Origin: a virus
IMG/VR virus record: IMGVR_UViG_3300025362_000004
Location: 59,583-123,582 of that record
Reading direction: 5' to 3' (one strand)
Length of the DNA: 64,000 nucleotides
In this document: in pieces, positions 1 through 64,000 of the stretch
How positions within the stretch are numbered: position 1 is the first letter of the stretch
How the letters are laid out: each line of letters opens with the position of its first letter
Position numbers and translations under genes: made by a program
The notes under the pieces: generated by a model
Database searches by the model: none
Told to the model about the DNA's origin: nothing
What the model saw: only the letters and a program-made list of their open reading frames with translations

Positions 1-72
1 GACAAGCCTGTATCAATGTGGAAGAAAATGCACTTTGATAAGAGTAAAATATCTTTTGTAGGCAAGAGATAA
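1..72 (+). CDS. 3' end of an unidentified gene (partial)
   Basis: An open frame runs in from the left edge and ends at TAA after 23 codons. The visible C-terminus is basic (ends ISFVGKR). Too little remains to assign a family. It is followed directly by a promoter, so it closes the upstream transcription unit. Confidence 0.6.
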   Translation, partial: DKPVSMWKKMHFDKSKISFVGKR

Positions 73-90
73 AAAACTACTAATGTAGAT

Positions 91-119
91 TTGATTTTTA
101 TATCAGTTTATGATATAAT
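91..119 (+). promoter_or_regulatory. Sigma70-type promoter of the first large ncRNA
   Basis: TTGATT (91-96), a 17-nt spacer, and an extended -10 TATGATATAAT ending at 119. It matches the recurrent promoter of this genome and drives a unit without an ORF that ends at a terminator near 1031. Confidence 0.8.
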
Positions 120-1031
120 TATATTATAAAGATAAGAAATAAATATTTTTATCTTCGGTTGAGATACCCTACGGCACAGGTCGTTAAAAGAGGCGTGTTA
201 TCCGCCATACGGCACAGGTCGTTAAAAGGAACTAAGGCGAGCCATACCCGCGTGTGGTGTAACTCCACCAAATATGGTTTCTCCATGGTAATCGCCGCCT
301 TATGAAAATGATATTTAAGTAATAAAGATACGGGTTTATACATTCTCCCAGCGATAAAAAATGTTTTGCGTTAAACTCTTATACAGAAAAGGGTGGGCTT
401 AAAGGCGGGTCAGCATAATGGTCTGGGCGTGTGGCGTCAGTAAAAATCCATGTGGCAGTTGTGGCTATGTCAATAGAAAATGTCATAAGTAGTAATACTT
501 TCATTCGAAAGACGTAAAAATTATAGTGTTACGCAAAATTAGTAGAGAACACTTAAAATAAACGATACTGACATGATTATATGTTAAATAACACAGTTCA
601 ACAGGTTAGATTCAAACCGTCGCTGAGAGTAAGAGTCGTGTCTAAGGAAGCACTCTACCTCGCTTGAAGATTAAACACTAGCGAGTAAGAAATAAGAAAA
701 GCGCTTTGGCGAAAATCCAAATGAGTCAACATAGAGGTGTTGGCCTAGAGCAAACTAGGTAGGGAAAACAACGCTGAGAGTTAGAGTTGCGTGTATTGAT
801 TAACCACTTTACTTTAAACACTCTACCGTAAGGTCTGGAAGCTGTTACCTTATGAGCAACTATATTAAAAACAGCGTATTATTTAATTGCCTGTCGAGGA
901 AAAGTAATATTAAACTATATGAGAATGACGACACGAATAAAATCCTTTCCAAAGGACTGCCCGCGATAAAGTGAACGGCGCAACGGCATGCGAAAGAAGA
1001 CATCAAGGTTGGAAACTTGGTGTTTTTTTTT
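120..1031 (+). ncRNA. Large structured non-coding RNA (~0.9 kb), GOLLD/ROOL-like candidate
   Basis: There is no credible ORF between the promoter at 91-119 and the terminator at 1000-1031. The stretch is richer in GC than its surroundings and full of local inverted repeats. A 21-nt segment beginning TACGGCACAGG is repeated exactly at 170-190 and 208-228. The word CGCTGAGAGT recurs at 621-630 and 772-781, each time followed by a complementary ACTCTACC segment, so two similar hairpin modules are present. Size, phage context and closeness to a tRNA array match the giant ornate phage RNAs GOLLD and ROOL. I cannot assign it to either without a covariance model. Confidence 0.6.
1000..1031 (+). terminator. 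Rho-independent terminator of ncRNA 1
   Basis: ACATCAAG (1000-1007) pairs with CTTGGTGT (1016-1023) around an 8-nt loop and is followed by a run of T. Confidence 0.8.
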
Positions 1032-1053
1032 ATGAGTTTTTGGAATATAAGAT

Positions 1054-1082
1054 TTGCTTTTTTTTTAAATCTATGATATAAT
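1054..1082 (+). promoter_or_regulatory. Promoter of the 1128-2501 gene group
   Basis: TTGCTT (1054-1059), 17-nt spacer, TATAAT (1077-1082) preceded by the extended TATG element. Confidence 0.8.
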
Positions 1083-1127
1083 AAAGTATAAAGATAAAAA
1101 TATACTATTTTTGTGAGGTGTTGAAAT

Positions 1128-1511
1128 ATGAATAAACGATATACATTATTCCTTGCTATGGCGGGGACATATGACCCAAACTTAATAACAAGCAATTTAG
1201 TGCCTGTGGAATATGATTTCACAAAAATAAAACGGTCTTATCGTAAAGTGAAAAAAATATTGAAATATAATAATGTTGTAATAGAAATTCACGATAGACT
1301 GTTAGGTTTTAAAATTCCATATATTTTAGTAATACCTGCAAAAGGAGTAGATAATACTCTATGGTATATGGAAAGAGGTTGGGTAGAAATAGATAAAAAA
1401 TATGCTTATTTTAATAAGCGAAAAGAATTGAAAAGAAAAGTACCAAGAGAACATATAATACAATTAGACAATAAAGAATTATTAAATGAATATTTAGAAG
1501 GGAATGATTAA
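1128..1511 (+). CDS. Hypothetical protein, 127 aa
   Basis: ATG follows a GAGGTG ribosome binding site by 9 nt and lies shortly after the 1054-1082 promoter. The product is basic, soluble, with no membrane segment and no motif I recognise. The middle is rich in Lys and aromatic residues. It is the first gene of a short early group with an XRE-type regulator immediately downstream (2-nt gap), so a role in early takeover or regulation is only a guess from position. Confidence 0.75.
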   Translation: MNKRYTLFLAMAGTYDPNLITSNLVPVEYDFTKIKRSYRKVKKILKYNNVVIEIHDRLLGFKIPYILVIPAKGVDNTLWYMERGWVEIDKKYAYFNKRKELKRKVPREHIIQLDNKELLNEYLEGND

Positions 1512-1513
1512 AA

Positions 1514-1780
1514 TTGGCAACTAAATTCAAAGAACTAATGAAATTAAAAGGTTATACACAAACACAACTAAGCAAAATTAGTGGTGTTGCTCAATCCAAT
1601 TTGAGTATTTATTGTAATCACAGAGAAACACTAGAGGTATCAACAATGGTTACTCGAGCAAGATTGGCAGGCGCTTTTAGTATGACAGTAAAAGAATTTG
1701 AAGAATATTTAGATTTAGAACCTGCAACACTAATCGCATCAAATAAACAAACAGGCAACTTTACATTACACAAAAACTAA
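1514..1780 (+). CDS. XRE/Cro-type helix-turn-helix regulator, 88 aa
   Basis: Starts at TTG 2 nt after the previous stop. Residues ~5-40 form a classic XRE helix-turn-helix (MKLKGYTQTQLSKISGVAQ then NLSIYCNHRETLEV): TQTQLSKISGV is helix 2 and turn, QSNLSIYCNHRE the recognition helix. The family binds operator DNA as dimers. Its place directly behind an early promoter suggests control of early transcription; the operator is not visible. Confidence 0.85.
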   Translation: MATKFKELMKLKGYTQTQLSKISGVAQSNLSIYCNHRETLEVSTMVTRARLAGAFSMTVKEFEEYLDLEPATLIASNKQTGNFTLHKN

Positions 1781-1792
1781 GAGGTGAAATAA

Positions 1793-2068
1793 ATGCCATT
1801 AACAACTACAAAGATTTTTGATTATCTCAACAAAAATGAATTAGCACACCAAGTACACATAAGAAACGATGAGATAATTTTTTATCATTGGAATAGGAAT
1901 ATGACAGATTTAATTAAATCTGTTGTTTTGCACAATGACAAAATAGAACAAGTATATTATTCAAGGAACATAATTCCCATGTTATATACTTTTATGAATA
2001 GTGGAATAGTAAATGATTTTACTGGAGCAGAGAAGTATGTTAGGGATAAAAGAATTTATGCAAGATAA
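1793..2068 (+). CDS. Hypothetical protein, 91 aa
   Basis: ATG is preceded by AAGAGGTGAAATAA, a good ribosome binding site. The product is small, mixed charge, with several Tyr and His and no recognised motif. Its last 32 nt overlap the start of the next gene, so the two are probably translationally coupled. Confidence 0.7.
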   Translation: MPLTTTKIFDYLNKNELAHQVHIRNDEIIFYHWNRNMTDLIKSVVLHNDKIEQVYYSRNIIPMLYTFMNSGIVNDFTGAEKYVRDKRIYAR

Positions 2069-2501
2069 AGAACAACTTGTGTGTGCTATAAAATATTTAT
2101 TAGATGTTGGACTACCTGAGAAATTAGTAGTTCTTGTTACTCAAGCAAAACAACCATACGTTAATAAAATTAAAAATGGTAAATTACATAGAAATACAAA
2201 AATAGAAGAAGGTTTTAAACTAAATTCTGAGCAACAAAATAAATATGAAATCGTTAAAAAGATATTATTTATGCCTGAATTACCTACATCAGGTATAGGA
2301 GAGCAAGATGTTATTTATATGCAATTATTAAAGTTTTTTATGATACCGAAAGACAAAATAATTGAACTTTATAATAATTTAGCAAAAGTTAAAGTTAGTA
2401 GGTTATTATTAAAAAAGAAAATTGACTTAGGAAACTTTGATTCAGAATTAATTGGAGTAGATAAAAAAGAATATCTGGAATTAATGATAGAATTTCTGTA
2501 G
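2037..2501 (+). CDS. HTH-containing hypothetical protein, 154 aa
   Basis: I chose ATG 2037 because GGAGCAGAGAAG lies just upstream; an ATG at 2013 is in frame but has no ribosome binding site. Residues ~25-55 (GLPEKLVVLVTQAKQPYVNK and IKNGK) resemble a homeodomain-like/sigma-like HTH ending in the I-K-N-G-K recognition segment common in phage regulators and homing proteins. The rest is Lys- and Leu-rich and unassigned. Likely DNA binding; target unknown. Confidence 0.7.
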   Translation: MLGIKEFMQDKEQLVCAIKYLLDVGLPEKLVVLVTQAKQPYVNKIKNGKLHRNTKIEEGFKLNSEQQNKYEIVKKILFMPELPTSGIGEQDVIYMQLLKFFMIPKDKIIELYNNLAKVKVSRLLLKKKIDLGNFDSELIGVDKKEYLELMIEFL

Positions 2502-2508
2502 TGTAGAT

Positions 2509-2537
2509 TTGATTTTTTTGTGAGTTTATGATATACT
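2509..2537 (+). promoter_or_regulatory. Promoter
   Basis: TTGATT (2509-2514), 17-nt spacer, TATACT (2532-2537) with TATG extension. It drives a 36-codon gene ending at a strong terminator. Confidence 0.8.
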
Positions 2538-2585
2538 ATATATAGAAAGATAGAAAAGACTATCTTATTAAAAGAGGTGAAATGC

Positions 2586-2696
2586 ATGAAAAAAGTAATA
2601 CGATTATTTAGTTATAATATTAGAACAGTTGGGCAAAACCCTAGTTTTTCAGCGCACCTTGATTATATGAGACAAATTTCTGTGAGTAGATACTAA
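2586..2696 (+). CDS. Small protein, 36 aa
   Basis: A GAGGTG site lies 6 nt before this ATG; a second ATG at 2582 is too close and leads to an early stop. The peptide begins MKKVIRLFSYNIRTVGQN and is basic. It is the only gene between its own promoter (2509-2537) and terminator (2718-2743), so it is a one-gene unit. No family recognised. Confidence 0.55.
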   Translation: MKKVIRLFSYNIRTVGQNPSFSAHLDYMRQISVSRY

Positions 2697-2717
2697 CACG
2701 ACCATAATAGGTCTATT

Positions 2718-2743
2718 AGTCCACAGAGATGTGGACTTTTTTT
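2718..2743 (+). terminator. Rho-independent terminator
   Basis: Perfect 8-bp stem AGTCCACA / TGTGGACT with GAGA loop, followed by seven T. Confidence 0.9.
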
Positions 2744-2766
2744 ATTAAAGAGAAGGAGAGGATAAT

Positions 2767-3531
2767 ATGAATAAATATTTTGTATTTGGTGATTCACACG
2801 GGCATTATGAAGCACTAATTTCAAGCCTCGAAGCCGCAGGTTTCGATATAGATAACCCTAATCACATGATAATTGGTTGTGGAGATTACTTTGACAGAGG
2901 AGATAGAAACGCACAGATATATAATTTTCTTACTTCTGAAAAACTGATTGGAAGGGTATATCTTGTATATGGCAACCATGACGCAATGCTAAAAGATTTC
3001 TTAAGCAAACAAAATGATGGCGTATTTAATGCGACATATAATGGCTTAAATAAAACTATTGGAAATTTTGCACAAGTAAGTTGTAATTCAAATATGTTGA
3101 TGTATGATGGCGATTTTTATATTAGTAAAATTAAACAAAATTATCCAAATCTAATGAAGTTCTTACAATCAATGGAAGATAGTTTTACATTAGATGAATA
3201 CATATTTACTCACGCGGGATTAAAGTATGAAAATATGTATGATACTTGGGCTAAACCAATTTGGGTAGTAGACCATTGGGCTAATACACCAACATTTGTA
3301 AATGAGTTTAAATCAGTTGGTAATTATTTAACTGAAGGAAAGAAATTTGTATTTGGACATTGGCATGCTAGAAGATTAAGAAGTGATTTCGGATTAGAAC
3401 CAAGTAACGAGACATTTAAGTATAAAAACTTTATTGGATTAGATGCTTGCACTAACGCAAGTGGTTTCGTAAATGTTTTAGTAATTGAAAGCGATAATTT
3501 ACCTCAAGTTAATAAAAATTTGGAATATTAG
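2767..3531 (+). CDS. Calcineurin-like Ser/Thr protein phosphatase family, 254 aa
   Basis: All metallophosphoesterase motifs are present in order: GDSHGH (res 8-13), GDYFDRGD (~39-46), GNHDAM (~69-74), THAGL (~147-151) and FGHWHARR (~196-203). This order is typical of PPP-type phosphatases and diadenosine tetraphosphatases, which use two metal ions to hydrolyse phosphoesters. Phage members such as lambda phosphatase act on phosphoproteins; the substrate here is not evident. AGAAGGAGAGG precedes the ATG. The gene sits between a terminator and the tRNA operon promoter. Confidence 0.9.
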   Translation: MNKYFVFGDSHGHYEALISSLEAAGFDIDNPNHMIIGCGDYFDRGDRNAQIYNFLTSEKLIGRVYLVYGNHDAMLKDFLSKQNDGVFNATYNGLNKTIGNFAQVSCNSNMLMYDGDFYISKIKQNYPNLMKFLQSMEDSFTLDEYIFTHAGLKYENMYDTWAKPIWVVDHWANTPTFVNEFKSVGNYLTEGKKFVFGHWHARRLRSDFGLEPSNETFKYKNFIGLDACTNASGFVNVLVIESDNLPQVNKNLEY

Positions 3532-3533
3532 AT

Positions 3534-3562
3534 TTGAAATTTTAGTTAGATTATGGTATAAT
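3534..3562 (+). promoter_or_regulatory. Promoter of the first tRNA cluster
   Basis: TTGAAA (3534-3539), 17-nt spacer, TATAAT (3557-3562) with TATGG extension. The first tRNA starts about 165 nt downstream. Confidence 0.8.
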
Positions 3563-3589
3563 AAAGTATAAAAATAAAGATATAAATAT

Positions 3590-3733
3590 AGATATATGGG
3601 AAATGAACTCCCAGTCGTGCACAGACAAACTGTTCAAGGTACGTAGTCGTTCGGACCGCCAAAAGGTAAGTGAGACAAAGGTGTAGTGGGAGCTACCGAT
3701 TGGATACCTAGAAACTAAAGTTCAATCGTATAT
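3590..3733 (+). ncRNA. Structured leader upstream of the tRNA cluster
   Basis: No ORF. It holds a short GGGA/TCCC hairpin near 3599-3615 and other GC-rich segments unlike the AT-rich protein genes. It could be a leader processed away from tRNA-Pro, or a separate small RNA. No family recognised. Confidence 0.35.
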
Positions 3734-3812
3734 TGGGATGTGGGCTAATTTGGTAAGCCACCTGCTTTGGGAGCAGGGCATCGTGAGAGTTCAAGTCTCT
3801 TCATCCCAACCA
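3734..3812 (+). tRNA. tRNA-Pro(UGG)
   Basis: Acceptor TGGGATG/CATCCCA, A73, encoded CCA, anticodon loop TTTGGGA. Confidence 0.92.
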
Positions 3813-3813
3813 T

Positions 3814-3889
3814 GGTGATATAGTAGAGTGGTTTAGAATGTCGGTTTGTCGAACCGAAGAACGGGGTTCAATTCCCCGTATCACCGCCA
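3814..3889 (+). tRNA. tRNA-Asp(GUC)
   Basis: Acceptor GGTGATA/TATCACC, G73 (Asp identity), encoded CCA, loop TTGTCGA on a perfect TCGGT/ACCGA stem. Confidence 0.92.
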
Positions 3890-3902
3890 AAAAAATGAAT
3901 AT

Positions 3903-3991
3903 GTTGTCTGTGGTGGAATGGTAAACACGCTAGGTTGTGGCCCTAGTGCCGATAATTCGGTTTGCGAGTTCAAATCTCGTCAGTCAACCCA
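3903..3991 (+). tRNA. tRNA-His(GUG) on a class II, Leu-like body
   Basis: Anticodon loop TTGTGGC on a perfect CTAGG/CCTAG stem gives GUG. A G lies at -1 opposite C73, the hallmark of tRNA-His. Yet the D-arm (TGGTGGAATGGTAAACACG) and a ~17-nt variable arm with CCGA/TCGG pairing are those of tRNA-Leu. One T-T mismatch in the acceptor. It looks like a Leu tRNA that acquired His identity elements. Confidence 0.8.
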
Positions 3992-3992
3992 T

Positions 3993-4070
3993 TCGAGTGT
4001 AGCTTATGTTTGGAAAAGCACCCACCTTATAAGTGGGAGAGCGTGGGTTCAAACCCCACCACTCGGACCA
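3993..4070 (+). tRNA. tRNA-Ile(UAU)
   Basis: Acceptor TCGAGTG/CACTCGG, A73, CCA; loop CTTATAA on CCCAC/GTGGG. Reads AUA, a common codon in this AT-rich genome, without needing lysidine. Confidence 0.88.
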
Positions 4071-4074
4071 ATTT

Positions 4075-4148
4075 GGGGATATAGTATAATGGGATTACGG
4101 GTGGTTTGCAACCACTTAATCGGGGTTCAACTCCCCGTATCTCCACCA
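4075..4148 (+). tRNA. tRNA-Ala(UGC)
   Basis: Acceptor GGGGATA/TATCTCC carries the G3-U70 wobble that defines Ala identity. Loop TTTGCAA, A73, encoded CCA. Confidence 0.88.
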
Positions 4149-4156
4149 AATGAAAT

Positions 4157-4231
4157 GGATTAGTAGCTCAGTGGTAGAGCAAGCGGCTGTTAACCGCTAG
4201 GTCGTAGGTTCAAGTCCTACTTAGTCCGCCA
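4157..4231 (+). tRNA. tRNA-Asn(GUU)
   Basis: Acceptor GGATTAG/TTAGTCC, G73, CCA; loop CTGTTAA on AGCGG/CCGCT. Confidence 0.92.
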
Positions 4232-4232
4232 T

Positions 4233-4309
4233 GCCGATTTAGTGTTAATGGCTTAACATAAATGCCTTGTAAGCATAAGATATGGGTTCAACTCCTGTAA
4301 TCGGCACCA
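4233..4309 (+). tRNA. tRNA-Thr(UGU), copy 1
   Basis: Perfect acceptor GCCGATT/AATCGGC, A73, CCA; loop CTTGTAA. One of three tRNA-Thr(UGU) genes. Confidence 0.9.
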
Positions 4310-4310
4310 T

Positions 4311-4384
4311 AGTCCTATGGTATAAAGGGAACACACCTGTTTTACAAGCAGGAATTCACGGTTCAAGTCCGTGTGGGACTACCA
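4311..4384 (+). tRNA. tRNA-Val(UAC), copy 1
   Basis: Acceptor AGTCCTA/TGGGACT, A73, CCA; loop TTTACAA on CCTGT/GCAGG. Confidence 0.9.
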
Positions 4385-4460
4385 AAAAAAAAAATAACCT
4401 AAAACAAAGAGTTTGAAGTTTAGATAGCCAGAATACTGTGTCTAAATTTGAGTTTGATAT
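4385..4460 (+). other. Structured inter-tRNA spacer
   Basis: No ORF. TTTAGA and TCTAAA flank a central loop, so this spacer folds as a hairpin. Similar hairpin spacers lie at 4612-4694 and 4847-5003. Confidence 0.35.
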
Positions 4461-4534
4461 GCACGTGTAGTTTAATGGTAGAACCTCTGCCTTCCAAGCA
4501 GACTATGACAGTTCAATTCTGTTCACGTGCTCCA
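4461..4534 (+). tRNA. tRNA-Gly(UCC), copy 1
   Basis: Perfect acceptor GCACGTG/CACGTGC, U73 (Gly identity), CCA; loop CTTCCAA. Confidence 0.92.
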
Positions 4535-4535
4535 T

Positions 4536-4611
4536 GATTGGGAAGCTCATTAGGTAGAGCGACGGACTGTTACTCCGCTGGTTAAGGGTTCAAATCCCTT
4601 CTCAATCGCCA
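4536..4611 (+). tRNA. tRNA-Asn(GUU), copy 2
   Basis: Acceptor GATTGGG/CTCAATC, G73, CCA; loop CTGTTAC on CGGA/TCCG. Confidence 0.8.
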
Positions 4612-4694
4612 ATAAAAATAACAGGATACGACTGAACACAGGCTTGATACAAGACAGTTAATCCTTATGGGTAATCAAGATAAACCCATTATAT
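4612..4694 (+). other. Inter-tRNA spacer with hairpin
   Basis: No ORF. ATGGGT (near 4658) pairs with AACCCAT (near 4682). Probably a structured spacer removed during tRNA maturation. Confidence 0.3.
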
Positions 4695-4769
4695 TCCTCA
4701 GTAGCAAAATGGCTTTGCAGGCGGCTTTTAACCGTCGAGATGCAGGTTCAAATCCTGTCTGAGGAACCA
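4695..4769 (+). tRNA. tRNA-Lys(UUU), copy 1
   Basis: Perfect acceptor TCCTCAG/CTGAGGA, A73, CCA; loop CTTTTAA. Confidence 0.92.
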
Positions 4770-4772
4770 TAT

Positions 4773-4846
4773 CCTAGGGAGAATCGGATATTCAAGCAGG
4801 TCTCATAAGCCAGCCCTCGTAAGTTCAACTCTTGCCCCTAGAACCA
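4773..4846 (+). tRNA. tRNA with CAU anticodon (Met-type)
   Basis: Acceptor CCTAGGG/CCCTAGA has a C1-A72 mismatch, as in initiators, but the anticodon stem lacks three consecutive G-C pairs. Loop CTCATAA. Met elongator, initiator or Ile2 cannot be separated by eye. Confidence 0.75.
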
Positions 4847-5003
4847 AACAAATAAAGGAATACAATATATGCCGTCCTGCAAGACGATAAAAGGCATGCC
4901 GAGTAGCTTAACAGAAGTCTGGAATTTCGAAATAAGGATGAAAATAGAGCGCCCCTGTTTGAAGGGGAATGGTAGTGTTGAGAATACACTTTCGGTTATA
5001 AAT
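4847..5003 (+). ncRNA. Structured inter-tRNA spacer, possible small RNA
   Basis: 157 nt without a convincing ORF. It contains GCCGTC...GACGATAAAAGGC, CGCCCC/GGGG and AGTGTTGAGAATACACT hairpins in succession. Several stable hairpins between tRNAs suggest a processed small RNA; no family recognised. Confidence 0.35.
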
Positions 5004-5078
5004 GGGATTATAGTGTTAATGGGAGCACATCTGTGTTGCACGCAGATAGTCAGGGTTCAACCCCCTGTAGTTCTACCA
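5004..5078 (+). tRNA. tRNA-Ala(UGC), copy 2
   Basis: Acceptor GGGATTA/TAGTTCT again has G3-U70. Loop GTTGCAC on TCTGT/GCAGA; A73, CCA. Position 32 is G, which is unusual. Confidence 0.75.
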
Positions 5079-5081
5079 AAT

Positions 5082-5157
5082 AGGAGTGTGGCCAAATGGC
5101 TAAGGCATGGGACTTTGACTCCCAGAATGGCGGGTTCAATTCCCCCCTCTCCCACCA
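5082..5157 (+). tRNA. tRNA-Gln(UUG)
   Basis: Loop CTTTGAC on TGGGA/TCCCA; acceptor AGGAGTG/CTCTCCC has two mismatches; CCA encoded. Confidence 0.85.
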
Positions 5158-5160
5158 AAT

Positions 5161-5236
5161 GCAAGCGTAGCATAATGGATAGTGCAACATCCTTCTAAGG
5201 TGTCCCGTGTGGGTTCAACTCCCGCCGCTTGTGCCA
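5161..5236 (+). tRNA. tRNA-Arg(UCU), copy 1
   Basis: Acceptor GCAAGCG/CGCTTGT, G73, CCA; loop CTTCTAA. Confidence 0.9.
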
Positions 5237-5237
5237 T

Positions 5238-5311
5238 GTGAGTATAGTTTAGTGGTAAAATAGGTGGTTTCCAACCATCGGTCGAGGGTTCAATCCCCTC
5301 TACTCACACCA
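5238..5311 (+). tRNA. tRNA-Gly(UCC), copy 2
   Basis: Perfect acceptor GTGAGTA/TACTCAC; D-arm GTTTAGTGGTAAAAT is Gly-like; loop TTTCCAA. Discriminator is A, not the usual Gly U73. Confidence 0.75.
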
Positions 5312-5566
5312 ATATTTAATTAAATGAATAGTTATTTAGACCGAAATTATATAAGTGCGCCGAATCGTAGTAGGCAACGAGTTTAGCGACTCAAGCACTT
5401 GGTTGAGAAAAGGACTTGTCCCGTTTAACGAAAATGCCGATAGGATAAGATATAGTTTTAGGAAAAGAGTAGCTCTCAATACCGAAGCAAGAAAACTTTA
5501 GAAAGGGGTCGCGACCTATCTAATGGAAACCTGTAGGTCTGAATAATTATTCATTTAATTAAAAGG
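5312..5566 (+). ncRNA. Structured ncRNA closed by a ~25-bp terminal stem
   Basis: The 5' segment around 5317-5342 (TTAATTAAATGAATA then TTTAGACC) is complementary, with few mismatches, to the 3' segment around 5540-5566 (GGTCTGAATAATTATTC then ATTTAATTA). Inside are further pairings such as AAGTGC/GCACTT and ACCTA/TAGGT. No ORF. It lies between the last tRNA of cluster 1 and the gene at 5580. No known family recognised by eye. Confidence 0.55.
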
Positions 5567-5579
5567 AAGAGGAGATAAA

Positions 5580-6269
5580 ATGCGAATTATATCAAACAAA
5601 AGAGACTATTACGATGGTTGGGCGACATATGATAAAACATATAAAACTAAAGTATGGGTTCGGAGACCACAAGAAATTGAATATAGCAAATATAAATTAG
5701 AAACTTTTACAGAAAATAGAGTTTGGATTAATAGTAGAGCTTTTCATATTGGTTATCTAATTATCGCTGGTATAGTTTATCCATATATCGAATACGAAAG
5801 TCTATGTGATGAAATTTGGTATAAAGGTAAGTGGATAAAAGAAAATAACAAAGAAGATAAATTCTTCTATGACTATGAAACTCTTATGAGTGAACATGGA
5901 GATTTCCTAAAAAAACATTGTTGGAATGATGCTAGAGATATTAAGAATTTCTTTGAACAAGACCAATTCGATATGACAGAAATGTGTTTAGAATTAGATG
6001 CACCAATCATTTTAATTGAATTTAAAAAGTTTCCTTGGAGACTTGCAGACACAACAAAAAGAGTTATTACAATAAATCCTAATCTAAAAGAAATTAGTTT
6101 AAGTAAGGTATTTAGTTCACCACAAATGTATCAAATATTAGACAGATTTGTTAGTAATGTTATGGTAGGAGATAAAACTCCAACATCAAAACAAACAGAT
6201 ATTGAAAAAGTTGAAGCACATGGCTTTGACAAGAAAATTTCCTTTAGAAAGGGGAAACAAAAAAAATGA
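5580..6269 (+). CDS. Conserved phage-type hypothetical protein, 229 aa
   Basis: ATG follows AGGAAGAGGAG. The N-terminus MRIISNKRDYYDGW resembles a phage-conserved family that begins with a similar 'II-S-x-x-x-DYYD' segment; the function of that family is not known to me. The protein has no membrane segment or catalytic motif I can identify. Its stop overlaps the next ATG by 4 nt, indicating coupling. Confidence 0.8.
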   Translation: MRIISNKRDYYDGWATYDKTYKTKVWVRRPQEIEYSKYKLETFTENRVWINSRAFHIGYLIIAGIVYPYIEYESLCDEIWYKGKWIKENNKEDKFFYDYETLMSEHGDFLKKHCWNDARDIKNFFEQDQFDMTEMCLELDAPIILIEFKKFPWRLADTTKRVITINPNLKEISLSKVFSSPQMYQILDRFVSNVMVGDKTPTSKQTDIEKVEAHGFDKKISFRKGKQKK

Positions 6270-6499
6270 AGTTAAGTGAAATTAAAAAAGGTATTCAAGA
6301 AAAGGTTAAAAATTGGGAAGACGAATTAATTGAAATAGTTAATTCTCATGCTAGAGAACTTGCTGAAGAAGGGTATAATTTTAGAGAAGACGATATTAGT
6401 GATGATTTCATGTGTGATATAGAGTGTCTAATCAATGAAAGAGTTGAAATTTATAATTTATGTTATAAGGAGAAAAATAATGAACTTAAAGAAAATTAA
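6266..6499 (+). CDS. Hypothetical acidic protein, 77 aa
   Basis: ATG overlaps the previous stop (ATGA arrangement). The product is acidic and helical in appearance, with no recognised motif. Its end overlaps the next gene's start by 20 nt, so genes 5580-6800 form one translationally coupled group lying between two tRNA clusters. Confidence 0.7.
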   Translation: MKLSEIKKGIQEKVKNWEDELIEIVNSHARELAEEGYNFREDDISDDFMCDIECLINERVEIYNLCYKEKNNELKEN

Positions 6500-6800
6500 A
6501 GAACTAGCAGATTACATGGAAGACAATCCCTATGAATTACCACAAGCACTGATGTATAATGAAATTACTTGTTATACAGATGAAGAAATTTCTGATGAAG
6601 TAATGGAATTACTATTAGATTTCGGTGAAGAAATATTATTTGATTTTGAATATTCAACAGCAATTGCAGTTGGTTGTGTAATAGGTTCATGGTATAATAC
6701 TTTTATGCAAGATAAAGTAGATATACTTAAAAGAGATAGAGATAAATTATACAAAGATTTAAGAGAGAATTATATTTTTAGTGATTGGGCTTTAGCCTAG
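6480..6800 (+). CDS. Hypothetical acidic protein, 106 aa
   Basis: ATG 6480 has AAGGAG seven nucleotides upstream. The product is acidic with one moderately hydrophobic stretch (STAIAVGCVIGSWYNTF, res ~59-75) that is short for a membrane span. No family recognised. The tRNA-Gly(GCC) gene begins 8 nt after its stop, so mRNA and tRNA appear to share one transcript. Confidence 0.7.
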   Translation: MNLKKIKELADYMEDNPYELPQALMYNEITCYTDEEISDEVMELLLDFGEEILFDFEYSTAIAVGCVIGSWYNTFMQDKVDILKRDRDKLYKDLRENYIFSDWALA

Positions 6801-6808
6801 TCATTAAT

Positions 6809-6882
6809 GTCTTGATAGTTTAAAGGTAGAACTTATCGTTGCCAACGATAGAGTGGGAGTTCAATTCTCCCTCTTGACACCA
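6809..6882 (+). tRNA. tRNA-Gly(GCC)
   Basis: Perfect anticodon stem TATCG/CGATA with loop TTGCCAA. The acceptor GTCTTGA/TCTTGAC has two adjacent T-T mismatches and A73, so function is less certain. Confidence 0.75.
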
Positions 6883-6888
6883 ATATAT

Positions 6889-6978
6889 GGGGATGCTGGG
6901 CATTGGTGAGCCTAAGAGACTGTAAATCTCCCGCATAAAAGTAAGACTGTGGCGGTTCAACCCCGTCCGTCCCCACCA
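6889..6978 (+). tRNA. tRNA-Tyr(GUA)
   Basis: Acceptor GGGGATG/CGTCCCC, A73, CCA; loop CTGTAAA; long class II variable arm, as expected for bacterial Tyr. Confidence 0.9.
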
Positions 6979-7070
6979 GAAGATAGTAAGATATTGAAAA
7001 GTATTTTATATATAAAATTTTTATAGAGACGGAGTTTTGCATTTCATTCTAAAATGCAAGACAACTCTAT

Positions 7071-7149
7071 GGTCTTGTAGCTCAGTTTTAGGTAGAGCAC
7101 GCGGTTGAAGCCCGCGGTGTCGAGGGTTCAAGTCCCTCTGAGACCACCA
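7071..7149 (+). tRNA. tRNA-Phe(GAA)
   Basis: Acceptor GGTCTTG/TGAGACC, A73, CCA; loop TTGAAGC on CGCGG/CCGCG. Confidence 0.9.
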
Positions 7150-7172
7150 TTAAAGAAACATAGCTTTAGTTA

Positions 7173-7192
7173 CGCCGCGTGCGGCGATTTGG
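7173..7192 (+). repeat. GC-rich hairpin repeat, copy 1
   Basis: Perfect palindrome CGCCGC-GT-GCGGCG followed by ATTTGG. It lies 35 nt before the promoter of a GIY-YIG gene. A partial inverted copy follows that gene at 8064-8074. Confidence 0.8.
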
Positions 7193-7227
7193 ACTAAAAA
7201 TATTCCAATAAAAATGAACTATGAAAG

Positions 7228-7256
7228 TTGACTTTTTTCGGATTTTGTGATATAAT
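7228..7256 (+). promoter_or_regulatory. Promoter of GIY-YIG gene 1
   Basis: TTGACT (7228-7233), 17-nt spacer, TGTGATATAAT ending 7256. Nearly identical to the promoter at 27390-27418. Confidence 0.85.
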
Positions 7257-7302
7257 AAATTATAAAGATAAAAAAGTAGAACTTTTTTTGAGAGGTGTTG
7301 TT

Positions 7303-8061
7303 ATGTCAATAGGTATTTATAAATACGAAAATAAAATCAATGGAAATATTTATATTGGTCAGTCAATTAATATAGAAGGAAGGCACAGTAAGCATTTATA
7401 TCGAGCTATTAGAGGCAAAGAAACAAACAGTGAATATAATACAAGTTTATCTAAAGCGATTAGAAAATATAATATAGAAAATTTTGATTTTTCAATAATT
7501 GATGAATGTAAAATTGAAGAATTAGATAAAAGAGAGATTTACTGGATTAAATATTATGATAGCTATAATAATGGTTATAATCAAACACTTGGTGGTCAAA
7601 GTGGTAATAATTATAAGTTTGACAAAGAAGTTATTATTAAAGTGAAAGAACTGTTAAAAAATACAACATTGTTATATGATACAATAAATGAATTAACTGG
7701 TGTTTCTAAAACTACTATATCAGAAATTAATACTGGAAAATATCATATTGATGAAGGTCAAGAATATCCTCTTAGGGTAACGACTAAAGAAGAAAATTAT
7801 TGCTCTAAATGCGGAAAACCAATAAGTAAAAGAAATGAAAATAATTTATGTAGGATTTGTTATAGTGAAACTACTAGAAGAGTAGAACGACCTACACCAA
7901 TAGACCTCGCTAAAATGGTTGTTGAAAAAGGTTTTAGTAGCGTTGGTAGGAATTATGGAGTGTCTCATACCAGTATAAAGAGATGGTGTAAAACATATAA
8001 AATTCCGTATATAAAGAAAGAATTAAAAGTATGGTATCAAAATCAAATAGGCTCTGAGTAG
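7303..8061 (+). CDS. GIY-YIG homing endonuclease with HTH and zinc finger, 252 aa
   Basis: The GIY-YIG nuclease is N-terminal: GIYKYENKINGNIYIGQS (res 3-20), R28 in EGRHSKH, and a conserved E (KREIYWIKYY, ~res 82-91) ending with the GYNQTLGG signature. After it come an HTH (TGVSKTTISEINTGKY), a Cys4 zinc finger (CSKCGKP...CRICYS) and a second HTH (VGRNYGVSHTSIKRW), the DNA-recognition parts. Such free-standing enzymes cut DNA near their insertion site and spread by homing. It has its own promoter and sits alone between tRNA genes, flanked by GC-rich hairpins. Confidence 0.93.
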   Translation: MSIGIYKYENKINGNIYIGQSINIEGRHSKHLYRAIRGKETNSEYNTSLSKAIRKYNIENFDFSIIDECKIEELDKREIYWIKYYDSYNNGYNQTLGGQSGNNYKFDKEVIIKVKELLKNTTLLYDTINELTGVSKTTISEINTGKYHIDEGQEYPLRVTTKEENYCSKCGKPISKRNENNLCRICYSETTRRVERPTPIDLAKMVVEKGFSSVGRNYGVSHTSIKRWCKTYKIPYIKKELKVWYQNQIGSE

Positions 8062-8063
8062 GG

Positions 8064-8080
8064 CCAATCGCCGCAAGGCG
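8064..8080 (+). repeat. Partial inverted copy of the GC-rich repeat
   Basis: CCAATCGCCGCAAGGCG. Its CCAATCGCCGC is the near-reverse complement of GCGGCGATTTGG at 7181-7192, so the two could mark the ends of the GIY-YIG unit. Confidence 0.5.
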
Positions 8081-8085
8081 TAAAT

Positions 8086-8165
8086 GCCAGTGTAGCTCAA
8101 TTAGGTAGAGCGGCCGCCCGATTAGCGGTGACACAGTAAGAGTTCGATTCTCTTCTCTGGTACCA
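8086..8165 (+). tRNA. tRNA-Ile(GAU) with C33
   Basis: Acceptor GCCAGTG/CTCTGGT, A73, CCA; stem GCCGC/GCGGT with loop CCGATTA. Position 33 is C instead of the nearly universal U. Confidence 0.7.
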
Positions 8166-8168
8166 AAT

Positions 8169-8248
8169 GCCATTAAATTAGGTCTGGGAAAACTATTGTC
8201 CTCTAAGGGTAATAGAAGTGGAAGGTTCGAATCCTTCCGTTGGCACCA
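8169..8248 (+). tRNA. tRNA-like gene with CUA anticodon (possible amber suppressor)
   Basis: T-arm GAAGG/CCTTC and CCA end are canonical. An extended 8-bp stem (CTATTGTC/GGTAATAG) closes the loop CTCTAAG, giving CUA. The acceptor GCCATTA/CGTTGGC pairs at only about five positions. It could decode UAG, or be a degraded tRNA. Confidence 0.55.
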
Positions 8249-8251
8249 AAT

Positions 8252-8326
8252 GCAACTATAGTATAACGGATAATACAACATCCTTCTAAGGTGTCCGATG
8301 GGGTTCAAATCCCTCTAGTTGTGCCA
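8252..8326 (+). tRNA. tRNA-Arg(UCU), copy 2
   Basis: Acceptor GCAACTA/TAGTTGT, G73, CCA; loop CTTCTAA, identical anticodon arm to copy 1. Confidence 0.9.
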
Positions 8327-8350
8327 TAAAAAAACAAAGGAAGTGATTAT

Positions 8351-8866
8351 ATGTCAAGATTAGATGAAGCGTTTAAATTCATGAAAACAAAACACGGAAT
8401 ACAAGAAAGAGCGACTGGTGGCTATTACTTTGAGCATCCAAGACGCGTGGCTTCGTATGTCCTAATGTATAAAGATAGTTATAGAATAGAAGATATTGTT
8501 ATAATTGCTTTATTACACGACGTAATCGAAGATACTAACGCAACATATGAGCAAGTCAAAAATGCTTTTGGAGAAATGATTGCTGATACTGTAATGGAAT
8601 TAACAAGTAATCCTTTAGATGTTAAAGAACAAGGAAAGAAAGAGTATTTAGCAGACAAAATGGTTAATATGAGTTCTTATGCGCTTGTAGTTAAATTATG
8701 CGATAGACTTGATAATGTAAGTGATTTGCATAAGATGAGCGATGGATTCAGAGAACGTTATACAAAAGAAACAAAATACATATTAGATAAGATTGATGAA
8801 GAAAGAGAAGTAATTACTATCACGCATCACAGAATTATACACCAAATCCGATTAAAATTGGAATAA
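8351..8866 (+). CDS. HD-domain small alarmone hydrolase-like protein (RelA/SpoT HD type), 171 aa
   Basis: Motifs of the SpoT/MESH1 HD hydrolase domain are in order: YFEHPRRVA (res ~26-34), LLHDVIEDT (~54-62), LADKMVNMSSYALVVKLCDRLDNV (spread ~97-120). The family removes the 3' pyrophosphate of (p)ppGpp using Mn2+. Length fits a stand-alone small alarmone hydrolase. AAGGAAGTG precedes ATG. It is embedded in the tRNA array, which suggests it keeps translation going by blunting the host stringent response; that role is inference. Confidence 0.85.
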   Translation: MSRLDEAFKFMKTKHGIQERATGGYYFEHPRRVASYVLMYKDSYRIEDIVIIALLHDVIEDTNATYEQVKNAFGEMIADTVMELTSNPLDVKEQGKKEYLADKMVNMSSYALVVKLCDRLDNVSDLHKMSDGFRERYTKETKYILDKIDEEREVITITHHRIIHQIRLKLE

Positions 8867-8867
8867 T

Positions 8868-8944
8868 GGGGATATAGGCCAATTGGAAGAGTCAATGCGC
8901 TTAAAACGCATAAAGTGCGGGTTCAACTCCCGCTATCCTTACCA
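8868..8944 (+). tRNA. tRNA with UAA anticodon (Leu codons), class I body
   Basis: Loop CTTAAAA on ATGCG/CGCAT; acceptor GGGGATA/TATCCTT, A73, CCA. The variable region is only about 5 nt, whereas bacterial tRNA-Leu normally has a long arm. Confidence 0.75.
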
Positions 8945-8962
8945 AATTCTGGAATGTCAGAT

Positions 8963-8991
8963 TTGCATATTTTTGTAATCTATGGTATAAT
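8963..8991 (+). promoter_or_regulatory. Promoter of tRNA cluster at 9.0 kb
   Basis: TTGCAT (8963-8968), 17-nt spacer, TATAAT (8986-8991), TATGG extension. Confidence 0.75.
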
Positions 8992-9075
8992 TATAATATA
9001 AAGAAGTAAAGTGACTATAACACTATAAAAGGCTCTTTTAATACATTTTGAGAGTAGAAATCAAAATAGGAACAT

Positions 9076-9152
9076 GCGTCTGTAGCCCAATGGAAGAGGC
9101 AAATGATTTAAGCTCATTACAGGTGGGGGTTCGAATCCCCCGAGACGTACCA
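9076..9152 (+). tRNA. tRNA with UAA anticodon, copy 2, class I body
   Basis: Loop TTTAAGC on a perfect AATGA/TCATT stem; T-stem GGGGG/CCCCC; short variable region; A73, CCA. Confidence 0.75.
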
Positions 9153-9155
9153 AAT

Positions 9156-9230
9156 GCGAGTATGGTATAATGGTATTACGACAGTCTCCAAAACTGCAAA
9201 ATGTGGGTTCAAATCCTACTACTCGTGCCA
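9156..9230 (+). tRNA. tRNA-Trp(CCA)
   Basis: Acceptor GCGAGTA/TACTCGT, G73 (Trp identity), CCA; loop CTCCAAA. Decodes the normal UGG codon. Confidence 0.88.
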
Positions 9231-9233
9231 AAT

Positions 9234-9361
9234 ATGCGAATGACGAAACGGTAAACGTAACCCTATTGAATAGGGCGACTGGTTAATAAGATTAACGACA
9301 ATACGTATAAAGTTAATTGAATGCCAGTTATCTGTAGGTTCAAATCCTGCTTCGCATACCA
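9234..9361 (+). tRNA. tRNA-Ser(UGA)-like with a giant variable arm
   Basis: Perfect acceptor ATGCGAA/TTCGCAT, loop ATTGAAT on CCCT/AGGG, normal T-arm and CCA. Between anticodon and T arms lie about 60 nt, closed by ACTGG/CCAGT, three times a usual class II arm. It may hold an insertion. Confidence 0.65.
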
Positions 9362-9364
9362 AAT

Positions 9365-9439
9365 GCACTTATAGTGAAATGGATATCACGAGTCGCCACG
9401 AACGATTTATTGCGGGTTCAAGTCCTGCTAGGTGTGCCA
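9365..9439 (+). tRNA. tRNA-Arg(ACG) with C33
   Basis: Acceptor GCACTTA/TAGGTGT, G73, CCA; stem AGTCG/CGATT with loop CCACGAA. C33 replaces U33. Confidence 0.7.
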
Positions 9440-9440
9440 T

Positions 9441-9518
9441 GGGAGTGTGACGCAACTGGAAAGACGTGTTAGTCTTAGAAACTAAATTTTGGGGGTTCAA
9501 ATCCCCCTACTCCCACCA
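9441..9518 (+). tRNA. tRNA with UAG anticodon (Leu CUA codons), class I body
   Basis: Acceptor GGGAGTG/TACTCCC, A73, CCA; loop CTTAGAA on TTAGT/ACTAA. Variable region about 6 nt. Confidence 0.78.
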
Positions 9519-9537
9519 AAAAAGAAAGAGGTAAATA

Positions 9538-9828
9538 ATGAAAGAAACACTTAATGAATATTGCAAAAGAGTGCATGATTGTATTGATGGAACCTGTGAG
9601 TTTTCAAAACCTTGCTGTCTTGAATTCTTTGAGAAATATAGAAATACAGATATTTCTATAATTAGAGAGGACATTCTTAGCAACACATCTGAAGAAGACA
9701 CAAGTCCGATAGTGAGAATTAGAATGAACAATCTATGGGACATATTAAAGAGAGAATTTGAAGTTCATCTTGATTTTACGAAAGAAAAAGTAGTAAAGAA
9801 ATTCGAAGAATTTTTTGAGGGAGAATAA
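9538..9828 (+). CDS. Hypothetical Cys-containing protein, 96 aa
   Basis: ATG follows AAAGAGGTAAATA. Five Cys lie in the first 30 residues (C8, C15, C20, C26, C27), suggesting a small metal-binding or disulphide-linked head followed by an acidic helical tail. No family recognised. It sits inside the tRNA array, 20 nt after a tRNA. Confidence 0.65.
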   Translation: MKETLNEYCKRVHDCIDGTCEFSKPCCLEFFEKYRNTDISIIREDILSNTSEEDTSPIVRIRMNNLWDILKREFEVHLDFTKEKVVKKFEEFFEGE

Positions 9829-9830
9829 AT

Positions 9831-9908
9831 ATGAAAATTAAATTATTTTTAATTAAACACATTCACAATTTTTTAACAGTATTTTATAGCGTTCTTAAAT
9901 TGCTTTAA
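9831..9908 (+). CDS. Possible small hydrophobic peptide, 25 aa
   Basis: ATG is 2 nt after the previous stop with GGGAGAA upstream. The peptide (MKIKLFLIKHIHNFLTVFYS then VLKLL) is almost entirely one hydrophobic/basic helix, as in small membrane peptides. Short length leaves doubt. Confidence 0.4.
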   Translation: MKIKLFLIKHIHNFLTVFYSVLKLL

Positions 9909-9917
9909 GACGCAAAT

Positions 9918-10001
9918 GAGTGAGTACCCAAGTGGTTTAAGGGGGTAGGTTGCAACCCTACTGCGAAAGCTTCGTTGGTTCAAATCCGACCTCATTCTCC
10001 A
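9918..10001 (+). tRNA. tRNA-Cys(GCA) on a class II, Ser-like body
   Basis: Perfect stem GTAGG/CCTAC with loop TTGCAAC gives GCA, and the discriminator is U73, the main Cys identity base. The D-arm (TACCCAAGTGGTTTAAG) and long variable arm (GCGAAAGCTTCG) are those of tRNA-Ser. It looks like a Ser tRNA converted to Cys identity. Confidence 0.8.
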
Positions 10002-10004
10002 AAT

Positions 10005-10081
10005 GGTCGCGTAGCTCAGTAGATAGTAGCACTTGACTTTTAATCAAGATGTCGCGGGTTTGAGTCCCGCCGCTTCCACCA
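10005..10081 (+). tRNA. tRNA-Lys(UUU), copy 2
   Basis: Perfect stem CTTGA/TCAAG with loop CTTTTAA; acceptor GGTCGCG/CGCTTCC has two mismatches; A73, CCA. Confidence 0.82.
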
Positions 10082-10177
10082 AATAATTAAATAAAGAAAT
10101 AAAAGAAGGTACGATTGTGAGGTTAGACACCAACGTTAAATTGTAGAACATGTTGTTCATCGAGAGCCTTCGAACAT

Positions 10178-10254
10178 TGGCGCGTAGCTTAGTCGGTTAA
10201 AGCCCCGAGCTCATAACTCGGTGACCAGGGGTTCAACTCCCCTCGGGCCTACCA
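10178..10254 (+). tRNA. tRNA-Met(CAU), elongator-like
   Basis: Perfect stem CCGAG/CTCGG with loop CTCATAA; D-arm TAGCTTAGTCGG is elongator-like; acceptor has mismatches; A73, CCA. Confidence 0.75.
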
Positions 10255-10479
10255 CATGACCCTTATTGATACAAGTGTATCCAAGCGTTTTGAAAATGCT
10301 TGCACTAAGAGTATGTAAATAATAATATAGAGTTATTTATAGAGGGGAGACAATACTCCCGAGGGTGCTAATCTATAACAAAAAATCATACTACCACATT
10401 CGAAACCAGTATGGTATCTTTCTAGATAAGATATTAGGTGTGGCGTTAACGGGGATTCAACGATAAAGTCCCTACCAAT
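10255..10479 (+). other. Unassigned structured stretch between tRNAs
   Basis: No ORF. Near 10293-10311 AGCGT-TTTGAAA-ATGCT looks like a Ser(UGA) anticodon arm, and the stretch ends in CCTACCA, but I could not assemble acceptor or T stems. It may be a decayed or interrupted tRNA-Ser. Confidence 0.3.
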
Positions 10480-10566
10480 GGAAGATAAATTGCACTGGCG
10501 TGTAACCTTGATTTGAAACCAAGTGGTTCCGAAAGGGATGGGGATCGATACCTCTATCTTCCGCCA
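10480..10566 (+). tRNA. tRNA-Ser(UGA)
   Basis: Perfect acceptor GGAAGAT/ATCTTCC, G73, CCA; loop TTTGAAA; long variable arm GGTTCCGAAAGGGATGGGG. Confidence 0.85.
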
Positions 10567-10585
10567 AAAAAAACTATGCTTGAAT

Positions 10586-10605
10586 CGCCGCACGCGGTGT
10601 CCTCA
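10586..10605 (-). repeat. GC-rich hairpin repeat, copy 2 (inverted)
   Basis: CGCCGCACGCGGTGTCC, the reverse complement of the GGACACCGCGTGCGGCG form; here it faces the minus strand and is followed by no homing gene. Confidence 0.75.
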
Positions 10606-10638
10606 ATCATATATAAAGTGTTGTCGAGACACATACAT

Positions 10639-10733
10639 GCGACCCTTCCTCGACGTGTTGAGGAGTATCTTGTTCATAAAGAGATACTTACAGCAAGACA
10701 TGAGAATGTCGATAAAAAATTAAAGTCGCACCA
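10639..10733 (+). ncRNA. tRNA-like structure ending in CCA
   Basis: 5' GCGAC pairs with GTCGC just before A-CCA. Inside are CTC/GAG, TATCTT/AAGAGATA (loop containing TTCATA) and CATGAGAATG hairpins in clover-leaf order, but no TTC T-loop. Ends directly before the next tRNA. Possibly a tRNA mimic. Confidence 0.4.
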
Positions 10734-10734
10734 A

Positions 10735-10811
10735 CGCTCAGAGGTCCTAATGGTTAGGACGCTCGCCTCATAAGCGAGAGGTAGTGGGTTCAATTCCCGC
10801 CTGAGCGACCA
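10735..10811 (+). tRNA. tRNA with CAU anticodon, copy 3 (Met or Ile2)
   Basis: Perfect acceptor CGCTCAG/CTGAGCG, A73, CCA; loop CTCATAA on CTCGC/GCGAG. Confidence 0.85.
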
Positions 10812-10813
10812 AC

Positions 10814-10888
10814 GGATTCATAGTTCAATGGAAGAATGGTCGGTTCTTACCCGATAAGATTAGGGTTCAAATCCCTATGAATCCACCA
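10814..10888 (+). tRNA. tRNA-Lys(CUU)
   Basis: Perfect acceptor GGATTCA/TGAATCC, A73, CCA; loop TTCTTAC on GTCGG/CCGAT. Confidence 0.85.
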
Positions 10889-10910
10889 AAAAAGTTTTCG
10901 GAGGTGTAAT

Positions 10911-11237
10911 ATGGAACATAACAGAGCATATCATCGATACCAAACAGAAGTAAAAAAAAATAGACTAATAAAAATAAACAAGCACGTTGGTTTTAATTTC
11001 GTTAATGGTCATTTTCGCAAGGGGAAACTTCATTGTAGTTGCCCAATGTGTGCAACAAAAACAAATACAAAACATGGGACATATGATGGCGGACATAAAC
11101 CATCAGAATTAAAAAGACTTTACGATATTAGTGAAGTAGTTCTTGAAGAATATAATGAAGCGTTTATAGCGTTAGCTGAGTTCGATGAATTTATGGAAGA
11201 CGAGTGCGGCGATTCATACTTAAAAACAGTAAAATAA
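10911..11237 (+). CDS. Small protein with zinc-knuckle-like cysteines, 108 aa
   Basis: ATG follows TTCGGAGGTG. A basic N-terminus contains HCSCPMCATKTNTKHG (res ~43-58), a C-x-C-x-x-C plus His arrangement likely to bind zinc; a helical acidic tail follows. Similar basic, Cys-containing small proteins occur in many Firmicutes phages near tRNA arrays without known function. It lies between tRNA genes. Confidence 0.7.
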   Translation: MEHNRAYHRYQTEVKKNRLIKINKHVGFNFVNGHFRKGKLHCSCPMCATKTNTKHGTYDGGHKPSELKRLYDISEVVLEEYNEAFIALAEFDEFMEDECGDSYLKTVK

Positions 11238-11359
11238 TTAAATATGCTGAAGTTAAAGAGTAAGATACGACCGCAAACTATATCTTACTTATGGAGAGCT
11301 CCTCCCTTTAATAGAGTCTTTTGCGGGAACTCGAGCGTGAAGCTTAGGCATTAACATAT
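11238..11359 (+). other. Structured spacer upstream of tRNA-Ser(GCU)
   Basis: No ORF. GTAAGATA (near 11260) pairs with TATCTTAC (near 11278) around a GACCGCAAAC loop region, with further GAGCTC-type pairings. Probably removed during tRNA maturation. Confidence 0.3.
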
Positions 11360-11446
11360 AGAGAGTAATCCATGATGGTGATTGGGTCCGCCTGCTAAGC
11401 GGCACGACGTGAAAGCGTTACGGTTCAAATCCGTTACTCTCTGCCA
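11360..11446 (+). tRNA. tRNA-Ser(GCU)
   Basis: Perfect acceptor AGAGAGT/ACTCTCT, G73, CCA; loop CTGCTAA; long variable arm CACGACGTGAAAGCGTTA. Confidence 0.9.
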
Positions 11447-11453
11447 AAAGAAA

Positions 11454-11762
11454 ATGACATATAAGGAAAATAGATTGGCCGCGACTGCACTGCAGAGTGG
11501 CGCGACGATTACTATTCAAGGCTTTGGTAATTCAATGACACCTATTTTATCTTCTGGACAAAAAGTGCTAGTGGCACCTATTACAGAAGAAATAAAATTA
11601 AAGAAAAGGGACATTGTTTTATGTAAAGTTAGAGGTAATTATTATTTGCATTTAATAAGTGCAAGAAAAGGAAATCAATTCCAAATTAGTAATAATCATA
11701 AGCACGTGAATGGTTGGATTACTATTAAGAACATATTTGGAGTAGTAACAGAAAGATTATAA
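11454..11762 (+). CDS. S24/S26-type peptidase-like protein, 102 aa
   Basis: The segment QGFGNSMTPILSSGQKVLVAP (res ~22-42, here split) contains the Ser of the S-M-x-P motif found in signal peptidases and LexA/CI-type peptidases, and KKRDIVLCKVRG (~50-61) matches the region of the catalytic Lys strand. At 102 residues it is only the catalytic fold, without an HTH or membrane anchor. ATG starts 8 nt after a tRNA. Substrate unknown; a self-cleaving or protein-processing role is inference. Confidence 0.65.
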   Translation: MTYKENRLAATALQSGATITIQGFGNSMTPILSSGQKVLVAPITEEIKLKKRDIVLCKVRGNYYLHLISARKGNQFQISNNHKHVNGWITIKNIFGVVTERL

Positions 11763-11773
11763 TTCTTGATACA

Positions 11774-11797
11774 CCGCGTGCGGCGATTCAAGCAATG
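11774..11797 (+). repeat. GC-rich hairpin repeat, copy 3
   Basis: CCGCGTGCGGCG within CTTGATACA...GATTCAAG; the flanks CTTGA/TCAAG extend the palindrome. No homing gene follows; a tRNA-Val does. Confidence 0.8.
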
Positions 11798-11871
11798 GGC
11801 GCGTAATTCAGCGGGAGAAATTCTGTTTTACAAGCAGAAAGTCGTAGGTTCAATCCCTACCGTGCCCACCA
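11797..11871 (+). tRNA. tRNA-Val(UAC), copy 2
   Basis: Acceptor GGGCGCG/CGTGCCC, A73, CCA; loop TTTACAA. Confidence 0.9.
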
Positions 11872-11891
11872 TTAAAAAATCGGAGGTTAAT

Positions 11892-12143
11892 ATGATACAT
11901 AAAAATATTGAGAACCAAAGAAGAATGAAAAAACAATGCAATAGTAAAGGACAAGAATATAATCCATTCTGTGCATGGTATAATGAAGATTTAGGTCGTT
12001 ATACTAGAGACGATAAATATCGCATGAGAATAAAACGGTTTTTAAAAAAAGCGAGTAATAAAAAAATTAGAAACTATAAAGGAGAATTAAGCGAAGGCTG
12101 TAATCATAGAAAATTATTTGATTACTGGTGGGAGTTATTCTAG
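11892..12143 (+). CDS. Small basic protein of a WW-ending phage family, 83 aa
   Basis: Shares with the protein at 17671-17913 the pattern KKxSNxxIRxxKxxLxxGxxxRKxxDxWW, so the two are paralogues. Both are very basic and end with a Trp pair and aromatic residues. Such small basic proteins are common in Firmicutes phages; their function is not established, and nucleic-acid binding is only suggested by charge. CGGAGG precedes ATG. It lies just after a tRNA. Confidence 0.75.
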   Translation: MIHKNIENQRRMKKQCNSKGQEYNPFCAWYNEDLGRYTRDDKYRMRIKRFLKKASNKKIRNYKGELSEGCNHRKLFDYWWELF

Positions 12144-12161
12144 ACCAGAAAGGAAAACAAC

Positions 12162-12815
12162 ATGATTACAAGATTAAAAGAAATAACAAAAGTATATACA
12201 GACCCTCATTTCGGGCATGATAGATTAAGAATTTTGGCTAGACCAGAGTTTGAAAGTCTTGAACAAATGCACGAAACAATGATAAAGGAATATAATTCAG
12301 TAGTTAAAAATACTGATGTAGTTCTTTGGCTTGGAGACCTTGGATTTAGAGATGCAGTAAAAGAAATTTTACCACAACTTAAAGGTTATAAAATCCTTAT
12401 TTTAGGTAACCACGATAACTATTCAAAAACATTCTACGCAGAGTATTTTGATGAAGTTTATGACCACCCATTATACTACAATAGAAGAATAGTATTCTCT
12501 CATATTCCTATAATGGTAAGCCCAGGCATACTAAACGTGCATGGACATACACATAACATCGTATTAAAAAGTGACCAACATTATAACATATGCGGCGAAA
12601 TTGTAGGATGGAAGCCAATCAACATTAAGAAAATTGTTTTAATGATAGGTAAAATTCCTACTGAAAATATTCACTTTTTACAAGAGTGGTATGCAGAAAT
12701 TCAAGTTCCTAATATGACTTATGATAGCAACGATGATTTAGTGTTGCGTGAAGATGGAACTATTGATGCAGAAAAAACACTAATGGCAAAATATAAGAAA
12801 AGAGCAAGCAACTAA
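12162..12815 (+). CDS. Metallophosphoesterase (calcineurin-like), 217 aa
   Basis: Motifs: TDPHFGHDRL (res ~13-22) with the D-x-H metal ligands, LGDLGF (~57-62), LGNHDNY (~82-88), FSHIP (~109-113) and HGHTHN (~124-129). This is the compact phosphoesterase type often found in phages. The DPHFGH form resembles a subgroup acting on nucleic acid or nucleotides, but the substrate cannot be read from sequence. The last ~60 residues are an extra tail. AGGAAAAC precedes ATG. Confidence 0.88.
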   Translation: MITRLKEITKVYTDPHFGHDRLRILARPEFESLEQMHETMIKEYNSVVKNTDVVLWLGDLGFRDAVKEILPQLKGYKILILGNHDNYSKTFYAEYFDEVYDHPLYYNRRIVFSHIPIMVSPGILNVHGHTHNIVLKSDQHYNICGEIVGWKPINIKKIVLMIGKIPTENIHFLQEWYAEIQVPNMTYDSNDDLVLREDGTIDAEKTLMAKYKKRASN

Positions 12816-12818
12816 AAT

Positions 12819-12847
12819 TTGATTTTTATTATAATTTGTGTTATAAT
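12819..12847 (+). promoter_or_regulatory. Promoter of the 12897 gene
   Basis: TTGATT (12819-12824), 17-nt spacer, TATAAT (12842-12847) preceded by TTGTG. Confidence 0.8.
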
Positions 12848-12896
12848 TATAGTATATAAGAAATAAGAGCCTTTAAATAGGCAAGGAGAGTGTATT

Positions 12897-13091
12897 ATGG
12901 CAGATTTATTAAAACAATCAAAACAGTATCGTGTTAATAGCGAGGCTGAAGTTGCAGACTTAATCGACTTAGCAAAAGATGAAAGTCAAGGAACTATTGA
13001 ATTTAGTAGAAAACATAAAACCAAGAAGTCAAAAGGTGAAATAGTTGACGAATGGTGAGTTGTTGAAATAACTGAAAAGTTCGTAGAATAG
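12897..13091 (+). CDS. Small protein with an in-frame UGA (Trp), 64 aa
   Basis: ATG follows GGCAAGGAGAG. Reading stops at TGA 13056-13058 after 53 codons. If UGA is Trp, the frame continues EWWVVEITEKFVE to TAG at 13089. The extension looks like a natural final beta-strand, as in small Lys-rich phage proteins ending 'KTKKxKxE...xVxIT'. I therefore annotate the long form. A short form from termination at UGA would differ by 11 residues, so both products are possible depending on tRNA-Trp(UCA) supply. Confidence 0.55.
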
Positions 13092-13104
13092 TAGAATTAT
13101 AGAT

Positions 13105-13133
13105 TTGAAATATATTGTAGTTTATGATATAAT
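13105..13133 (+). promoter_or_regulatory. Promoter of the 13175 gene
   Basis: TTGAAA (13105-13110), 17-nt spacer, TATAAT (13128-13133), TATG extension. Confidence 0.8.
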
Positions 13134-13174
13134 ATATTATAAAGGTAAGAAATATATTTAAAAAGGAGACCTCA

Positions 13175-13369
13175 ATGAAGAAATCATTAAAAGTATTTGA
13201 AGTTCATATAAAGTTTAAATATATGACAAATGATATAGGTACTGAAGTCGTGACAAAAGATGTCGTAGAGGTTGAATTCGCACAAACAAAACAAAAATTA
13301 TTAAAAATGTTAAAGAAAAAATTTAGATATTCAACAATTTTAGAATTAGAAATTATAGAACTAATATAG
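13175..13369 (+). CDS. Hypothetical small protein, 64 aa
   Basis: AAAAGGAGACC precedes ATG. The product alternates Val/Ile and charged residues as in a small beta-sheet protein with a Lys-rich helix near the C-terminus. No family recognised. Single gene behind its own promoter; a tRNA cluster follows. Confidence 0.65.
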   Translation: MKKSLKVFEVHIKFKYMTNDIGTEVVTKDVVEVEFAQTKQKLLKMLKKKFRYSTILELEIIELI

Positions 13370-13496
13370 ATTTTAACTCCTGAGTATGAGTATAAACTAT
13401 AGGGCGCCCGCAAGGGATAATTGTGAGATAATAATAACCTCTGCCCCCGTTATCGGCTCACTCGACGTTGTAGGTTTTCGTTAAACCTTCTTAAAT
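13370..13496 (+). other. Non-coding stretch upstream of tRNA-Glu
   Basis: GC-richer than the flanking genes, with GCGCCCGCAAGG and GTTATCGGCTC segments. No ORF; likely leader or processed RNA. Confidence 0.25.
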
Positions 13497-13572
13497 GTCG
13501 GCGTGGTGAAGCGGTCAACACATTGCCCTTTCAAGGCAACATGCACGGGTTCAAGTCCCGTCGTCGATACCA
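13497..13572 (+). tRNA. tRNA-Glu(UUC)
   Basis: Acceptor GTCGGCG/CGTCGAT, A73, CCA; loop CTTTCAA on TTGCC/GGCAA. Confidence 0.9.
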
Positions 13573-13581
13573 AAAAGAAAC

Positions 13582-13674
13582 TAAATGACTACTAGATAAA
13601 TACTAGTTTTGAGCGGAAGCAAGAAGAATATAAATGTGCCTTAGACGTTAAGTGGGCTGTATTAAAGTCATTTA
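13582..13674 (+). ncRNA. Small structured RNA between tRNAs
   Basis: Ends TAAATGACT (13582-13590) and AGTCATTTA (13666-13674) form a perfect 9-bp closing stem. An inner ACTAG...CTAGT hairpin follows the 5' strand. No ORF. Discrete stem-closed 93-nt unit; no family recognised. Confidence 0.5.
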
Positions 13675-13681
13675 CATATAT

Positions 13682-13758
13682 GCCGACTTAGCTCAGATGG
13701 CTAGAGCGCGTCACTTGTAATGACGATGTCGAGGGTTCAATTCCTTTAGTCGATACCA
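13682..13758 (+). tRNA. tRNA-Thr(UGU), copy 2
   Basis: Perfect stem CGTCA/TGACG with loop CTTGTAA; acceptor GCCGACT/AGTCGAT with one mismatch; A73, CCA. Confidence 0.87.
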
Positions 13759-13761
13759 AAT

Positions 13762-13836
13762 GCTCCTATGATGAAATCGGTATCATAATTGCCTTGTAAG
13801 CAATATTTCGGGGTTCAAATCCTCGTGGGAGCACCA
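13762..13836 (+). tRNA. tRNA-Thr(UGU), copy 3
   Basis: Acceptor GCTCCTA/TGGGAGC, A73, CCA; loop CTTGTAA on ATTGC/GCAAT. Confidence 0.88.
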
Positions 13837-13858
13837 TTAAAAAGAATAACTTTAGTTA

Positions 13859-13880
13859 CGCCGCGTGCGGCGACTCAAGC
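13859..13880 (+). repeat. GC-rich hairpin repeat, copy 4
   Basis: CGCCGCGTGCGGCG followed by ACTCAAGC, 42 nt before the promoter of GIY-YIG gene 2; same arrangement as copies at 7173 and 53227. Confidence 0.8.
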
Positions 13881-13913
13881 ATAGAATAAATATACCAAAA
13901 TGGTTGCACAGAT

Positions 13914-13942
13914 TTGACTTCTTTATAAGATTGTGATATAAT
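13914..13942 (+). promoter_or_regulatory. Promoter of GIY-YIG gene 2
   Basis: TTGACT (13914-13919), 17-nt spacer, TGTGATATAAT ending 13942. The following AAATTATAAAGATAAAAAA matches the leader of GIY-YIG gene 1. Confidence 0.85.
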
Positions 13943-13973
13943 AAATTATAAAGATAAAAAAGAGGTGTTTATT

Positions 13974-14648
13974 ATGTTAGGTTTTATTTATATAATTAAA
14001 AATAATATAAACGATAAGGTTTATATCGGTAAGACTTATCTTGCTGTCGAAAAAAGATTTGAAGACCATAAAAAAGATTGTTTTAGAGAACGTAATTCTG
14101 AAAGACCAATTTACAAAGCAATGAAAAAGTATGGTTTAGAAAATTTTTCAATATCAAAAATCGGAGAATATGAAGAAGGACTACTAGAAGAAAAAGAAAT
14201 AGATTTCATAAAAAAATATAATTCTTATATTGGCTTCGACAATTCCCAAGGTTATAACGCAACACTAGGTGGAGACGGAAGAAGATATCTCAACTTATCT
14301 GAAGAAGAAGTTATAGCAAAATATAAAGAGTTAAAATTTGTTAATAAAACCGCAGATTATTTTAATTGTTCTTATGACTCAATAAGAATAATACTGGACA
14401 ACAATAATGTAGAAATTAAAAAATATACTGAAATTGGTTTAGGTGGTCAATTCAAGAAAGAAAAAGTTACAATGATGGACAATAAAGGAAAATTTCTTTA
14501 TTTTGATTCAGTAATTGATGCCGCAAAATATTTAGTAGATAATGAGATTGCTAAATGTAAAGTTAATTCTGCTAGAGTTAGCATAGGAAGAGCAATATCA
14601 GGTTTAAGAAAAACATATCTAGGTTTTCATTGGTCAAAAGGCCAATAA
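13974..14648 (+). CDS. GIY-YIG homing endonuclease with NUMOD-like C-terminus, 224 aa
   Basis: N-terminal GIY-YIG domain: GFIYIIKNNINDKVYIGKT (res 3-21), R29 in VEKRFEDH, E73 region (LLEEKEIDFIKKYNSY) and the terminal GYNATLGGDG. Then an HTH (NKTADYFNCSYDSIRIIL) and a NUMOD1-type repeat (YFDSVIDAAKYLVD ... RVSIGRAISGLRKT ... YLGFHWS), typical DNA-binding modules of homing endonucleases. Own promoter; surrounded by tRNAs. It is likely mobile and free-standing, not intron-borne. Confidence 0.93.
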   Translation: MLGFIYIIKNNINDKVYIGKTYLAVEKRFEDHKKDCFRERNSERPIYKAMKKYGLENFSISKIGEYEEGLLEEKEIDFIKKYNSYIGFDNSQGYNATLGGDGRRYLNLSEEEVIAKYKELKFVNKTADYFNCSYDSIRIILDNNNVEIKKYTEIGLGGQFKKEKVTMMDNKGKFLYFDSVIDAAKYLVDNEIAKCKVNSARVSIGRAISGLRKTYLGFHWSKGQ

Positions 14649-14651
14649 TAC

Positions 14652-14730
14652 AGTGGAGTAGAGCAGTGGTCAGCTCGTCAGGTTCATACCCTGGAGGTCG
14701 CGTTTGGTTCGAATCCCGCCTCCACAACCA
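14652..14730 (+). tRNA. Initiator tRNA-fMet(CAU)
   Basis: Position 1-72 is an A-A mismatch as in initiators, the D-arm GAGCAGTGGTCAGCTCG and 3' ACAACCA match bacterial fMet, and the anticodon stem TCAGG/CCTGG closes TTCATAC. The T-stem appears to carry a TTT insertion. Confidence 0.8.
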
Positions 14731-14744
14731 AAGAAAATAAAACA

Positions 14745-14797
14745 TTAGAGCCTATACTTACTTCAAATACATTCAGCGTAGATTAGTTAGGCCTCTA
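14745..14797 (+). ncRNA. Y-RNA-like small RNA, unit A
   Basis: TTAGAG-CCTA (14745-14754) pairs with TAGG-C-CTCTAA (14788-14797), a 10-bp stem with one bulged C. Conserved CTTACTTC follows the 5' strand (14757-14764). An inner TAC/GTA hairpin completes it. Lies 20 nt before the 14818 gene. Bacterial and vertebrate Y RNAs also have a terminal stem with a bulged C. Confidence 0.55.
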
Positions 14798-14817
14798 AAA
14801 AAAAGGAGATGTTTTAA

Positions 14818-16782
14818 ATGAAAGAAAAGATTTTAATAAGACGTAATTATTTTTTAGGTAATACAAGTTATGAAGATAGCAATTACCGTAGATATTACGC
14901 AGCACAATTACTAAACAAGTTTGGTATCCTAGTTGATAGACCAAGCATGGTAACACGTAGACACGTGGAATTGACTAGTGAATTGTTTGGAGTTAATATT
15001 CCAAAGAGTTTTTATAGTAATCCACAAGATATGAGATATTTCACTTGTAGTGAATTACTTGTTGAACAAGTAATTTCATATTTTAACATTGAGTTTGTTA
15101 CAGGCGTAAGTTCTGACGATGAAAGTTCTTTTGATAGAATAGAAATCTTTAGAAAAGCCCTACCAAATTATAGAGAAGGCGATGAAGTTGTTTTTAGAAA
15201 CTTTAGAATCCTTACTGATAATGAAGCAAGTCCAATATTAGAAGAAGTTTATAGTAACTTAGCAAGTTATACAAGAAAATGGAATGAAACTGAAAATGAA
15301 GAATTTGTTTGGTTATTCAATAACCATGTCGCGAATGACACAAGAATAAAAAGCAAGGACAATGCTATTGCAATGTTCAACGCTTATCCATGCCGTTTAT
15401 TTGGTCATTCATTAGACCAAAAAGATGTTGTAAAATTAAGCGTTGAAATGATTGGTAGAGAAGAAAAACACTTTTCTTATACTCCTGAACAAAAGCAAAA
15501 ACTTGGCTATGCTTTAGAATCTTGCTATAGTGTTCCATTGACAAATAAACAAGCAAAATACTTTAATACTATTTCTAGAAAATTAGGATATAAAAGCAAT
15601 GAAACAAACGACCGTAGTCCATATAAAATGGCAACAGAGTATATGAATAAGGGTAGAGTTGTTGATGCTGCAAGAATTTTTGCAAGAAATGGTTCTTTGC
15701 TTGAAAGAAACTTAATATGGTTACTTTCAAGAGCTGATATGCAAGAAGCACAAGAAATCATGAAGTTCGTTAAAATCAAGAATCCAATTGTTGGTATTCA
15801 ATTCTTCAATGGCTTAATTGCTCAAGGAGAAAACAATGGGAGTAGAACCTTCAAATTCTACAAAAATAGATTGATTAGACAACACATTGAAACAGACGTA
15901 GAAGCAAGATACAGAAAATCTGTTCTATCTTTAGGTATGAAAAAATACTTAAAGAAAGTAATGAATGAAAAAATTGATGAATATTACAAGAATTTACCAA
16001 GTCTTGGAAAAGTATATGTTGATGATGAATTTGAAAATATTGGTTTACCAATGAATACAAGTGCATCTGGAACAGGAATTGATGTATTACCAGTAGGTAG
16101 TAGATTAATGATTACTGAAGATTACATCAGAACATTCTGTTATTGGAACGGACCAAGAGATATTGATACAAGTGTAATTTTCATACATAGAGATGGTCAT
16201 CAAGCTACATTCTATTGGGGAAATTATTACGCAAAACCATTTGGACGTAGCGCACTATATTCTGGCGATGACAGAAGTAAAAACGGTGCAGAATATGGAG
16301 ACTTTAAAATTAGTGAACTTAAAGCATTAGGTTATACACACGCTATTTATACACTAAATGGTTATAGTGATAATCTTGACGTTGGGGAAATTTATTGTGG
16401 TTATCAAAATAAAAAAGACCTACACACACAAGCTTGGGATGCTAAGAATATTCAAATGAAAATTAAAGTTCATGGAGATAGTAGAAGTTATGCTGGATTC
16501 GCTATTGATTTTGAGACAAGAGAAATCATTGTTTTAAATCAAATGGTAGACAGTAAAAATCGTGTCGTTAATCCCGAAACATTAAAATCATTTGAACCAT
16601 ATTTAAAATCTAATTTCTTAGATACATTTAATGTTGCTAGAATCGCAAGATTAAGAGGAGAAGTTGTAACAGACCCATCTAAAGCAGATTATGTATTTAG
16701 TAGAGATTATTTTGAAAATATAAAAGGTCAAAAAGTTATCAGACCATCTGATATCGAAAAGATTGTTAAGTTATTAAATTAA
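14818..16782 (+). CDS. Large protein with C-terminal TerD-like domain, 654 aa
   Basis: Residues ~440-560 carry the TerD-like pattern: RTFCYWNGPRDIDTSVIF, then YSGDDRSKNGAEYGDF, then YTHAIYTLNGYSD, resembling the Ca-binding beta-sandwich of tellurite-resistance proteins. Upstream, LPSLGKVYVDDEF (~399-411) and LPVGSRLMI match the linker of large bacterial cytoplasmic proteins of this class, whose N-terminal ~400 residues are helical repeats (for example RVVDAARIFARNGSLLERNL). Function of the class is unknown. All Trp are TGG. Five Y-RNA-like units flank the gene, one upstream and four downstream, so I infer an RNA-binding partner role comparable to Ro60/Rsr. AAAAGGAG precedes ATG. Confidence 0.75.
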   Translation: MKEKILIRRNYFLGNTSYEDSNYRRYYAAQLLNKFGILVDRPSMVTRRHVELTSELFGVNIPKSFYSNPQDMRYFTCSELLVEQVISYFNIEFVTGVSSDDESSFDRIEIFRKALPNYREGDEVVFRNFRILTDNEASPILEEVYSNLASYTRKWNETENEEFVWLFNNHVANDTRIKSKDNAIAMFNAYPCRLFGHSLDQKDVVKLSVEMIGREEKHFSYTPEQKQKLGYALESCYSVPLTNKQAKYFNTISRKLGYKSNETNDRSPYKMATEYMNKGRVVDAARIFARNGSLLERNLIWLLSRADMQEAQEIMKFVKIKNPIVGIQFFNGLIAQGENNGSRTFKFYKNRLIRQHIETDVEARYRKSVLSLGMKKYLKKVMNEKIDEYYKNLPSLGKVYVDDEFENIGLPMNTSASGTGIDVLPVGSRLMITEDYIRTFCYWNGPRDIDTSVIFIHRDGHQATFYWGNYYAKPFGRSALYSGDDRSKNGAEYGDFKISELKALGYTHAIYTLNGYSDNLDVGEIYCGYQNKKDLHTQAWDAKNIQMKIKVHGDSRSYAGFAIDFETREIIVLNQMVDSKNRVVNPETLKSFEPYLKSNFLDTFNVARIARLRGEVVTDPSKADYVFSRDYFENIKGQKVIRPSDIEKIVKLLN

Positions 16783-16786
16783 AATT

Positions 16787-16862
16787 ATATAGAGCCGATG
16801 CTTACTTCAAATTTCACAGGCCTTTAAAGCCTGTACCATACAATTCTAGCTCGGCCTTATAG
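16787..16862 (+). ncRNA. Y-RNA-like small RNA, unit B
   Basis: Stem GCCGA/TCGGC with extra C on the 3' side, conserved CTTACTTC at 16801-16808, inner ACAGGC/GCCTGT hairpin with CTTTAAA loop. Begins 5 nt after the TerD-like gene. Confidence 0.55.
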
Positions 16863-16880
16863 TAAAAATAATAAAATAGA

Positions 16881-16978
16881 ACCAATGCTTACTTCAAATT
16901 TAATCTAATCCGCTGATGAGGTTCGAATCCTCCTAGTCGTCTAATGGTAAGACCGCGGACTCTAAAAGACAGCTTGGT
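16881..16978 (+). ncRNA. Y-RNA-like small RNA with permuted tRNA-like module, unit C
   Basis: Terminal stem ACCAA (16881-16885) / TTGGT (16974-16978), then CTTACTTC (16888-16895). Inside, TCCGC (16909-16913) pairs with GCGGA (16955-16959), acting as an anticodon-type stem that opens inward. Between the strands lie a T-arm (GAGG-TTCGAAT-CCTC, 16918-16932), CTAGTC, and a D-arm (GTCT...AGAC, 16939-16953). The T-arm comes before the D-arm, so this is a circularly permuted tRNA mimic with no free acceptor end. That is the layout described for bacterial YrlA RNAs. Confidence 0.65.
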
Positions 16979-16999
16979 CATAATTAAAAAATAAATAGA

Positions 17000-17085
17000 A
17001 CCGAAACTTACTTCAAATGGATATTACAGGTTCGATTCCTGTATTAGGTCCCGAAAGGGTTGCCTGATATATAAAATAGTTCGGT
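17000..17085 (+). ncRNA. Y-RNA-like small RNA with permuted tRNA-like module, unit D
   Basis: Terminal stem ACCGAA (17000-17005) / TTCGGT (17080-17085), CTTACTTC (17007-17014). Inside are a T-arm (TACAGG-TTCGATT-CCTGTA, 17025-17043) followed by an acceptor-like hairpin TTAGG...CCTGA capped by CCC-GAAA-GGG. The acceptor is sealed by a GNRA tetraloop, so it cannot be charged. Confidence 0.65.
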
Positions 17086-17105
17086 CAAAAATAAAAATAA
17101 ATAAA

Positions 17106-17159
17106 TTAGAGCCTAAGCTTACTTCTAAAACAATTCGATGTTAATTAGCTAGGCCATCT
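17106..17159 (+). ncRNA. Y-RNA-like small RNA, unit E
   Basis: Stem GCCTA (17111-17115) / TAGGC (17150-17154), CTTACTTC (17118-17125), small ACA/TGT inner hairpin. Aligns along its whole length with unit A. Confidence 0.55.
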
Positions 17160-17179
17160 TAAAAAGAAGACTTCAGTTA

Positions 17180-17200
17180 CGCCGCGTGCGGCGACCTAAG
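17180..17200 (+). repeat. GC-rich hairpin repeat, copy 5
   Basis: CGCCGCGTGCGGCG followed by ACCTAAGCC. A degenerate GTCGCGGCGACTTGGC lies 20 nt further on. No homing gene follows. Confidence 0.8.
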
Positions 17201-17255
17201 CCTTGAATAAAAAGTCGCGGCGACTTGGCTTTAATAAAAGCCTAAAACCGCATTT

Positions 17256-17331
17256 GGTCCTAAAGTGTTAATGGTGTGCATGGTAGCTTGTCAAGCTATA
17301 GGGGCGGGATCGAAACCCGCTAGGACCGCCA
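17256..17331 (+). tRNA. tRNA-Asp(GUC), copy 2
   Basis: Perfect acceptor GGTCCTA/TAGGACC, G73, CCA; loop TTGTCAA. T-loop is ATCGAAA instead of the TTC form. Confidence 0.85.
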
Positions 17332-17405
17332 ATAAAATATGTAATTTGAAAATATAGAGTGTCATATAAATCCTCTAGTTTTATGAATTATAAGAGAGGT
17401 GTAAT

Positions 17406-17603
17406 ATGAACGGTATAGTAAAATGGTTTAATGCTGAAAAGGGTTATGGATTTATTACTGATGAAGATGGAAATGATGTGTTCGCACATTTTAGTCAAAT
17501 TCAAATTGATGGATACAGAACTTTAGAAGCAGAACAAGCAGTAACATTCGACGTAGCTGAAGGTCAACGTGGCCCACAAGCAGAAAACATTGAATTAGTA
17601 TAA
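17406..17603 (+). CDS. csp: Cold-shock protein (CspA family), 65 aa
   Basis: The whole protein is one cold-shock domain. RNP1 is KGYGFITDE (res 12-20) and RNP2 is VFAHFSQI (26-33), both with the aromatic residues that stack on single-stranded [14 protein letters not shown] precedes RNP1 as in CspA/CspB. Length is standard. It probably melts RNA structure and helps translation; its location between tRNA-Asp and tmRNA fits an RNA-chaperone role. GAGAGGTG precedes ATG. Confidence 0.95.
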
Positions 17604-17623
17604 TCTAAAAAGAGGTGTAGTAA

Positions 17624-17647
17624 ATGAGGAAATTAAGTATCTTCTAA
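17624..17647 (+). CDS. Possible leader micro-peptide, 7 aa
   Basis: ATG has its own AAGAGGTG site and encodes MRKLSIF before TAA, directly upstream of the ribosome binding site of the next gene. It may be a leader peptide or a gene remnant. Confidence 0.3.
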   Translation: MRKLSIF

Positions 17648-17670
17648 GGTTTTAATTAGAGGTGAAAGAA

Positions 17671-17913
17671 ATGATTAATGGACACAAAGAAACACAAAAA
17701 AGATTAAAAAAGGAATATAATAATTATTGGAAAAGCCAAGTTTCTTATAGAAAAGATGGCGATTATTATGTTGAATGCGGTAGTAATTATCCTAAAAGGA
17801 CTAAAAAAAGTTTAAAAAAGTTTAGTAATAGACGTATTAGACAATGTAAAAGAGATTTAGATGACGGTAATTATTATCGAAAAGTAGTAGATATGTGGTG
17901 GATTATATATTAG
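17671..17913 (+). CDS. Small basic protein of the WW-ending phage family, 80 aa
   Basis: Paralogue of 11892-12143: both contain KKFSN/KKASN, RIRQ/KIRN, a D/E-x-G turn, then RK and D-x-W-W near the end. Start ATG 17671 is chosen for AGAGGTG seven nt upstream. Strongly basic, no Cys pair. Function unknown; charge suggests nucleic-acid or ribosome contact. A tRNA-Ile follows 12 nt after the stop. Confidence 0.75.
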   Translation: MINGHKETQKRLKKEYNNYWKSQVSYRKDGDYYVECGSNYPKRTKKSLKKFSNRRIRQCKRDLDDGNYYRKVVDMWWIIY

Positions 17914-17925
17914 TTCACTACCCAT

Positions 17926-18002
17926 TGGAGTGTAGCTCAGAAGGATAGAGCGCACGCCTGATAAGCGTGAGGTCGAGGGTTCAATTCCCTCTTCTCCAAC
18001 CA
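17926..18002 (+). tRNA. tRNA-Ile(GAU)
   Basis: Loop CTGATAA on a perfect CACGC/GCGTG stem; acceptor TGGAGTG/TTCTCCA, A73, CCA. Ends 3 nt before tmRNA. Confidence 0.9.
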
Positions 18003-18005
18003 AAC

Positions 18006-18397
18006 GGGGCTGTTTATGGATTCGACAGGGTAAAAACGGATACGATTAGCATAGGTTCGATGGAACTAAAACACACGATAAAACAATCGGAAACTTATTT
18101 AACACAGTTATTTCTTGGGTAAAGGGTTTATTCTCTCCAAGAGTAGCACTTTCAGTCTAAGAAGAGACAGAACGAATTTATAACTATTACCTATAAGTTA
18201 TAATTTCGCCAGAATATAGGATACGACTACTGACTAATACAAAGTGGTAAGAGATAAATTGTATTGAACGATTCGTAATAAAGTTTGTATGTAGTAAAAA
18301 GCGAAAAGTTCTAAAACCCTCTAAAAACATACTAACTATGTAGAATATGGTATCACGAATATCGTGGACAGGGGTTCAAATCCCCTCAGCTCCACCA
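18006..18397 (+). ncRNA. ssrA: Transfer-messenger RNA (tmRNA)
   Basis: The 5' end GGGGCTGTTTATGGATTCGA and the 3' end GGGGTTCAAATCCCCTCAG plus CTCCACCA are the conserved tRNA-like ends of tmRNA. The acceptor GGGGCTG/CAGCTCC has the G3-U70 pair needed for alanylation. The tag frame probably resumes near GAT 18077 and ends at TAA 18158-18160; it begins DKTIGNLFN and ends RVALSV, a hydrophobic degradation-type tail. The tag is about 27 residues, longer than the usual 8-15 but like the long tags of some Mollicutes. The product frees stalled ribosomes together with SmpB, which I do not see in the window. Confidence 0.92.
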
Positions 18398-18415
18398 AAA
18401 AAGGAAAGAAGGAAT

Positions 18416-18790
18416 ATGATAATGATAAGAAAATTAATTTTAGGTAATACAGGCTCTGGAAAAACTACAGAATTATGCAAGATAGCCGCAAAAGGTTTGC
18501 TTGATGGTGAAAATATACTTTTTATAAAAGATGGTGAAAGTAAAGACTTCTTAGTTAATAGAGTATTACATTTCGTTGCGCCTGCTTTAGGTTTTAGTTC
18601 TAAATTACAAATAAAAGGCACAGTTTTATTCATAAATAAAAATGAACTAAATGGTATTAGAGGAATGGCTTTTGATACTATATTATTTGATAATTATGAA
18701 CGACAAGACATATTTAATATCCCTGCAAAAATAGGAATATTTACTCAACAAATGAATAATACAGAATACGCAACAACAGTAATATTATAA
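18416..18790 (+). CDS. P-loop protein, 124 aa
   Basis: Walker A motif ILGNTGSGKTTE (res ~8-19) at the N-terminus; TILFDNYER (~90-98) could be the Walker B strand. It resembles zonular-occludens/VirB4-like small P-loop ATPases of phages (GNTGSGKTT), but is short and lacks other motifs. ATG follows GAAGGAAT, 18 nt after tmRNA. Function unknown. Confidence 0.75.
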   Translation: MIMIRKLILGNTGSGKTTELCKIAAKGLLDGENILFIKDGESKDFLVNRVLHFVAPALGFSSKLQIKGTVLFINKNELNGIRGMAFDTILFDNYERQDIFNIPAKIGIFTQQMNNTEYATTVIL

Positions 18791-18801
18791 AGGAGAGCAT
18801 T

Positions 18802-19002
18802 ATGGCAAAGATATTTTTTAAACAACCAAAAGCAAAGAAGATTAGAGGCGGATATATAAAACCAAAAGGTTTGACTTATAGCCGCGAACCATTTATCAAA
18901 AAAGTATTTGGGGAAGTGCGAGAATTCGCAAATCGTCAAGAATACAAAGCTTTCTATAGACGTAACAGAAGAAATAGAAAACTAGGGATTGAAATAGTAT
19001 AA
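18802..19002 (+). CDS. Small highly basic protein, 66 aa
   Basis: AAAGGAGAG precedes ATG. About one third of residues are Lys or Arg, ending FYRRNRRNRKLGIEIV. No family recognised; the charge suggests nucleic-acid binding. Its TAA overlaps the next ATG (TAATG), so the two are coupled. Confidence 0.65.
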   Translation: MAKIFFKQPKAKKIRGGYIKPKGLTYSREPFIKKVFGEVREFANRQEYKAFYRRNRRNRKLGIEIV

Positions 19003-19373
19003 TGATACTAAGAGATGTTTTAGATGAAGCAAAAGAGGGAGATTATTTCGTATTAGACGCAGAATTGCCAGGCGATATTATCAACCAATTAGATGAAATT
19101 GAGTTAGATTACAATGAAAAATACACTTGTTGCTCAGGCGATAAAGATAAAGTATTTGATTATTGTGGCGACGAAGACCTATTAGAAGAAGAAGTTACTG
19201 GTTATAATAAAAGTGGTAACAGAATTTATATCACAATAGGAGAGTTTGGTTCATACGAAATCTATGAACATTATTTAGAAATCGTAGCAACAAAAGTTAT
19301 GAATTACGAGCAATGGCTTGATGATTATAAAGACGCATTTAAAGAATTAGAAGATTTACAGAAATACAGATAA
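19002..19373 (+). CDS. Hypothetical acidic protein, 123 aa
   Basis: Starts within the previous stop. Strongly acidic, with two Cys pairs near CCSGDKDKVFDYCGDED. No recognised family. RNase P RNA begins right after its stop, so this gene and rnpB probably share a transcript. Confidence 0.7.
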   Translation: MILRDVLDEAKEGDYFVLDAELPGDIINQLDEIELDYNEKYTCCSGDKDKVFDYCGDEDLLEEEVTGYNKSGNRIYITIGEFGSYEIYEHYLEIVATKVMNYEQWLDDYKDAFKELEDLQKYR

Positions 19374-19672
19374 AGAAATTGACCTAACGCACTAAGGTGA
19401 GGAAAGTCCGAACTACTATATCGCTTAACGCCGTATCTCTAATAAAGTATGGCAGGTATGGAACAGAGACGAGTAAATTTATTTGGCTTATTATTATATT
19501 ATTTTACACCGAGTATAACGGGTAGAATATTATACATGTGATTGTTACGACGTAAGCAAATAAATGGATATGAAACGGCTGTATCTGGCGAGGTAGCAAG
19601 TCAAACTATGGTAGACGCAAATAGGTAGATGTTAGGATAAAACAGAATTCGGCTTACTAATTTTTTTACTTC
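19374..19672 (+). ncRNA. rnpB: RNase P RNA (bacterial type)
   Basis: The universal P4 5' strand GAGGAAAGTCCG is at 19399-19410, and the conserved 3' segment ACAGAATTCGGCTTA at 19642 onward supplies the other strand and the end of P4/P1. Between them are GAAACGGCTG and AGCAAGTCAAAC-type segments, the latter followed by TAGGTAGATG, in the order of bacterial RNase P RNA. Length (~290 nt) is short of the usual 350-400, so some peripheral helices are missing. It would cut tRNA 5' leaders with the host RnpA protein; no rnpA gene is visible. Confidence 0.9.
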
Positions 19673-19697
19673 TGAAATAAAATACAAAGGAGAATAT

Positions 19698-19892
19698 ATG
19701 TTAGCAATATTTTTAGTAATGGCGCCTTTATTGGCATCAGCATTAACAATTTTAGCAATAACAATTGGAGCGGCGATATTGTTTTATATAATGTATCATA
19801 CATTCCATGGAGATTTACCATTTATAATGAAAACCGTAATAGTAATTTTACTAATAATTGGTTTTACATTATTAGGAATAGCAATTTTATAG
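19698..19892 (+). CDS. Small membrane protein, two TM segments, 64 aa
   Basis: Hydrophobic segments at res ~1-32 and ~43-64 flank a short polar loop (YHTFHGDLPF). AAAGGAG precedes ATG. Holin-like size and topology, but there is no lysis gene nearby, so I only call it a membrane protein. Confidence 0.65.
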   Translation: MLAIFLVMAPLLASALTILAITIGAAILFYIMYHTFHGDLPFIMKTVIVILLIIGFTLLGIAIL

Positions 19893-19908
19893 GGTTGAGG
19901 TTAGAACC

Positions 19909-19955
19909 GCCGCAGAAACTATCCCTTTCAAAAAAAAGTTTTAACAGCGGCACCA
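19909..19955 (+). ncRNA. Mini tRNA-like element ending in CCA
   Basis: GCCGC (19909-19913) pairs with GCGGC directly before A-CCA; AACT and AGTT form an inner stem. 47 nt. Could be a tRNA remnant or an acceptor mimic. Confidence 0.35.
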
Positions 19956-19957
19956 AT

Positions 19958-20032
19958 GAAAATATAGTGTAATGGTTAGCACACTGAGTTCCGAACTCAG
20001 GAGTAGGGGTTCAATTCCCCTTAGTTTCACCA
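19958..20032 (+). tRNA. tRNA-Arg(CCG)
   Basis: Perfect stem CTGAG/CTCAG with loop TTCCGAA; acceptor GAAAATA/TAGTTTC with one mismatch; A73, CCA. Reads CGG. Confidence 0.85.
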
Positions 20033-20034
20033 AT

Positions 20035-20127
20035 GGGACGGTGTATGGGCTACAAGAGGTCACGAGTCAACAATGTAAACTGATTGGCTTAACGTCGGAG
20101 CGGGTTCAATTCCCCTTCGTTCCACCA
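20035..20127 (+). ncRNA. tRNA-like RNA with aberrant middle
   Basis: Acceptor GGGACGG/TCGTTCC, a T-loop TTCAATT and CCA are present. The middle has a GTCAA/TTGGC stem with a 13-nt loop containing ATGTAAA, so no normal anticodon arm. It may be a modified tRNA-Tyr or a mimic. Confidence 0.45.
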
Positions 20128-20132
20128 AATAA

Positions 20133-20201
20133 TATGAAGAGAGCGTACGACATAATTGCGTCAGGGTCTTCTCGAAGGTTCAATTCCTTCCTTCATAACC
20201 A
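20133..20201 (+). ncRNA. Mini tRNA-like repeat 1
   Basis: Perfect acceptor TATGAAG/CTTCATA, T-arm GAAGG-TTCAATT-CCTTC, A73 and CCA. In place of D and anticodon arms is a single hairpin ACG-ACATAATTG-CGT. 69 nt. Confidence 0.6.
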
Positions 20202-20204
20202 TAT

Positions 20205-20272
20205 TACGAAGAGCGAGTGCGACATAATTGCGCCAGAGCTAATTGGAGGTTAAATCCCTCTCTTCGTAACCA
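20205..20272 (+). ncRNA. Mini tRNA-like repeat 2
   Basis: Perfect acceptor TACGAAG/CTTCGTA, T-arm with loop TTAAATC, CCA. Central hairpin GCG-ACATAATTG-CGC keeps the loop of repeat 1 while its stem covaries. Confidence 0.6.
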
Positions 20273-20273
20273 T

Positions 20274-20342
20274 GCTGAGGAGAGTGTGCGACATAATTGC
20301 GCCAGAGTCTAATTGAGGGTACGATGCCCTCCCTCATCACCA
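20274..20342 (+). ncRNA. Mini tRNA-like repeat 3
   Basis: Acceptor GCTGAGG/CCTCATC, T-arm GAGGG-TACGATG-CCCTC, CCA. Same central hairpin GCG-ACATAATTG-CGC. Confidence 0.6.
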
Positions 20343-20367
20343 AAAAATCTATAAGCGAGGTATAAAA

Positions 20368-20421
20368 ATGGAAAATCGGAATATAAACCTAGTTTTAAAT
20401 CAAGAGAGAACCAAGAACTAG
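20368..20421 (+). CDS. Possible micro-protein, 17 aa
   Basis: ATG follows AGCGAGGTATAAAA and encodes MENRNINLVLNQERTKN. It precedes a perfect ACATGGAAG/CTTCCATGT hairpin (20421-20442). Possibly a leader peptide for the 20470 gene. Confidence 0.35.
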   Translation: MENRNINLVLNQERTKN

Positions 20422-20442
20422 ACATGGAAGTTTACTTCCATG
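20421..20442 (+). promoter_or_regulatory. Hairpin before the 20470 gene
   Basis: Perfect 9-bp stem ACATGGAAG / CTTCCATGT with TTTA loop, without a T run, 11 nt before the GAAGAGGTG ribosome binding site. May be a processing or translational control element. Confidence 0.4.
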
Positions 20443-20469
20443 TAAAATAAATGGAAGAGGTGCAATAAA

Positions 20470-20985
20470 ATGAGCAAATTTAAAAAAATACCATTATCAA
20501 AACAAACAAAACCATACCACTCACGGACATATGGTCAATTAATTGAAGAAGATATGTTTTTCATCCTTGGCGAAAGACTAAAAATGTCTAATAATCCTTG
20601 TATATTGTTTATAGGAACAGATAGTCAAACATTCTCACAAACAAAGGTTATTAGTGTTATTGCTGTCCATGAAATTGGACACGGCGGTTTCTGGTTCCAT
20701 ACAGTAGACTGGACAGATGCATATAGAAAAGCTAGAATTGCAGAAAAAATTGCTGAAGAAACAGTTCGTTCAATCGAATTAGCTAAGAAAGTTATTAAGT
20801 TTGTTGAAGATAATAAATTAGACGTAAGTATTAAAATCCATGCAGATGTTGGGCGTGGTAAACATAGTAAAACAAAAGAAATGATTAACTGGGTAGTTGC
20901 AATGATTGAAGCCGAAGGATTTGAAGCGGAAATCAAACCAAACTCTTGGGCTGCATCAAGTATCGCAGATAGAATTTCAAAATAA
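20470..20985 (+). CDS. RNase H-like DUF458/YkuK family protein, 171 aa
   Basis: IGTDSQTFSQ (res ~49-58), IKIHADVGRGKHSKTKEM (~119-136) and IKPNSWAASSIADR (~155-168) match the conserved blocks of the YkuK/DUF458 family, an RNase H-fold group found in Bacillus. D51, D124 and D167 are candidates for metal ligands. The biochemical function is not established; nuclease activity is predicted from the fold. GAAGAGGTG precedes ATG. Confidence 0.8.
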   Translation: MSKFKKIPLSKQTKPYHSRTYGQLIEEDMFFILGERLKMSNNPCILFIGTDSQTFSQTKVISVIAVHEIGHGGFWFHTVDWTDAYRKARIAEKIAEETVRSIELAKKVIKFVEDNKLDVSIKIHADVGRGKHSKTKEMINWVVAMIEAEGFEAEIKPNSWAASSIADRISK

Positions 20986-20997
20986 AATTAAATAATG

Positions 20998-21048
20998 AAT
21001 AAAATCTAGTAATGTAGATTTTATTTTTTTTCTAATCTATGGTATAAT
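20998..21048 (+). promoter_or_regulatory. Overlapping terminator and promoter
   Basis: AATAAAATCTA / TAGATTTTATT hairpin (20998-21025) plus T-run ends the 20470 gene. The same sequence supplies a -35-like TTTATT (21020-21025), with TATAAT at 21043-21048 after 17 nt. Confidence 0.65.
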
Positions 21049-21082
21049 ATATATATAAGATAAACTTATAGAGGTGATTATT

Positions 21083-21217
21083 ATTCCAAGAAAATGGACA
21101 AATAGCAAGGGAAACTCTATATTTGTTGATAAAAGCAAAGATAGAAGATTAGACAAGTTAAGAAGAGAATTAAAAGAAAAAGAAAGACAGGAAAAGGAAG
21201 CTAAGAAACGGAGATAA
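21083..21217 (+). CDS. Small charged protein with ATT start, 44 aa
   Basis: GAGGTG (21071-21076) is followed by three ATT codons and then an open frame PRKWTNSKGNSIFVDKSKD... ending in a Lys/Arg/Glu-rich helix. No ATG, GTG or TTG is suitably placed, so an ATT start (21083, or 21077/21080) is likely. The stop overlaps the next gene's leader by design (2-nt gap to ATG 21220). Confidence 0.55.
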   Translation: MPRKWTNSKGNSIFVDKSKDRRLDKLRRELKEKERQEKEAKKRR

Positions 21218-21219
21218 AT

Positions 21220-21702
21220 ATGAAACGAAAAGTAATATTTTTAGATGTAGACGGAGTATTGAATAGCGAAAAATTTTTTATAGCAAGAAAACCAGGCTTA
21301 AATAAAGATAGCAATTATCCTTATAGCCACTTAGATAATGATGCAGTTGGAAGATTTGCATATTTTGTTGCAGAACTTAAAAATAATTTTGAAGTTAAAA
21401 TAGTTATTTCTTCGTCTTGGAGAGTAATGAATTATGATGAAATCAGACAAGTTCTTGCTAAAAACTTTATTGCGAGATATGATGAATTTACAAGAACAGA
21501 GTATAGTGATGGAGATAGAGGACAAGAAATTTTAAACTATTGTGCTTTTTATGGTATTGATGTATCTGAAATAATTGTTATTGATGATGATGATTTCGAT
21601 ATTAAAGATTATATCCCCGCAGAGAACTTCATTCATACCTCTTGGAAAAACGGATTAACCTACAAATTAGTTTCAGATTTCCTAAATAAATTAGCAGTGT
21701 AG
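21220..21702 (+). CDS. HAD-like protein of the Swiss Army Knife RNA-repair type, 160 aa
   Basis: FLDVDGVLNS (res ~7-16) is HAD motif I, SSSWR (~65-69) motif II, and IVIDDDDFDI (~120-129) motif IV. This trio with S-x-S-W-R is typical of the small HAD domains found in 'Swiss Army Knife' RNA repair proteins, likely polynucleotide phosphatases. Here it stands alone. With a ligase at 33.1 kb it might take part in tRNA or DNA end repair; that link is inference. Confidence 0.8.
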   Translation: MKRKVIFLDVDGVLNSEKFFIARKPGLNKDSNYPYSHLDNDAVGRFAYFVAELKNNFEVKIVISSSWRVMNYDEIRQVLAKNFIARYDEFTRTEYSDGDRGQEILNYCAFYGIDVSEIIVIDDDDFDIKDYIPAENFIHTSWKNGLTYKLVSDFLNKLAV

Positions 21703-21704
21703 AT

Positions 21705-21733
21705 TTGATTTTCTTTATGGTTTATGATATAAT
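21705..21733 (+). promoter_or_regulatory. Promoter of the 1.87 kb ncRNA
   Basis: TTGATT (21705-21710), 17-nt spacer, TATAAT (21728-21733), TATG extension. Confidence 0.8.
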
Positions 21734-23132
21734 TATATTATAACTAAGTGAGATATATAATATTATTTAGTTATCGGTCTTTGAAAAACAAATGAGAAAT
21801 TATCACTCATTTCATATGAAATTAATGGTGGCCTCAAAGCTGTTCGCGGCTTAAAGGTGGGTATCAACACGAACTCCAAAGGTTCGTTCGTAGTCCAAAA
21901 GACAAGGGGATATCGCTGTTATCATTAGTTGTTGTAAATTAATACCATCGGTGGTCATTTAGTAAAGTGAGAGTAGCGTCTCAAACTATACTATGGGAAA
22001 ATGATTTTACTGCTGTTGACGGGGAGAAATGCCTCTATAACACGGGTGGTAGTTGAACGTAGAAACCAGTAGAATTTTTAAATAATTAAGCAAATGCTAA
22101 ATTTGTAGGTAATCAATCCTACCTATTACACGCCTTGTGCAATATAGAGACCTTGCTAGTCAATATATGTAATAGTCGCATAATGAATAAGTTGTATATG
22201 TATTGGACTTCCTAATCAGAAGACCCTAACGTAAGTTAGTACACTAAAACCCTAACTCTTGCTTGGAGTAAGTGGCGTATAAATGAGGTTGAAATACCTT
22301 TCGAGCCTGTTGAGGCAAATTTATACGGCGAAACATATATAATTTAATTAGTGCATCGAGAAGCGACTCAGTATCTGGGGCCCGCGACCCTCCCAGGGCG
22401 TGGATGAGACCCAAGCGTAGATATGAAAACCGTTGAAACGGGTAAAACCGTGTATAATGAGTCAAGCCAATTCGAGTAAAAGCATAAAAACGGAAAAAAA
22501 TACAGATACTTTCTTAAAGTGAAAGTTGACTTGTTTAAGACAGGTAAAATAGATTAAAGCCTACGTACTTGTGAGTAATCAATCTCACTATCCTTCGGGA
22601 TATGTAATGAACCAACACAGTTAATGAATAAACTTATTGGTAAGATAATAAATCCAATCCGTTAATTTTATATGAAATGAGTGAATAACACGAGGCAGTT
22701 TAGTGTCTCTAAAGGGAAAAGGTGGGTAACCATCTGGAAGGTATTTGACAAATATCGCTATGTAATATAGCCCGTCTAAACAAAAGTAGTCAAGTGAGAG
22801 TATTAAAAATGTAGCTCACTCTTCAAGATAGTAACGAATTGTTGGAGAATAGATACTGTTATTATGTTAAAAGGAGTCAACGGCAAGTGCTTAGATTCTG
22901 TGGTTATCTCGTGGTGGGATAATCGGCATATCCAAAAATAATAGAATTGAAAGAAAACTACAAGGGTAATAAGTATGAGGTTAGCAACTAAATGCAGTTA
23001 CCCATTAAGTAAAGTAAAAATGGAGCTTTATTTAAAGTGAAAGTACCGCGAGGAAATCACAACGGAGATATTGAATATTTTGTGTCCCAAAAGGAAACGA
23101 AGTTCAGGTTGAAGTATATCTTCTGTCAAAAC

Positions 23133-23233
23133 AAACAATACATATGGGGGTTCGAGTCCCTCCCTAGCCTCCAATAAAAATTATATGGCTGGGTAGCTTA
23201 ATGGGTAAAGCAGTTGTCTAAGAAACAATACAT
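23133..23233 (+). tRNA. Circularly permuted tRNA (3' half before 5' half)
   Basis: The 3' half comes first: AAACAATACAT, T-arm GGGGG-TTCGAGT-CCCTC, acceptor strand CCTAGCC, U73, CCA (ends 23173). After 13 nt the 5' half follows: acceptor strand GGCTGGG (23187-23193), D-arm TAGCTTAATGGGTAAAGCA, and anticodon arm GTTGT-CTAAGAA-ACAAT (23213-23229). The two acceptor strands pair at all seven positions with one G-U. AAACAATACAT occurs at both outer ends, marking the joint in the anticodon arm. Read on the 5' half the anticodon is AAG. Confidence 0.7.
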
Positions 23234-23588
23234 TTGTATAAGCGAAATCTTCAAAGATTTAAGATGAAAATGCCTTAATTCCACAGAGTAATACTTAATG
23301 TGGAGCAGTAAAACTCGCAAGGTAATACTGTTTGATAAGGAAATGCACGGCGTCTCTAGCGAGACTTAGTGAGTCGCAAGCTCACACGGTAATGGAATTG
23401 TCGATTAATCTTAAATGACAGGGTGCTAAGCATCATCCTTCCAGAGATGGTAAAACAAAGCAGGCATGCTTCTAAACAGACCCGAGTCTGTGGATAAGTT
23501 AATTAACACGTGCAGATAAGCATCGCGTGGTACGATTAACTAAAGTAGGAGTATTAAAGATATAATCTCAGTCTTTAAAAACTAAACT

Positions 23589-23612
23589 AGCACTTCCGAG
23601 TGCTCTTTTTTT
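23589..23612 (+). terminator. Rho-independent terminator of the 1.87 kb ncRNA
   Basis: AGCACT-TCCG-AGTGCT stem-loop (UUCG-type loop) followed by CTTTTTTT. Confidence 0.9.
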
Positions 23613-23643
23613 ATGGAATAAAAGTAAATACATAAATTAAAAA

Positions 23644-23672
23644 TTGACTTTTGGTTTAAATTATGTTATAAT
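23644..23672 (+). promoter_or_regulatory. Promoter of the 23717-25333 operon
   Basis: TTGACT (23644-23649), 17-nt spacer, TATAAT (23667-23672), TATG extension. Confidence 0.85.
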
Positions 23673-23716
23673 TAAGTATAAAAAGATAGATATATATTTA
23701 ATATTAGGAGAGTAAA

Positions 23717-24121
23717 ATGAATAGTACTGAAGCACACATAAAATATAACGATTTAATAACTAAATTAAAATTAACTTTACCTTATGGAAATTTTAATGAT
23801 TTAAGCATTTCAGATTACTTTAAAAATCGCAAGACTGGACCAAAGCGTTGGTTATATAATCGTCATCACATCTGTGAAATAGATATAAGCGGTTCAAGAA
23901 TTATGCAATCAGGATATGCTAACTCAGAATCAATAATTGTAGATACAGATACTCATTGTGTATTACACTACTTAATTATTTTAAGTGGCAGGACTAGACC
24001 AGATTGGGGTATGCGATTACAATTCGATAACATACATGAATGGGAAGAATCAATAAGAAGAGGTTGCAGAAAATATAATATACCATTTGATTATGAATGG
24101 CAAAAAAGTATAAGGAGTTAA
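23717..24121 (+). CDS. Hypothetical protein, 134 aa
   Basis: First gene after the 23644 promoter, with TAGGAGAG before ATG. Contains a basic patch (KNRKTGPKRWLYNRHHICE) and a Trp-rich C-terminal half. No recognised motif. Next gene starts 3 nt later, so this is an operon of four genes. Confidence 0.7.
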   Translation: MNSTEAHIKYNDLITKLKLTLPYGNFNDLSISDYFKNRKTGPKRWLYNRHHICEIDISGSRIMQSGYANSESIIVDTDTHCVLHYLIILSGRTRPDWGMRLQFDNIHEWEESIRRGCRKYNIPFDYEWQKSIRS

Positions 24122-24124
24122 ATT

Positions 24125-24406
24125 ATGGGATTATTTAAAAAAAGAAAAGTACAAGCTGGATATACACGAGAAAAACCAACTCATGTAAAAGCACCACCAA
24201 AGAAAGAAGTTGAAGTGCGTGACTTTTATATAGAAGGTTTAAGCAAAGAGGAAATAATTGGCTTAATAAAAACGTCAAGAATACTACAAACTACTTGCTG
24301 GAATAATACAGGTGGACCAGCATACAAACATTACGAAACATTCTATCAGATAGATTACCGATATATTAGAGACTTGGTAAATATGATGGTGGAAGAAGAT
24401 GAATAA
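24125..24406 (+). CDS. Hypothetical protein, 93 aa
   Basis: AAGGAG precedes ATG by 7 nt. Basic N-terminus (KKRKVQAGYTREK), then an acidic helical region. No family recognised. Overlaps the following gene by 8 nt. Confidence 0.65.
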   Translation: MGLFKKRKVQAGYTREKPTHVKAPPKKEVEVRDFYIEGLSKEEIIGLIKTSRILQTTCWNNTGGPAYKHYETFYQIDYRYIRDLVNMMVEEDE

Positions 24407-24788
24407 AATAATTGAATGTTCAAGTAGAGGCGACAAAAGATTCAGTTCATTATACGCAAAGATGCCAGATGGATTTTCAATAGAACATCACTATCAAGTT
24501 AATATAAAAGGATATAATACTATTGCTGATGGAAAAAATAAAATTGGAAAATTATTTAGTTTTAAAAAGCAACTACGTAAATTTAAAGCACTTTGGATAG
24601 AATACTTAAGAGTTAATCCAGAGCTTTTTAAGTATCTTATTCAGAAGAGAAAAGAAGGGTACGACTTTAATGACTCATATGGTAAGCCCGGTGCGGCGAA
24701 CCAAGCTACAACACTAATGGAAATAATAGATGAATGGATAAGCGGAGAAGATTTTACAAGTTACGCAGACGACTATATTGAAGATTAA
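24399..24788 (+). CDS. Hypothetical protein, 129 aa
   Basis: ATG lies inside the end of the previous gene. Mixed-charge, no membrane segment, no motif I know. Translationally coupled member of the four-gene operon ending in the P-loop protein. Confidence 0.65.
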   Translation: MNKIIECSSRGDKRFSSLYAKMPDGFSIEHHYQVNIKGYNTIADGKNKIGKLFSFKKQLRKFKALWIEYLRVNPELFKYLIQKRKEGYDFNDSYGKPGAANQATTLMEIIDEWISGEDFTSYADDYIED

Positions 24789-24799
24789 AGGAGAATAGT

Positions 24800-25333
24800 A
24801 TGAGAAAACAAATGGTATTAAATTTATTCGGTGGGCCTGGGACAGGCAAATCAACAGGAGCGGCTTATATATTTAGCAAATTAAAAATTGATGGATATGA
24901 CGTAGAATTAGTTACGGAGTTTGCTAAAGATAAAGTATACGAAGATACAAAAGAAGTATGGAATAATCAACTTTATATATTCGGTAAACAGAGTTTTAGA
25001 TTATCGAGAATAGAGGGAAAAGTAGATTTGATTATAACTGATGCACCGATATTGCTTTCAGTTTATTACAATCAAGGCAAGTTAAGTTGGCACTTCGATG
25101 AAATGGTAGAAGAATTTCATAATGACTTTGATAATATAAATATATTTTTAAAAAGAGTTAAAGAATATAATCCTAAAGGAAGATTCCAGACAGAAAAGCA
25201 AGCAATACAGATTGATGATGACGTAAAACAAATGCTAAGAGATTTAAACGAATCATATATATGTTATCCTGCTGATGAAGGCGGCTATCAAAGAATATAT
25301 GAAAAAATCAAATTTGTATTAGACAACCTATAA
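24800..25333 (+). CDS. AAA/P-loop nucleotide-binding protein (NadR/Ttd14-like), 177 aa
   Basis: Walker A FGGPGTGKST (res ~9-18) and LIITDAPILLSVYY (~75-88) as Walker B-like D-A-P with nearby Arg residues (RVKEYNPKGRFQ, ~128-139), the pattern of small phage ATP-binding proteins related to the NadR kinase domain. It may phosphorylate a nucleotide or nicotinamide-type substrate, but the substrate is not evident. AAAGGAG precedes ATG; a terminator follows at once. Confidence 0.8.
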   Translation: MRKQMVLNLFGGPGTGKSTGAAYIFSKLKIDGYDVELVTEFAKDKVYEDTKEVWNNQLYIFGKQSFRLSRIEGKVDLIITDAPILLSVYYNQGKLSWHFDEMVEEFHNDFDNINIFLKRVKEYNPKGRFQTEKQAIQIDDDVKQMLRDLNESYICYPADEGGYQRIYEKIKFVLDNL

Positions 25334-25348
25334 ATGGTTGTTTTTTTA
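25323..25348 (+). terminator. Rho-independent terminator
   Basis: ACAACC-TATAAAT-GGTTGT hairpin overlapping the stop codon, followed by seven T. Confidence 0.85.
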
Positions 25349-25372
25349 TTCCATAGGCATATCAGAAAAGAA

Positions 25373-25401
25373 TTGATTTTTTTATGAAATCGTGTTATAC
25401 T
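25373..25401 (+). promoter_or_regulatory. Promoter of the InlB-repeat gene
   Basis: TTGATT (25373-25378), 17-nt spacer, TATACT (25396-25401) with TCGTGT extension. Confidence 0.8.
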
Positions 25402-25458
25402 ATATATAAGAAGTTGGAATATAGAGTTCCAATTAATAAATAAAAGAGGTGGAATAAT

Positions 25459-27345
25459 ATGGCAATACTTAATATTACCTATGGTTTATTTGGTGGAATT
25501 AATAATGTTGGGAACCCAGCATCATATGAAAGTACAACAGATTTACCAGTAACGCTACTAGACCCTACTAAGGAAGGATATACCTTTGTAGACTGGTATG
25601 ATAATGGAGATTTTATCGGAGACCCTATAACAGAGATTCCGTTAGGAACAACATCAGACGAAGCAGTTTATGCTGAGTTTACAATTAATTCTTATGCATT
25701 ACAATTTACAGACCATGATGATACCGTTCTTCAAACGGCAGATTATGAATTTGGAGCTGACACAAGTGGAGTGACAGCACCAGTAGCTCCTACAAGAACT
25801 GGATATGTATTTAGCGCATGGGATATATCAATTCCAGAAACAATGCCTGCGGCAGTAGTAACAATCCAAGCGATATATACAGCAGAACAACATGTATTAA
25901 GCTTTGAAAGCAATGGTGGTTCAGCAGTAACATCACTTACACAAGACACAGGTTCAGCAGTGGTTCAACCAGCTAACCCAACTAAAGAAGGATATGTATT
26001 CGATGATTGGTACAATGAAGTTGGATTATCAACAGCTTATGTATTTGATACAATGCCAGCAGTAGATACAGAAATCTATGCAGGTTGGACAGTAGTTCAA
26101 TATACAATTACTTTTGATAGTAATGGCGGTACAGTTGTAGCACCAATTACACAAGATTTTGGTACAGTAGTTACTGAACCTGCAGACCCAACTAAAGCAA
26201 ACCTAAACTTTAGAGTATGGTCTTCAGATGCAGAGTTGACTCAAGAATATATTTTTGATACAATGCCTGCAGAAGACATCACCGTATATGGATATTGGTA
26301 TGCCGTTTTAACTTATGATTCAAATGGTGGTAGTGCAGTAGCTCAAGAAAATGTTGGCGAAGGCAATACACCAGTAGAGCCTGATGCACCGATATTCGCA
26401 GGATATACATTTAATGGGTGGTATATAGATGATAATACATTCTTAGTGCCAGTTGATTTTGAAACTCCACTTACAGCAGATGAAGTATTTTATGCTGAAT
26501 GGGTAGCAGTTCTTTATTCAGCACAATATTTAGATTGGGACGGGGCAGTTCTTCAAACAGCTAACTATGAATTCGGAGCAGATACAAGCGGAGTAACACC
26601 TCCAGCTGAACCAACTAGAACAGGTTGGACATTTACAGCTTGGGATTCAGTAGCACCAGCGACAATGCCAGTTGACGGAATAACTATTACAGCTACTTAT
26701 ACAATAGATGTAATCACAATGACATTCGATACAGGTGTAGGTTCAGTAGTAGCACCGTATGTTCAAGACTATGGGACACCTGTAGTAGAACCTACAACTT
26801 CTGAAACTGGTTATACATTTGATGGCTGGTTCGAAGAAGCAGAGTTTACAACTCCTTACGTATTTACAACAATGCCTGCGGCGAATTTAACAATTTATGC
26901 TAAACTTACAGAGTTGGTATTTAATATTACTTACGTAAATGTATTAGGAATAGCACACACTAACCCTGCAACATACGAGTCAGATACGCCTGTCACATTC
27001 ACAGACCCAACAACAACAACAGGATATACTTTTAAAGGTTGGTATAATGCAATTAGACAAGGAACAGAAGTCTTAGGAACTACAACAGAAACTATTGGTA
27101 GTTTCACAGTATATGCTCAATGGGTTATGGTAAATAATCAAATTGCAATACCACAAGTTAATGCAGATGACACAGATTTAAGAATACCTACTTCTGCTAT
27201 CAGAATATCTGGTACAGCAAAAACACCAACAGGATATGCAATGTGGGTTGAAACAGATAGTTATAAAAACTATACGTTCCCTACTAAATATGTTACATTG
27301 GCAGAAGCAGTAGCGGCTAGAGATGCTTTCTTAGCACTATTATAA
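25459..27345 (+). CDS. InlB B-repeat (Listeria-Bacteroides repeat) protein, 628 aa
   Basis: About eight copies of the ~65-residue InlB B-repeat run through residues 1-560, recognisable by repeated DSNGGS or equivalent, then P-T-K/R-x-G-Y-x-F-x-x-W, then TMPAxDxTxYAxW. The last ~70 residues differ (IPQVNADDTDLRIPTSAIRI...). In Firmicutes these repeats occur on surface adhesins; in phages they decorate capsids or tails or bind host surfaces. There is no signal peptide. All Trp codons are TGG. It forms a one-gene unit with its own promoter and terminator, away from the tail genes. Confidence 0.88.
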   Translation: MAILNITYGLFGGINNVGNPASYESTTDLPVTLLDPTKEGYTFVDWYDNGDFIGDPITEIPLGTTSDEAVYAEFTINSYALQFTDHDDTVLQTADYEFGADTSGVTAPVAPTRTGYVFSAWDISIPETMPAAVVTIQAIYTAEQHVLSFESNGGSAVTSLTQDTGSAVVQPANPTKEGYVFDDWYNEVGLSTAYVFDTMPAVDTEIYAGWTVVQYTITFDSNGGTVVAPITQDFGTVVTEPADPTKANLNFRVWSSDAELTQEYIFDTMPAEDITVYGYWYAVLTYDSNGGSAVAQENVGEGNTPVEPDAPIFAGYTFNGWYIDDNTFLVPVDFETPLTADEVFYAEWVAVLYSAQYLDWDGAVLQTANYEFGADTSGVTPPAEPTRTGWTFTAWDSVAPATMPVDGITITATYTIDVITMTFDTGVGSVVAPYVQDYGTPVVEPTTSETGYTFDGWFEEAEFTTPYVFTTMPAANLTIYAKLTELVFNITYVNVLGIAHTNPATYESDTPVTFTDPTTTTGYTFKGWYNAIRQGTEVLGTTTETIGSFTVYAQWVMVNNQIAIPQVNADDTDLRIPTSAIRISGTAKTPTGYAMWVETDSYKNYTFPTKYVTLAEAVAARDAFLALL

Positions 27346-27354
27346 TATAGATTG

Positions 27355-27386
27355 TGCGACTTTTGAATAAAAAGTCGCATTTTTTA
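27355..27386 (+). terminator. Rho-independent terminator
   Basis: TGCGACTTTT / AAAAGTCGCA, 10-bp stem, followed by seven T. Confidence 0.9.
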
Positions 27387-27389
27387 TTA

Positions 27390-27418
27390 TTGACTTTTTT
27401 CCAATTTTGTGATATAAT
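27390..27418 (+). promoter_or_regulatory. Promoter of the secreted-protein operon
   Basis: TTGACT (27390-27395), 17-nt spacer, TGTGATATAAT ending 27418. Confidence 0.85.
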
Positions 27419-27531
27419 AAATTATAAAGATGTAAAGGTAAAGTTATTGGGAAATAACTACACAAAATTAAGAGCCTAGAACAGGTAGTCTGATTGCCAC
27501 TTTAAATCAAAAAACTTAAAGGTGGTTTAAA

Positions 27532-28005
27532 ATGAAAAATTTAAAAAGAAAACTTATTGCGACATTCACAGTAATGATGTTTGCCTTACTGGCAACAATT
27601 GGAACAACTTATGCTTACTGGAATTACTTTGTACATACAGAGTCTAGTATTACAGTAGAAGTTGGAGTAGCCGACAGAATAGTCGTAGCAATTAACACAA
27701 CAGGTGCAGGTGCTTTAGTCCCAGCAGGACAATCTACAGGTGCTGAAGTTGAATCTATTGTATTGACTTATGATGTTTCAGTTACACAAGGTGCAGTTGA
27801 CAGTGGTATTACAACATTATCTGTAACAACAGCAAATGAATCAACAGCATTAGTTAACATCTCTGTTAGCGCGCCAACAACTTTAACAGTGGCTAATCAA
27901 ACAGTTACGGTTACAGTTACATTAGATTCCCCAGCAGACCAAGCGGCTTATGATGCTTTAATTGCAGCTGGGATTACATTCGACTTAGTTTTTACTATAG
28001 CGTAA
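27532..28005 (+). CDS. Secreted camelysin/TasA-like protein, 157 aa
   Basis: A Sec signal peptide spans res 1-~28: basic MKNLKRK, hydrophobic LIATFTVMMFALLATIGTTY, then AYW. The T-Y-A-Y-W exit resembles SipW-type signals of TasA/camelysin proteins. The mature part is a Thr/Val-rich beta-sandwich with no Cys. Phages rarely encode such proteins; it may change the surface of infected cells. AGGTGG precedes ATG. A second exported protein follows 8 nt later. Confidence 0.75.
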   Translation: MKNLKRKLIATFTVMMFALLATIGTTYAYWNYFVHTESSITVEVGVADRIVVAINTTGAGALVPAGQSTGAEVESIVLTYDVSVTQGAVDSGITTLSVTTANESTALVNISVSAPTTLTVANQTVTVTVTLDSPADQAAYDALIAAGITFDLVFTIA

Positions 28006-28013
28006 GTCAGAAT

Positions 28014-28283
28014 ATGGCGAAAAGAATAGCAATCATTTGGCTTGTTATTGGAATGTTATTCCTAATGGGGATAAATCAAACTTACGCATATTCTTGGAAT
28101 ATATTACAAGAAACAAAAGCTAGTCAAATAACAGTTGGAGCATGGGATTATGCGCCTCAATGGAATTCTACAACAACTTACTTAAGGGGAGATATCGTAG
28201 AATATAATGGAATTAAATATGAGGCTAAAAAAACTAGTACAAACCAATTACCAACGAACAATAAATATTGGAGAACAGTTTAA
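28014..28283 (+). CDS. Secreted carbohydrate-binding (CBM5/12-like) protein, 89 aa
   Basis: Signal peptide (RIAIIWLVIGMLFLMGINQT then YAYSW) followed by AWDYAPQWNSTTTYLRGDIV (res ~43-62) and EYNGIKYEAKKTSTNQLPTN, ending YWRTV. W...Y-x-x-G-D-x-V-x-x-N-G-x-x-Y-x-A...P...W is the chitin-binding CBM5/12 pattern. It probably binds extracellular glycans. It shares the Y-A-Y/W signal end with its neighbour, so both may use the same peptidase. Confidence 0.8.
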   Translation: MAKRIAIIWLVIGMLFLMGINQTYAYSWNILQETKASQITVGAWDYAPQWNSTTTYLRGDIVEYNGIKYEAKKTSTNQLPTNNKYWRTV

Positions 28284-28290
28284 TACGAAC

Positions 28291-28322
28291 GCGGTTACCT
28301 TCGGGATAGCCGCATTTTGTTA
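28291..28322 (+). terminator. Probable terminator
   Basis: GCGGTTACC-TTCG-GGATAGCCGC stem-loop followed by ATTTTGTTATTT; T-run imperfect. Confidence 0.6.
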
Positions 28323-28329
28323 TTTAGAT

Positions 28330-28358
28330 TTGATTATTTTTATAATCTATGTTATAAT
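28330..28358 (+). promoter_or_regulatory. Promoter of the 28386 operon
   Basis: TTGATT (28330-28335), 17-nt spacer, TATAAT (28353-28358), TATG extension. Confidence 0.8.
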
Positions 28359-28385
28359 ATAAGTATAAGAAAGGAGAATTATAAA

Positions 28386-28685
28386 ATGAAAAAATGGATT
28401 TTAGATACTTTATTTGCTTTAACACATATCCAACATTGGGTTAGGAATCATTCAACAAGTAAAGAGTTAGACAAGTGGTTTAACAAGGAAATAGAAAAAG
28501 GAACAAAGTTTAAAAGAGTTTATATATACGATACTTTAGATGAATACTGTGCGGAATTTGCTGGAATAGACTTATGGATAAAAAATATACCTTATGCTTG
28601 TTTTGTTATTAATGGTTTTATGCCAAAAAGAAGAACAGTCAATAAACTACAAAGGTTATTAATGGAGAGTTCATTAGATGTATAA
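28386..28685 (+). CDS. Hypothetical protein, 99 aa
   Basis: AAAGGAG precedes ATG. Basic protein with several Trp near the N-terminus (MKKWILDTLFALTHIQHW). No family recognised. Its last 8 nt overlap the next gene. Confidence 0.65.
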   Translation: MKKWILDTLFALTHIQHWVRNHSTSKELDKWFNKEIEKGTKFKRVYIYDTLDEYCAEFAGIDLWIKNIPYACFVINGFMPKRRTVNKLQRLLMESSLDV

Positions 28686-29061
28686 AAATGTATTTACATA
28701 TGAACCACATAAATACACATTAGCATTTATAGACTTAAACGGAACTATCTCGGGTGACCTTATGAAACAAATTAAATACCGCCAACCAAAAGTTATAGAA
28801 AAAATGCATAATTTTATTTCTTCTGTAGAACTTTCTATAGGCGATAACTTTACTATAGATGATTATGTATTTATAATTTCTCGTAAACACTACCGTAATA
28901 AAACAAATCTAATATTAACAGAAAAGGCTCTTGAGGATTTAACTTTTAATCATATGAAAACAACTCTTGAAAATTTTCCAGAATTAAAACCATTATTAGA
29001 TAAATTCAATATTGAAATTTATGAAACTTCGGAATGGGGAGTTTGGGATAAACGTGACTAA
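28678..29061 (+). CDS. Hypothetical protein, 127 aa
   Basis: Start overlaps the previous gene; GGAGAG lies 12 nt before. Mixed-charge soluble protein, no motif recognised. Last gene before the tRNA-Trp(UCA) promoter. Confidence 0.65.
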   Translation: MYKNVFTYEPHKYTLAFIDLNGTISGDLMKQIKYRQPKVIEKMHNFISSVELSIGDNFTIDDYVFIISRKHYRNKTNLILTEKALEDLTFNHMKTTLENFPELKPLLDKFNIEIYETSEWGVWDKRD

Positions 29062-29095
29062 AATATCACATAAATATTCTTTTTTTATTCCAAAG

Positions 29096-29124
29096 TTGAC
29101 AATTTTTTAAAATCGTAGTATAAT
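29096..29124 (+). promoter_or_regulatory. Promoter of the tRNA-Trp(UCA) unit
   Basis: TTGACA (29096-29101, consensus), 17-nt spacer, TATAAT (29119-29124). The best -35 in the window. Confidence 0.85.
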
Positions 29125-29129
29125 ATTAA

Positions 29130-29285
29130 TGTAAAGATAAGAAATGCGGCGAAATTTAAACAAAAGAGCGAATATTTTATATTTCGGCAAAACACGTAAA
29201 TTTCCGTCGTACCCCCGAACTGGCAGTACCAGTTTTGGTATGGGTCAAATAGGGCGGCGCCGCAGATTTAGTCTTTATTTTTATT
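29130..29285 (+). other. Leader of the tRNA-Trp(UCA) transcript
   Basis: 156 nt without a supported gene. Contains an ACTGG-CAGT-ACCAGT hairpin near 29219-29234 and a GGGCGGCGCCGC segment. Probably removed during tRNA processing. Confidence 0.35.
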
Positions 29286-29363
29286 GGGAGTATAGTGTCA
29301 ACTGGACAGCACGTCGGCCTTCAAACCCGTACAGCCCCAGTTCAATTCTGGGTACTCCTGCCA
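29286..29363 (+). tRNA. tRNA-Trp(UCA), UGA-decoding
   Basis: Acceptor GGGAGTA/TACTCCT, G73 (Trp identity), encoded CCA, T-arm CCCAG-TTCAATT-CTGGG. Loop CTTCAAA gives anticodon UCA (29321-29323). The anticodon stem is weak: CGG/CCG with mismatches beside the loop. Mollicute tRNA-Trp(UCA) has the same CTTCAAA loop. It explains in-frame UGA in at least ten genes of this window and lies 33 nt before the first of two that depend on it. Confidence 0.82.
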
Positions 29364-29396
29364 ATATTACTGTCAAAGCGACGAGGGCGATACAAC

Positions 29397-29906
29397 ATGG
29401 ATATTTGATTAATAATAGGAACAATAACTGGGCTTTTAGTAGGTATTACAGGGCTTTTAACATACTTTGAACATAGACGAGATGCAAAAGAGAATAAAAG
29501 AAAAAAAGCTACAATTGAAAAACAAGAGGAATTTAAAAAAGAAATAATAAATGAAGTAACTCATAGAACTGCTGAAGAAAGAGAAAGTTGTTTAGAAGAG
29601 AAATTGATCGATTATCTTGATAAAAAAACATACACTGAAAGACATGAAGAAGTTATTAAAGAAATACATAAATTATCAGGACAATTAACCAAACACTACT
29701 CAGAATCAATAGAAACAGAAAGACAAAGATTGGCTTCTGAAATAATTAATTTTGCAGAAGATATAAAAAATAAATTGCCAAAATCTTCAGTCGCATATGA
29801 ACATATACATATATGTTATAAACGATATAAAGATATTGGTGGAAATCATTATATAGATAAAGTGTTTGAATATATACAAAATAGCATGGGTGAAGATGAT
29901 GTTTAA
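29397..29906 (+). CDS. Membrane-anchored coiled-coil protein with UGA at codon 4, 169 aa
   Basis: ATG 29397 follows GACGAGGGCG. Codon 4 is TGA (29406-29408), read as Trp: M-D-I-W-L-I-I-G-T-I-T-G-L-L-V-G. One N-terminal membrane segment (res ~4-24) is followed by a long Lys/Glu-rich coiled-coil region (res ~27-100). Terminating at codon 4 would abolish the protein, so expression depends wholly on UGA decoding. The tRNA for this is 33 nt upstream in the same transcript. Function unknown. Confidence 0.75.
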
Positions 29907-30300
29907 AATTATTAGTTTTATCTGACAATTACCACAGAACTTAATAGGATTATTTTTATACTTGGTATTTGGAACTGCGAAACGCTATAAATATAAAGGA
30001 AAATATGTAGCTCATGCTAAAACAAACAAATGAGGTGCAATAAGTTTAGGAATGTTTATTATTTTCTTTGCTGATTACGGCGATGGAGAATATTATACAA
30101 ATACAATAAATCATGAATATGGACATACAAAGCAATCAAAAATGTTAGGTCCATTTTATTTGTTAATAGTTGGATTACCTTCAATAATTTGAGCTAGTTG
30201 TTTTAAAGGGTATAGGGTGTCTACGGGCGCAAGCTACTACTGATTTTATACAGAGCATTGAGCTGATAAATTAGGTGGAGTTTCCCGCTGTAAAAAATAA
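29899..30300 (+). CDS. Membrane protein with HEYGH motif, all Trp as UGA, 133 aa
   Basis: ATG overlaps the previous gene's end. All five Trp are TGA: FIWQLPQN, NKWGAISL, IIWASC, YYWFYT, EHWADK. NHEYGHTKQSKMLGPFYLL (res ~67-85) contains an H-E-x-x-H metal site inside an otherwise membrane-embedded protein, and TEHWADKLGG near the C-terminus supplies a candidate third ligand (E/D). Small integral membrane proteins with this H-E-Y-G-H-T-x-Q-S pattern are known in Firmicutes; a peptidase role is probable but unproven. Confidence 0.75.
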
Positions 30301-30307
30301 CAATACG

Positions 30308-30355
30308 AAAAGCAAGTTTATGAAATTTGCTTTTTTTTATAATTTATGGTATAAT
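30308..30355 (+). promoter_or_regulatory. Overlapping terminator and promoter
   Basis: AAAAGCAA (30308-30315) pairs with TTGCTTTT (30327-30334) before a T-run. The same TTGCTT is the -35 of a promoter with TATAAT at 30350-30355 (17-nt spacer). Confidence 0.75.
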
Positions 30356-30386
30356 ATATATATAAGATATGGAAATGGAGGTATTT

Positions 30387-30962
30387 ATGTTAGTTTTATT
30401 TAAAAATATGAAACAAGATAATATACTCGTTTTCGATGCCGAATATAATGAAGGAGACTTAATTCAATTTGCTGGGATATTATTTCGGAAAATAGAAGAA
30501 GATATTTTTCAAGTTCATAAATCAATTAATTTCTATGTAAAGTTAGATGGAACAAAAATTAATTATTTTATAGAACGATTTACTGGTATTACAGACGAGT
30601 ATTTAGAAGAAGAAGGGATTAACCTTTCAGAAGCAAAAGAAAAAATAGATGAGTTATTAAGAGAATCTAATAACACATTAATAGTTAGCCACGGATTATA
30701 TAACGATAGATTAACTTTAGAGAATAATGGTATCGATTTTTATGAAATGGAAGAATGCGTTACAGGACTATGTACATATAATATGTCCAAAAGAATATTA
30801 AAAAGAGATAATCATTTAAAATTAGAAGATGTTGCAAGTGAAGCGGGGATCTTCCTTTCACGCAAGCATAATGCTTTTGATGACACCTGGGCAACGGTTG
30901 CGGTTTTTAGCCTATTGTGTAAACTTGATGCGGAGGAAACAGATGAAAAAAGTATTTTATAA
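30387..30962 (+). CDS. DEDDh 3'-5' exonuclease (DnaQ-like), 191 aa
   Basis: Exo I is LVFDAEYNEGDLIQFAGI (res ~15-32, D and E ligands), Exo II around LIVSHGLYNDRLTL (~93-106) with N-D, and Exo III is HNAFDDTWAT (~159-168), giving H and D of the DEDDh set. It could be a proofreading or DNA-processing nuclease; a second DnaQ-like protein lies at 59331. ATG 30387 is chosen because GGAGG precedes it; an upstream ATG at 30369 lacks a site. Confidence 0.85.
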   Translation: MLVLFKNMKQDNILVFDAEYNEGDLIQFAGILFRKIEEDIFQVHKSINFYVKLDGTKINYFIERFTGITDEYLEEEGINLSEAKEKIDELLRESNNTLIVSHGLYNDRLTLENNGIDFYEMEECVTGLCTYNMSKRILKRDNHLKLEDVASEAGIFLSRKHNAFDDTWATVAVFSLLCKLDAEETDEKSIL

Positions 30963-31392
30963 TTATGATAAGATGGATTTAGAACGAAGAAAATCCTATA
31001 AAAAGGTAGTTTTCAATTTGAATGTTCCGAACTTTTATGGAATGGAATTTTTTCAAGAGATTGATAAAAAGATAATAGAGTTTATAAATGAACTAGATAA
31101 AAATGAGCCAACAGTAATCCAAATAGTTGGTGATTTTAGTTTGGTTAAAAATGAAGAGCCAGCAGATATTGAGGATTTTTTAACTTCAATCGTGGCTCTA
31201 TTTATTTCTGCCATTCATATTAAAACGGAAAAATCAGATAGGGAGCATAGATTGGCAGTACCTCAAAAGTTAGCCAATATAAATCTGCCCTATACTTCAA
31301 AATTAAAAATAATAAATTATAAATTAAGACTTCCGATCTTTACGATAGAAATCTTAAATGAAAAGCAAGAAATTTTGCTAAAAATATTTTAG
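30943..31392 (+). CDS. Hypothetical protein, 149 aa
   Basis: GCGGAGG precedes ATG and the start overlaps the exonuclease gene by 20 nt. Mixed helical/beta protein (EPTVIQIVGDFSLVK), no motif recognised. Coupled to the nuclease, so a role in DNA metabolism is possible. Confidence 0.7.
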   Translation: MKKVFYNYDKMDLERRKSYKKVVFNLNVPNFYGMEFFQEIDKKIIEFINELDKNEPTVIQIVGDFSLVKNEEPADIEDFLTSIVALFISAIHIKTEKSDREHRLAVPQKLANINLPYTSKLKIINYKLRLPIFTIEILNEKQEILLKIF

Positions 31393-31400
31393 GTGATATA

Positions 31401-31892
31401 ATGAAAATATTATTATTAACAACTGTTGAGCCAACTCAAGCGGCTATAGACTATAGAGAATTAACTGATGTAATAGATATTAAAAATATTAGTTTAATTT
31501 CAATACCATTTTTTGCTGAGATTGATTCAATGAATAATGGGAGATTATATCTTCCTACTTTATTTGCAATGTATAAAGCAATGACAGATAAACCAACTCA
31601 AAAAAAGATATTTGATAAAAGGCATACATTGATTATTGGGAACTCATATAAGAGTGAGAAGTTTGATATGATTATATCTTTAGGTGATTCTTCAGAAGAT
31701 ACCTATACAAAAATGATAAGAGATTCACAAGAATATAAAGAGTTTAATTTATTAGTAGAAGCAGAAAAATTATACGACTGGCAAGATGCAGAGTTAAACT
31801 TTCCTACAATAAGACACGTCATACTATTTTTAGAAGGAGTTATAAAAGATGGAACAATTCAACGAAAAGCAAAAACTAGCAATACAATGTAA
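31401..31892 (+). CDS. Hypothetical protein, 163 aa
   Basis: TTTTAGGTGATATA precedes ATG. Soluble, no motif recognised. Its last 44 nt overlap the helicase gene, so the two are coupled. Confidence 0.65.
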   Translation: MKILLLTTVEPTQAAIDYRELTDVIDIKNISLISIPFFAEIDSMNNGRLYLPTLFAMYKAMTDKPTQKKIFDKRHTLIIGNSYKSEKFDMIISLGDSSEDTYTKMIRDSQEYKEFNLLVEAEKLYDWQDAELNFPTIRHVILFLEGVIKDGTIQRKAKTSNTM

Positions 31893-33117
31893 TGAAACAG
31901 AAATAGTTATTATCGCGCCTGCGGGAAGTGGTAAGACTACAACACTTGTTGGCGCAATTACAAGATATAAAAATGAAAATCCTGATTCAAAAGTAGTGGC
32001 TATTACATTCACCCGTAAAGCCGCAGAGGATTTATCAAATAAATTAATGGAATATACTAATATAAGAACGTCAACTATTCATAGTTGGGCTTATACAGAA
32101 TTAGATATATTATCAAAAAGAGTTTCAAAAGAGTTTCCTCAAAATACTTTTAAAGTAAAATTGTTAGAGGAAGATAGAATTAAAGAAATACTTAATAGTA
32201 TCATTAAAAATAGAGGTTATAAATACTTAAATATGTATCAATTATATAGTTATGTTATGGGTAATTATAATATTGAGGTTAATGATAAACTAAAAAGAGT
32301 ATTTCAGTCAGTAAAAGATAGTTATGTAGCGTATAAAGAAGATAATGGTTTATATGATTTCACAGATTTACCACAATACTTACTTGATAAGTTAAATGAC
32401 TACGGGTTAAACATTGAAAAAATAGATGCATTATTTGTTGATGAGTTTCAAGACGTAGATGAAACACAATTAGAATTATTTAATCGTGTTCCTGCGCAAA
32501 AGAAGTTTTATATTGGAGACCCACAGCAAGCAATTTATATTTTTAGAGGTGCTACTCCAGATGTTTTAGATAAGTTAGATGATTTTAAAACACACGATTT
32601 GAATATAAATTACAGAAGTTATCAAGAGATTGTAGACTTCGCAAGCAGTGTTCAAGATAAAGCAATGATTCAAGGAGTAAATTTCACTATTGAAAAAGAA
32701 TCATCAAGAAGTAATATTGAATGTATTAAAGGATATGGTGGAAATGTTTATACTCTTAATGCTTCTGGAGATGCATATAAAGTAAATGAGTATATAAGAG
32801 TAAAAGGCATTGATGTCATACGTGGATTTATTATGAGAAATTCAATGATATTGTGTAGAAAAAATAAAGAAGTAAGAGCAATAAAGAATTTAGGTTATGA
32901 TAATGTTTCAACAATACATCAAGCAAAAGGGTTAGAATACGAAAGTGTTATTATAACAAGTTTCGAACTAGCACCTGGTAATATGGAAGAAATAAATATT
33001 GCATATGTCGGAATGACAAGGGCTGAAGATTATCTATTAGCGGCTGACTACAACGCATTTATATATCTATTACCAAAAATTATGCCAGATTATAAAAAAG
33101 CAAATAGTTTATTTTAG
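31849..33117 (+). CDS. SF1 DNA helicase (UvrD/Rep type), 422 aa
   Basis: Helicase motifs in order: Ia/I APAGSGKTTTLV (res ~23-34), AITFTRKAAEDLS (~50-62), TSTIHSWAY (~72-80), II FVDEFQDVD (~199-207), III YIGDPQQAIYIFRGA (~220-234), IV NINYRS (~250-255), V/VI STIHQAKGLEY (~358-368) and AYVGMTRAEDY (~385-395). At 422 residues it lacks the large inserted subdomains of UvrD and is similar to compact phage Rep-like helicases. It unwinds DNA 3'-5' in the family. Confidence 0.95.
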   Translation: MEQFNEKQKLAIQCNETEIVIIAPAGSGKTTTLVGAITRYKNENPDSKVVAITFTRKAAEDLSNKLMEYTNIRTSTIHSWAYTELDILSKRVSKEFPQNTFKVKLLEEDRIKEILNSIIKNRGYKYLNMYQLYSYVMGNYNIEVNDKLKRVFQSVKDSYVAYKEDNGLYDFTDLPQYLLDKLNDYGLNIEKIDALFVDEFQDVDETQLELFNRVPAQKKFYIGDPQQAIYIFRGATPDVLDKLDDFKTHDLNINYRSYQEIVDFASSVQDKAMIQGVNFTIEKESSRSNIECIKGYGGNVYTLNASGDAYKVNEYIRVKGIDVIRGFIMRNSMILCRKNKEVRAIKNLGYDNVSTIHQAKGLEYESVIITSFELAPGNMEEINIAYVGMTRAEDYLLAADYNAFIYLLPKIMPDYKKANSLF

Positions 33118-33130
33118 AAGGAGAAAGAAA

Positions 33131-34219
33131 ATGAAGATAAGTAAAGAAGAATTTAGAACAACTTACTGGAATATGCCTGCCATGAAATACTATGAAGGAG
33201 ATTTATCAAAACAAAAAGCATTAGATATGATAGATAATAACAATAATAATTGTGTTGCTATGGTTAAGTGGGATGGCGAATGGAATATGTCTATTATTGA
33301 TGAAGATGAAACATTAATGAGAGGTCGTAATAAAACTGTTAGCGGCGACTATAAGAATCGCGCAGATTGGTTACCACATATAACTAAACAACTACAATCT
33401 ATTTTTCCTTCTGGAACAGTTTTCTTAGGAGAGGTATCATTTAATGACATAACTAAAACGTCTAAAGACGTTGGAACAATAATGAGATGTAATGTTAGTA
33501 AAGCATTAGAGCGACAACAAAGAGGCCCATTATCATTCCATATTTTTGATTGTCTATGTTATGATTATGAAGACCTTCGGAAAAAAACATTTGAAGAAAG
33601 AATCCAAGTGGTCTACGATAACTATAAGCAAGTAATAGATTATATTTATCCCGTTGCTATTGTAAAAGAAAATTTTATGGATTTTGCAGAAAAAGTTTGG
33701 GCTAAAGGTGGAGAAGGAGTTCTTGTTATTAAAAGGAACGAACCTTATAGAGCTGGCTCAAGAAAAGCTTGGTCAAGTCTAAAATTGAAAAAGAAACTTG
33801 GAGAAATTAAAGTAAAAGTAATAGACCTTATTGAACCAAATAGAGACCACGAGGGAACTAGTGGAGAAGCTTGGCAATACTGGTTAATACAAAAGAACAT
33901 TAATTTCGGTGAAGTTGGTAGAGCTATTTGGATAGATGAAGAATTTTGTAAAACACGCAAAATGATTAAAGACCCATTCCATAGAACTTTACCTGTAACT
34001 AAGCCATACTGGAATAAATGGAAAAATGGTGTTTTAGTTGAACATGAAGGAAATAGAATTAGAGTAGCGTCTGGATTAGACGATGCAACTAGAGAATGGC
34101 TAGCAACGCCTGAAGCGGCTGAATTGCTAGAGAAAGAAGAATTATTCGTAAATATAACTGGCATGGAAATTACTGACGACAGTATCAGACATCCAGTATT
34201 TTTAGGAGTTATAAAATAA
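33131..34219 (+). CDS. ATP-dependent DNA ligase, 362 aa
   Basis: VKWDGEW (res ~44-50) is motif I (K-x-D-G) with the adenylated Lys; LMRGRNK motif Ia, FLGEVSF (~97-103) motif III, FHIFDCLCYD (~136-145) motif IIIa, GGEGVLVIK (~193-201) motif IV and WSSLKLKKK (~214-222) motif V. A C-terminal OB-fold region follows. It seals nicks in DNA during replication and repair. AGAAGGAG precedes ATG; the gene is in the run leading to ribonucleotide reductase. Confidence 0.93.
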   Translation: MKISKEEFRTTYWNMPAMKYYEGDLSKQKALDMIDNNNNNCVAMVKWDGEWNMSIIDEDETLMRGRNKTVSGDYKNRADWLPHITKQLQSIFPSGTVFLGEVSFNDITKTSKDVGTIMRCNVSKALERQQRGPLSFHIFDCLCYDYEDLRKKTFEERIQVVYDNYKQVIDYIYPVAIVKENFMDFAEKVWAKGGEGVLVIKRNEPYRAGSRKAWSSLKLKKKLGEIKVKVIDLIEPNRDHEGTSGEAWQYWLIQKNINFGEVGRAIWIDEEFCKTRKMIKDPFHRTLPVTKPYWNKWKNGVLVEHEGNRIRVASGLDDATREWLATPEAAELLEKEELFVNITGMEITDDSIRHPVFLGVIK

Positions 34220-34233
34220 ATACGAGGTGTATA

Positions 34234-36747
34234 ATGCAAGTTAAAAAAAGAAATGGAGAACTTGAAGATTTTAATTTAATGAAAATCGCCAAGGCAGTAT
34301 ATAGAGCAAGGCTTGATGCGGGTTATGAAAAAGACTTAGAGCGTTGCGTTGATGAAGCAAAAATAATCATGAAAGATATTGTTAATGGTAAAACTTTAGA
34401 TATTGAAACAATTCAAGATGAGATAGAAAAGTATTTTATTAAAAATGATGATATAGAAGTATTTAAACTTTTCACTTTCTATCGTGAAAAAAGACGACAA
34501 GACAGAGCTAATCCATGAGCCAATAATGACGAGCGTCAAGATTTAATACTTCAAAAATATTTACTTCCAACAGAAACTAAAAAGGAATTTTTAGATAGAA
34601 TATCACTTGGGAGAACAGACCTTCTTAAGATTTTTAGAAATCGAGAGGGTATTTGAGGTGGAAGAAACCTTTTTGCGATAGGTAGAGACGGTAATATTAC
34701 TGGTTCTAATTGTTATGTTGCTGAAAATCCAACAGATAGTTTAGAGGATATTTATAGAGTAGCTTTTGATATTGCTAAAACTTATAGTTATGGTGGTGGA
34801 CAAGGTATGAACTTATCTAATCTTAGACCTAAGGGCGCTAAAGTAAATAATAGTAGTAATACGACACCTGGTGTCATGACTTTTGCAGAGTTATATTCAT
34901 TTATTACTTTACACACACAACAAGAAAGTAGACGTGGAGCACTAATGCTTATGTTAAATATTGACCACCCAGATATAATTGATTTTATTACTTCTAAGCT
35001 AGACTTATCTAAAATTACAGGTGCTAATATTAGCCTTGCGATTACGGATGATTTTATGGAAGCATATAATAATAATAAAGATTGAAATTTAACTTTTGAA
35101 ACGCCTTATGAGATGATAGTAAAAACTGTAAATGCAAGAGATTTAATGCATTTAATTAGTTACTCAGCTCATACAATGGGAGACCCAGGATTCATTTACA
35201 TTGATAATGTTAATAATTATCATTTATTAAGTGAATATGATGAAGTAGAATTTACAGCTACAAACCCGTGTGGTGAACTGCTTGCCTCACATTAAACATC
35301 GAGCAATATCGGTGAAGGCTTAACTGCTAATACCGAGATAAGTTACACTTTAATAGGTGTAACCATCGTAACGCATAGATAATGAAACTTTTGATACACC
35401 GCGTGCGGCGATCCGGACTGGTTCAAAAGAATATAATTTATCCACGAGTGCTCGATATATAATCCCCTACGGATTATATAAAAATATATGCTGACCTACC
35501 AGATGAATAAATCTGGAAAGCCGCGTCTAATTGTCATACGACAGTGGTTGAACGAAAGTTCTAGAAGTAGAGAATAAAAAGTCTTTACGATAACAATAAA
35601 GGAGCAACCTTTAATGGCAAATGGTTCATGCAACCTCGGAAGTATTAACTTAAATGCTTTTGTAAGAAAAAATTTTACTGAAGAGGCGTATTTTGATTCT
35701 GGAAGATTTATTGAAGTAGTTAAATCTATGATTAGTGGATTAGATGAATTATTAGATATAATGGGTGAAAGACATGCATTGGCATCTCAAAGAGAACATG
35801 TTATAGAATGGCGTGAAGTTGGATTAGGAGTTATGGGACTTGCTGATTTAGCTTTAAGTATGGGATTAGGATATGGAACATCTGAATTTATTAAAGTTCT
35901 TGATGTGATTATGTCTACAATGGCTAATGCGGCGGCGCAAGCGTCGGTTGAATTAGCGGTAGAAAAAGGAACATTCCCGAAATATGATTATGAAAAGATT
36001 TCTAGTTCAAGGTTCTTTAATGAAGTCTATTCAGAAGAAACAAAAAATATGATACAAGAGTATGGTTTAAGAAATAGTAGATTACTAAGTATTGCACCAA
36101 CTGGTAGTATATCAAATATTATTGGAGTTAGTGGCGGCGTTGAGCCTTATTTTATGCTTGGCTATCAAAGAACTATTAAGTCTATGTTCGAGGATGAAAA
36201 GACAATTTGAATTTACGAAAAAACTCCGTTAAAAATGATGAAGTATTTCAAACTTGAAAATCATTATGATTTACCTGATTGGGCTAAAATAACTTCACAG
36301 AATATTAATGTTAATTCAAGATTAAAAGTTCAAGAGACTATTCAAAAATATGTTGATACAGCAATTTCTTCAACATTTAATTTACCTAATGATGCTACAA
36401 CTGGAGATGTCGAAGGTATTTATAAAAGCGCTTGGGCTAGAGGAATTAAAGGAGTTACAGTATTTAGAGATAACTGTAAAAAAATTGGTATTCTTACAGG
36501 TGGTGGAGATAGTTTTGATAAACATCCTGCGGAAAAACCATCAATGGTTATTAAAGAGCTATGATATAATAAAGCGACTCAAGAAGAAAAACAATTTATT
36601 ACTAATATCCAAATAGGAGAAAGTGATTATCAAGTTGAAAAAATTGGTTTAGAATATTGTCCAGAGTGTGGTAGTCATTTAGTTAAAAAGAATGGCTGTA
36701 CTCAATGTAGTAGTAACGATTGCGACTACGAGAAGTGTGGAATATAA
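34234..36747 (+). CDS. nrdJ: B12-dependent (class II) ribonucleotide reductase with UGA-Trp codons and a group I intron, 728 aa after splicing
   Basis: An ATP-cone is N-terminal (KKRNGELEDFNLMKIAKAVY). Catalytic features follow: GSNCYVAENPTDS with the first active-site Cys, YGGGQGMNLSNLRP, NPCG interrupted by the intron then EQPLMANGSCNLGSINL, and SIAPTGSISNIIGVSGGVEP. The C-terminus YCPECGSHLVKKNGCTQC is the Cys-rich tail of NrdJ. Five in-frame TGA codons (34516, 34655, 35083, 36208 and 36562 region) fall where Trp fits; three Trp are TGG. It makes dNTPs for phage DNA synthesis using adenosylcobalamin. Thioredoxin, its likely reductant, overlaps the stop. Confidence 0.92.
35275..35601 (+). 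other. Group I intron in nrdJ
   Basis: The reading frame breaks after NPCG and resumes with EQPLMANGSCNLGS, the expected continuation. The 5' exon ends TGTGGT and pairs with GCCTCA inside the intron, putting the terminal U opposite G, the hallmark of the group I 5' splice site. The 327-nt insert ends in G. ATCGGTGAAGGC...ATACCGAG and TGAACGAAAGTTC provide helices. There is no homing ORF; a copy of the GC-rich hairpin repeat (35399-35410) sits in a peripheral region. Confidence 0.85.
35392..35412 (+). repeat. GC-rich hairpin repeat, copy 6 (inside the intron)
   Basis: GATACACCGCGTGCGGCGAT, identical over 20 nt to the copies at 11769 and 53221. Confidence 0.85.
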
Positions 36748-37061
36748 TGGATTTAGATAAAAGCTCTTTAAAGAGAGCCAGTCAAAATCAAAAATTTATT
36801 CTTGACTTTTATGCAGACTGGTGTAAAGGGTGTCAAAAAATAAAACCAATCCTTGAAGAAGAACAAGAAGTTAGTAAAGATATTAGATTTATTTATATTA
36901 ACGTTGATGACTTTGATAAAGAATTGTTAAAAAAACAATTTGGAGTCATAGCAATTCCTAACGTTCAATTCTGATACGAGGGCAGAAAAATGGATTTCAC
37001 TGTTGGCTCTGTCGCTGAAGAAAAGATAGTAGGAAAAATAGAGAAGTTTAAACAAAAATAA
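36747..37061 (+). CDS. Thioredoxin-like protein, 104 aa
   Basis: YADWCKGCQKI (res ~27-37) is the W-C-x-x-C redox site and IAIPNVQFW (~72-80) contains the cis-Pro. The Trp after VQF is TGA (36972-36974); ending there would delete the last beta-strand and helix (YEGRKMDFTVGS...). ATG overlaps the nrdJ stop as TAATG, so thioredoxin and reductase are made together; it probably re-reduces NrdJ. Confidence 0.9.
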
Positions 37062-37073
37062 GGAGAGCATATA

Positions 37074-37532
37074 ATGAAAATTATTAATCAAGATATTACT
37101 TTAATTGAAGAAGGGATTATTTGTCATCAAGTTAATACTTGGGGTGTAATGGGTTCGGGGTTGGCAAAGCAAATAAGAGCTAAGTTTCCTGACGTATTCG
37201 AATTCTATAATGGAGTTTGTGATAGAGCACCTAATAAAGACTCATTATTAGGGTCTGGCTTATTAGTTAACGTTAATAAAAAGTTACAAATAGCTAATTT
37301 GTTTGGACAGTCTAATTATGGAACAAAAGGGCAATTCACTGATTACAGTGCGCTTAAGGACGCTTTTGAAGGTGTACTAAGAGAAGCTAATTCAACAGGT
37401 AAAAAAGTTTATGTGCCATTAGGAATGGGTTGTGGACTTGGCGGCGGGAGCTGGATGACAGTCCAAAGAATGATAGAAAATGCCGAAAAAGAATTTAACA
37501 TTGAAGTAATAGTTTGTAGATATACAGTTTAG
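37074..37532 (+). CDS. Macro-domain protein, 152 aa
   Basis: The whole length is a macro domain: QVNTWGVMGSGLAKQIR (res ~21-37) for ADP-ribose contact, LFGQSNYG (~77-84), and VPLGMGCGLGGGSW (~113-126) for the phosphate loop. It resembles the ADP-ribose-1''-phosphatase branch. It may remove ADP-ribose 1''-phosphate from tRNA-repair products, or reverse host ADP-ribosylation defence; the sequence does not distinguish these. AAGGAGAG precedes ATG. Confidence 0.88.
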   Translation: MKIINQDITLIEEGIICHQVNTWGVMGSGLAKQIRAKFPDVFEFYNGVCDRAPNKDSLLGSGLLVNVNKKLQIANLFGQSNYGTKGQFTDYSALKDAFEGVLREANSTGKKVYVPLGMGCGLGGGSWMTVQRMIENAEKEFNIEVIVCRYTV

Positions 37533-37553
37533 AACAAAAATAAATATTACGGG

Positions 37554-38210
37554 GTGAGAATTATTAGTGTTGTAGGTGTAACAACTAAAGGCAATAATGA
37601 ACAAGCAGAATTGGTTAGATTGATATTTGAAAACAATAGACCAATTATTTTTGGAACAGGTAATGCGGGGACAGGTAAGACTTTTATAGCCTTAGCTTCA
37701 GCCTTACAGTTAGTAGCGAGAGATAGAAAGTACGGAAAAATTGTATATACTCGTGAGCCTGAAGAAGTGGGTAAGAGCCTTGGCTTTTTACCAGGGGACT
37801 TAGATGAGAAGTTCGAAGTATATATGAGAGGTCTACATGACAATATTGAGCATATTACTGCATATAGCGGCATAGGTAAAATGGAAGCTATGAAGTATAT
37901 TGAATGTGTACCAATCCAATTTCTAAGAGGCGCAAGCTTTGAGAACACTATTGTTATTGTAGATGAAGCACAGAACCTAGAAATGAATAGTATTAAAACT
38001 GTCTTAACAAGGATAGGAAAATATTGTAAAGTCATATTGTTAGGTTCACTTAAACAAATTGATAATAAAGCACAACAGAAAAAACAAAAATGTGATTTTC
38101 AAATCGCATTAGAAAAATTAAGAGGCCAGCCTTTTGCTGGAGAAGTAGAATTAATTGAGAGTATGAGAAGTCCATGGTGCTCAATCATAGATGAAATACT
38201 AAGTGAATAA
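37554..38210 (+). CDS. phoH: PhoH-family ATPase, 218 aa
   Basis: GTGNAGTGKTFIALA (res ~35-49) is Walker A; YTREPEEVGKSLGFLPGD (~66-83), FLRGASF (~124-130), VIVDEAQNLE (~135-144) Walker B, and LGSLKQID (~164-171) complete the PhoH pattern. PhoH is an RNA/DNA helicase-like ATPase common in phages. The nominal GTG (37554) lies inside the GGGGTGAG ribosome binding site, so translation may instead begin at the ATT 37563. Confidence 0.9.
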   Translation: MRIISVVGVTTKGNNEQAELVRLIFENNRPIIFGTGNAGTGKTFIALASALQLVARDRKYGKIVYTREPEEVGKSLGFLPGDLDEKFEVYMRGLHDNIEHITAYSGIGKMEAMKYIECVPIQFLRGASFENTIVIVDEAQNLEMNSIKTVLTRIGKYCKVILLGSLKQIDNKAQQKKQKCDFQIALEKLRGQPFAGEVELIESMRSPWCSIIDEILSE

Positions 38211-38244
38211 TTTTTATTTTATAAGAACTAAATAGCTCTAAAAC

Positions 38245-38294
38245 AAGTCAAATTTAAACTGAAATTTGACTTTTTTCATTATTTGTGATATAAT
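38245..38294 (+). promoter_or_regulatory. Overlapping terminator and promoter
   Basis: AAGTCAAATTT (38245-38255) pairs perfectly with AAATTTGACTT (38262-38272) before a T-run. TTGACT inside the 3' strand (38266-38271) is the -35 of a promoter with TGTGATATAAT ending 38294. Confidence 0.85.
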
Positions 38295-38331
38295 ATAAGT
38301 ATAAGAAAAGAAAAAGGAGAATTATAACATA

Positions 38332-39135
38332 ATGGAAGAGAAGAGAACAAGTTGGTCTATGTTACCATTTGAAAATTTAACAATAGCTGAAAAAATAGAA
38401 GTCTGTAGAAGAATACAGAATGATGAAGAATGTGAAAAAGGATATATTGAATTTAATGCCGTTGAGAGGTCAGGTTTTGTAAATGTATCTGATGAGCAAT
38501 ATGAAAAGTATGAAGATTATGCTGATGGGACTAGAGAATATATGTATTCAAAAATGGACTTAATCCTAGATATATTAAGAAAGAACGCTGGGACTACAAT
38601 AACGTTTAGAGATAGAATAATGCCGTTAATGAAAAAATGTGCAATATATTTATATACTGATTTGACTGATAAACAAAAAGAACTATATCATGAAAAAGAA
38701 GTGTATGGGAAAGATTTTAGTAAATTTAGAGGTTGTTGCATAGGTTGGGGACATTGCTTATTAATGTATCCTAAAGAAACTTATTATAAAGACGAGTTAA
38801 TTGAAATTTTTATTCATGACCAAAATGAAACTATAGAAAGCGCGGCTTGGATTCTTATGCACGAACTAGGTCATGCGATGATTACAAGAGATTTCTCAGG
38901 GCCTTTGGGCGGTTTTATCCATGCAATGAAATGGACACATGAAGGCCATCTTAAGGCACAGAAAATAGACAGAGTAGAATATTATAATACAGACGAAGGG
39001 CATGAAGCAGACCCCGAAGAACAATTCTGTAATATGATTGCAAATACATGGATTAATAAAAATCTAGATAGACATTGGTGGCGTAAGAATATGGCGCCAA
39101 AAGGAGAATTATATTATGAAAAGAGAAAGCACTAA
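38332..39135 (+). CDS. Zinc metalloprotease-like protein (HELGH), 267 aa
   Basis: WILMHELGHAMITRD (res ~174-188) gives the H-E-x-x-H site; DEGHEADPEEQFCN (~222-235) supplies an acidic third ligand as in gluzincin/IrrE-like peptidases. No signal peptide, so it acts in the cytoplasm. Substrate unknown. Start ATG 38332 is preceded by AAAAGGAG 12 nt upstream. The last 20 nt overlap the next gene through a segment duplicated 518 nt downstream. Confidence 0.75.
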   Translation: MEEKRTSWSMLPFENLTIAEKIEVCRRIQNDEECEKGYIEFNAVERSGFVNVSDEQYEKYEDYADGTREYMYSKMDLILDILRKNAGTTITFRDRIMPLMKKCAIYLYTDLTDKQKELYHEKEVYGKDFSKFRGCCIGWGHCLLMYPKETYYKDELIEIFIHDQNETIESAAWILMHELGHAMITRDFSGPLGGFIHAMKWTHEGHLKAQKIDRVEYYNTDEGHEADPEEQFCNMIANTWINKNLDRHWWRKNMAPKGELYYEKRKH

Positions 39136-39427
39136 AATGTTAAATATTTATATTGACGAGTATATGGCTTTTACTGAATCAGCTTTAATAAGTAATTTTA
39201 AACATGAGTATGGATTAGAATTTGATGGTTGGTTTAAAATAATAATTGAGACAGGTAGAAGCGGAAAAAGAATAGACAGTTTGTTTATAACGCATACAGA
39301 AGGATTTGGTTCTGGAACGTTCTTCTTTCTAGAAGAATCAAAAAGATGGATTGGAACAGTAGCTAACAGTTTTGGTGAGTATGAAAATGAATTAATAGAA
39401 AAAACATTAAACGAGTTGGAGGAATAA
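39116..39427 (+). CDS. Hypothetical protein, 103 aa
   Basis: AAAGGAG precedes ATG by 9 nt. Contains TGRSGKRIDS and an F/W-rich beta region; no family recognised. Begins MKRESTKM, matching MKRQSTKM of the protein at 39633: the junction sequence is duplicated. Confidence 0.65.
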   Translation: MKRESTKMLNIYIDEYMAFTESALISNFKHEYGLEFDGWFKIIIETGRSGKRIDSLFITHTEGFGSGTFFFLEESKRWIGTVANSFGEYENELIEKTLNELEE

Positions 39428-39430
39428 GGA

Positions 39431-39652
39431 ATGGACAAAAAACAAAAGGTAGTTGATTACGATAGCTATGATAATCCATATATAGCTACTTTTATAGAAA
39501 AAGAATTGGATGAGGGTTATTTTATTATTGGGGTTTCTTCTCAATTCTATTATGCTTATAGTCCTCAAACAGGGGGATCAGAAAAATTTACAGTAACAAC
39601 TGTAATATATGAAAAAAAAGGAGAATTATATTATGAAAAGACAAAGCACTAA
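39431..39652 (+). CDS. Hypothetical protein, 73 aa
   Basis: AAGGA precedes ATG. Tyr-rich small protein ending GELYYEKTKH, almost the same end as the metalloprotease (GELYYEKRKH) because both genes run into copies of a 40-bp repeat. No family recognised. Confidence 0.6.
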   Translation: MDKKQKVVDYDSYDNPYIATFIEKELDEGYFIIGVSSQFYYAYSPQTGGSEKFTVTTVIYEKKGELYYEKTKH

Positions 39653-39827
39653 AATGGAAAAGAATAAAACATTGAATAGTATATTGCAAGAAACTAATGA
39701 ACTTGATTTCCTTGTAGAAAATATCGGAAGCTTAGCGGGCTTCTATGATTCAATGGAGCACCCTCAAGTTATTAGAATGAGAGAACAATATGGAAAAAGA
39801 AAAAGAGAAATTATGAATGGAATGTAG
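39633..39827 (+). CDS. Hypothetical protein, 64 aa
   Basis: Start ATG 39633 uses AAAGGAG of the duplicated junction. Charged, helical. No family recognised. Confidence 0.6.
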   Translation: MKRQSTKMEKNKTLNSILQETNELDFLVENIGSLAGFYDSMEHPQVIRMREQYGKRKREIMNGM

Positions 39828-39838
39828 AGGTAGAAAAA

Positions 39839-40057
39839 ATGACTAAGAATAACGAATTAAAATTATTTGCTGGAGAAGAGCAAGTTATAGCTATTAAGAA
39901 TGTTTTAACAATAGACTATCAACCATATAAAGAAGAATTTGGATATATTTTATATACGAAAGAATATAATGACTTAACGGTTTATACAAGAGAAATAAAT
40001 TATACATTTAATATACCAATAACGAAAATAATATTAATCGAGGTACAAGATGAATAA
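39839..40057 (+). CDS. Hypothetical protein, 72 aa
   Basis: AGAGGTAG precedes ATG. Small mixed protein, possibly beta-barrel-like by alternating pattern. Overlaps the next gene by 8 nt. No family recognised. Confidence 0.6.
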   Translation: MTKNNELKLFAGEEQVIAIKNVLTIDYQPYKEEFGYILYTKEYNDLTVYTREINYTFNIPITKIILIEVQDE

Positions 40058-40415
40058 AGAAGGACAAAGATTACTAGAAGAGATTCATGACGAATATAAT
40101 AAATTAATGAAAAACTTTAGAAGATTTAAAAATACTGACAACCCTATAGACCGCCTTGAATTTTTCGGAGACGCCTATTCGGACATATTTGTTTGGTTAA
40201 AATCTCTTAATAAGCTTATTGAAGATTGTTTAGATAACGATTTTGGTGATACATTTTATAGATATATGTTATCTTATATAATGAGTTTTGAGGACGGGAC
40301 TGTAGAGGCAGAAACTATGTTTGAAGCAGTGCAACATCTAAGTGAAATAATACATCAGAATAAAGGTAAAGAAATATCAATAAAATTTGAGGTGGAAGAT
40401 GAGTTACACAAGTAA
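40050..40415 (+). CDS. Hypothetical helical protein, 121 aa
   Basis: ATG overlaps the previous gene, with GAGGTACAAG upstream. Predicted helical by composition; no motif recognised. Its end overlaps the topoisomerase B gene by 17 nt, so it may be co-expressed with it. Confidence 0.65.
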   Translation: MNKEGQRLLEEIHDEYNKLMKNFRRFKNTDNPIDRLEFFGDAYSDIFVWLKSLNKLIEDCLDNDFGDTFYRYMLSYIMSFEDGTVEAETMFEAVQHLSEIIHQNKGKEISIKFEVEDELHK

Positions 40416-42267
40416 AAATATAACAACACTCGAGGGCATTGAGGCGATTCGCTTAAGACCAGCTATGTATATAGCTAATGTAGATTCAAGCGGAATACAT
40501 CACTTAGCACTTGAAGTTATTTCAAATAGCATTGATGAAGCTTTAAACAGCCATGCCGATGTAATAGAAATAACAACAAAAGGAAAAACAATAACAGTAA
40601 CAGATAATGGCCGTGGAATACCTTTCGGTAAAACTAAAAATGGTAAAGAAGCGATAATTGAAATCTGCACAAGTTTACACAGTGGTGGTAAATTTGGACA
40701 AGGCGGATATTCAGTATCTGGTGGATTACATGGTATCGGACTAACAGCAGTTAATGCTTTGTCTGATTATTTTTACATTGAGTCAAGACGTGATAATAAA
40801 AAAGCAATGGTTGAAGCCAAAAAGGGAATCATTCAAGAGTTCGAAGTAGTTAATAAGGTTTCTAAAGATACTGGGACTACAATAGAATTTATTCCCGATA
40901 CAGAAATATTTAAAAACGAAACATTTAATCTTAAAGAGCTTGAGAGAATAGTTCAAGAATTGAGTTTCTTGACTTCAGAAGCCACCTTTATTTTAAATGG
41001 TAAGAAGTTTAAAAGTAAAGACGGTCTTAAGGAAATGATTAAAGACAAATCAAAGAAACCGCTTACCGATATTATTTACGTAAGAGGAGAAGAACCTGGC
41101 TTCATGGTAGAGCTTGCATTTCAATTTGAAGATAGAAGCATGGAAAGAATATATGCCTACACAAATAACATCCCCAATGAAGAGGGGGGAACTCACGTTA
41201 CTGGATTTAAAACTGCGTTCACAAATTCAATAAATAAACTTGCAAGAAAATATGGTATGTTAGAAGAGAAAGATGAAAATCTAAACGGAGATTTACTACG
41301 TATTGGATTGAATGCGGCTATCTCGATAAGGACAGCTGAAGCACCTATATTCAAAAGTCAAACAAAAAATAAACTAATGACGCCTGGAGCTCGTGGAGCA
41401 GTTAGTAGATTACTAACAGCTAACTTTGAAAATAGCATAACGAAAAAAGATTTAAAGATAATTGTAGACCGTGCTATATCTGAACAGAAAGCACTTGATG
41501 CGGCTAAACGAGCTAGAGAAGCCGCAGGTAAAGTTAAGTCAGGCGGCAAGGACATGAATTCTATTAAAGACTTACCAAGTAAGCTTGTAGATTGTAAAGA
41601 TAGAAATGGAGAAGTTTGGATTCTTGAAGGAGACTCAGCTGGTGGATTAGCTAAGATGTGTCGTAATCCAAAGAATCAAGCAATACTACCTTTAAGAGGA
41701 AAAGTATTAAATACACATGGAAAAGAACTAGCAGACATTATAAAAAATAAAGAAATCAAGGATATGATTACAGCCTTTGGAACAGGCGTTGCTAATCAGT
41801 TCAATATAAGGAACTTCAGATACAGTAAAATAATTATACTCGCAGACGCAGACCCAGATGGGAAACACATCAATGTCCTAATACTAACATTAATCGCAAT
41901 GCACCTGCCAGAACTAATCAAACAAGGTAAGGTTTATGTGGCTATACCGCCGCTATTCAAATCTACAACACCTAAATCAGTAAAATATTTCTTTTCTACT
42001 GATGAGTTAGATAAAGCTAGCGGTAAAGGACAAGTTACACGATTCAAAGGTATTGGTGAAATGAATGCCGAAGACTTATGGGATACAACAATGAATCCAG
42101 AAACAAGAAAGATTGTAAAATTAACTGCAGAAAACTTTGAAGATACATTAAAACTATTTGATACACTTATGGGTAAATCTTCAACAGCTCGTAGAAATTT
42201 TATTATCCAAAATACAGATAAATTAAACGAAGAAGATTTCTTTGGAGATGGAGAGGATAGTGAATAA
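40399..42267 (+). CDS. Type IIA topoisomerase subunit B (GyrB/ParE-like), 622 aa
   Basis: GHKL ATPase: EGIEAIRLRPAMYIA (res ~11-25), E/N region SNSIDEALN, DNGRGIPFG (~72-80), GGLHGIGLTAVNAL (~112-125). Toprim: ILEGDSAGGLAK (~410-421), PLRGKVLNTHGKE, ILADADPDGKHI (~479-490). The C-terminal domain FKGIGEMNAEDLWDTTMNP ends the protein, without the long insert of some GyrB. It makes the B half of a phage topoisomerase with the A subunit 180 nt downstream. ATG 40399 follows GAGGTGGAAG. Confidence 0.95.
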   Translation: MSYTSKNITTLEGIEAIRLRPAMYIANVDSSGIHHLALEVISNSIDEALNSHADVIEITTKGKTITVTDNGRGIPFGKTKNGKEAIIEICTSLHSGGKFGQGGYSVSGGLHGIGLTAVNALSDYFYIESRRDNKKAMVEAKKGIIQEFEVVNKVSKDTGTTIEFIPDTEIFKNETFNLKELERIVQELSFLTSEATFILNGKKFKSKDGLKEMIKDKSKKPLTDIIYVRGEEPGFMVELAFQFEDRSMERIYAYTNNIPNEEGGTHVTGFKTAFTNSINKLARKYGMLEEKDENLNGDLLRIGLNAAISIRTAEAPIFKSQTKNKLMTPGARGAVSRLLTANFENSITKKDLKIIVDRAISEQKALDAAKRAREAAGKVKSGGKDMNSIKDLPSKLVDCKDRNGEVWILEGDSAGGLAKMCRNPKNQAILPLRGKVLNTHGKELADIIKNKEIKDMITAFGTGVANQFNIRNFRYSKIIILADADPDGKHINVLILTLIAMHLPELIKQGKVYVAIPPLFKSTTPKSVKYFFSTDELDKASGKGQVTRFKGIGEMNAEDLWDTTMNPETRKIVKLTAENFEDTLKLFDTLMGKSSTARRNFIIQNTDKLNEEDFFGDGEDSE

Positions 42268-42461
42268 TGACTAAAGACGAATTAAGAAAAAAATATAGAT
42301 ATACTCACAGAGTATATAGACTGAATGAAAAAGAAGTTATGATTGAGGGGAATACACACGATACAATTATAACATATAATACAGGCGAGGAGTGTTTAGA
42401 AAACTTCTTGAGAATAAAAAATGAATTCAAGGAGGCTTGGCAATTTTATGGAGATAAATAA
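42267..42461 (+). CDS. Hypothetical protein between topoisomerase genes, 64 aa
   Basis: ATG overlaps the previous stop (TAATG). Small basic protein, no family recognised. It overlaps the start of the A subunit gene by 14 nt, so the three genes are coupled. Confidence 0.6.
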   Translation: MTKDELRKKYRYTHRVYRLNEKEVMIEGNTHDTIITYNTGEECLENFLRIKNEFKEAWQFYGDK

Positions 42462-44718
42462 AAAGATATCAGAAGATTTTCTTGAATACGCAAATGCGGT
42501 AATTACATCAAGAGCAATTCCTAAGGTTGAAGATAATCTAAAGCCTGTTCATAGACGTATTTTATATGCTATGGCAGAGAAAAAACTATGGAATAATAAA
42601 TCAATGATGAAATGCGCAAGTGTTGTTGGTGAAATAATGCACTATCATCCTCATGGAGATAAGGCAATTTACGACTCACTAATTAGATTAGGACAATCTT
42701 GGAAAATGAGATACCCTCTTATTGAAGTCGGTGGTAATAATGGTAGTATTTTAGGAGACAAACCTGCGGCTATGCGTTATACAGAGTGTAGACTTACAAA
42801 AATTGGTGAGTTAATGCTTGAAGATTTAAGTTCAGATGTTGTTTTATTCAAACCAAATTATGATGAAACCACAACTGAACCAATGATGCTACCAAGTAAA
42901 TTCCCGAATATCATTTGTAATGGCAACGCGGGAATCGCAGTAGGATTAAGTTCAAGCTTAGTTCCGCACAATTTAACAGAGGTAGTAAATGCAATTCTTG
43001 CATATTTAAAGAAACCTAATATGACAATAGAAGAATTAATGGAATACGTACCTGGTCCAGATTTCCCTACTGGGGGAGTTATAGTTGATAGCGAAAAATT
43101 AAAAGATATTTATATTTATGGTAGTGGAGCAGTAACGCTTCAGGCTAAATATGAAATAGAAAAAATTGGAACTAAACAGGCTATCCATTTCACAGAAATA
43201 CCTTATTTGATTGATGTAGAAGAAGGCGTAGTTAAAAAAATCAAGAAGCTCGTTATTGAGGATGGATTCGATTTAATCGAAGATTATGAAAATAACACTA
43301 ACAAAGATGGTATTAGTTTGAGAGTATTTTTAAAGAAAGGCGCTAATGTTTACAAAGTGCTTGACACTTTATGGAAAAATACAAGACTTCAGACAAGTCA
43401 AAGAATAAGCAATACTGTAATATATAAGGGAACACCAAAAGTATTAGGATTAATTGGTTTAATTGAACATTTTGTGAAATTTAGAAGCGAAATAATAGAA
43501 AACAAAAGTATAAAAGAGTATCAAGAAACTACAAGAAAGAGAGTTATTTCTGAAGGATTAATTAAAGCAATTGTTATTATTGATGAAATTATTGAGATGA
43601 TAAAACAATCTGATGATAAAGCTTCAGCAAAATTAACTCTAACAGAAAAATATGGATTTGTTCCAGCGCAAGCAGAAGCAATTCTTAATATAAAATTAAG
43701 TAGTTTAAGTAAATTAGATAGTGAAAAAATTCATAAAGACTTATTAGACTCTGCAAAAAGAGCGAAAGAATTAGAAAAAATATTTACTAGTGAAAAAGCT
43801 CGTTATGAAATTATAGCATCTGAATTAAAAGAAATTCAAAAGAATTTTGGAGATACAAGAAAAACTAAACTTTCAAATACTTCTATCGCAACTAACAAAC
43901 TTGCTAAGGAACCAGTGAATATCATTGTCTTTGAAAATGGGAAAGTATATACATCTCAAAATGATATAAATAAAATTCCTTTTGGTAAAAGAGGTTCAGT
44001 TTTGAACGATGCGGCTATAGCAGGAATTTTAAATGCTAAGCCAATTGATACACTTTCAACATTCTCATCAGATGGCGTTATAATTAAACATAAAATATTA
44101 AATCTAACTGTTGATGAGTTAGAAACATTAGATAATAGTATTGATGTTATTGCGGCATTTGATATAGAAAACTCAAAGAAAGATATGGCTATTTTTGTTA
44201 CAGCGAATGGAACTGTAAAAATGACAGATTTATCTGAATATGCTAAAGTAAAAACAACAACAAAAGCAATTAAACTTCGTGAAGGAGATAAATTAATTTA
44301 TGTTGGACTCGTTAGTAAAAATGATGTTCTTTATATACTTGGAGAAAAAGGAAAACTAGTTAAGTATTCTATTTCAGAAGTAACAAAAACAAGTAGGCTT
44401 ACAATTGGAACAAAAGGGATAAACGATAACGCCATTGCGGCTTTAGCGGCGAACCCAGCTGATAAAGTATTTTCTATTAATAGTGATAACCAAGCAAAAC
44501 TAACCGAAGGCAAAGATTTTAATATCACTGCTAAAGGTTCTAATGGGCAAGTAATTGCCGAAAATACAATAAAAATATTAAATGGTGAAAAAGATTATGT
44601 TATTATTTTTAGCGGGAAAAAGAATAGTTTAGTGAGTATAAAGACCCTAGCTGTTAAAAGTAAAAGTTCACTTGGAGCTAAAATAGCAAACGGCGATATT
44701 AGTAGCATAATTAACTAA
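42448..44718 (+). CDS. Type IIA topoisomerase subunit A (GyrA/ParC-like), 756 aa
   Basis: SRAIPKVEDNLKPVHRRILY (res ~19-38), HYHPHGDKAIYDSLIRLGQ (~64-82), and AMRYTECRL (~109-117) with the catalytic Tyr that forms the DNA-phosphotyrosine bond. GNAGIAVGLSSSLVPHNL follows. The C-terminal third (res ~500-756) consists of beta-pinwheel repeats with K-x-x-K-x-S/T-x-S motifs but no clear GyrA box, so decatenase (ParC-like) activity is more likely than supercoiling. Start ATG 42448 has AAGGAGG upstream. Confidence 0.95.
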   Translation: MEINKKISEDFLEYANAVITSRAIPKVEDNLKPVHRRILYAMAEKKLWNNKSMMKCASVVGEIMHYHPHGDKAIYDSLIRLGQSWKMRYPLIEVGGNNGSILGDKPAAMRYTECRLTKIGELMLEDLSSDVVLFKPNYDETTTEPMMLPSKFPNIICNGNAGIAVGLSSSLVPHNLTEVVNAILAYLKKPNMTIEELMEYVPGPDFPTGGVIVDSEKLKDIYIYGSGAVTLQAKYEIEKIGTKQAIHFTEIPYLIDVEEGVVKKIKKLVIEDGFDLIEDYENNTNKDGISLRVFLKKGANVYKVLDTLWKNTRLQTSQRISNTVIYKGTPKVLGLIGLIEHFVKFRSEIIENKSIKEYQETTRKRVISEGLIKAIVIIDEIIEMIKQSDDKASAKLTLTEKYGFVPAQAEAILNIKLSSLSKLDSEKIHKDLLDSAKRAKELEKIFTSEKARYEIIASELKEIQKNFGDTRKTKLSNTSIATNKLAKEPVNIIVFENGKVYTSQNDINKIPFGKRGSVLNDAAIAGILNAKPIDTLSTFSSDGVIIKHKILNLTVDELETLDNSIDVIAAFDIENSKKDMAIFVTANGTVKMTDLSEYAKVKTTTKAIKLREGDKLIYVGLVSKNDVLYILGEKGKLVKYSISEVTKTSRLTIGTKGINDNAIAALAANPADKVFSINSDNQAKLTEGKDFNITAKGSNGQVIAENTIKILNGEKDYVIIFSGKKNSLVSIKTLAVKSKSSLGAKIANGDISSIIN

Positions 44719-44987
44719 GAGAAAGCTTAACTAAATTTGATTTTTTGTTTAATTTAAAGTATAATATAAGTATAGAAAGTTAAAAATAAGTAAACTTTTT
44801 TACTAAGATTTTGGAATACAAAACTGGAGAAAGGTTTTATAAATTTGACTTTTTAAGAAGTTTGTAGTATAATATTTATATAAGAGAAAAAACCTAAAAT
44901 ATTATATTTTATACGAGCGGTCTTGCCCACTGTTAGTATTTAAAACAAACTATAAAAAAATAATTACCAAACGGAGGAACACAAAAC
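44719..44987 (+). promoter_or_regulatory. Intergenic region with two tandem promoters
   Basis: Promoter a: TTGATT (44737-44742) - 17 nt - TATAAT (44760-44765). Promoter b: TTGACT (44845-44850) - 17 nt - TATAAT (44868-44873). The remaining leader has a GAGCGGTC...GCCCAC segment of unknown role. Both drive the DNA-replication operon from 44988 on. Confidence 0.8.
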
Positions 44988-45269
44988 ATGCCAAATGAAA
45001 CAAAAGTAGAATTAACTGAAAAAGCTGCAGTAGTATTAGAGTTTTTACAAGGTCAAGAAGAAGCAATGACTGGAGCTCAAATTGCAGAAGCAACAGATTT
45101 AAACCCTAGAGGAATTCATGGCGTTCTTAACTCATTAGTAAAAAGATTATTTGTTGAAAAACCAGCAAAAATTACTATGAAAATTATCAATAAAGATGGA
45201 TTAGAAGAAGAACGCGCATACACTACTTACCAAGTGACAGCACTTGGAGCAGAATTCGTAGCTGAGTAA
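44988..45269 (+). CDS. Winged-helix DNA-binding protein, 93 aa
   Basis: TGAQIAEATDLNPRGIHGVLNSLVKRLFVEK (res ~28-58, split) is a winged-helix/MarR-like HTH and the YTTYQVTALGAEFV tail forms the wing. ACGGAGGAAC precedes ATG. It is the first gene after two strong promoters and directly before the SSB-like gene, so it may be an abundant DNA-organising protein or a regulator of the operon. Confidence 0.75.
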   Translation: MPNETKVELTEKAAVVLEFLQGQEEAMTGAQIAEATDLNPRGIHGVLNSLVKRLFVEKPAKITMKIINKDGLEEERAYTTYQVTALGAEFVAE

Positions 45270-45282
45270 TAATTTAACAAGC

Positions 45283-45314
45283 GATATGACTTTGTTGGGC
45301 TACTAAGTCATATC
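45283..45314 (+). promoter_or_regulatory. Long intergenic hairpin
   Basis: Perfect 10-bp stem GATATGACTT / AAGTCATATC with a 12-nt loop and no T-run; between genes 44988 and 45372. May protect mRNA ends or attenuate transcription. Confidence 0.5.
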
Positions 45315-45371
45315 ACAACATTATCTTAAAAAAACGAAAATAAAAATCTAAAAGAGGAGAAAAAGAAGAAA

Positions 45372-46220
45372 ATGGAAAAAACAAACAAGACTTATGTTAT
45401 TGGAACATTAAAAGATTTAGAAGTTAGACGTGATGAAAAAGATGGTAAAAACTATATTGCAGGTAAATTCACTGTTCACGTTTCAGAAACCAATCAAGTA
45501 GAACACAAGTTTTTCTCTTACGAGTTGACTAAGAAAGACGAACCTAACAAGCGTTATAGAAACTATAATGACTTAGAAGGATATGTTGACCGTAGAGTTA
45601 AAATTACTGGTGAAATAGGAAGTAGAGCTTTCTATAATACTACCGAAGGACAAGTAATTCCTTTTACCGAAGTTAATGCAGGATTTGTTAACTTAGCGAA
45701 AGACACTGAACCAAATGTAGCAACATTTGAACTTGGTGGATATGTAATCAAACCTATTCATGAAAGAATGAATAAAGAAGAAAAATTAATTGCATATGAA
45801 ATGGAAGTTGGTCAATCAGATTATTCTGGAAACAATTTAAGAGTTATTAAATTAACTGTTAAAATGGACAATACCAAAATGGTTAATAACATTGAAACGC
45901 ATTATACTAAAGGCACAACAATCTTTGTTAATGGAGAAATCAATTACAACACTACTATTGAAGAAGTAGTAGAAGAAGTTATGTTCGGTAAGCCGATTGT
46001 TAAACATTTCCCTAAAACTATTAAGGCATTTGAAATTGTTGGTGGAAAACAACCTATCGTTTCAGGAGAAGCTTATTCTAAAGAACAAATTAGTCAATTA
46101 GAAAAATCTTATCAAGAATACCTATTAAATGTTGAAGAAGAAGGAAAAACAAGAGTACAATCTGGCGAATCAACTGTAAATAACAATCCTGACAAATCTG
46201 GCGCAGGAAGCTTATTATAA
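45372..46220 (+). CDS. SSB-like OB-fold protein, 282 aa
   Basis: Two similar halves begin YVIGTLKDLEVRRDEKDGKN (res ~8-27) and FELGGYVIKPIHERMNKEEK (~119-138), each followed by alternating strands as in OB-folds; AFYNTTEGQVIPFTEV and IKAFEIVGGKQP end them. A Ser/Gly/Asn-rich tail follows. Position before a RecA-like ATPase, helicase and primase suggests the phage single-stranded DNA-binding protein. AAAGAGGAG precedes ATG. Confidence 0.7.
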   Translation: MEKTNKTYVIGTLKDLEVRRDEKDGKNYIAGKFTVHVSETNQVEHKFFSYELTKKDEPNKRYRNYNDLEGYVDRRVKITGEIGSRAFYNTTEGQVIPFTEVNAGFVNLAKDTEPNVATFELGGYVIKPIHERMNKEEKLIAYEMEVGQSDYSGNNLRVIKLTVKMDNTKMVNNIETHYTKGTTIFVNGEINYNTTIEEVVEEVMFGKPIVKHFPKTIKAFEIVGGKQPIVSGEAYSKEQISQLEKSYQEYLLNVEEEGKTRVQSGESTVNNNPDKSGAGSLL

Positions 46221-46231
46221 TCAAAAAATGG

Positions 46232-46258
46232 GGGTTCTTACAAAAGAACCCTATTTTT
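46232..46258 (+). terminator. Terminator or attenuator after the SSB-like gene
   Basis: GGGTTCTT-ACAA-AAGAACCC stem-loop followed by TATTTTT. Downstream genes continue in the same direction, so it may set a high SSB to helicase ratio. Confidence 0.75.
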
Positions 46259-46278
46259 AAAAATGGAGATGAAAAGAA

Positions 46279-47250
46279 ATGAGTTTATTAGATATAAAAC
46301 CTCATCAAGTTAGTAGTTCACCTTTAGACAAGGTATTTCTTATCTATGGCGAGCCTGGAACTAGAAAAACATCTGTTGCAGTTGGAGATATAGAACATAC
46401 ACTTTTACTTGCTTTTGAAGTAGGTTATAAGTTTATACCAGGCGTATACGCAAAGAATATTATGAATTGGGTTACTCTTAAACAAATTTTAAGAGAACTG
46501 GACAATGATAATGTTAGAGAAAAATTTAAAACTATTGCTATTGATACAATCGGATTGGCATACAAAGCGTGTGTTAATTATATTTGTTCACAAAAGGGTG
46601 TAGAAGAAATTGGTAAAATCCCTTATGGACAAGGATACTCAATGGCTAAAAATGAATTTGAAAAAGTGATTAACTCAATCCCACAAAGAGGATTCGGGCT
46701 TATCATGGTTGCGCATTCTGACGAAGTAACAGACGATAATGGAATTTCAGTTAAAGTAGACATCAATAAAAGGCCTTCAAGTGTTATTAAAGGTTTAGCG
46801 GACTTTATACTTTATAGTAGAAAGGAACAACTTGATGACAAACCTGAAGAATCAACAGTTTATGCTTACTCAGAAATTAGTAAAGGACATGTTGAAGTTA
46901 AAAAGAGAGCAAGATTTTTCCCGAAAAGATTTGAATTTACTTATGAAAATCTTATTAAAGGGTTAGAAGAAGCTATCAAAAAACAAGATGAATTCTTTGG
47001 AACGCAATCTATTGAAGAAGCAGACTTTAAAGTTTTTGTAGAAGAAAAGGAAGTTGATTTAAAAGCGTTGCAAGATGAAGTAGCGGCTTTAGCAAGTTCA
47101 TTATTCGAAACTGCTGAAAAAGATATAACCATAAAAACTATTAAAGAACTATTACCTAATGTTAGAATCACTAAAACCAATAGAAATCATATCTCAGCGT
47201 TATTCGCACTAAGAGAAAGATTAACTACACTTAAAAAAGGACTTAGATAA
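46279..47250 (+). CDS. RecA-like AAA ATPase (Sak4 type), 323 aa
   Basis: IYGEPGTRKTSVAVG (res ~23-37) is Walker A with Arg replacing Gly/Ser before K-T, and IAIDTIGLAYKA (~89-100) is Walker B. GFGLIMVAHSDEV and KGLADFILYSRKE follow, as in phage Sak4/AAA_24 recombinases. These single-strand annealing or strand-exchange ATPases work with SSB, the preceding gene. The C-terminal ~90 residues are Lys/Glu-rich and unlike the core. Confidence 0.85.
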   Translation: MSLLDIKPHQVSSSPLDKVFLIYGEPGTRKTSVAVGDIEHTLLLAFEVGYKFIPGVYAKNIMNWVTLKQILRELDNDNVREKFKTIAIDTIGLAYKACVNYICSQKGVEEIGKIPYGQGYSMAKNEFEKVINSIPQRGFGLIMVAHSDEVTDDNGISVKVDINKRPSSVIKGLADFILYSRKEQLDDKPEESTVYAYSEISKGHVEVKKRARFFPKRFEFTYENLIKGLEEAIKKQDEFFGTQSIEEADFKVFVEEKEVDLKALQDEVAALASSLFETAEKDITIKTIKELLPNVRITKTNRNHISALFALRERLTTLKKGLR

Positions 47251-47252
47251 AA

Positions 47253-47618
47253 ATGGAAAAAAAAGAGTTAGAACAATTTATTTGCTCTACTCTAGGAATA
47301 GAACTTATTAATGACACTATAAAAAGACAAATTAATAAATTCGTAACTAAGCGTGGGTTGGGATACGACGATATCGCCCGCGCTTTAACTTTCCATGTCG
47401 AAGTAAAGAAAGAAAAGTATGAACCGAGATATGGGATATCTTTTATAGAGTGGACAGCAGACGAAGCAAAAGAGTATTATGAAAAAGAAGAAAGAAGAGA
47501 AAAGGCTAAGTTGAATAGCCTTAAAAAAGAATCAACCAATATTATATTAAAAGCAGACAAGTTAAAAGAAAGAAAACCAATGAAAAAAATTGAAATAGGA
47601 GAATTAGGCGATGATTAA
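47253..47618 (+). CDS. Hypothetical replication-operon protein, 121 aa
   Basis: ATG follows 2 nt after the previous stop. N-terminal half compact, C-terminal half a charged coiled-coil (KEYYEKEERREKAKLNSLKK). Position between the recombinase and helicase genes is where some phages carry helicase loaders, but I see no diagnostic motif. Confidence 0.65.
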   Translation: MEKKELEQFICSTLGIELINDTIKRQINKFVTKRGLGYDDIARALTFHVEVKKEKYEPRYGISFIEWTADEAKEYYEKEERREKAKLNSLKKESTNIILKADKLKERKPMKKIEIGELGDD

Positions 47619-47638
47619 GAAATCGGGGGTAATGATTA

Positions 47639-49222
47639 ATGGCAGAAAAAACATTGTATGATTCGAATGCGATAATGTATGTGCTTGGAGTAATCATGCG
47701 TCAGCCAGATATAATCCATCAAAATGGATATATATTATCTACAACAGATTTTGAAGGATTACATGAAATTTTGTTTGGCGCCATGTACAATCTTTCGGTG
47801 GAAGGTTCAATTACACTTACGCCGGGGCAAGTAGACCTATATCTTAGACAGTTTACTAAACAATACGAGATATATACAAAAACAAACGGATACGAATATT
47901 TACAACGATTAAACACGTTAGTAGATATAAATTTTGATAAGAGTCAATTTGACTATTATTATAATAGAGTTAAGAAATTTACTATTTTAAGAGATTTTAG
48001 TAGAAGCGGTATAGACATAAGAGAATTCTATAACCCAGATGCAGATTTTCTGAAAATAGATGAAGAAAATGAAAAATTAAACAATTTAGAAGTTAAACAA
48101 ATCTTTGATAGAATTCGTGAAAGAATTGCGAATGTTGAAGATAAAAATATAAGTAAAGCAAATGTAAAAGCAATTCCTGTAGGTCAAGGACTACAAGAAT
48201 TAGTAGAAGAATTAAGTGTCCATCCTGAAGTGGGGTACCCATTAGATGGCGAGATATTAAACTTTTCTACTCGTGGTGCAAGACTTGGAAAGTATTATCT
48301 TTATAGCGCTCCGACTGGACATGGGAAGACTCGTTTTATGGTTGGTAATGCTTGTGCACTATCAATGCCATATATCAAAGATGGAAAGATTATTATTAGA
48401 GACCATTTAAGACCAATACTTTTTATTGCAACTGAAATGGAGCCTGATGAAATTCAAACATTAGTATTAGCATATGTTAGCGGAATTAATGAAGACAAGA
48501 TACTTAATGCTACTTACAGTCCAGAAGAAAAGAAAATAATTCAGATTGCGATAAGGCTAATTCAAGACTATTCAGAAAATTTTAGAATTGAAAAGATTAG
48601 TGACCCAAACATCTCATTAGTGCGTAGTAAAATAATTAAGTATATATTGTCAGATAAAATCTACAATATATTCTACGATTATATTTTCACAACGCCTTCT
48701 TTAAACATGGAATTTTCTCGTACAGGATTACGCGAGGACGTTACATTAATGATGTTATCAAATACTTTGAAAGAGCTTGCGGCTGACTATAATGTATTTA
48801 TAATGAGCGGGACTCAAGTTAATAGAGGCTGGGAAAAACGTCAATTTAGAAATGAGAATAATATCGCTGGTTCAAAAGCGATTGCAGATAAAGCAGACTT
48901 TGGTATGATTGCATTAAAACTATTAGATACAGAGTTAGAAGAAATTGCAACTTATTTAAAAGAATTAGATTTACCAATACCTAATGTGGTTATTGATATT
49001 TATAAAAACCGTAGAGGTAAAATTGTAAATGCAAAATTATTTAGAATATTTGATTATGGAACTTGTAGAGCAATAGACGTATTATTAACAGATACTAATT
49101 ATAATGTTATGCATAATCTAGGAAAAATTGAATATACTTATAAGGTAAAAGATTTATTAGAAGTTATAGTGGATAAACATAATAAGAAAAAAGATGATGA
49201 TGATGAGGGTGGTGACAAATAA
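47639..49222 (+). CDS. Replicative DNA helicase (DnaB-like), 527 aa
   Basis: A helical N-terminal domain (res 1-~180) with alternating-length helices is followed by a RecA core: SAPTGHGKTRFMVG (res ~221-234) Walker A, LFIATEMEPDEIQ (~260-272), IFYDYIFTTP (~342-351) Walker B region, MSGTQVNRGW (~391-400) and AGSKAIADKADFGM (~410-423). This is the DnaB order. It should form a hexamer unwinding DNA 5'-3' ahead of the DnaE-like polymerase and recruit the primase encoded next. Confidence 0.92.
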   Translation: MAEKTLYDSNAIMYVLGVIMRQPDIIHQNGYILSTTDFEGLHEILFGAMYNLSVEGSITLTPGQVDLYLRQFTKQYEIYTKTNGYEYLQRLNTLVDINFDKSQFDYYYNRVKKFTILRDFSRSGIDIREFYNPDADFLKIDEENEKLNNLEVKQIFDRIRERIANVEDKNISKANVKAIPVGQGLQELVEELSVHPEVGYPLDGEILNFSTRGARLGKYYLYSAPTGHGKTRFMVGNACALSMPYIKDGKIIIRDHLRPILFIATEMEPDEIQTLVLAYVSGINEDKILNATYSPEEKKIIQIAIRLIQDYSENFRIEKISDPNISLVRSKIIKYILSDKIYNIFYDYIFTTPSLNMEFSRTGLREDVTLMMLSNTLKELAADYNVFIMSGTQVNRGWEKRQFRNENNIAGSKAIADKADFGMIALKLLDTELEEIATYLKELDLPIPNVVIDIYKNRRGKIVNAKLFRIFDYGTCRAIDVLLTDTNYNVMHNLGKIEYTYKVKDLLEVIVDKHNKKKDDDDEGGDK

Positions 49223-50275
49223 ATGTCAAGCCAGATTAAAGAAATGAGAATGCAATTGACGCATACAGAAATTAAGAATATTTTAGGTCAATACGGCGTT
49301 CTACCATTTGACGAAAATGAAACAGAGATTATATTTCCTACTGCCTGTCATAATTTAAAAGGCGGCAGTCCGAAACTATATTATTATAAAAACGAAAAGA
49401 TGTTTAGATGTTATACAGAGTGTAATAAAATGTTTGATATATTTGATTTACTTATGAAGATGGACAAACTTCGTGGTATAGAAACTAATTTATCTCAGGC
49501 AATAAGAACAACTGGGGTTGATAACAACAAACCTGTTGATGTGGAAATATATAAAGATATTGAGTTTCTACGTAAAGTAACGCAAAAAACATCATATGGT
49601 CAGACTGAATTAACAGTATATGATAAAGATGTATTAAATAGATTTAGTTATGATTTAAAAGGATTAAAGTCATGGATTGATGAAGGAATTACAGAAAGGG
49701 CTATGAAGAAGTTTAACATATTATATGATAGCTTCCTTAATGCAATAGTAATACCTAATTTTGACCATGCTGGTGATTTAATAGGAATCCGAGGTAGATT
49801 TCTTAATCCAGACTCACCATATAAATACTTGCCTCTAAAGTCTTATAACACAACTTATTCTTTTCCTACTGGAAAGGTGCTATACGGACTTTATCAAAAT
49901 CAAGAGAACATAAAGAAAAAGAAAACCATAATTATATTTGAAGGAGAAAAATCAGTATTAAAAGCAGATGAATATTTAAAAGGTAATAATATTAGTGTTG
50001 CGACGCTAGGTAATAAAATCACATTAGACCATTTAAACTTATTATTATCATTAGAAGTTAATGAAGTTATGTTAGCATATGACAAAGATTTTACTAATAA
50101 GAAAGAAAGAGAAGAAACTATGGCAGAATGGGATAAATTATTAACTATATTAAAGCCATATTTTAAAGTTACATTTCTTATTGATACTGATAACCAATTA
50201 GATTTAAAGGATTCTCCTATTGATAAAGGAAAGGATGTTTTTATGGAATTAATAAAATACAGGGTGAAAAGATAA
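49223..50275 (+). CDS. DnaG-like DNA primase, 350 aa
   Basis: The N-terminus has a CHC2-like zinc finger (FPTACHNL... MFRCYTECNKMFDIFDLL, res ~33-75). The Toprim core follows: LNAIVIPNFDHAGDLIGIRG (~172-191), IIIFEGEKSVLKA (~234-246), LAYDKDF (~283-289) with acidic metal ligands. It is shorter than bacterial DnaG and lacks the helicase-binding C-domain. ATG begins immediately after the helicase stop; both are made from one mRNA. Confidence 0.9.
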   Translation: MSSQIKEMRMQLTHTEIKNILGQYGVLPFDENETEIIFPTACHNLKGGSPKLYYYKNEKMFRCYTECNKMFDIFDLLMKMDKLRGIETNLSQAIRTTGVDNNKPVDVEIYKDIEFLRKVTQKTSYGQTELTVYDKDVLNRFSYDLKGLKSWIDEGITERAMKKFNILYDSFLNAIVIPNFDHAGDLIGIRGRFLNPDSPYKYLPLKSYNTTYSFPTGKVLYGLYQNQENIKKKKTIIIFEGEKSVLKADEYLKGNNISVATLGNKITLDHLNLLLSLEVNEVMLAYDKDFTNKKEREETMAEWDKLLTILKPYFKVTFLIDTDNQLDLKDSPIDKGKDVFMELIKYRVKR

Positions 50276-52059
50276 TGAGTAGTAAAATTAGATATAGAGT
50301 GAAACCGAACACGAGCATTAATTTGAATTCAGCTAATCCAGTAAAGGATTATTTAGAAGCACTTGGTATAGAGAATGCGTTCAGTTTTATAGAGAGACCA
50401 AGATTAGAAGACCAAGAATTTTACGGAAATTTAGACAATATTGAAGAGGCAGCAGAATTATTATATAAGGGATTTAAAGAGAACAAAATATTTTTCCTAC
50501 AAGTCGATAGCGACGTGGATGGTATTACAAGTTCAGCAATATTTTATTCGTTTTTCAAAAGACTCTTTCCAGAAGCAAAAATAAGATATAGACTTCATGA
50601 AGGTAAAGAGCATGGGGTTATAGTGGATACAGTTCCGCTAGATACAGATTATGTTATTATACCAGATGCGGGAACCATGCAATATAAACAGCAACAAGAA
50701 ATGGTTGAATTAGGTTATCAAGTTATTATTATGGACCACCATAATGCTGATGAATTTATAGAAATGGAAAACGTATGTGTTGTAAATAACCAAATGTCCG
50801 AGAACTTTAATAACAAGAGTTTGAGTGGTGCTGGAGTAGTTTATAAAGTTATTCAAGCATTTAACTTTTTATATCAAGATGAATTTCCAATCATCTATCA
50901 AGATTTCGTTGATTTAGCCGCATTGGGGATTGTCGCAGATATGATGGATACTAGGAACTTAGATAACAATTATATTATTTATAAAGGTTTAAGTAATATT
51001 AAAAATCCTATGTTTAAAGCGTTATTAGAAAAGCAAGCTTATAGTGTCACAAGCACGGAGAATCCAACAAAGATAGACGTAGCATTTTATGTAGCACCAT
51101 TAATGAATGGAGTTATTAGATATGGAACTGAAAATGATAAAGCAGAATTATTTAAAGGATTCATTGATTACCATAATGAAGAAATAATTGAAACAACTTA
51201 TGCTGGCAATCTAAGAAGAGAAAAGTATTATGAGTTCGTTGCTAGAAATTCATATAATGTAAAAGAAAAACAGAATCGTGAGAAATTAAAATTCATGAAA
51301 TATCTTTGTGATAGAATTGATGCAGATAAAAGTTATGAGAATCAATTACTTATTGTAAAAGCTTCGAAAGAAGATGATGTAGCTATACCAAAAACAATCA
51401 CTGGTTTAGTGGCTATGGAATTATTAAAGAAATATAAGAAACCTACTTTACTATTAAGACCAAAAATGATAGATAACGAATTATATTATGCAGGAAGTGG
51501 TCGTGGTAAACAGAATGGAGATTTTACTTCATTAATGCATTTCTTAAGAGAAAGCGGATTAGTTGAATACGCCGAAGGGCATGGAATGGCGCATGGTGTA
51601 ATGATAAGAGAAGATAATATTGATAGACTAATTGAATACGCTAATAAAAAATTAAAACACATTGAGTTTGATGTAAACTCATTGGAAGTAGATTTTATGT
51701 TCACAGAAATGAATATTAATAGAAATTTAATAACTCAATTTGGTTCAATAAATCATATTTATGGTAATGGAATACAACAACCTAAATTTGCATTTGAATT
51801 AATGATAGATAAAATGGCAATTAATTTTATCGGTAGAGGAGAAAATACAGTCAAATTTAGAGTTAATGGGGTAGATTTTATTAAATTTAATAATAAAGCT
51901 CTAGCCACTCAGCTAAAAGAGATTGAAGAACCAACAATAAAAGCTACCGTTATAGGTAGAGCACAAGTAAACGAGTGGGGTGGAAATATAACTCCACAAA
52001 TAATGATAGATGATATAGAGGTGGAAGGATATGAGCAAGAACTCAACAAACTCTTTTAG
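50275..52059 (+). CDS. RecJ-like single-strand DNA exonuclease (DHH family), 594 aa
   Basis: QVDSDVDGITSSA (res ~76-88) is DHH motif I, VIIPDAGTM (~125-133) motif II, VIIMDHHNAD (~148-157) motif III, and LAALGIVADMMD (~219-230) motif IV. A DHHA1-type domain with GSGRGKQNGDF (~404-414) and GHGMAHGV (~433-440) follows, then an OB-like C-terminus. It degrades ssDNA 5'-3' in the family, useful for recombination or primer removal. Stop and start overlap with the primase gene. Confidence 0.93.
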   Translation: MSSKIRYRVKPNTSINLNSANPVKDYLEALGIENAFSFIERPRLEDQEFYGNLDNIEEAAELLYKGFKENKIFFLQVDSDVDGITSSAIFYSFFKRLFPEAKIRYRLHEGKEHGVIVDTVPLDTDYVIIPDAGTMQYKQQQEMVELGYQVIIMDHHNADEFIEMENVCVVNNQMSENFNNKSLSGAGVVYKVIQAFNFLYQDEFPIIYQDFVDLAALGIVADMMDTRNLDNNYIIYKGLSNIKNPMFKALLEKQAYSVTSTENPTKIDVAFYVAPLMNGVIRYGTENDKAELFKGFIDYHNEEIIETTYAGNLRREKYYEFVARNSYNVKEKQNREKLKFMKYLCDRIDADKSYENQLLIVKASKEDDVAIPKTITGLVAMELLKKYKKPTLLLRPKMIDNELYYAGSGRGKQNGDFTSLMHFLRESGLVEYAEGHGMAHGVMIREDNIDRLIEYANKKLKHIEFDVNSLEVDFMFTEMNINRNLITQFGSINHIYGNGIQQPKFAFELMIDKMAINFIGRGENTVKFRVNGVDFIKFNNKALATQLKEIEEPTIKATVIGRAQVNEWGGNITPQIMIDDIEVEGYEQELNKLF

Positions 52060-52258
52060 TCTAGAAGGGTTATTTAGAAAAAGGGGTATTTCATTATATC
52101 ACGCAGATGGTATTGAGAGAAGCCCTATAGATATAATTGAAGATTTATATATAAGACTTAACCAACGGGAATTAAGTACATTATTTTATGAAATTGGGGA
52201 AGAGGAAGATTTGGGAAATAACATTTTCCAAAGGGAGAGAGAACAGAATGAAAATTAA
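52031..52258 (+). CDS. Hypothetical protein, 75 aa
   Basis: GAGGTGGAAGG precedes ATG, inside the recJ end. Acidic C-terminus. No family recognised. Overlaps the dUTPase start by 11 nt. Confidence 0.6.
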   Translation: MSKNSTNSFSLEGLFRKRGISLYHADGIERSPIDIIEDLYIRLNQRELSTLFYEIGEEEDLGNNIFQREREQNEN

Positions 52259-52805
52259 TTTAATTGAATTAATGCCAATACAACAAGAAGTAAATGATGT
52301 TGTTATTAAAAGACTTGGTAGAAAAGTATCAATAGATGAATACATATTAGCATTTAATGTAGAGTTATTTGAATACTTTAACGCAATCGGGACTTGAAAA
52401 TGGTGAAAACAAAGCCATAAACAAGATAGAGAAAAAATACTTGACGAGCTAGCGGATTGCTTTGCGTTTTTCTTATCTGTGCTTTTAAGGTCAGATGAAG
52501 TTATGGAAGAACGAGGTAAAAATAAGATGTCTAAAACTGCCGAAAGAGAAGTTGAAGATACGCTTAATTTACTTTTAAAAGACCAAGAAAGAGACAACAT
52601 AGATACAACAAAATTAATAAATAGTTGGATTACTATGATTGCCTGTGACCATGAGACTGAAGATAATGTATTCACAACTCAAAGATTCTCAGTAGCAATT
52701 TTTTTAGCAACACAATTATTTGAAAACATAACTTGAAGTGAAATTACTGAAGCATATAAACAAAAATCAAAGGTCAATATTGACCGACAAAACGGAGGGT
52801 ATTAA
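52248..52805 (+). CDS. Dimeric dUTPase/MazG-like pyrophosphohydrolase with UGA-Trp codons, 185 aa
   Basis: Reading UGA as Trp gives EYFNAIGTWKWWKQ then DREKILDELADCFAFFLS (res ~44-76): the E-x-x-x...W-K-W-W-K and E-L-A-D-x-x-x-F metal-binding helices of all-alpha dUTPases. A second helix pair with E-x-x-D follows. In-frame TGA at 52395, 52404 and 52734; two other Trp are TGG. Stopping at the first TGA would remove the active site. It lowers dUTP and supplies dUMP. Start ATG 52248 follows GGGAGAGAGAAC. Confidence 0.85.
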
Positions 52806-52807
52806 AA

Positions 52808-53215
52808 ATGAAAAAATTTATTAATGGAATGTGGGTAGCAGATAATCTAAACGAACCAGCACCTGAACAATTATCAGGAACTTTATCAGCAACTGCAACT
52901 ATTAGCGGGACGACTCTTAATTTAACAGATTATACTACTACTGATAGTGTTGATTGGAGTGGAACCTCTATTTCTGGTACAACTACTTGCTGGCCATACT
53001 ATGACGGATATCCATACTACTGGATTCCAAATTATGGTTGGTCTTATCATTCATGTGAACAACCAGCTTATCAAGCTCTTAGTTGGAATGGAACTACTAT
53101 ACTTTATCGTTTCTTAACTAACTGTATTGAATATGCAATTATTGAAGCTGGAGAAAGTATAGAATTTGCAACAGCAGATAAGTTAGAAGAAATTTTAACG
53201 TTACTAAGAGATTAA
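52808..53215 (+). CDS. Aromatic-rich protein, 135 aa
   Basis: ACGGAGGG precedes ATG, 2 nt after the dUTPase stop. Residues ~27-65 are Thr/Ser repeats (SGTLSATATISGTTLNLTD), then a Trp/Tyr/Pro cluster (CWPYYDGYPYYWIPNYGWSY) typical of surface or structural binding loops. The C-terminus is helical. No family recognised; it looks more like a structural protein than a replication protein. Confidence 0.65.
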   Translation: MKKFINGMWVADNLNEPAPEQLSGTLSATATISGTTLNLTDYTTTDSVDWSGTSISGTTTCWPYYDGYPYYWIPNYGWSYHSCEQPAYQALSWNGTTILYRFLTNCIEYAIIEAGESIEFATADKLEEILTLLRD

Positions 53216-53220
53216 TTTCT

Positions 53221-53241
53221 GATACACCGCGTGCGGCGATT
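53221..53241 (+). repeat. GC-rich hairpin repeat, copy 7
   Basis: GATACACCGCGTGCGGCGAT, 43 nt before the promoter of GIY-YIG gene 3. Confidence 0.85.
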
Positions 53242-53252
53242 TAAGCATGGTA

Positions 53253-53313
53253 GAAAATTTTCAACATTTTGCACAACCATAAAGTTGAAAATTTTCCTAT
53301 TTTGTGTTATACT
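53253..53313 (+). promoter_or_regulatory. Promoter of GIY-YIG gene 3 with an overlapping inverted repeat
   Basis: TTGAAA (53285-53290) - 17 nt - TATACT (53308-53313). The -35 lies in the right arm of a perfect 13-bp inverted repeat GAAAATTTTCAAC (53253-53265) / GTTGAAAATTTTC (53284-53296), which could be an operator or terminator-like hairpin. Confidence 0.75.
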
Positions 53314-53333
53314 ATATGTATAGAGGTGATAAA

Positions 53334-54284
53334 ATGTTAGTTTATAAATTTATTAATACTGTTAACGAAAAATCTTACATAGGTATTACAACAAAAATTT
53401 TAGAAGAGAGAAAATTATTACATATAAGAGACGCTATGAACCATAATACTAATTCTATTTTTCATAAAGCGATAAGAAAATATGGAATAAAGTCTTTTAA
53501 AATCGAAGTCTTAGAAGATAACATAGAGGATAAAGAGGAATTAAAAGAAAGGGAAATATTTTATATATTAAAATATAATACTCATTATATTGAAGGATAT
53601 GGTTATAATATGACTCATGGAGGAGATTTAATGAATTCAGGTGAAGACCATCCAAGCTCTAAAATGACAAACGATGAAGTTAAAGAGATAAGAGAATTAC
53701 TTAAAAATACATCTTTGACGTATCCAGATATTGTTAAAAAATTAAACTTAAATGTAACAGGGAATCAAATCTATTACATAAACAACGGCGAACAATGGAA
53801 TGATTCGAATACAGAATATCCAATTAGAAAAAATCCAAAATCAATAAGTAAAACAGGGGAAAATAATCCAGCTGCAAAGTTGACAGATGAAAAAGTTTTA
53901 GAAATAATAGAGTTATTAAAAAATACTAGACTTAGCCAACAAGAAATTGCCGATAAATATAATATGCATAGGAATATGATTAACTATATAAATACCTGTA
54001 AGAGTTGGAAACATTTACATAATTTCAAAAACAATATAAGACAGGAATCTGGTATGAGTACAGAGAATAGAAAAATGCGGATAGGCGATAAAAAGACAAT
54101 AGAAATAATAGAACTTTTACAAACTAATATGTTACAAAAAGATATTTCAAAAAAAACTGGCATCGGTACTGTAACAATAAGTAAAATAAACAACTGCAAA
54201 GTAGGAAAATATTTACACAAATTTAAAAAGAACATTCGTAGAGAATGGAAAGGTGGTGGTACGGGTTATGAAAAAGATAAATAG
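53334..54284 (+). CDS. GIY-YIG homing endonuclease with repeated HTH modules, 316 aa
   Basis: N-terminal nuclease: LVYKFINTVNEKSYIGIT (res 2-19), R27, and E in KEREIFYILKY (~76-86), closing GYGYNMTHGGD. Three similar NUMOD3/HTH modules follow, each with N-P/H-x-A/S-K-x-T-D/N-x-x-V...I-x-x-L-L-K-N-T-x-L and I-N-N/T-C/G-x-x-W (res ~105-165, 185-245, 255-310). It ends 17 nt inside the reading frame of the dnaE start. Free-standing homing enzymes often sit beside the gene they target, here dnaE. Confidence 0.93.
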   Translation: MLVYKFINTVNEKSYIGITTKILEERKLLHIRDAMNHNTNSIFHKAIRKYGIKSFKIEVLEDNIEDKEELKEREIFYILKYNTHYIEGYGYNMTHGGDLMNSGEDHPSSKMTNDEVKEIRELLKNTSLTYPDIVKKLNLNVTGNQIYYINNGEQWNDSNTEYPIRKNPKSISKTGENNPAAKLTDEKVLEIIELLKNTRLSQQEIADKYNMHRNMINYINTCKSWKHLHNFKNNIRQESGMSTENRKMRIGDKKTIEIIELLQTNMLQKDISKKTGIGTVTISKINNCKVGKYLHKFKKNIRREWKGGGTGYEKDK

Positions 54285-57200
54285 TTATACTAGTTTACAT
54301 AACCATACGTAACTGATTATAGTAATTTACGTTTGATTGACTCAATAAACACGGTAGATAAACTTATAGACCGTGCTTTTGAGCTTAATCTGAAAGGTGT
54401 TGCTATAACTGACCATGATGCATTAAGCGGTCATGTAAAAGCAATTAACTATTATAACAAGAAGTATAAAGATGAAGATTTTAAACTTATACTCGGTAAT
54501 GAAATATATCTTACTCGTAGAGATTTAACTTCAGACAATCATGTAAAAGGCGAAAAGTTCTATCACCTATTACTTTTAGCAAAAGATAAAATAGGACATA
54601 AACAATTAAGAGAAATATCAAGTAAAGCTTGGGGTAGAGCATATTATAAAAACATAATGAGAGTCCCAACTTTCATAACAGACCTACAAAAGATTATAGG
54701 TAGAAGCCCAGGTCACTTAGTAGCAACTACTGCTTGTTTAGGTGGATATACTGGGCACATGTTCGCAATGAATGACTTTGATAAAATTACAGAGTTCCTT
54801 TCAACTATGGAAGGAATATTCGGTAAAGGGAATTTCTTTGTCGAATTACAACCGTCAAATAGTGAAGACCAAATAGCATACAATAAGCATATGATTATTA
54901 ATCATTGGAAAGATTATCCTTTTGTATTCACAACAGATAGTCATTATCTTAAAAAAGAAGATAGAGAAATGCATAAGAAATTCTTACATAGTAAGAGTGG
55001 AGATAGAGAAGTAGATGCTTTCTATTCAGCCGCATATCTTATGTCATATCAAGAAGTCGTATCTTATTTTAATACATATATCTCAATGCCAAAAATTGAA
55101 GATATGAAAAATAATACAAACAAAATACTTAATATGATTGAAGATTATGATTTAAACCATAGCCAAGTCGTTCCTAAAGTTAGATACGAACAAGAAAGAT
55201 TTGACCAAGAAAAATTAAGAATAGTAAAAGATTTATTCAAAGAGAACAACTTAGATAAATACAAATACCTTAACCTGTTTATTAATGGCCATTCAGCCGC
55301 GAACAGATACCTAATGGATTTAGTATTTGAAGGTTATTATGACAAGATATATTCTATTTCTTCTGAAATAACGATAGAAGAAAGAATGAAAAGACTTGAC
55401 TACGAATTAGAACAAATCTATGAAACATCAGTAAAAATCGACCAATCACTTTCAGATTACTTTATAACTATGGCAAAAATGATTGAGATTATTTGGAACG
55501 AAGCAGATAGTTTAGTTGGTCCAGGTCGTGGTTCAGCTGCGGGATTCTTAATCAATTATTTGATTGGTATTACTCAGTTAGACCCACAAACACAAATGTT
55601 ATACTTACCGCCATGGAGATTTATTCATGCCGATAGACCAGGGTTACCTGATATTGATGTTGATACTGAATCAACGAAAAGACTTAAAATATTCAATAAA
55701 CTACAAAGTTATTTCAATAGTATCGGTGCAGACTTAATTAATGTTTGTACATTTGGGACTGAAGGAAGTAAATCAGCATTAAGAACTGCTGGTAGAAGTT
55801 TAGAATTAGATGATTCATTCGTTGGATACTTAACATCAATGGTTCCTAGTGAGCGTGGGTTTGATTTAACTCTTACCCAATGTTTCTATGGTGATGATGA
55901 ACATAAACCTGTAAAACAATTTTTAGAAGAAATGAATAAGAATCCTGATTTATGGGAACTTGCAATAGCAATTGAAGGATTAATAACACGTATTGGGGTT
56001 CATGCCGCAGGTGTTTTAATCACGAATGAAGACCCAACCCTACATAGTTCAATTATGAAAACTAGTCGTGGTGTAGTTGTAAGTGCTTATAATCTTGATG
56101 ATAGTGAACAAATTGGTGGGCTTAAATATGATATGTTAACTGTGCAAGCACTTGACAAAATTCATGCGACAATGAACTACTTACTAGATGACCATTCAAT
56201 ACAATGGCAAGGAACATTAAGAGATACATATAATAAGTATCTACTTCCAGCAAATCTAAATTATACTGAACCTGAAATGTGGAAGAAACTTGGAGATGGA
56301 GATATAGTTGATATTTTCCAATTTGATACTGCTGTTGGTTCACAAGCAATTGTAAAAATTAAACCACAAAATATTGGTGAACTAGCAGTTGCAAACTCTA
56401 TAATGAGATTAATGTCGCAAGGTGAAATGGAACAACCACTTGAAACATATGTAAAATATAAAAATAATATAAGCCTTTGGTATAGAGAAATGGAAATGTA
56501 TGGTCTTTCAGAAGAAGAAATGGATTCTTTAGAGAAGTACTTGAAGCCACTTTACGGAGTAGCAGATTCTCAAGAAGCAGTTATGCAACTTACAATGGAG
56601 CCAAAAATAACAAACTTTAATCTTACTGAAGCAAACTCATTAAGAAAAGCGATTGCTAAAAAGAAAGCAGATATTCTTGCTAAAACAAAAACAATGTTTT
56701 ATGATAAAGGTAACGAATTAGGAACAAGTCTTAATCTGTTAAATTATGTATGGAATGTTCAAATTGGTAGACAAATTGGATACTCATTTAGTTTACTACA
56801 TACAATGGCTTATTCAACAATCGCATTACAACAAATGAACTTATCATATTTTTATCCAGATATCTATTGGAAAACAGCATGTCTTTCAGTTAATGCTGGG
56901 GCGATAAATGAAGAAGATTATTATAATTTAGTTGAAGAAGGAATCATTGAATTAACAGATGAAGATGATGTCAGAACACAAACTAAAATTCAATACGGAA
57001 AAGTAGCATCTGCTATTAGTAATTTCCGCGGCGACATCAACATAAAATTACCAGACATAAATTTATCAAGATTGGGATTTACTCCTGATGTAAAAGAAAA
57101 TACTATTCGTTATGGTATTAAAGGTATCTCAAGAGTTGGAGAACATATTATCCAAGAGATAATTTTGAATAGACCTTATACAAGTTTAGTTGATTTCTTA

Positions 57201-58175
57201 GATAAGTTAAATAATGGTAAAAAGAAAAAAGTTATTTCAAAAGAAAAAGTAGTTAATTTGATTAAAGCGGGAGCTTTTGATAAACTTGAGGATAAACCAA
57301 GAGGAGAGATTTTAATTAATTTTATGCATATGATTGCAGACCAAAAGAAAAATCTTACTTTATCAAACTTCTTAATGTTAATTAGAAAAAACTTAGTTCC
57401 TATCGAATACGAAGAAGAAAAGAAATGTTATATGTTCACGAAATATATTCGTAAGAGTAGATATGATAACTCTTATGTTCTTGACGAAGTAGCGCAAGAT
57501 TACTTCTTTGAGAGATTCCCTAAAGAAAAAACAAAGACTTTAATTCAAGATGAAGAAGAAGTTATTGTAATTTCAGAAAGTTGGTGGGATAGTGTTTATA
57601 ATACATTTATGAATAGAATACGTGAATGGTTAAAAATAAATAAAGAAGAATTATTAAAAAAACTAAATAATGAATTATATTTAGAAGAATATAATAAATA
57701 TGCACAAGGTGATATTTTAGATTGGGAACTTCAATCAATAAACTTCTTTTATAGTGGACATCCGCTTAAAGATATTGAAATACCAATAGAACATACAAAG
57801 CTTGCTGATGTAAATGACCCAGAAATAGTTGGATTTTTCCAAATCAAAGGTAAGCAAATTCCTGAGTTTAGACTTTATACTATAATCGGAACGGTTATAG
57901 ATAAAAATAGACAAAATGGTCATGTTACATTATCAACTCCTGATGGAGTAATTGATATTAAATTCTATAAATCACAATTCTCAAAGCTAGTTCATGAAGA
58001 CGAAGAATTAGCCGAAGAAAACTATTTTGAAAAAGGAAATCATTTAATGATAACTGGTATGAAACGTGGAGACATCTTCGTACCAAAAGCATATAAGAAA
58101 ACGGGTATTGATGCTGTTCTTTTAATGCACCTCGATGAAGATAGAAAATTTATAGGATTTAGAAAGAAAGCATAA
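54268..58175 (+). CDS. dnaE: DNA polymerase III alpha subunit (DnaE type), start out of frame with the body, 1300 aa if joined
   Basis: PHP domain: SLHNHT (54295-54309) then DYSNLRLIDS (54315 on), ITDHDALSGHV, DSHYLKKED. Polymerase core: VGPGRGSAAGFLINYLIG, PDIDVDTE with catalytic Asp pair, ADSQEAVMQL, then tandem HhH and a C-terminal OB-fold (IIGTVIDKNRQNGHVTL). All Trp are TGG. The start MKKINSYTSLHNHT meets TAA at 54310; the body is in another frame. Joining T(ACG) to D(GAT) requires moving past 5 nt. Without joining, a TTG at 54333 would start a protein lacking PHP motif 1. Confidence 0.9.
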
Positions 58176-59338
58176 TGAAAGTAACTATTTGGGATATGGA
58201 CTTTTATAATAAAAAGTCCTTCCTACCTAATCCAACATTAATGAAAATCTCTTCTTTTCATAAACAACAAGGGCACGTTGTTAATTTTGTGGAAGAGAAA
58301 CATCACCTTAGTATGGCTTATGATATTTTCTATATTATGAGAAAGAAAAGAAAAACACCTAGACCTTCGTCAAAATTAATAGACGATAATAGAGTTAGAT
58401 TACTTGGAGAAAGTTTTAAACCGTTTGATAATTATTGGGAAATAGATGCGGTTATTGCCGCTGTTCGCCCAGATTATATGCTATACCCCGATGATGACAA
58501 ACATAATCCTTACTATAACGCTAGCTTTGTTCAATTCTACCATGATGGAAAATTACTTACGATGAAACAACCATTTGAGAATACTAAGAAGTATCACAAA
58601 AAGACGGTTGTTATAGATGAAGACTTCTGGGAACATTCCGATGAAAATGTGATTTTATGTCTAACTGAGTTAACAACTTATAAAAATGTTGCGTTTTTGG
58701 CTCCAATAAAGCTTAAAAAAATAATAGATTCAGAAGAAATTAGGAAATGTTTTCTAAAAATTATTTTTTCAAAAGGAACAATTTTTAAATTTCAAAACAA
58801 TATAGGTTCTAGCTATAAAAACGCAAGCACCATGTTCGATTTTATTGAAGATTTAAAGGAAGTAAATGAGAAATGTAAGTTAGGAAGCGTACCTATCAGA
58901 ATTGTATCTTCTAATCATTGGGAAGATAAACAGAATGCAGTTGACGATTTAGAGCGATGCTTAAAGATTATGTCAGAAGCAAAAAGAAGAAAGATACATA
59001 TTATTCTTGTCTCACCTACACGAGAAGATTTTGAAACACCTTATTGGTATTATTTTGAAATCCTGCAATCTTGGAGTATAAATTTCTATGATAAAAGTTA
59101 TATCGAACTAATGCTTTATAGTAGTGTATCTAGGTTTAATTTGCCGTGGTATGCTATATTGAATGATAGTATGAAGTGGAGTTTACCTAACGCTAATCAT
59201 TTATTAGCGGTAATTACGCAAAAAAGAGAATGGATAGAAAAATATGGTTATGTACAATGGGGCGAAAAAGAGTTAGAGAAGGAATTAATAAATTGGAAAG
59301 AAATAGAAAAATTTACAGGAGGCGAGATAATTGATTAA
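58175..59338 (+). CDS. Hypothetical protein, 387 aa
   Basis: ATG overlaps the dnaE stop (TAATG). The first 40 residues (MKVTIWDMDFYNKKSFLPNP, then MKISSFHKQQGHVV) resemble the B12-binding-like start of phage radical-SAM proteins, but there is no C-x-x-x-C-x-x-C cluster, so no radical-SAM activity is expected. The rest has no recognised motif. Between polymerase and proofreading exonuclease genes. Confidence 0.7.
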   Translation: MKVTIWDMDFYNKKSFLPNPTLMKISSFHKQQGHVVNFVEEKHHLSMAYDIFYIMRKKRKTPRPSSKLIDDNRVRLLGESFKPFDNYWEIDAVIAAVRPDYMLYPDDDKHNPYYNASFVQFYHDGKLLTMKQPFENTKKYHKKTVVIDEDFWEHSDENVILCLTELTTYKNVAFLAPIKLKKIIDSEEIRKCFLKIIFSKGTIFKFQNNIGSSYKNASTMFDFIEDLKEVNEKCKLGSVPIRIVSSNHWEDKQNAVDDLERCLKIMSEAKRRKIHIILVSPTREDFETPYWYYFEILQSWSINFYDKSYIELMLYSSVSRFNLPWYAILNDSMKWSLPNANHLLAVITQKREWIEKYGYVQWGEKELEKELINWKEIEKFTGGEIID

Positions 59339-59894
59339 AGAGATGCATGTAGATATAGAAACAACAGGTTTTAGTAGAGAATGGGATTTTATTTTAGAAA
59401 TTGCGGCTATTATATATGATTCAGAAACAGATAAAGAATTGACTAGATTCCACGAATATATTAAACCAGGCAAAACTATATCAAAGAAAATTACAGATAT
59501 AACTGGTATCACAAACGACCAAGTTAAAAACTGTAGAAATGAGTTTGAAGTCCTAACTGATTACATAGAATGGGTATTTATAAATAAACCAGATGTAGAA
59601 ATAGGACACAATGTAAAAACGTTTGACCATCAATTCTTTGCAAGAAAATGTGAAAAATATAGAATAACTATGTATGATATAGAAATTATAGATACTTTAA
59701 AACTTGCAAGACAAATGAGTAAAGACGGAAAAATAAAAGTTGCTAATCATAAACAACCAACTATTGCACAGTATTTTAATATAGACTACCAAGCGCATAG
59801 TGCGATTGAAGATATATTAGCAAACAGAAAAATGTATAAAAAAATGACAGTTGAAACCGGCGTGAAAAGTAAGAGAAAAGAGCTAGGTTTTTAA
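59331..59894 (+). CDS. DnaQ-like 3'-5' exonuclease (proofreading type), 187 aa
   Basis: Exo I MHVDIETTGFSREWD (res ~5-19), Exo II IGHNVKTFDHQFF (~89-101), Exo III AHSAIEDILANRKM (~156-169) give the DEDDh set. Size and motif spacing fit the epsilon proofreading subunit. Starts at TTG with ACAGGAGGCG upstream, overlapping the previous stop. Likely edits for the DnaE-type polymerase, which lacks its own exonuclease. Confidence 0.88.
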   Translation: MIKEMHVDIETTGFSREWDFILEIAAIIYDSETDKELTRFHEYIKPGKTISKKITDITGITNDQVKNCRNEFEVLTDYIEWVFINKPDVEIGHNVKTFDHQFFARKCEKYRITMYDIEIIDTLKLARQMSKDGKIKVANHKQPTIAQYFNIDYQAHSAIEDILANRKMYKKMTVETGVKSKRKELGF

Positions 59895-59907
59895 CAGAGG
59901 TGATTAC

Positions 59908-60087
59908 ATGTCAAAATTAGATTTCACTAATATTAGTGATAAAGAATTATTAGAACTTGAGAAAAATGAAGATTCAGCGATTGGGAAAAAATTAATTAAA
60001 ATGATTTATGACCCAGAACTTGGAGAACATTATGAAAAGTTAGAAGAAATCAAGCAAGAAAAAGACCGCAGAAATTTAGATGGCTAG
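59908..60087 (+). CDS. Small acidic protein, 59 aa
   Basis: ACAGAGGTG precedes ATG. Charged helical peptide (SDKELLELEKNEDSAIGKK), no family recognised. Overlaps the RuvC-like gene by 8 nt. Confidence 0.65.
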   Translation: MSKLDFTNISDKELLELEKNEDSAIGKKLIKMIYDPELGEHYEKLEEIKQEKDRRNLDG

Positions 60088-60820
60088 GTTAAGTAAAGCT
60101 CAATTCTTAGAAGAACTTGAAAATAAAAATCTGACTTTGGATACACAGTCAGAAGAATATAAAAATATAAGTTCTCCAATTCTCGTTAACTGTAAGGAAG
60201 GACATAGAATAGAAACTAATTTGAAAACAATTAGAAGAACTAATTTTAGATGTCCAGTTTGCGAAGGAGAATCGTCTACAGGATTGAGTACACCTAATCC
60301 GCAATCAGTTCCACCTAAAAAGGGATACAGAATTATTGGGATTGATAATGCGACGCAAAGTTTTGGTTTAAGTATATTCGAGAGTGGCAAATTAATTTAT
60401 TATACGTTGTTGACTTTTAGCGGCGATACGACAGCACGATTAAATGCGATAAGAGATGCCATGGAGAATATGATTATACCAGTTTGAGAACCAGATTTTG
60501 TTCAGTTTGAAGACGTGCAATTACAAGGACAAGGATTCGGCAAAGGATTTAAAACTTATGAGGTTTTAGTTAAATTAGTTGGATTACTTGAAATGAGTTG
60601 TGCTAGATTTGGAATTAGATATAGTAAAGTAAGAAGTAATATCTGGAGAAGTAATTTCTTAATTAATGGAAAGGGTAGGACTGAAGAAAAGAAAAAATCT
60701 ATTGCAAAGGTAAAAGAAATGTATGGAGTTACACTTAATGATGATATTGCAGAAGCAATACTTATTGGGAAATACAGAGTTACATTACATGAAAAAAGTG
60801 AACGAAAAGATTTATTTTAA
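60080..60820 (+). CDS. RuvC-like Holliday junction nuclease with N-terminal zinc ribbon and one UGA-Trp, 246 aa
   Basis: An N-terminal zinc-ribbon-like part (VNCKEGHRIETN...FRCPVCEGE, res ~35-60) precedes the RuvC fold: IIGIDNATQSFGLSIF (~91-106, first Asp), VQFEDVQLQGQG (~141-152, Glu) and NDDIAEAILIGKY (~220-232, final Asp pair). TGA at 60485-60487 is Trp (IIPVWEPDFVQFE); stopping there removes the catalytic Glu and Asp. It resolves branched DNA before packaging. Last gene of the rightward block. Confidence 0.88.
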
Positions 60821-60826
60821 TAGAAA

Positions 60827-60858
60827 AAGACTTAGCAAAGGCTAAGTCTTATTTTTTT
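60827..60858. terminator. Bidirectional terminator between convergent gene blocks
   Basis: AAGACTTAG-CAAAGG-CTAAGTCTT, a perfect 9-bp stem, with an A-run on the left and a T-run on the right, so it can act on both strands. Confidence 0.9.
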
Positions 60859-61172
60859 TATACTTCTACATATTGTGACGCCTGTGCAGATATACTTTTA
60901 CCAGTTGCTGTGGCTGTAGCATAAATTGTTGTATACGGAGTCGTAGAGCCTGCAACTATTTCAATAGTTTTTGATAGATAAGTAATTCCAGTGTAGTCAC
61001 TGCCGCCGCTATTAATTGTTGCCGTCACGGTGTCATTATTTTGTACTTTTCAGTAAACGTCATAGAATCTAAATCCATCATAAACAATTGAATAGTCTGT
61101 TATTGTTGGAGTCGTAGTTGGCTCTTTTTGTTGACTTAATACTCCAAATAAGATAATACTAATTGTAATCAC
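60858..61172 (-). CDS. Small tail-region protein with UGA-Trp, 104 aa
   Basis: GTG (61172-61170) follows GTATATAGTAG and overlaps the end of the tail gene. A hydrophobic N-terminus (ITISIILFGVLSQQ) precedes a Thr/Ser-rich Ig-like region (TTTPTITDYSIVYDGFRFY then DVYWKVQNND). The Trp in VYWK is TGA on the minus strand. No family recognised; a minor structural or fibre-associated protein is likely from position. Confidence 0.65.
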
Positions 61173-63297
61173 CTACTATATACCACACTGTTGAAGTATA
61201 AGCAATTAATGTAACAGCCGCATATACAGTAGAGACGACTTTGCTTGCTGAAGAACCATTTAAAGTTACACCACTACATGCTATTGTAACATCATCACCA
61301 GAAGAATTAAATACAGTTATTTGTGTCCCAGCAGTTAGAGTCGACGGTATTGTTAATGTACATTCAGCATAGGCATTTACAAAGCCGTTATTATCTGTAG
61401 CTGCAAAATTCCTAGCTGAGCCCTGACCGTCTATGTGAGCGTATAATAGTCTGTATCCTGCCTTAACATGTGCTGTAGTTGCAATCTGTGTTGTATCTGT
61501 ACCCACTGCGGCTGTTGGGGCCGTAGGGGTTGAAGTTAAAGCTGCACTTGTAAACATCGTAGCTTTTGATTCATTCGTTACATTTTGTAAAAGTAAATCT
61601 GTTTTAAAGAGTGTTGCTGTAAGCAAACTAGCAACGCCTCCAGTTGTGATTTGAATATAACTAGTTGTAGCTGGAGTAGTTTTTGTGAATAAATCTTTTC
61701 CTACATCTGTACCGCCAAGTGACGTTCTACCTGTCGCCGCTACTAGGCCAGTACTACCACCGTCTCATTTAAGCCTATCTGTGTAGGCTGTAGACCAATT
61801 AGTCTGGTTTGTAGTCGTAGGTATACTGTATCCTGCAGTAAATGATAACGCTAATGTACCAGAACCTGTAATAGGTGAATTCGAAACTGTTAAACCGGTA
61901 GGCGCAGATAATCCCACTGAAATTACTGTACCAGTATTATCTGTAGGTGTGAATCCTAAAGCCGTAGTGACATCTAATGAAACTATAGCTGAAGTATAAG
62001 TAGGCACTCCACTATCTGTAACTTTATCATCATTAGTTTGAACTCTGTATTCAAGTTTTCTAAAACTGTCTAATATCGAATCTGTTGCAATTAAATCTGA
62101 TGCACTACCGTAAGTTGTAAAGCCAGTTAAAGCCATGGCAATTACTTGAGCATTACTTAACTGTGTGTTAGGTGGTGCAGTAAATGCACCATCTCCACGA
62201 AGATATTTAGTTGTAGCTGCTGCTGCAGGTACTAAGCCACTATTCCCTTCAGCGATTGCTGAAGAATACTGTATATTTGTAGAATTAAAAGCATTACTTC
62301 CAAAACCTGAAGTTAAAGTATAATCACCGAGTGCAGTTGTTAAGTCTGATGTTACTAAATTTCCACTTGCTGTCCCTGTTAATGCTCCTTTAAAAGTTGT
62401 TGCAGTAATACTTTTATTATCTCTATTTATAGTTATACCAGTTGTAGAATAAACAGTGTCTCCTGAATTCCATACTATATTGTATTCACCAGTTCCACTA
62501 TTACTTGCATTTACATCTACTGTGTCCGCTCATTTTACATATAAATTATCAACCATTGTCGTTGATGCCACTGTAAACGGTGCTGTTCCAGTTACTATTG
62601 ATGATTCAAGTATATTCGCTTTTAATGTACCAGTCGAACTTTGTATTTGGACATTTGTTGCTGAATATAAAGCATTCCCACTATGCCAAGGTACACTGTA
62701 AAATGTTGCATCAGTTCTACCAGTTGCAACTGCTGGGGGGAATGAGGTTCTACTATCAATTCCACTTCTTGAAACCATTGCTACATTGCCAGTTCCTGCA
62801 CCAGTTAATACATAACCATTTGTAAGTGTTGTTAATCCAGTACCACCATGAGTTACTGCAACTGTCCCAGTAACATTTGATGCGTTTCCTGTTATATTAC
62901 TAGTAGATTGAATTGGTGTAAACCCTAACCCAGCAACTACTGCTGCACTTGTAACTACTGCAGTTTTAACACTTGCCAAGCTTGTTGGTCTAACATAATT
63001 ATCTGTCCCATCTCCTGGCGTTACTTGGGTCATAAAGTGATTTGGTGTTGTGTTATTTGATGTATAAGTTGGTCTAAGCAATCTAATTTTTAAATCTCCA
63101 CTGCTATCTCTTAAAGCAATTGTATTTGCCGTATTTTCAGAAGAACTAGAATATCCGTCTAATAAATCTGCATTTAAATTAGTTACTTTTGTCGTTGAAC
63201 CAATCACAAGAGGTGCTGTTCCCGTAGAAACTAAAGAGATAATTTGTCCTGTAATTTTTTGTGCTCCGTATATTTCTGTATATCCTAATTTAGCCAT
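61159..63297 (-). CDS. Tail fibre / receptor-binding-region structural protein with UGA-Trp, 712 aa
   Basis: The reading frame is continuous once two TGA codons (LYVKWADTVD and DRLKWDGGST) are read as Trp. Repetitive Thr/Ser/Ala/Gly sequence typical of phage tail fibres: TKVTNLNADLLDGYSSS near res 37 is the 'N-A-D-x-L-D-G' fibre motif, and PTAPTAAVGTDTTQIATTAH near the C-terminus is a common phage fibre repeat. Part of a minus-strand structural block read towards the replication genes. Four other Trp are TGG. Confidence 0.85.
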
Positions 63298-64000
63298 TTA
63301 ATCAACCTCCGAGAATTCGCCTTCTATAACAAGAGTCCCATCTATTTTTATCTCTGCGGCTTGACCGTTTGAAGTGCCGCTTACTTCGTCTATATTTGTA
63401 AAATATGCGATACTTTTTTCAGAAATTCTATAATTTTCTCCATCTGTAATATCAAATACGTTTAAATCTTTTATATATAAATCTGTTCCTAAAATTCCTG
63501 TACTTGAGTATGTAAAACCAAATTTATATTGTCTATATGTATCTCAATATCTATCAGTTTTTAATACTATCCCAGTACCACTACTTGTCGCATTATTGCT
63601 TGTAGTAAAACTTACATCTGTAGTTAAACCAGTTACTGTCGTTCCATCTGGAAAATACGAATTTGGTAAAATAGTATCTCCAACTGTGACATCTGGGGCG
63701 CTTGTGTGTTTATTTGTATAAAGTACAATATTAGAACCATTTGTTATATCTGAATTTCAACTACCATTTAATCATCTACTACCGACTGTATAATAAATTT
63801 TAATTAAAATATAATCAGCAGATTCAAAATCTGTAAAATTATAAGCCATACTAGCTGTACGAGTAGCTAATCCTATTCCCATTGTACTCCAACCAACCCT
63901 ATATGCAAAATAAGAAGATGCGTTATTTGATGTTTGCCCCTTTATTTTAAAAGTCATTACATAATCATGTTCAGGTATTAAAGCATAATCATCTAAATAT
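63298..64000 (-). CDS. Structural (tail) protein, C-terminal part, with UGA-Trp
   Basis: Frame enters from the right edge and ends at TAA 63300-63298, immediately before the tail fibre ATG with GGAGGTTG upstream. Reading TGA as Trp gives GSRWLNGSWNSD and TDRYWDTYRQ, removing three stops. The product is a beta-rich, Gly/Ser/Tyr-rich region ending IDGTLVIEGEFSEVD, probably a tail or baseplate protein with a carbohydrate-binding-like domain. Partial. Confidence 0.75.

What the first reader, a model, noticed from the sequence alone, without database searches (positions are those of the whole stretch)
29286..30300. tRNA-Trp(UCA) directly upstream of genes that cannot be made without it
A UCA-anticodon tRNA with G73 is followed in the same transcript by a gene with UGA at codon 4 and a gene whose five Trp codons are all UGA. 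About ten genes in the window need UGA=Trp, while large ones such as dnaE and both topoisomerase genes use only TGG. UGA may therefore act as a switch: these genes can only be expressed once the phage tRNA has built up. Recoding of late phage genes to code 4 is known in metagenomic phages; the self-contained tRNA-plus-dependent-genes unit is the notable part.
Basis: partly seen in the sequence, partly recalled or inferred. Interest (0 to 1): 0.85.

Follow-up and report, generated by a model that had tools for sequence, protein, structure and literature searches.

The report
Phage UGA-reading tRNA with dependent genes
This phage carries its own tRNA that reads the stop codon UGA as tryptophan, placed in front of genes that need it, and its relatives carry an apparently undescribed form of that tRNA with two anticodon arms, one reading UGA and one copying the normal tryptophan anticodon.

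Summary
Window 29286-29363 encodes a UCA-anticodon tRNA with G73 that ARAGORN misses and Rfam finds. It lies behind a perfect TTGACA-17-TATAAT promoter and ahead of ORF A (UGA at codon 4) and ORF B (five Trp codons, all UGA). UGA means Trp: UGA1 of ORF B falls on an invariant Trp, and terminase UGA sites align with TGG in relatives. The whole 123.6-kb phage is recoded: structural genes TGA 57/TGG 43, other genes 30/235, and almost no TGA stops. In six related phages the core replication genes hold TGA 1/TGG 242. This is UGA=Trp recoding with a phage suppressor tRNA, a kind already known. A strict late switch does not fit: nrdA, thyX, dut and thioredoxin carry UGA, and a conserved head gene never does. 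Placement beside UGA-only genes recurs in four of five phages, with different genes.

Following the tRNA outward gave the most unusual result. In relatives and many other UGA-recoded phages, though not in this window, the tRNA-Trp(UCA) carries a second, covarying anticodon arm with a UCCA loop (34 of 35 distinct; 0 of 13 tRNA-Sec with G73). I propose it is a tryptophanyl-tRNA synthetase identity element; that is untested. I found no description of it in the open-access papers I could search.

The parts
29096..29124 (+). Perfect host-type (sigma-70) promoter TTGACA-17-TATAAT
   Evidence: 12 of 12 consensus matches. Of 13 perfect promoters in the phage, 12 lie at genome 33-50 kb among mostly small genes, nearly all without UGA, this is the other, and none lies in the structural module.
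29130..29285 (+). Structured leader RNA between promoter and tRNA: a long closing helix around inner hairpins, ending in a U-rich stretch; function unknown
   Evidence: MFE -45.4 kcal/mol, z = -2.46, 5 of 200 shuffles as stable (segment folded 29130-29300); no Rfam match.
29286..29363 (+). tRNA-Trp(UCA), UGA suppressor, one-armed form; G1-U72, G73, CCA; mismatches U27xU43 and C31xC39
29397..29906 (+). ORF A, 169 aa, UGA at codon 4 and no TGG; N-terminal hydrophobic segment then a charged region; small membrane protein (holin-like by shape only)
   Evidence: no Pfam or PHROG family.
29899..30300 (+). ORF B, 133 aa (a second ATG lies 3 nt upstream), five Trp codons all UGA; membrane protein with an HExGH motif, putative zinc metallopeptidase
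   Evidence: invariant W9 (=UGA1), H72, E73, G75, H76, E119 in 12 homologues; AlphaFold pLDDT 82; only weak PDB matches, led by BlaR1 and BepA metallopeptidases, E >= 0.1.
9156..9230 (+). Phage tRNA-Trp(CCA) in the main tRNA array; A27xC43 mismatch leaves a 4-bp anticodon stem
34234..35295 (+). nrdA exon 1, 3 UGA and 0 TGG
35614..36747 (+). nrdA exon 2, 2 UGA and 3 TGG
36747..37061 (+). Thioredoxin gene, 1 UGA and 1 TGG
52248..52805 (+). dUTPase gene, 3 UGA and 2 TGG
60080..60820 (+). RuvC-like resolvase gene, 1 UGA and 1 TGG
60858..63882 (-). End of the structural module in this window: three genes (60858-61172, 61159-63297, 63298-63882) with 6 UGA and 4 TGG

Best explanation
The window is part of a large tailed phage that reads UGA as tryptophan. 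It supplies a suppressor tRNA-Trp(UCA), which must be charged by the host's tryptophanyl-tRNA synthetase because none is encoded in the record. The tRNA is transcribed from a consensus host promoter, of the kind otherwise found in this phage only among a block of mostly small genes that almost all lack UGA, and is probably made early. The same transcript carries ORF A and ORF B, which cannot be completed until enough charged tRNA exists to beat release factor 2, so they would be transcribed early but made late (a feed-forward delay). Most structural genes and some nucleotide-metabolism genes share this dependence, while the core replication genes use only TGG and can be made at once. Shown from sequence: UGA = Trp, the tRNA, the uneven UGA distribution, the promoter, and the absence of a phage synthetase or release factor from the record. 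Inferred: co-transcription, timing, charging by the host enzyme, and a standard-code host.
For: tRNA and dependent ORFs. UGA sites fall on Trp: ORF B, terminase columns 140, 312 and 429, all genes together. TGA split between modules, repeated in five relatives (replication 1/242, structural genes plus ORF B 200/176). Few called genes end in TGA. Promoter placement. No RF or Trp/Tyr-type synthetase found. Neighbouring genes UGA-only in relatives. Acceptor stem most like the phage's own tRNA-Trp, with G73, G2-C71, G3-C70 and G5-C68 as in the Bacillus subtilis Trp identity set (PMC9976931).
Against: No expression data. UGA also occurs in genes usually made early or midway (nrdA, thyX, dut), and the gene at the major-capsid position (genome 21992-22999) has none in six phages. 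Two anticodon-stem mismatches could weaken the tRNA, and C34 is a Trp identity element that this tRNA lacks. ORF B lies apart from the tRNA in G015 and G019. The gene counts come from a simple gene caller written here.
Confidence: 0.7

Rival explanations
1. UGA = Trp is real but has no timing role. UGA drifts into genes that tolerate slower translation or are expressed after the tRNA is present, while the replication genes are kept on TGG because they are needed before it is made.
For: nrdA, thyX, dut and homing-endonuclease genes carry UGA and gene 21992-22999 does not. The identity of UGA genes differs between relatives, as reported for phAss-1 relatives (PMC10607447).
Against: The split is the same in six phages for the core genes, and the suppressor tRNA recurs beside UGA-only genes.
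Confidence: 0.3
2. The host uses code 4 throughout, and the phage simply shares its code.
For: Called genes rarely end in TGA anywhere in the phage.
Against: Replication genes hold 1 TGA against 242 TGG in six AT-rich phages, which a code-4 host would not demand. The phage brings its own UCA tRNA. A MAG whose bin holds a terminase relative (Ezakiella) has RF2, though that contig may be misbinned.
Confidence: 0.05
3. UGA is read as something other than Trp (Gly as in code 25, or Cys or selenocysteine).
For: The anticodon alone fits all of these.
Against: Aligned residues are mainly TGG-coded Trp, with Gly at 2 and Cys at 3 of about 100 aligned sites. 7-bp acceptor and short variable loop, unlike tRNA-Sec.
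Confidence: 0.01
4. The tRNA is a decaying gene, and UGA is read mainly by the phage's tRNA-Trp(CCA), whose A27xC43 mismatch leaves a 4-bp anticodon stem of the kind that permits UGA reading.
For: Mismatches in the UCA tRNA and in the CCA tRNA. 4-bp-stem tRNA-Trp(CCA) reads UGA in E. coli (PMC13092985).
Against: The UCA tRNA keeps acceptor, D and T pairings, G73 and CCA. The CCA tRNAs of relatives G019 and G023 have 5-bp stems.
Confidence: 0.08

Closest known systems
UGA-recoded (code 4) phages with suppressor tRNAs (Borges et al. 2022, summarised in PMC10746230; Lera phage, PMC12386605)
   Same: In-frame UGA = Trp concentrated in structural and lysis genes, a phage tRNA-UCA, and a proposed delay of late genes.
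   Different: A different phage lineage. The tRNA sits in one transcription unit with UGA-only genes behind a consensus host promoter. No phage RF1 or TrpRS, which some code-4 phages carry. Relatives have a two-armed tRNA that I did not find described in the passages I read (Borges et al. itself was not held).
phAss-1 group (TAG-recoded gut phages, PMC10607447)
   Same: Phass-1 appears among the terminase matches (28.5% identity); suppressor tRNA without a synthetase; recoded structural genes and dUTPase.
   Different: UAG = Gln rather than UGA = Trp.
Mycoplasmatales tRNA-Trp(UCA)
   Same: Cognate UGA reader, which can co-occur with a 4-bp-stem tRNA-Trp(CCA) (PMC13092985).
   Different: There UGA = Trp is the host's own code; here replication genes avoid UGA.
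tRNA-Sec (for the two-armed relatives)
   Same: UCA anticodon and long variable arm; ARAGORN calls the two-armed tRNAs tRNA-SeC.
   Different: 7-bp acceptor, found in UGA-recoded contigs, variable-arm loop UCCA.

Membership tests
UGA=Trp recoded phage | In-frame UGA at positions where relatives have Trp | tested here: met
UGA=Trp recoded phage | UGA nearly absent as a terminator | tested here: met
   7 TGA ends among 151 called genes in G000, several of them fragments of code-4 ORFs; 1-4 per genome in five relatives.
UGA=Trp recoded phage | Phage tRNA with UCA anticodon and Trp-type features | tested here: met
   charging itself not testable here.
UGA=Trp recoded phage | Recoded codons enriched in structural genes | tested here: met
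   57/43 against 30/235, P = 5e-20.
UGA=Trp recoded phage | Host uses the standard code | tested here: inconclusive
   Host unknown; replication genes avoid UGA; an Ezakiella bin with a related contig has RF2.
UGA=Trp recoded phage | Phage RF1 and TrpRS (present in some members, not required) | tested here: not met
   No PF00472, PF00579 or TIGR00020 match in G000.
UGA=Gly (code 25) phage | UGA sites align with Gly | tested here: not met
   Gly at 2, TGG-coded Trp at 37.
tRNA-Sec | 8-bp acceptor stem and long variable arm | tested here: not met
   7-bp acceptor in this tRNA and in the two-armed relatives.
4-bp-anticodon-stem tRNA-Trp (UGA-reading CCA tRNA) | CCA anticodon with unpaired 27-43 | tested here: met
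   tRNA-Trp(CCA) 9156-9230 has A27xC43. UGA reading by it was not tested.

The most novel reading that the evidence does not exclude
Many UGA-recoded phages, including relatives of this one, use a suppressor tRNA-Trp with two anticodon arms: a UCA arm that reads UGA, and a second CCA arm that lets the host tryptophanyl-tRNA synthetase recognise and charge the molecule (or that forms an alternative tRNA-Trp(CCA) cloverleaf). The window's tRNA is a one-armed form. The two-armed structure is well supported by sequence; the charging role is a hypothesis.
Probability: 0.5. Interest if true: 0.9.

Novelty: new variant of a known kind. Interest (0 to 1): 0.7.

Why it matters
A stop-codon reader must win against release factor 2 and must also be charged by an enzyme that normally checks C34 of the anticodon. 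The six-phage comparison (1 against 242 TGA/TGG in replication genes) makes the delay model directly testable, and the tRNA unit is a compact candidate timer. If the second CCA arm is what the synthetase reads, phages have separated the decoding and identity functions of an anticodon within one tRNA, which would interest students of the genetic code and designers of suppressor tRNAs.

Tried and rejected
DNA similarity of 29000-33500 to known phages: no match. Pattern TTCARN{12,24}GTTCRA for UCA tRNAs was too loose; its reversed control gave about as many hits. Rfam on G015 found no tRNA at all (that record is probably a fragment). One viral scan had an off-by-one spacer and returned nothing, repeated correctly. 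The Lera phage record was not available, and the Borges 2022 text is not held. A known-host source for the two-armed tRNA was sought in isolate phages and in 398 genomes of the Ezakiella phylum: none found. PDB fold search for ORF B gave nothing significant. Considered and rejected: UGA = Gly or Sec; an assembly error (L004 has the identical 2.4 kb, but is essentially the same virus, so weak evidence).

Full report
1. What is there. The window is bases 59583-123582 of a 123,582-base IMG/VR virus record. At 29286-29363 there is a tRNA with anticodon UCA, G73 and an encoded CCA. ARAGORN lists 39 tRNAs and a tmRNA in the window but not this one, probably because its anticodon stem has two mismatches, U27xU43 and C31xC39. 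Of the listed tRNAs, the acceptor stem most like it is that of the phage's own tRNA-Trp(CCA) at 9156: 13 of 15 positions, both with G1-U72 and G73. G73, G2-C71, G3-C70 and G5-C68 agree with the Trp identity set of B. subtilis (PMC9976931). The window tRNA lacks C34, part of the anticodon identity.

2. The unit. A perfect TTGACA-17-TATAAT promoter lies at 29096-29124, followed by a 150-base leader that folds better than shuffles (z = -2.46), the tRNA, ORF A (UGA at codon 4) and ORF B (five UGA, no TGG). No terminator-like site was found in 28000-31000. Co-transcription is inferred. Thirteen perfect promoters exist in the phage: twelve at 33-50 kb among mostly small genes, one here, none in the structural module.

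3. UGA is Trp. Twelve ORF B homologues (this one included) share an invariant Trp at UGA1. In terminase, UGA columns 140, 312 and 429 alternate with TGG in relatives. Over all genes aligned to five relatives, this phage's UGA codons face TGG-coded Trp 37 times, UGA 20 times, Leu 10, Tyr 6, Gly 2. ORF B is a small membrane protein with HExGH and a conserved Glu, probably a zinc metallopeptidase; PDB fold matches are weak, and the significant viral matches are uncharacterised or loosely named proteins.

4. Distribution. With a simple gene caller, structural genes have TGA 57/TGG 43 and all others 30/235. The 30 sit in ORF A, ORF B, nrdA, thioredoxin, dut, thyX and its neighbours, ruvC, homing-endonuclease and a few small genes. 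Only 7 of 151 called genes end in TGA, several of them fragments of code-4 ORFs. In six related phages the core replication genes (two topoisomerase subunits, DnaB, primase, RecJ, DnaE and two others) total TGA 1/TGG 242, and eight structural genes plus ORF B total 200/176; the gene at the major-capsid position (21992-22999; PHROG 4088, function unknown) has none in any. This split is the reason to think of a standard-code host; the host is not known. The one cellular contig with a terminase relative is in an Ezakiella MAG that has RF2, but the contig may be misbinned.

5. How it probably works. The record has no release factor and no Trp/Tyr-type synthetase, so the host must charge the tRNA. 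The tRNA is probably made early from the host promoter. UGA genes, including the two behind it, would then be translated only as charged tRNA accumulates against RF2. This delay is inferred, and nrdA, thyX and dut show that it is not a strict late-gene switch. Recoding of late genes with suppressor tRNAs is established for other phages (Borges 2022, via PMC10746230; Lera phage, PMC12386605; phAss-1, PMC10607447).

6. Is the unit conserved? Not with these genes: ORF B homologues in G015 and G019 have no tRNA beside them. But the placement recurs. In G048 the tRNA lies between a UGA-only ORF (3 UGA) and a glycosyltransferase-like gene with 9 UGA and no TGG. In G023 it follows a gene with 13 UGA and no TGG. 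In G019 it follows a GIY-YIG ORF with 2 UGA and is split inside the anticodon, after U34, by a 566-base intron (Rfam group I, 26.7 bits, below the gathering score, E = 1.4e-4) whose own ORF contains a UGA. G050 does not show it. Of seven neighbouring genes six are UGA-only, against 7.6% of Trp-containing genes (P = 1e-6) or 21% of UGA-containing genes (P = 6e-4). I chose the neighbours by eye after seeing them, so these P values are indicative only.

7. Two-armed tRNAs. The UCA tRNAs of G019, G023, G048 and G050 have a long variable arm whose loop is GUCCAAA. A scan requiring that loop found 35 viral stretches. Sorted by acceptor length, tRNAs with a 7-bp acceptor and G73 have UCCA in the variable region in 34 of 35 distinct cases, and tRNA-Sec with an 8-bp acceptor and G73 in 0 of 13. 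Because the first scan selected for the motif, the fair count is among loci found only by the second scan: 21 of 22 loci with a 7-bp acceptor and a GCCA end have UCCA (some of these are near copies). Contigs of the first class are UGA-recoded on the whole (309 in-frame TGA; 11 TGA stops in 317 genes); those of the Sec class are not (2 in-frame; 40 stops in 110 genes). The second arm pairs in 90% of cells with 4-6 pair types at each position, against 53% (maximum 69%) for shuffled partners, a control that does not remove relatedness; U33-C34-C35-A36 is invariant in 27 distinct arms, although UCCA was used to place the loop and so that invariance is by construction; A37 is conserved in 26 of 27; the loop has 7 bases in 28 of 34. 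Removing the UCA arm in silico leaves a tRNA that ARAGORN calls tRNA-Trp(cca) in 29 of 34, and the second arm with the 3' half of one two-armed sequence (of the L216 type) matches ordinary phage tRNA-Trp genes. None of 41 records has a Trp/Tyr-type synthetase, though many are fragments. No match in 398 genomes of the Ezakiella phylum. Literature searches for two-anticodon tRNAs in open-access papers found none. My reading is that the CCA arm supplies the anticodon that TrpRS checks; a fold-switching tRNA that reads both UGA and UGG is an alternative. The window's own tRNA does not have this arm.

8. Verdict. The window feature is a real member of a known kind, with a compact tRNA-plus-dependent-genes layout that recurs loosely in relatives. 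The delay model is plausible and untested. The two-armed tRNA seen in relatives is the part a specialist would find surprising, and it carries most of the interest score.

Noticed in passing
L074:247-343 (-), L109:1501-1597, L107:1501-1596 (-), L065:8389-7726 (-), and loci L147-L288: UGA-suppressor tRNA-Trp with two anticodon arms (UCA, then a covarying arm with a UCCA loop) in UGA-recoded phages; absent from the window tRNA.
   Followed up: yes
L065:8389-7726 (-): G019 suppressor tRNA interrupted inside its anticodon by a 566-base probable group I intron whose ORF itself contains a UGA codon, so the intron ORF would need the spliced tRNA.
   Followed up: partly
window 14744-14800, 16788-16862, 16876-16984, 16994-17092, 17104-17172: Five copies of a small RNA element: a 5-bp stem that changes on both sides, a bulged base, a 3-bp stem, then conserved UACUUCAAA. 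Copies 2 and 3 of the cluster hold T-arm-like sequence, and one looks like a permuted tRNA piece (3' half before 5' half). No Rfam match.
   Followed up: partly
window 29130-29285: Stable structured RNA between the perfect promoter and the tRNA, ending in a U-rich stretch; possibly a separate small RNA.
   Followed up: partly
window 35296-35613: nrdA is interrupted between its NPCGE and NGSCNL motifs by about 320 bases, probably an intron; both exons carry UGA codons.
   Followed up: no
window 9156-9230: Phage tRNA-Trp(CCA) has an A27xC43 mismatch, a 4-bp anticodon stem of the kind reported to allow UGA reading.
   Followed up: no
window 23063-23574, 27427-27501, 18006-18397: GOLLD RNA, a c-di-GMP-I riboswitch and a tmRNA gene (predicted tag ends in KW rather than AA) in the phage.
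   Followed up: no
L002:1992-2999 and orthologues: The gene at the major-capsid position (PHROG 4088, unknown function) has no UGA in any of six recoded phages, unlike most other large head and tail genes compared.
   Followed up: no

What the first reader, a model, noticed from the sequence alone, without database searches (positions are those of the whole stretch)
54268..54333. dnaE start out of frame: possible Thr-codon hop over a UAA
MKKINSYTSLHNHT ends in ACG followed by TAA, while DYSNLRLIDS continues two bases out of frame. A jump of peptidyl-tRNA-Thr from ACG (54307) to ACT (54312) would skip TA and give exactly HNHTDYS, the PHP metal motif. Matched take-off and landing codons beside a stop, next to a homing endonuclease gene, recall the T4 gene 60 bypass. 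The phage has three tRNA-Thr(UGU).
Basis: partly seen in the sequence, partly recalled or inferred. Interest (0 to 1): 0.78.

Follow-up and report, generated by a model that had tools for sequence, protein, structure and literature searches.

The report
Phage polymerase gene with ribosome hop
This phage's DNA polymerase gene is broken near its start by a stop codon and a five-base frame shift that ribosomes probably hop over, and at least 32 other distinct phage polymerase genes carry similar breaks at the same spot, often next to a DNA-cutting "homing" gene, which suggests the ribosomal trick protects the gene from being cut.

Summary
dnaE opens with MKKINSYTSLHNHT (ATG 54268), meets TAA at 54310 and continues two bases out of frame at ACT-GAT-TAT (54312). 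The five extra bases are also in a second IMG/VR contig that matches over 37 kb, and no other frame break was detected in the phage's genes that have homologues.

The break is not unique. Scans and searches found seven other distinct phage dnaE genes with an out-of-frame insertion in the same HxHTxYSN motif. [quoted passage not shown] Another 25 distinct genes carry a prfB-type CTT-TGA-Y +1 site a few codons on. An HNH endonuclease family sits directly upstream in 18 of 33 recoded genes and in none of 105 intact ones (two match only its N-terminal domain). In the window a GIY-YIG endonuclease fills that slot.

Best reading: programmed recoding of an endonuclease-associated insertion, comparable to T4 mobA/gene 60; in the window a peptidyl-tRNA-Thr hop from ACG to ACU. 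No protein was measured; the mechanism is inferred.

The parts
53334..54284 (+). GIY-YIG homing-endonuclease gene (316 aa), its 3' end overlapping the start of dnaE
   Evidence: Pfam GIY-YIG E 7e-5, residues 2-83, plus helix-turn-helix matches; one of four GIY-YIG genes in this phage
54251..54259 (+). Shine-Dalgarno-like AGGTGGTGG, 8 bases before the dnaE ATG
   Evidence: read from the sequence
54268..54312 (+). short dnaE 5' reading frame MKKINSYTSLHNHT followed by TAA
   Evidence: matches the N-terminus of relatives such as MNKKSYFSIHNHTSYSNLRL (L006)
54307..54309 (+). proposed take-off codon ACG (Thr)
   Evidence: parallel cases
54310..54312 (+). in-frame stop TAA; the two bases TA (54310-54311) would be skipped
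54312..54314 (+). proposed landing codon ACT (Thr), in the frame of the polymerase body
54315..58175 (+). dnaE body (DNA polymerase III alpha, SPbeta YorL-like): PHP, NTPase, finger and HHH domains
   Evidence: Pfam PF02811, PF07733, PF17657, PF14579; about 53% identical to the nearest relatives
54333..54335 (+). TTG, the only ATG/GTG/TTG in the polymerase frame before 54657 (rival internal start; no Shine-Dalgarno-like sequence before it)
4233..4309 (+). tRNA-Thr (UGU), could pair with ACG and ACU
   Evidence: ARAGORN
13682..13758 (+). tRNA-Thr (UGU)
   Evidence: ARAGORN
13762..13836 (+). tRNA-Thr (UGU)
   Evidence: ARAGORN

Best explanation
The frame break is real and DnaE is made across it by programmed translational recoding. 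The ribosome reaches ACG with UAA in the A site. The peptidyl-tRNA-Thr (anticodon UGU) lets go, re-pairs with ACU two bases further on, and reading resumes at GAU, giving the native ...HNHTDYSN... PHP metal motif. The insertion belongs to a cassette of a homing endonuclease gene plus a recoded target: an endonuclease that cuts the conserved HxHxxYSNxRLLD coding sequence of dnaE is carried directly upstream, its carrier is protected because an insertion (often with clustered synonymous changes) has altered the target, and recoding keeps the polymerase expressed. Shown here: the frame break, its recurrence at the same place in unrelated phages, the adjacent stop and mostly matched codons, and the association with an upstream HNH gene in relatives. 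Inferred: that ribosomes hop, that the endonuclease cuts this site, and that the insertion protects.
For: Seven other distinct dnaE genes (L147, L193, L196, L197, L198, L199, L236) have out-of-frame insertions in the same motif, although neither the homology search nor the scan patterns that found them demanded a stop or matched codons. All eight have a stop directly after the last codon (UAG seven times, UAA in the window), and seven of eight have a cognate landing codon that restores the native protein. In-frame insertions found by the same scans (L192, L194, L195, L237, L238) carry no stop. A further 25 distinct genes have CTT-TGA-Y with the polymerase resuming in the +1 frame; homology continues downstream as far as the contigs reach, up to full length. 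Several recoded sequences recur identically in different metagenomes (L207/L208, L218/L226, L215/L220), so they are not assembly slips. Elsewhere in the relatives' dnaE genes only one small frame break was seen (L158, in a G run). The other PHP metal-ligand positions of the window protein are conserved. In the phage's genes with homologues no other frame break was detected. An HNH family lies directly upstream in 18 of 33 recoded genes against 2 of 105 intact, and those two match only the N-terminal domain (Fisher p 9e-12); over independent tree pairs it goes the same way in about 7 of 14 and never the other way (median p 0.016). The recoded state changes about 16 times on the tree. In close pairs, differences concentrate in the 40-base motif (15/40 against 79/850 in L206/L070, p 3e-6; 9/40 against 80/850 in L213/L150, p 0.013).
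Against: No protein, ribosome-profiling or reporter evidence. L196, the closest parallel (same codon, same 5-base length, also code 4), lands on GCG, which tRNA-Thr could pair with only through G-U pairs. The window's take-off and landing codons are synonymous, not identical. Only 14 residues precede the site, too few for a T4-type nascent-peptide signal, and no convincing 3' hairpin was found (z -1.1). The window carries a GIY-YIG gene, not the HNH family, and GIY-YIG or other HNH genes also lie upstream of intact dnaE genes (L081, L082, L157, L169). Three other hop cases with enough upstream sequence (L197, L199, L236) have no HNH gene there. The second contig may not be independent of the first.
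Confidence: 0.6

Rival explanations
1. The recoding is real but is a frameshift, not a hop: the ribosome slips -1 near ACG and reads GTA ACT, making HNHTVTDYSN with two extra residues (HNHTLAEYSN in L196). Several Ser-type cases would be +1 shifts adding two or three residues.
For: A -1 shift is open in both the window and L196 and would explain L196, where the landing codon is not matched. +1 shifting at stops is apparently common in this gene family (CTT-TGA-Y).
Against: ACG and ACT are not slippery and tRNA-Thr cannot re-pair one base back. It would need -1 in some genes and +1 in others and would not explain why seven of eight sites have a cognate landing codon that restores the native length.
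Confidence: 0.17
2. DnaE starts downstream at TTG 54333 (or by reinitiation after the TAA), and the polymerase lacks its first PHP strand and HxH motif.
For: TTG 54333 lies 20 bases after the stop; SPbeta yorL itself starts with TTG; a separate DnaQ-like exonuclease is encoded at 59331-59894, so PHP proofreading might be dispensable.
Against: No Shine-Dalgarno-like sequence before TTG. The remaining PHP metal-ligand positions are conserved, unexpected if the site were dead. Nearly all intact relatives keep HxH, and the recoded ones keep it in the short upstream frame.
Confidence: 0.12
3. A real loss-of-function frameshift in a dead or decaying phage population.
For: A 5-base insertion beside a mobile endonuclease could be a mis-repaired cut.
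Against: No other frame breaks detected in the phage's genes with homologues; identical in a second contig; the remaining 1280 codons are intact; the same kind of break recurs in many phages.
Confidence: 0.07
4. Assembly or sequencing error.
For: Raw reads were not available; the second contig may share reads with the first.
Against: Two assemblies with different ends agree base for base; the insert has the structure seen in other phages and is a 0.2% event under random insertion.
Confidence: 0.04

Closest known systems
T4 gene 60 programmed bypassing with mobA (PMC5009743, PMC3014915)
   Same: [quoted passage not shown] the review states that the insert may have protected against the nuclease.
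   Different: Gap of 2 bases (window) or 4-8 bases (relatives) instead of 50; no room for the gap stem-loop; only 14 residues before the site; found repeatedly in many phages rather than once; GIY-YIG in the window, HNH in most relatives.
Stop-hops in synthetic constructs (PMC5009743, its reference 54)
   Same: Peptidyl-tRNA hops between matched codons flanking a stop.
   Different: Those were laboratory constructs; the review says no natural in-frame stop-hop was known. Here natural and out of frame.
prfB (release factor 2) +1 frameshift CUU UGA C
   Same: 25 distinct relatives of the window dnaE have CTT-TGA-Y near the N-terminus.
   Different: Not the window itself (UAA, code-4 phage). The PRFect paper (PMC10885494) says that all CUU-stop frameshifts in RECODE are prfB genes.
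Mitochondrial byps of Magnusiomyces capitatus (PMC5009743)
   Same: Short frame-breaking inserts removed at translation, take-off and landing codons often matched.
   Different: Mitochondrial, 81 sites, an unused codon rather than a stop in the A site; here one gene, one motif, a stop in the A site every time.

Membership tests
T4 gene 60-type programmed bypassing | take-off and landing codons read by the same tRNA | tested here: met
   ACG/ACT, both Thr, three tRNA-Thr(UGU) genes; synonymous rather than identical
T4 gene 60-type programmed bypassing | stop codon directly after the take-off codon | tested here: met
   TAA 54310-54312
T4 gene 60-type programmed bypassing | take-off stem-loop formed within the coding gap | tested here: not met
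   the gap is 2 bases; the 171-base context folds better than shuffles (z -2.3) but no comparable hairpin lies just 3' of the site
T4 gene 60-type programmed bypassing | nascent-peptide signal about 25-30 residues upstream | tested here: not met
   only 14 residues precede the site
T4 gene 60-type programmed bypassing | efficient bypass shown in protein | not testable with these tools
   needs mass spectrometry or a reporter
prfB-type +1 frameshift | CUU followed by a stop, resumption in the +1 frame | tested here: not met
   window has ACG UAA and needs +2; met instead in 25 distinct relatives
Homing endonuclease plus recoded-target mobile cassette | endonuclease gene directly upstream of the recoded gene | tested here: met
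   GIY-YIG 53334-54284; HNH in 18 of 33 recoded genes
Homing endonuclease plus recoded-target mobile cassette | the endonuclease cuts the uninterrupted target and not the recoded one | not testable with these tools
   needs a cleavage assay
GIY-YIG homing endonucleases | GIY-YIG catalytic domain over the family cut-off | tested here: met
   PF01541 23.5 bits against a cut-off of 22.6
SPbeta YorL-type phage DNA polymerase III alpha | PHP, pol3 alpha, finger and HHH domains and yorJ-yorK-yorL synteny | tested here: met
   Pfam; primase-like 49223, RecJ-like 50275, dnaE order as in SPBc2

The most novel reading that the evidence does not exclude
Homing endonucleases of more than one family have repeatedly installed recoding sites (stop-hops or prfB-type +1 shifts) at the PHP motif of phage DNA polymerases, so that translational recoding is a general partner of endonuclease homing, and phages that read UGA as Trp use UAA/UAG hops where others can use a UGA-based shift.
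Probability: 0.45. Interest if true: 0.93.

Novelty: new variant of a known kind. Interest (0 to 1): 0.85.

Why it matters
Natural ribosome bypassing is known from very few places; the review read here treats T4 gene 60 and one yeast mitochondrial lineage as the clear examples. A family of short stop-hops in one essential phage gene, together with prfB-like +1 sites at nearly the same spot, would give many natural variants for finding what a ribosome needs in order to hop. The link with an upstream endonuclease gene would turn the T4 mobA/gene 60 story from a single curiosity into a repeatable evolutionary route: an insertion protects a gene from a selfish nuclease and recoding pays the cost. 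It also means that standard gene callers truncate or split these polymerases.

Tried and rejected
Intron: Rfam found none at 47000-60000, and five bases cannot be an intron. Second intact dnaE in the genome record: none. Readthrough under another code: TAA is a stop in code 4 as well. +1 shift at ACG: meets TAG three codons later. Decaying genome or poor sequence: no further frame breaks in regions with homologues; the in-frame TGA in the RuvC-like gene is a Trp codon of code 4. Exact-sequence scan for further copies of the site: only the sister contig. Isolate phages: the 60 matches listed all cover the N-terminus in one frame. Plasmids: no HNH relative. HNH relatives in Vibrio phage VnaP and Pseudoalteromonas phage H101 do not lie beside a dnaE. 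Control scan allowing any NTN codon before TGA in HNH-type motifs returned only CTT (4 contigs, 2 distinct phages), a weak control. Papers: no report of recoding in phage dnaE was found in the library searched.

Full report
What is there. The dnaE gene of this phage starts at ATG 54268 behind AGGTGGTGG, codes MKKINSYTSLHNHT and meets TAA at 54310. The polymerase continues as ACT GAT TAT AGT from 54312, two bases out of frame. Placing the extra five bases anywhere consistent leaves HNHTDYSNLRLIDS, which is what relatives have: SPbeta YorL (CHCHTDRSN), Leuconostoc phage phiLM33_01 (HNHTSYSNLRL), Mammaliicoccus phage F1 (HNHTDVSN). Of 102 distinct relatives in IMG/VR and GTDB genomes, 99 have the HxH motif in frame with the rest. 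A second IMG/VR contig of 37,195 bp is identical to the window apart from one base at its end; it could be from the same or a sister sample. There is one dnaE in the 123,582-base record. Among genes with homologues in five related phages no other frame break was detected.

The code. The phage reads TGA as Trp: in its late genes many in-frame TGA codons align with Trp of relatives, and the RuvC-like gene has TGA 60485 where relatives have Trp or also TGA. TAA and TAG remain stops.

It is not alone. Three GTDB relatives lacked the in-frame motif, and all three turned out to have their own frame breaks: L147 reads ...CAG TAT TCT TAG TGTG TCT AAT CTT..., and L162 and L165 read ...TTA CTT TGA C.... 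A degenerate scan of IMG/VR for the HNH-type motif with a longer gap, which asked for neither a stop nor matched codons, gave L193 (TAT-TAGG-TAC), L196 (ACT-TAGCG-GAG), L197 and L198 (TCT-TAGG-TCT), L199 (TCC-TAGGTAAG-TCC) and the window's sister contig. The CAC version added L236/L239 (TCT-TAGG-TCT). Thus eight distinct genes have out-of-frame insertions, every one with a stop directly after the last codon and seven with a codon for the same amino acid (five identical, two synonymous) directly before the native resumption. In-frame insertions found by the same scans (L192, L194, L195, L237, L238) have no stop. A second scan for CTT-TGA-Y at the R-L-L|D position gave 32 contigs, all true dnaE N-termini; with L162 and L165, and with duplicates removed, these are 25 distinct genes. 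Homology continues downstream as far as the contigs reach, some genes with introns of about 1 kb. Elsewhere in the relatives' dnaE genes the only small frame break was in L158, in a run of G.

The tree. On a tree of the shared polymerase region (FastTree; 124 or 126 rows) the recoded and intact states are interspersed, needing 16 changes in all, 14 of them forced by well-supported branches. The window branches near the intact L012/L013, with 53% identity. Close pairs show what changed: L213 against L150 and L206 against L070 differ by the extra T and by clustered differences in the motif (9/40 against 80/850, p 0.013; 15/40 against 79/850, p 3e-6). The +1 genes also keep CGY-TTA before CTT (CGY in 23 of 25 against 21 of 85 intact, p 1e-9).

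The endonuclease link. Directly upstream of the recoded genes, usually ending within 50 bases of the HxH codons, lies an HNH gene family (Pfam HNH; motif KPSLDHIIPKSKGG...NLQFLTVFENL...KRDMT...EW...SDYFIENI). A profile of it matches upstream in 18 of 33 recoded loci (15 of 25 +1, 3 of 8 hop) and in 2 of 105 intact loci, which match only its N-terminal part and not the HNH core (Fisher p 9e-12). Several copies are broken (L162, L202, L223, L229, L231), as expected for decaying homing genes. In phylogenetically independent pairs the HNH gene goes with recoding in about 7 of 14 and against it in none (median p 0.016). L196 also uses code 4: its HNH gene is open with five TGA=Trp codons, and its break sits at the same codon and has the same 5-base length as the window's. 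The window carries a GIY-YIG gene in this slot, one of four in the phage, and no HNH. GIY-YIG and other HNH genes also occur upstream of intact dnaE (L081, L082, L157, L169), so an endonuclease alone does not predict recoding.

Mechanism. The simplest common account is a stop-hop: with a stop in the A site the peptidyl-tRNA leaves its codon and re-pairs with a cognate codon 4 to 8 bases beyond, or 2 bases beyond in the window. For the window this is tRNA-Thr(UGU), of which the phage has three genes, from ACG to ACU. A -1 shift (HNHTVTDYSN) is the main rival and would suit L196, whose landing codon GCG is not cognate. An internal start at TTG 54333 has no Shine-Dalgarno-like sequence and would remove the HxH motif while the other PHP ligands are conserved. 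Under random 5-base insertion a native-restoring matched stop-hop arises in 0.22% of cases. Why it exists is inferred: the T4 precedent is an HNH gene (mobA) and a 50-base bypassed insert that may have protected against the nuclease (PMC5009743, PMC3014915). Here too an insertion in the conserved coding target would protect the carrier, and recoding would keep DnaE alive. The UGA-based +1 site could not work where UGA is Trp, which fits the UAA and UAG of the two code-4 phages; this is a suggestion from two cases.

Limits. The +1 genes and most hop genes were found by patterns, so no frequency can be given. Intact and recoded loci were recruited in different ways, though the HNH gene was not part of either search. 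The stem-loop and nascent-peptide features of T4 gene 60 are absent. No experiment has been done. In the held literature no report of recoding in phage dnaE was found, and one paper states that all CUU-stop frameshifts in RECODE are prfB (PMC10885494).

Noticed in passing
60080-60820 (TGA at 60485); G000 contig 1, about 13-30 kb: The phage reads TGA as Trp: TGA aligns with conserved Trp in late genes and in the RuvC-like gene, while dnaE uses 14 TGG and no TGA. Relatives L015, L018, L021 and L022 show the same TGA in the RuvC-like gene.
   Followed up: partly
3734-20032: 39 tRNA genes and a tmRNA gene (18006-18397, tag SPEYRIRLLTNTKW) in the phage.
   Followed up: no
L008, L155-L157, L159, L160, L162, L165-L171, L212, L224, L232: dnaE genes of relatives carry about 1-kb intron-like interruptions at recurring places (about residues 440-480, 590-620, 720 and 845-860 of the query proteins).
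   Followed up: no
L199:8785-10149: A 454-aa gene that looks like a nucleobase permease lies directly upstream of a recoded dnaE, an unusual neighbour (judged by eye, no family search).
   Followed up: no
L158:2560-2720: Frame break in the middle of dnaE within a run of G; sequencing error or another recoding site.
   Followed up: partly
L241:3040-3984 (Vibrio phage VnaP): An HNH gene related to the dnaE-associated family lies between two short fragments annotated as DNA methylase.
   Followed up: no
+1 class, L202-L233: Codons CGY-TTA before CTT-TGA-Y are kept beyond amino-acid need: a possible stimulator of the shift or an altered endonuclease target.
   Followed up: partly
61159-63297 and 63298-63957, minus strand: Tail-fibre-like frames are open only if TGA is read as Trp.
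   Followed up: no
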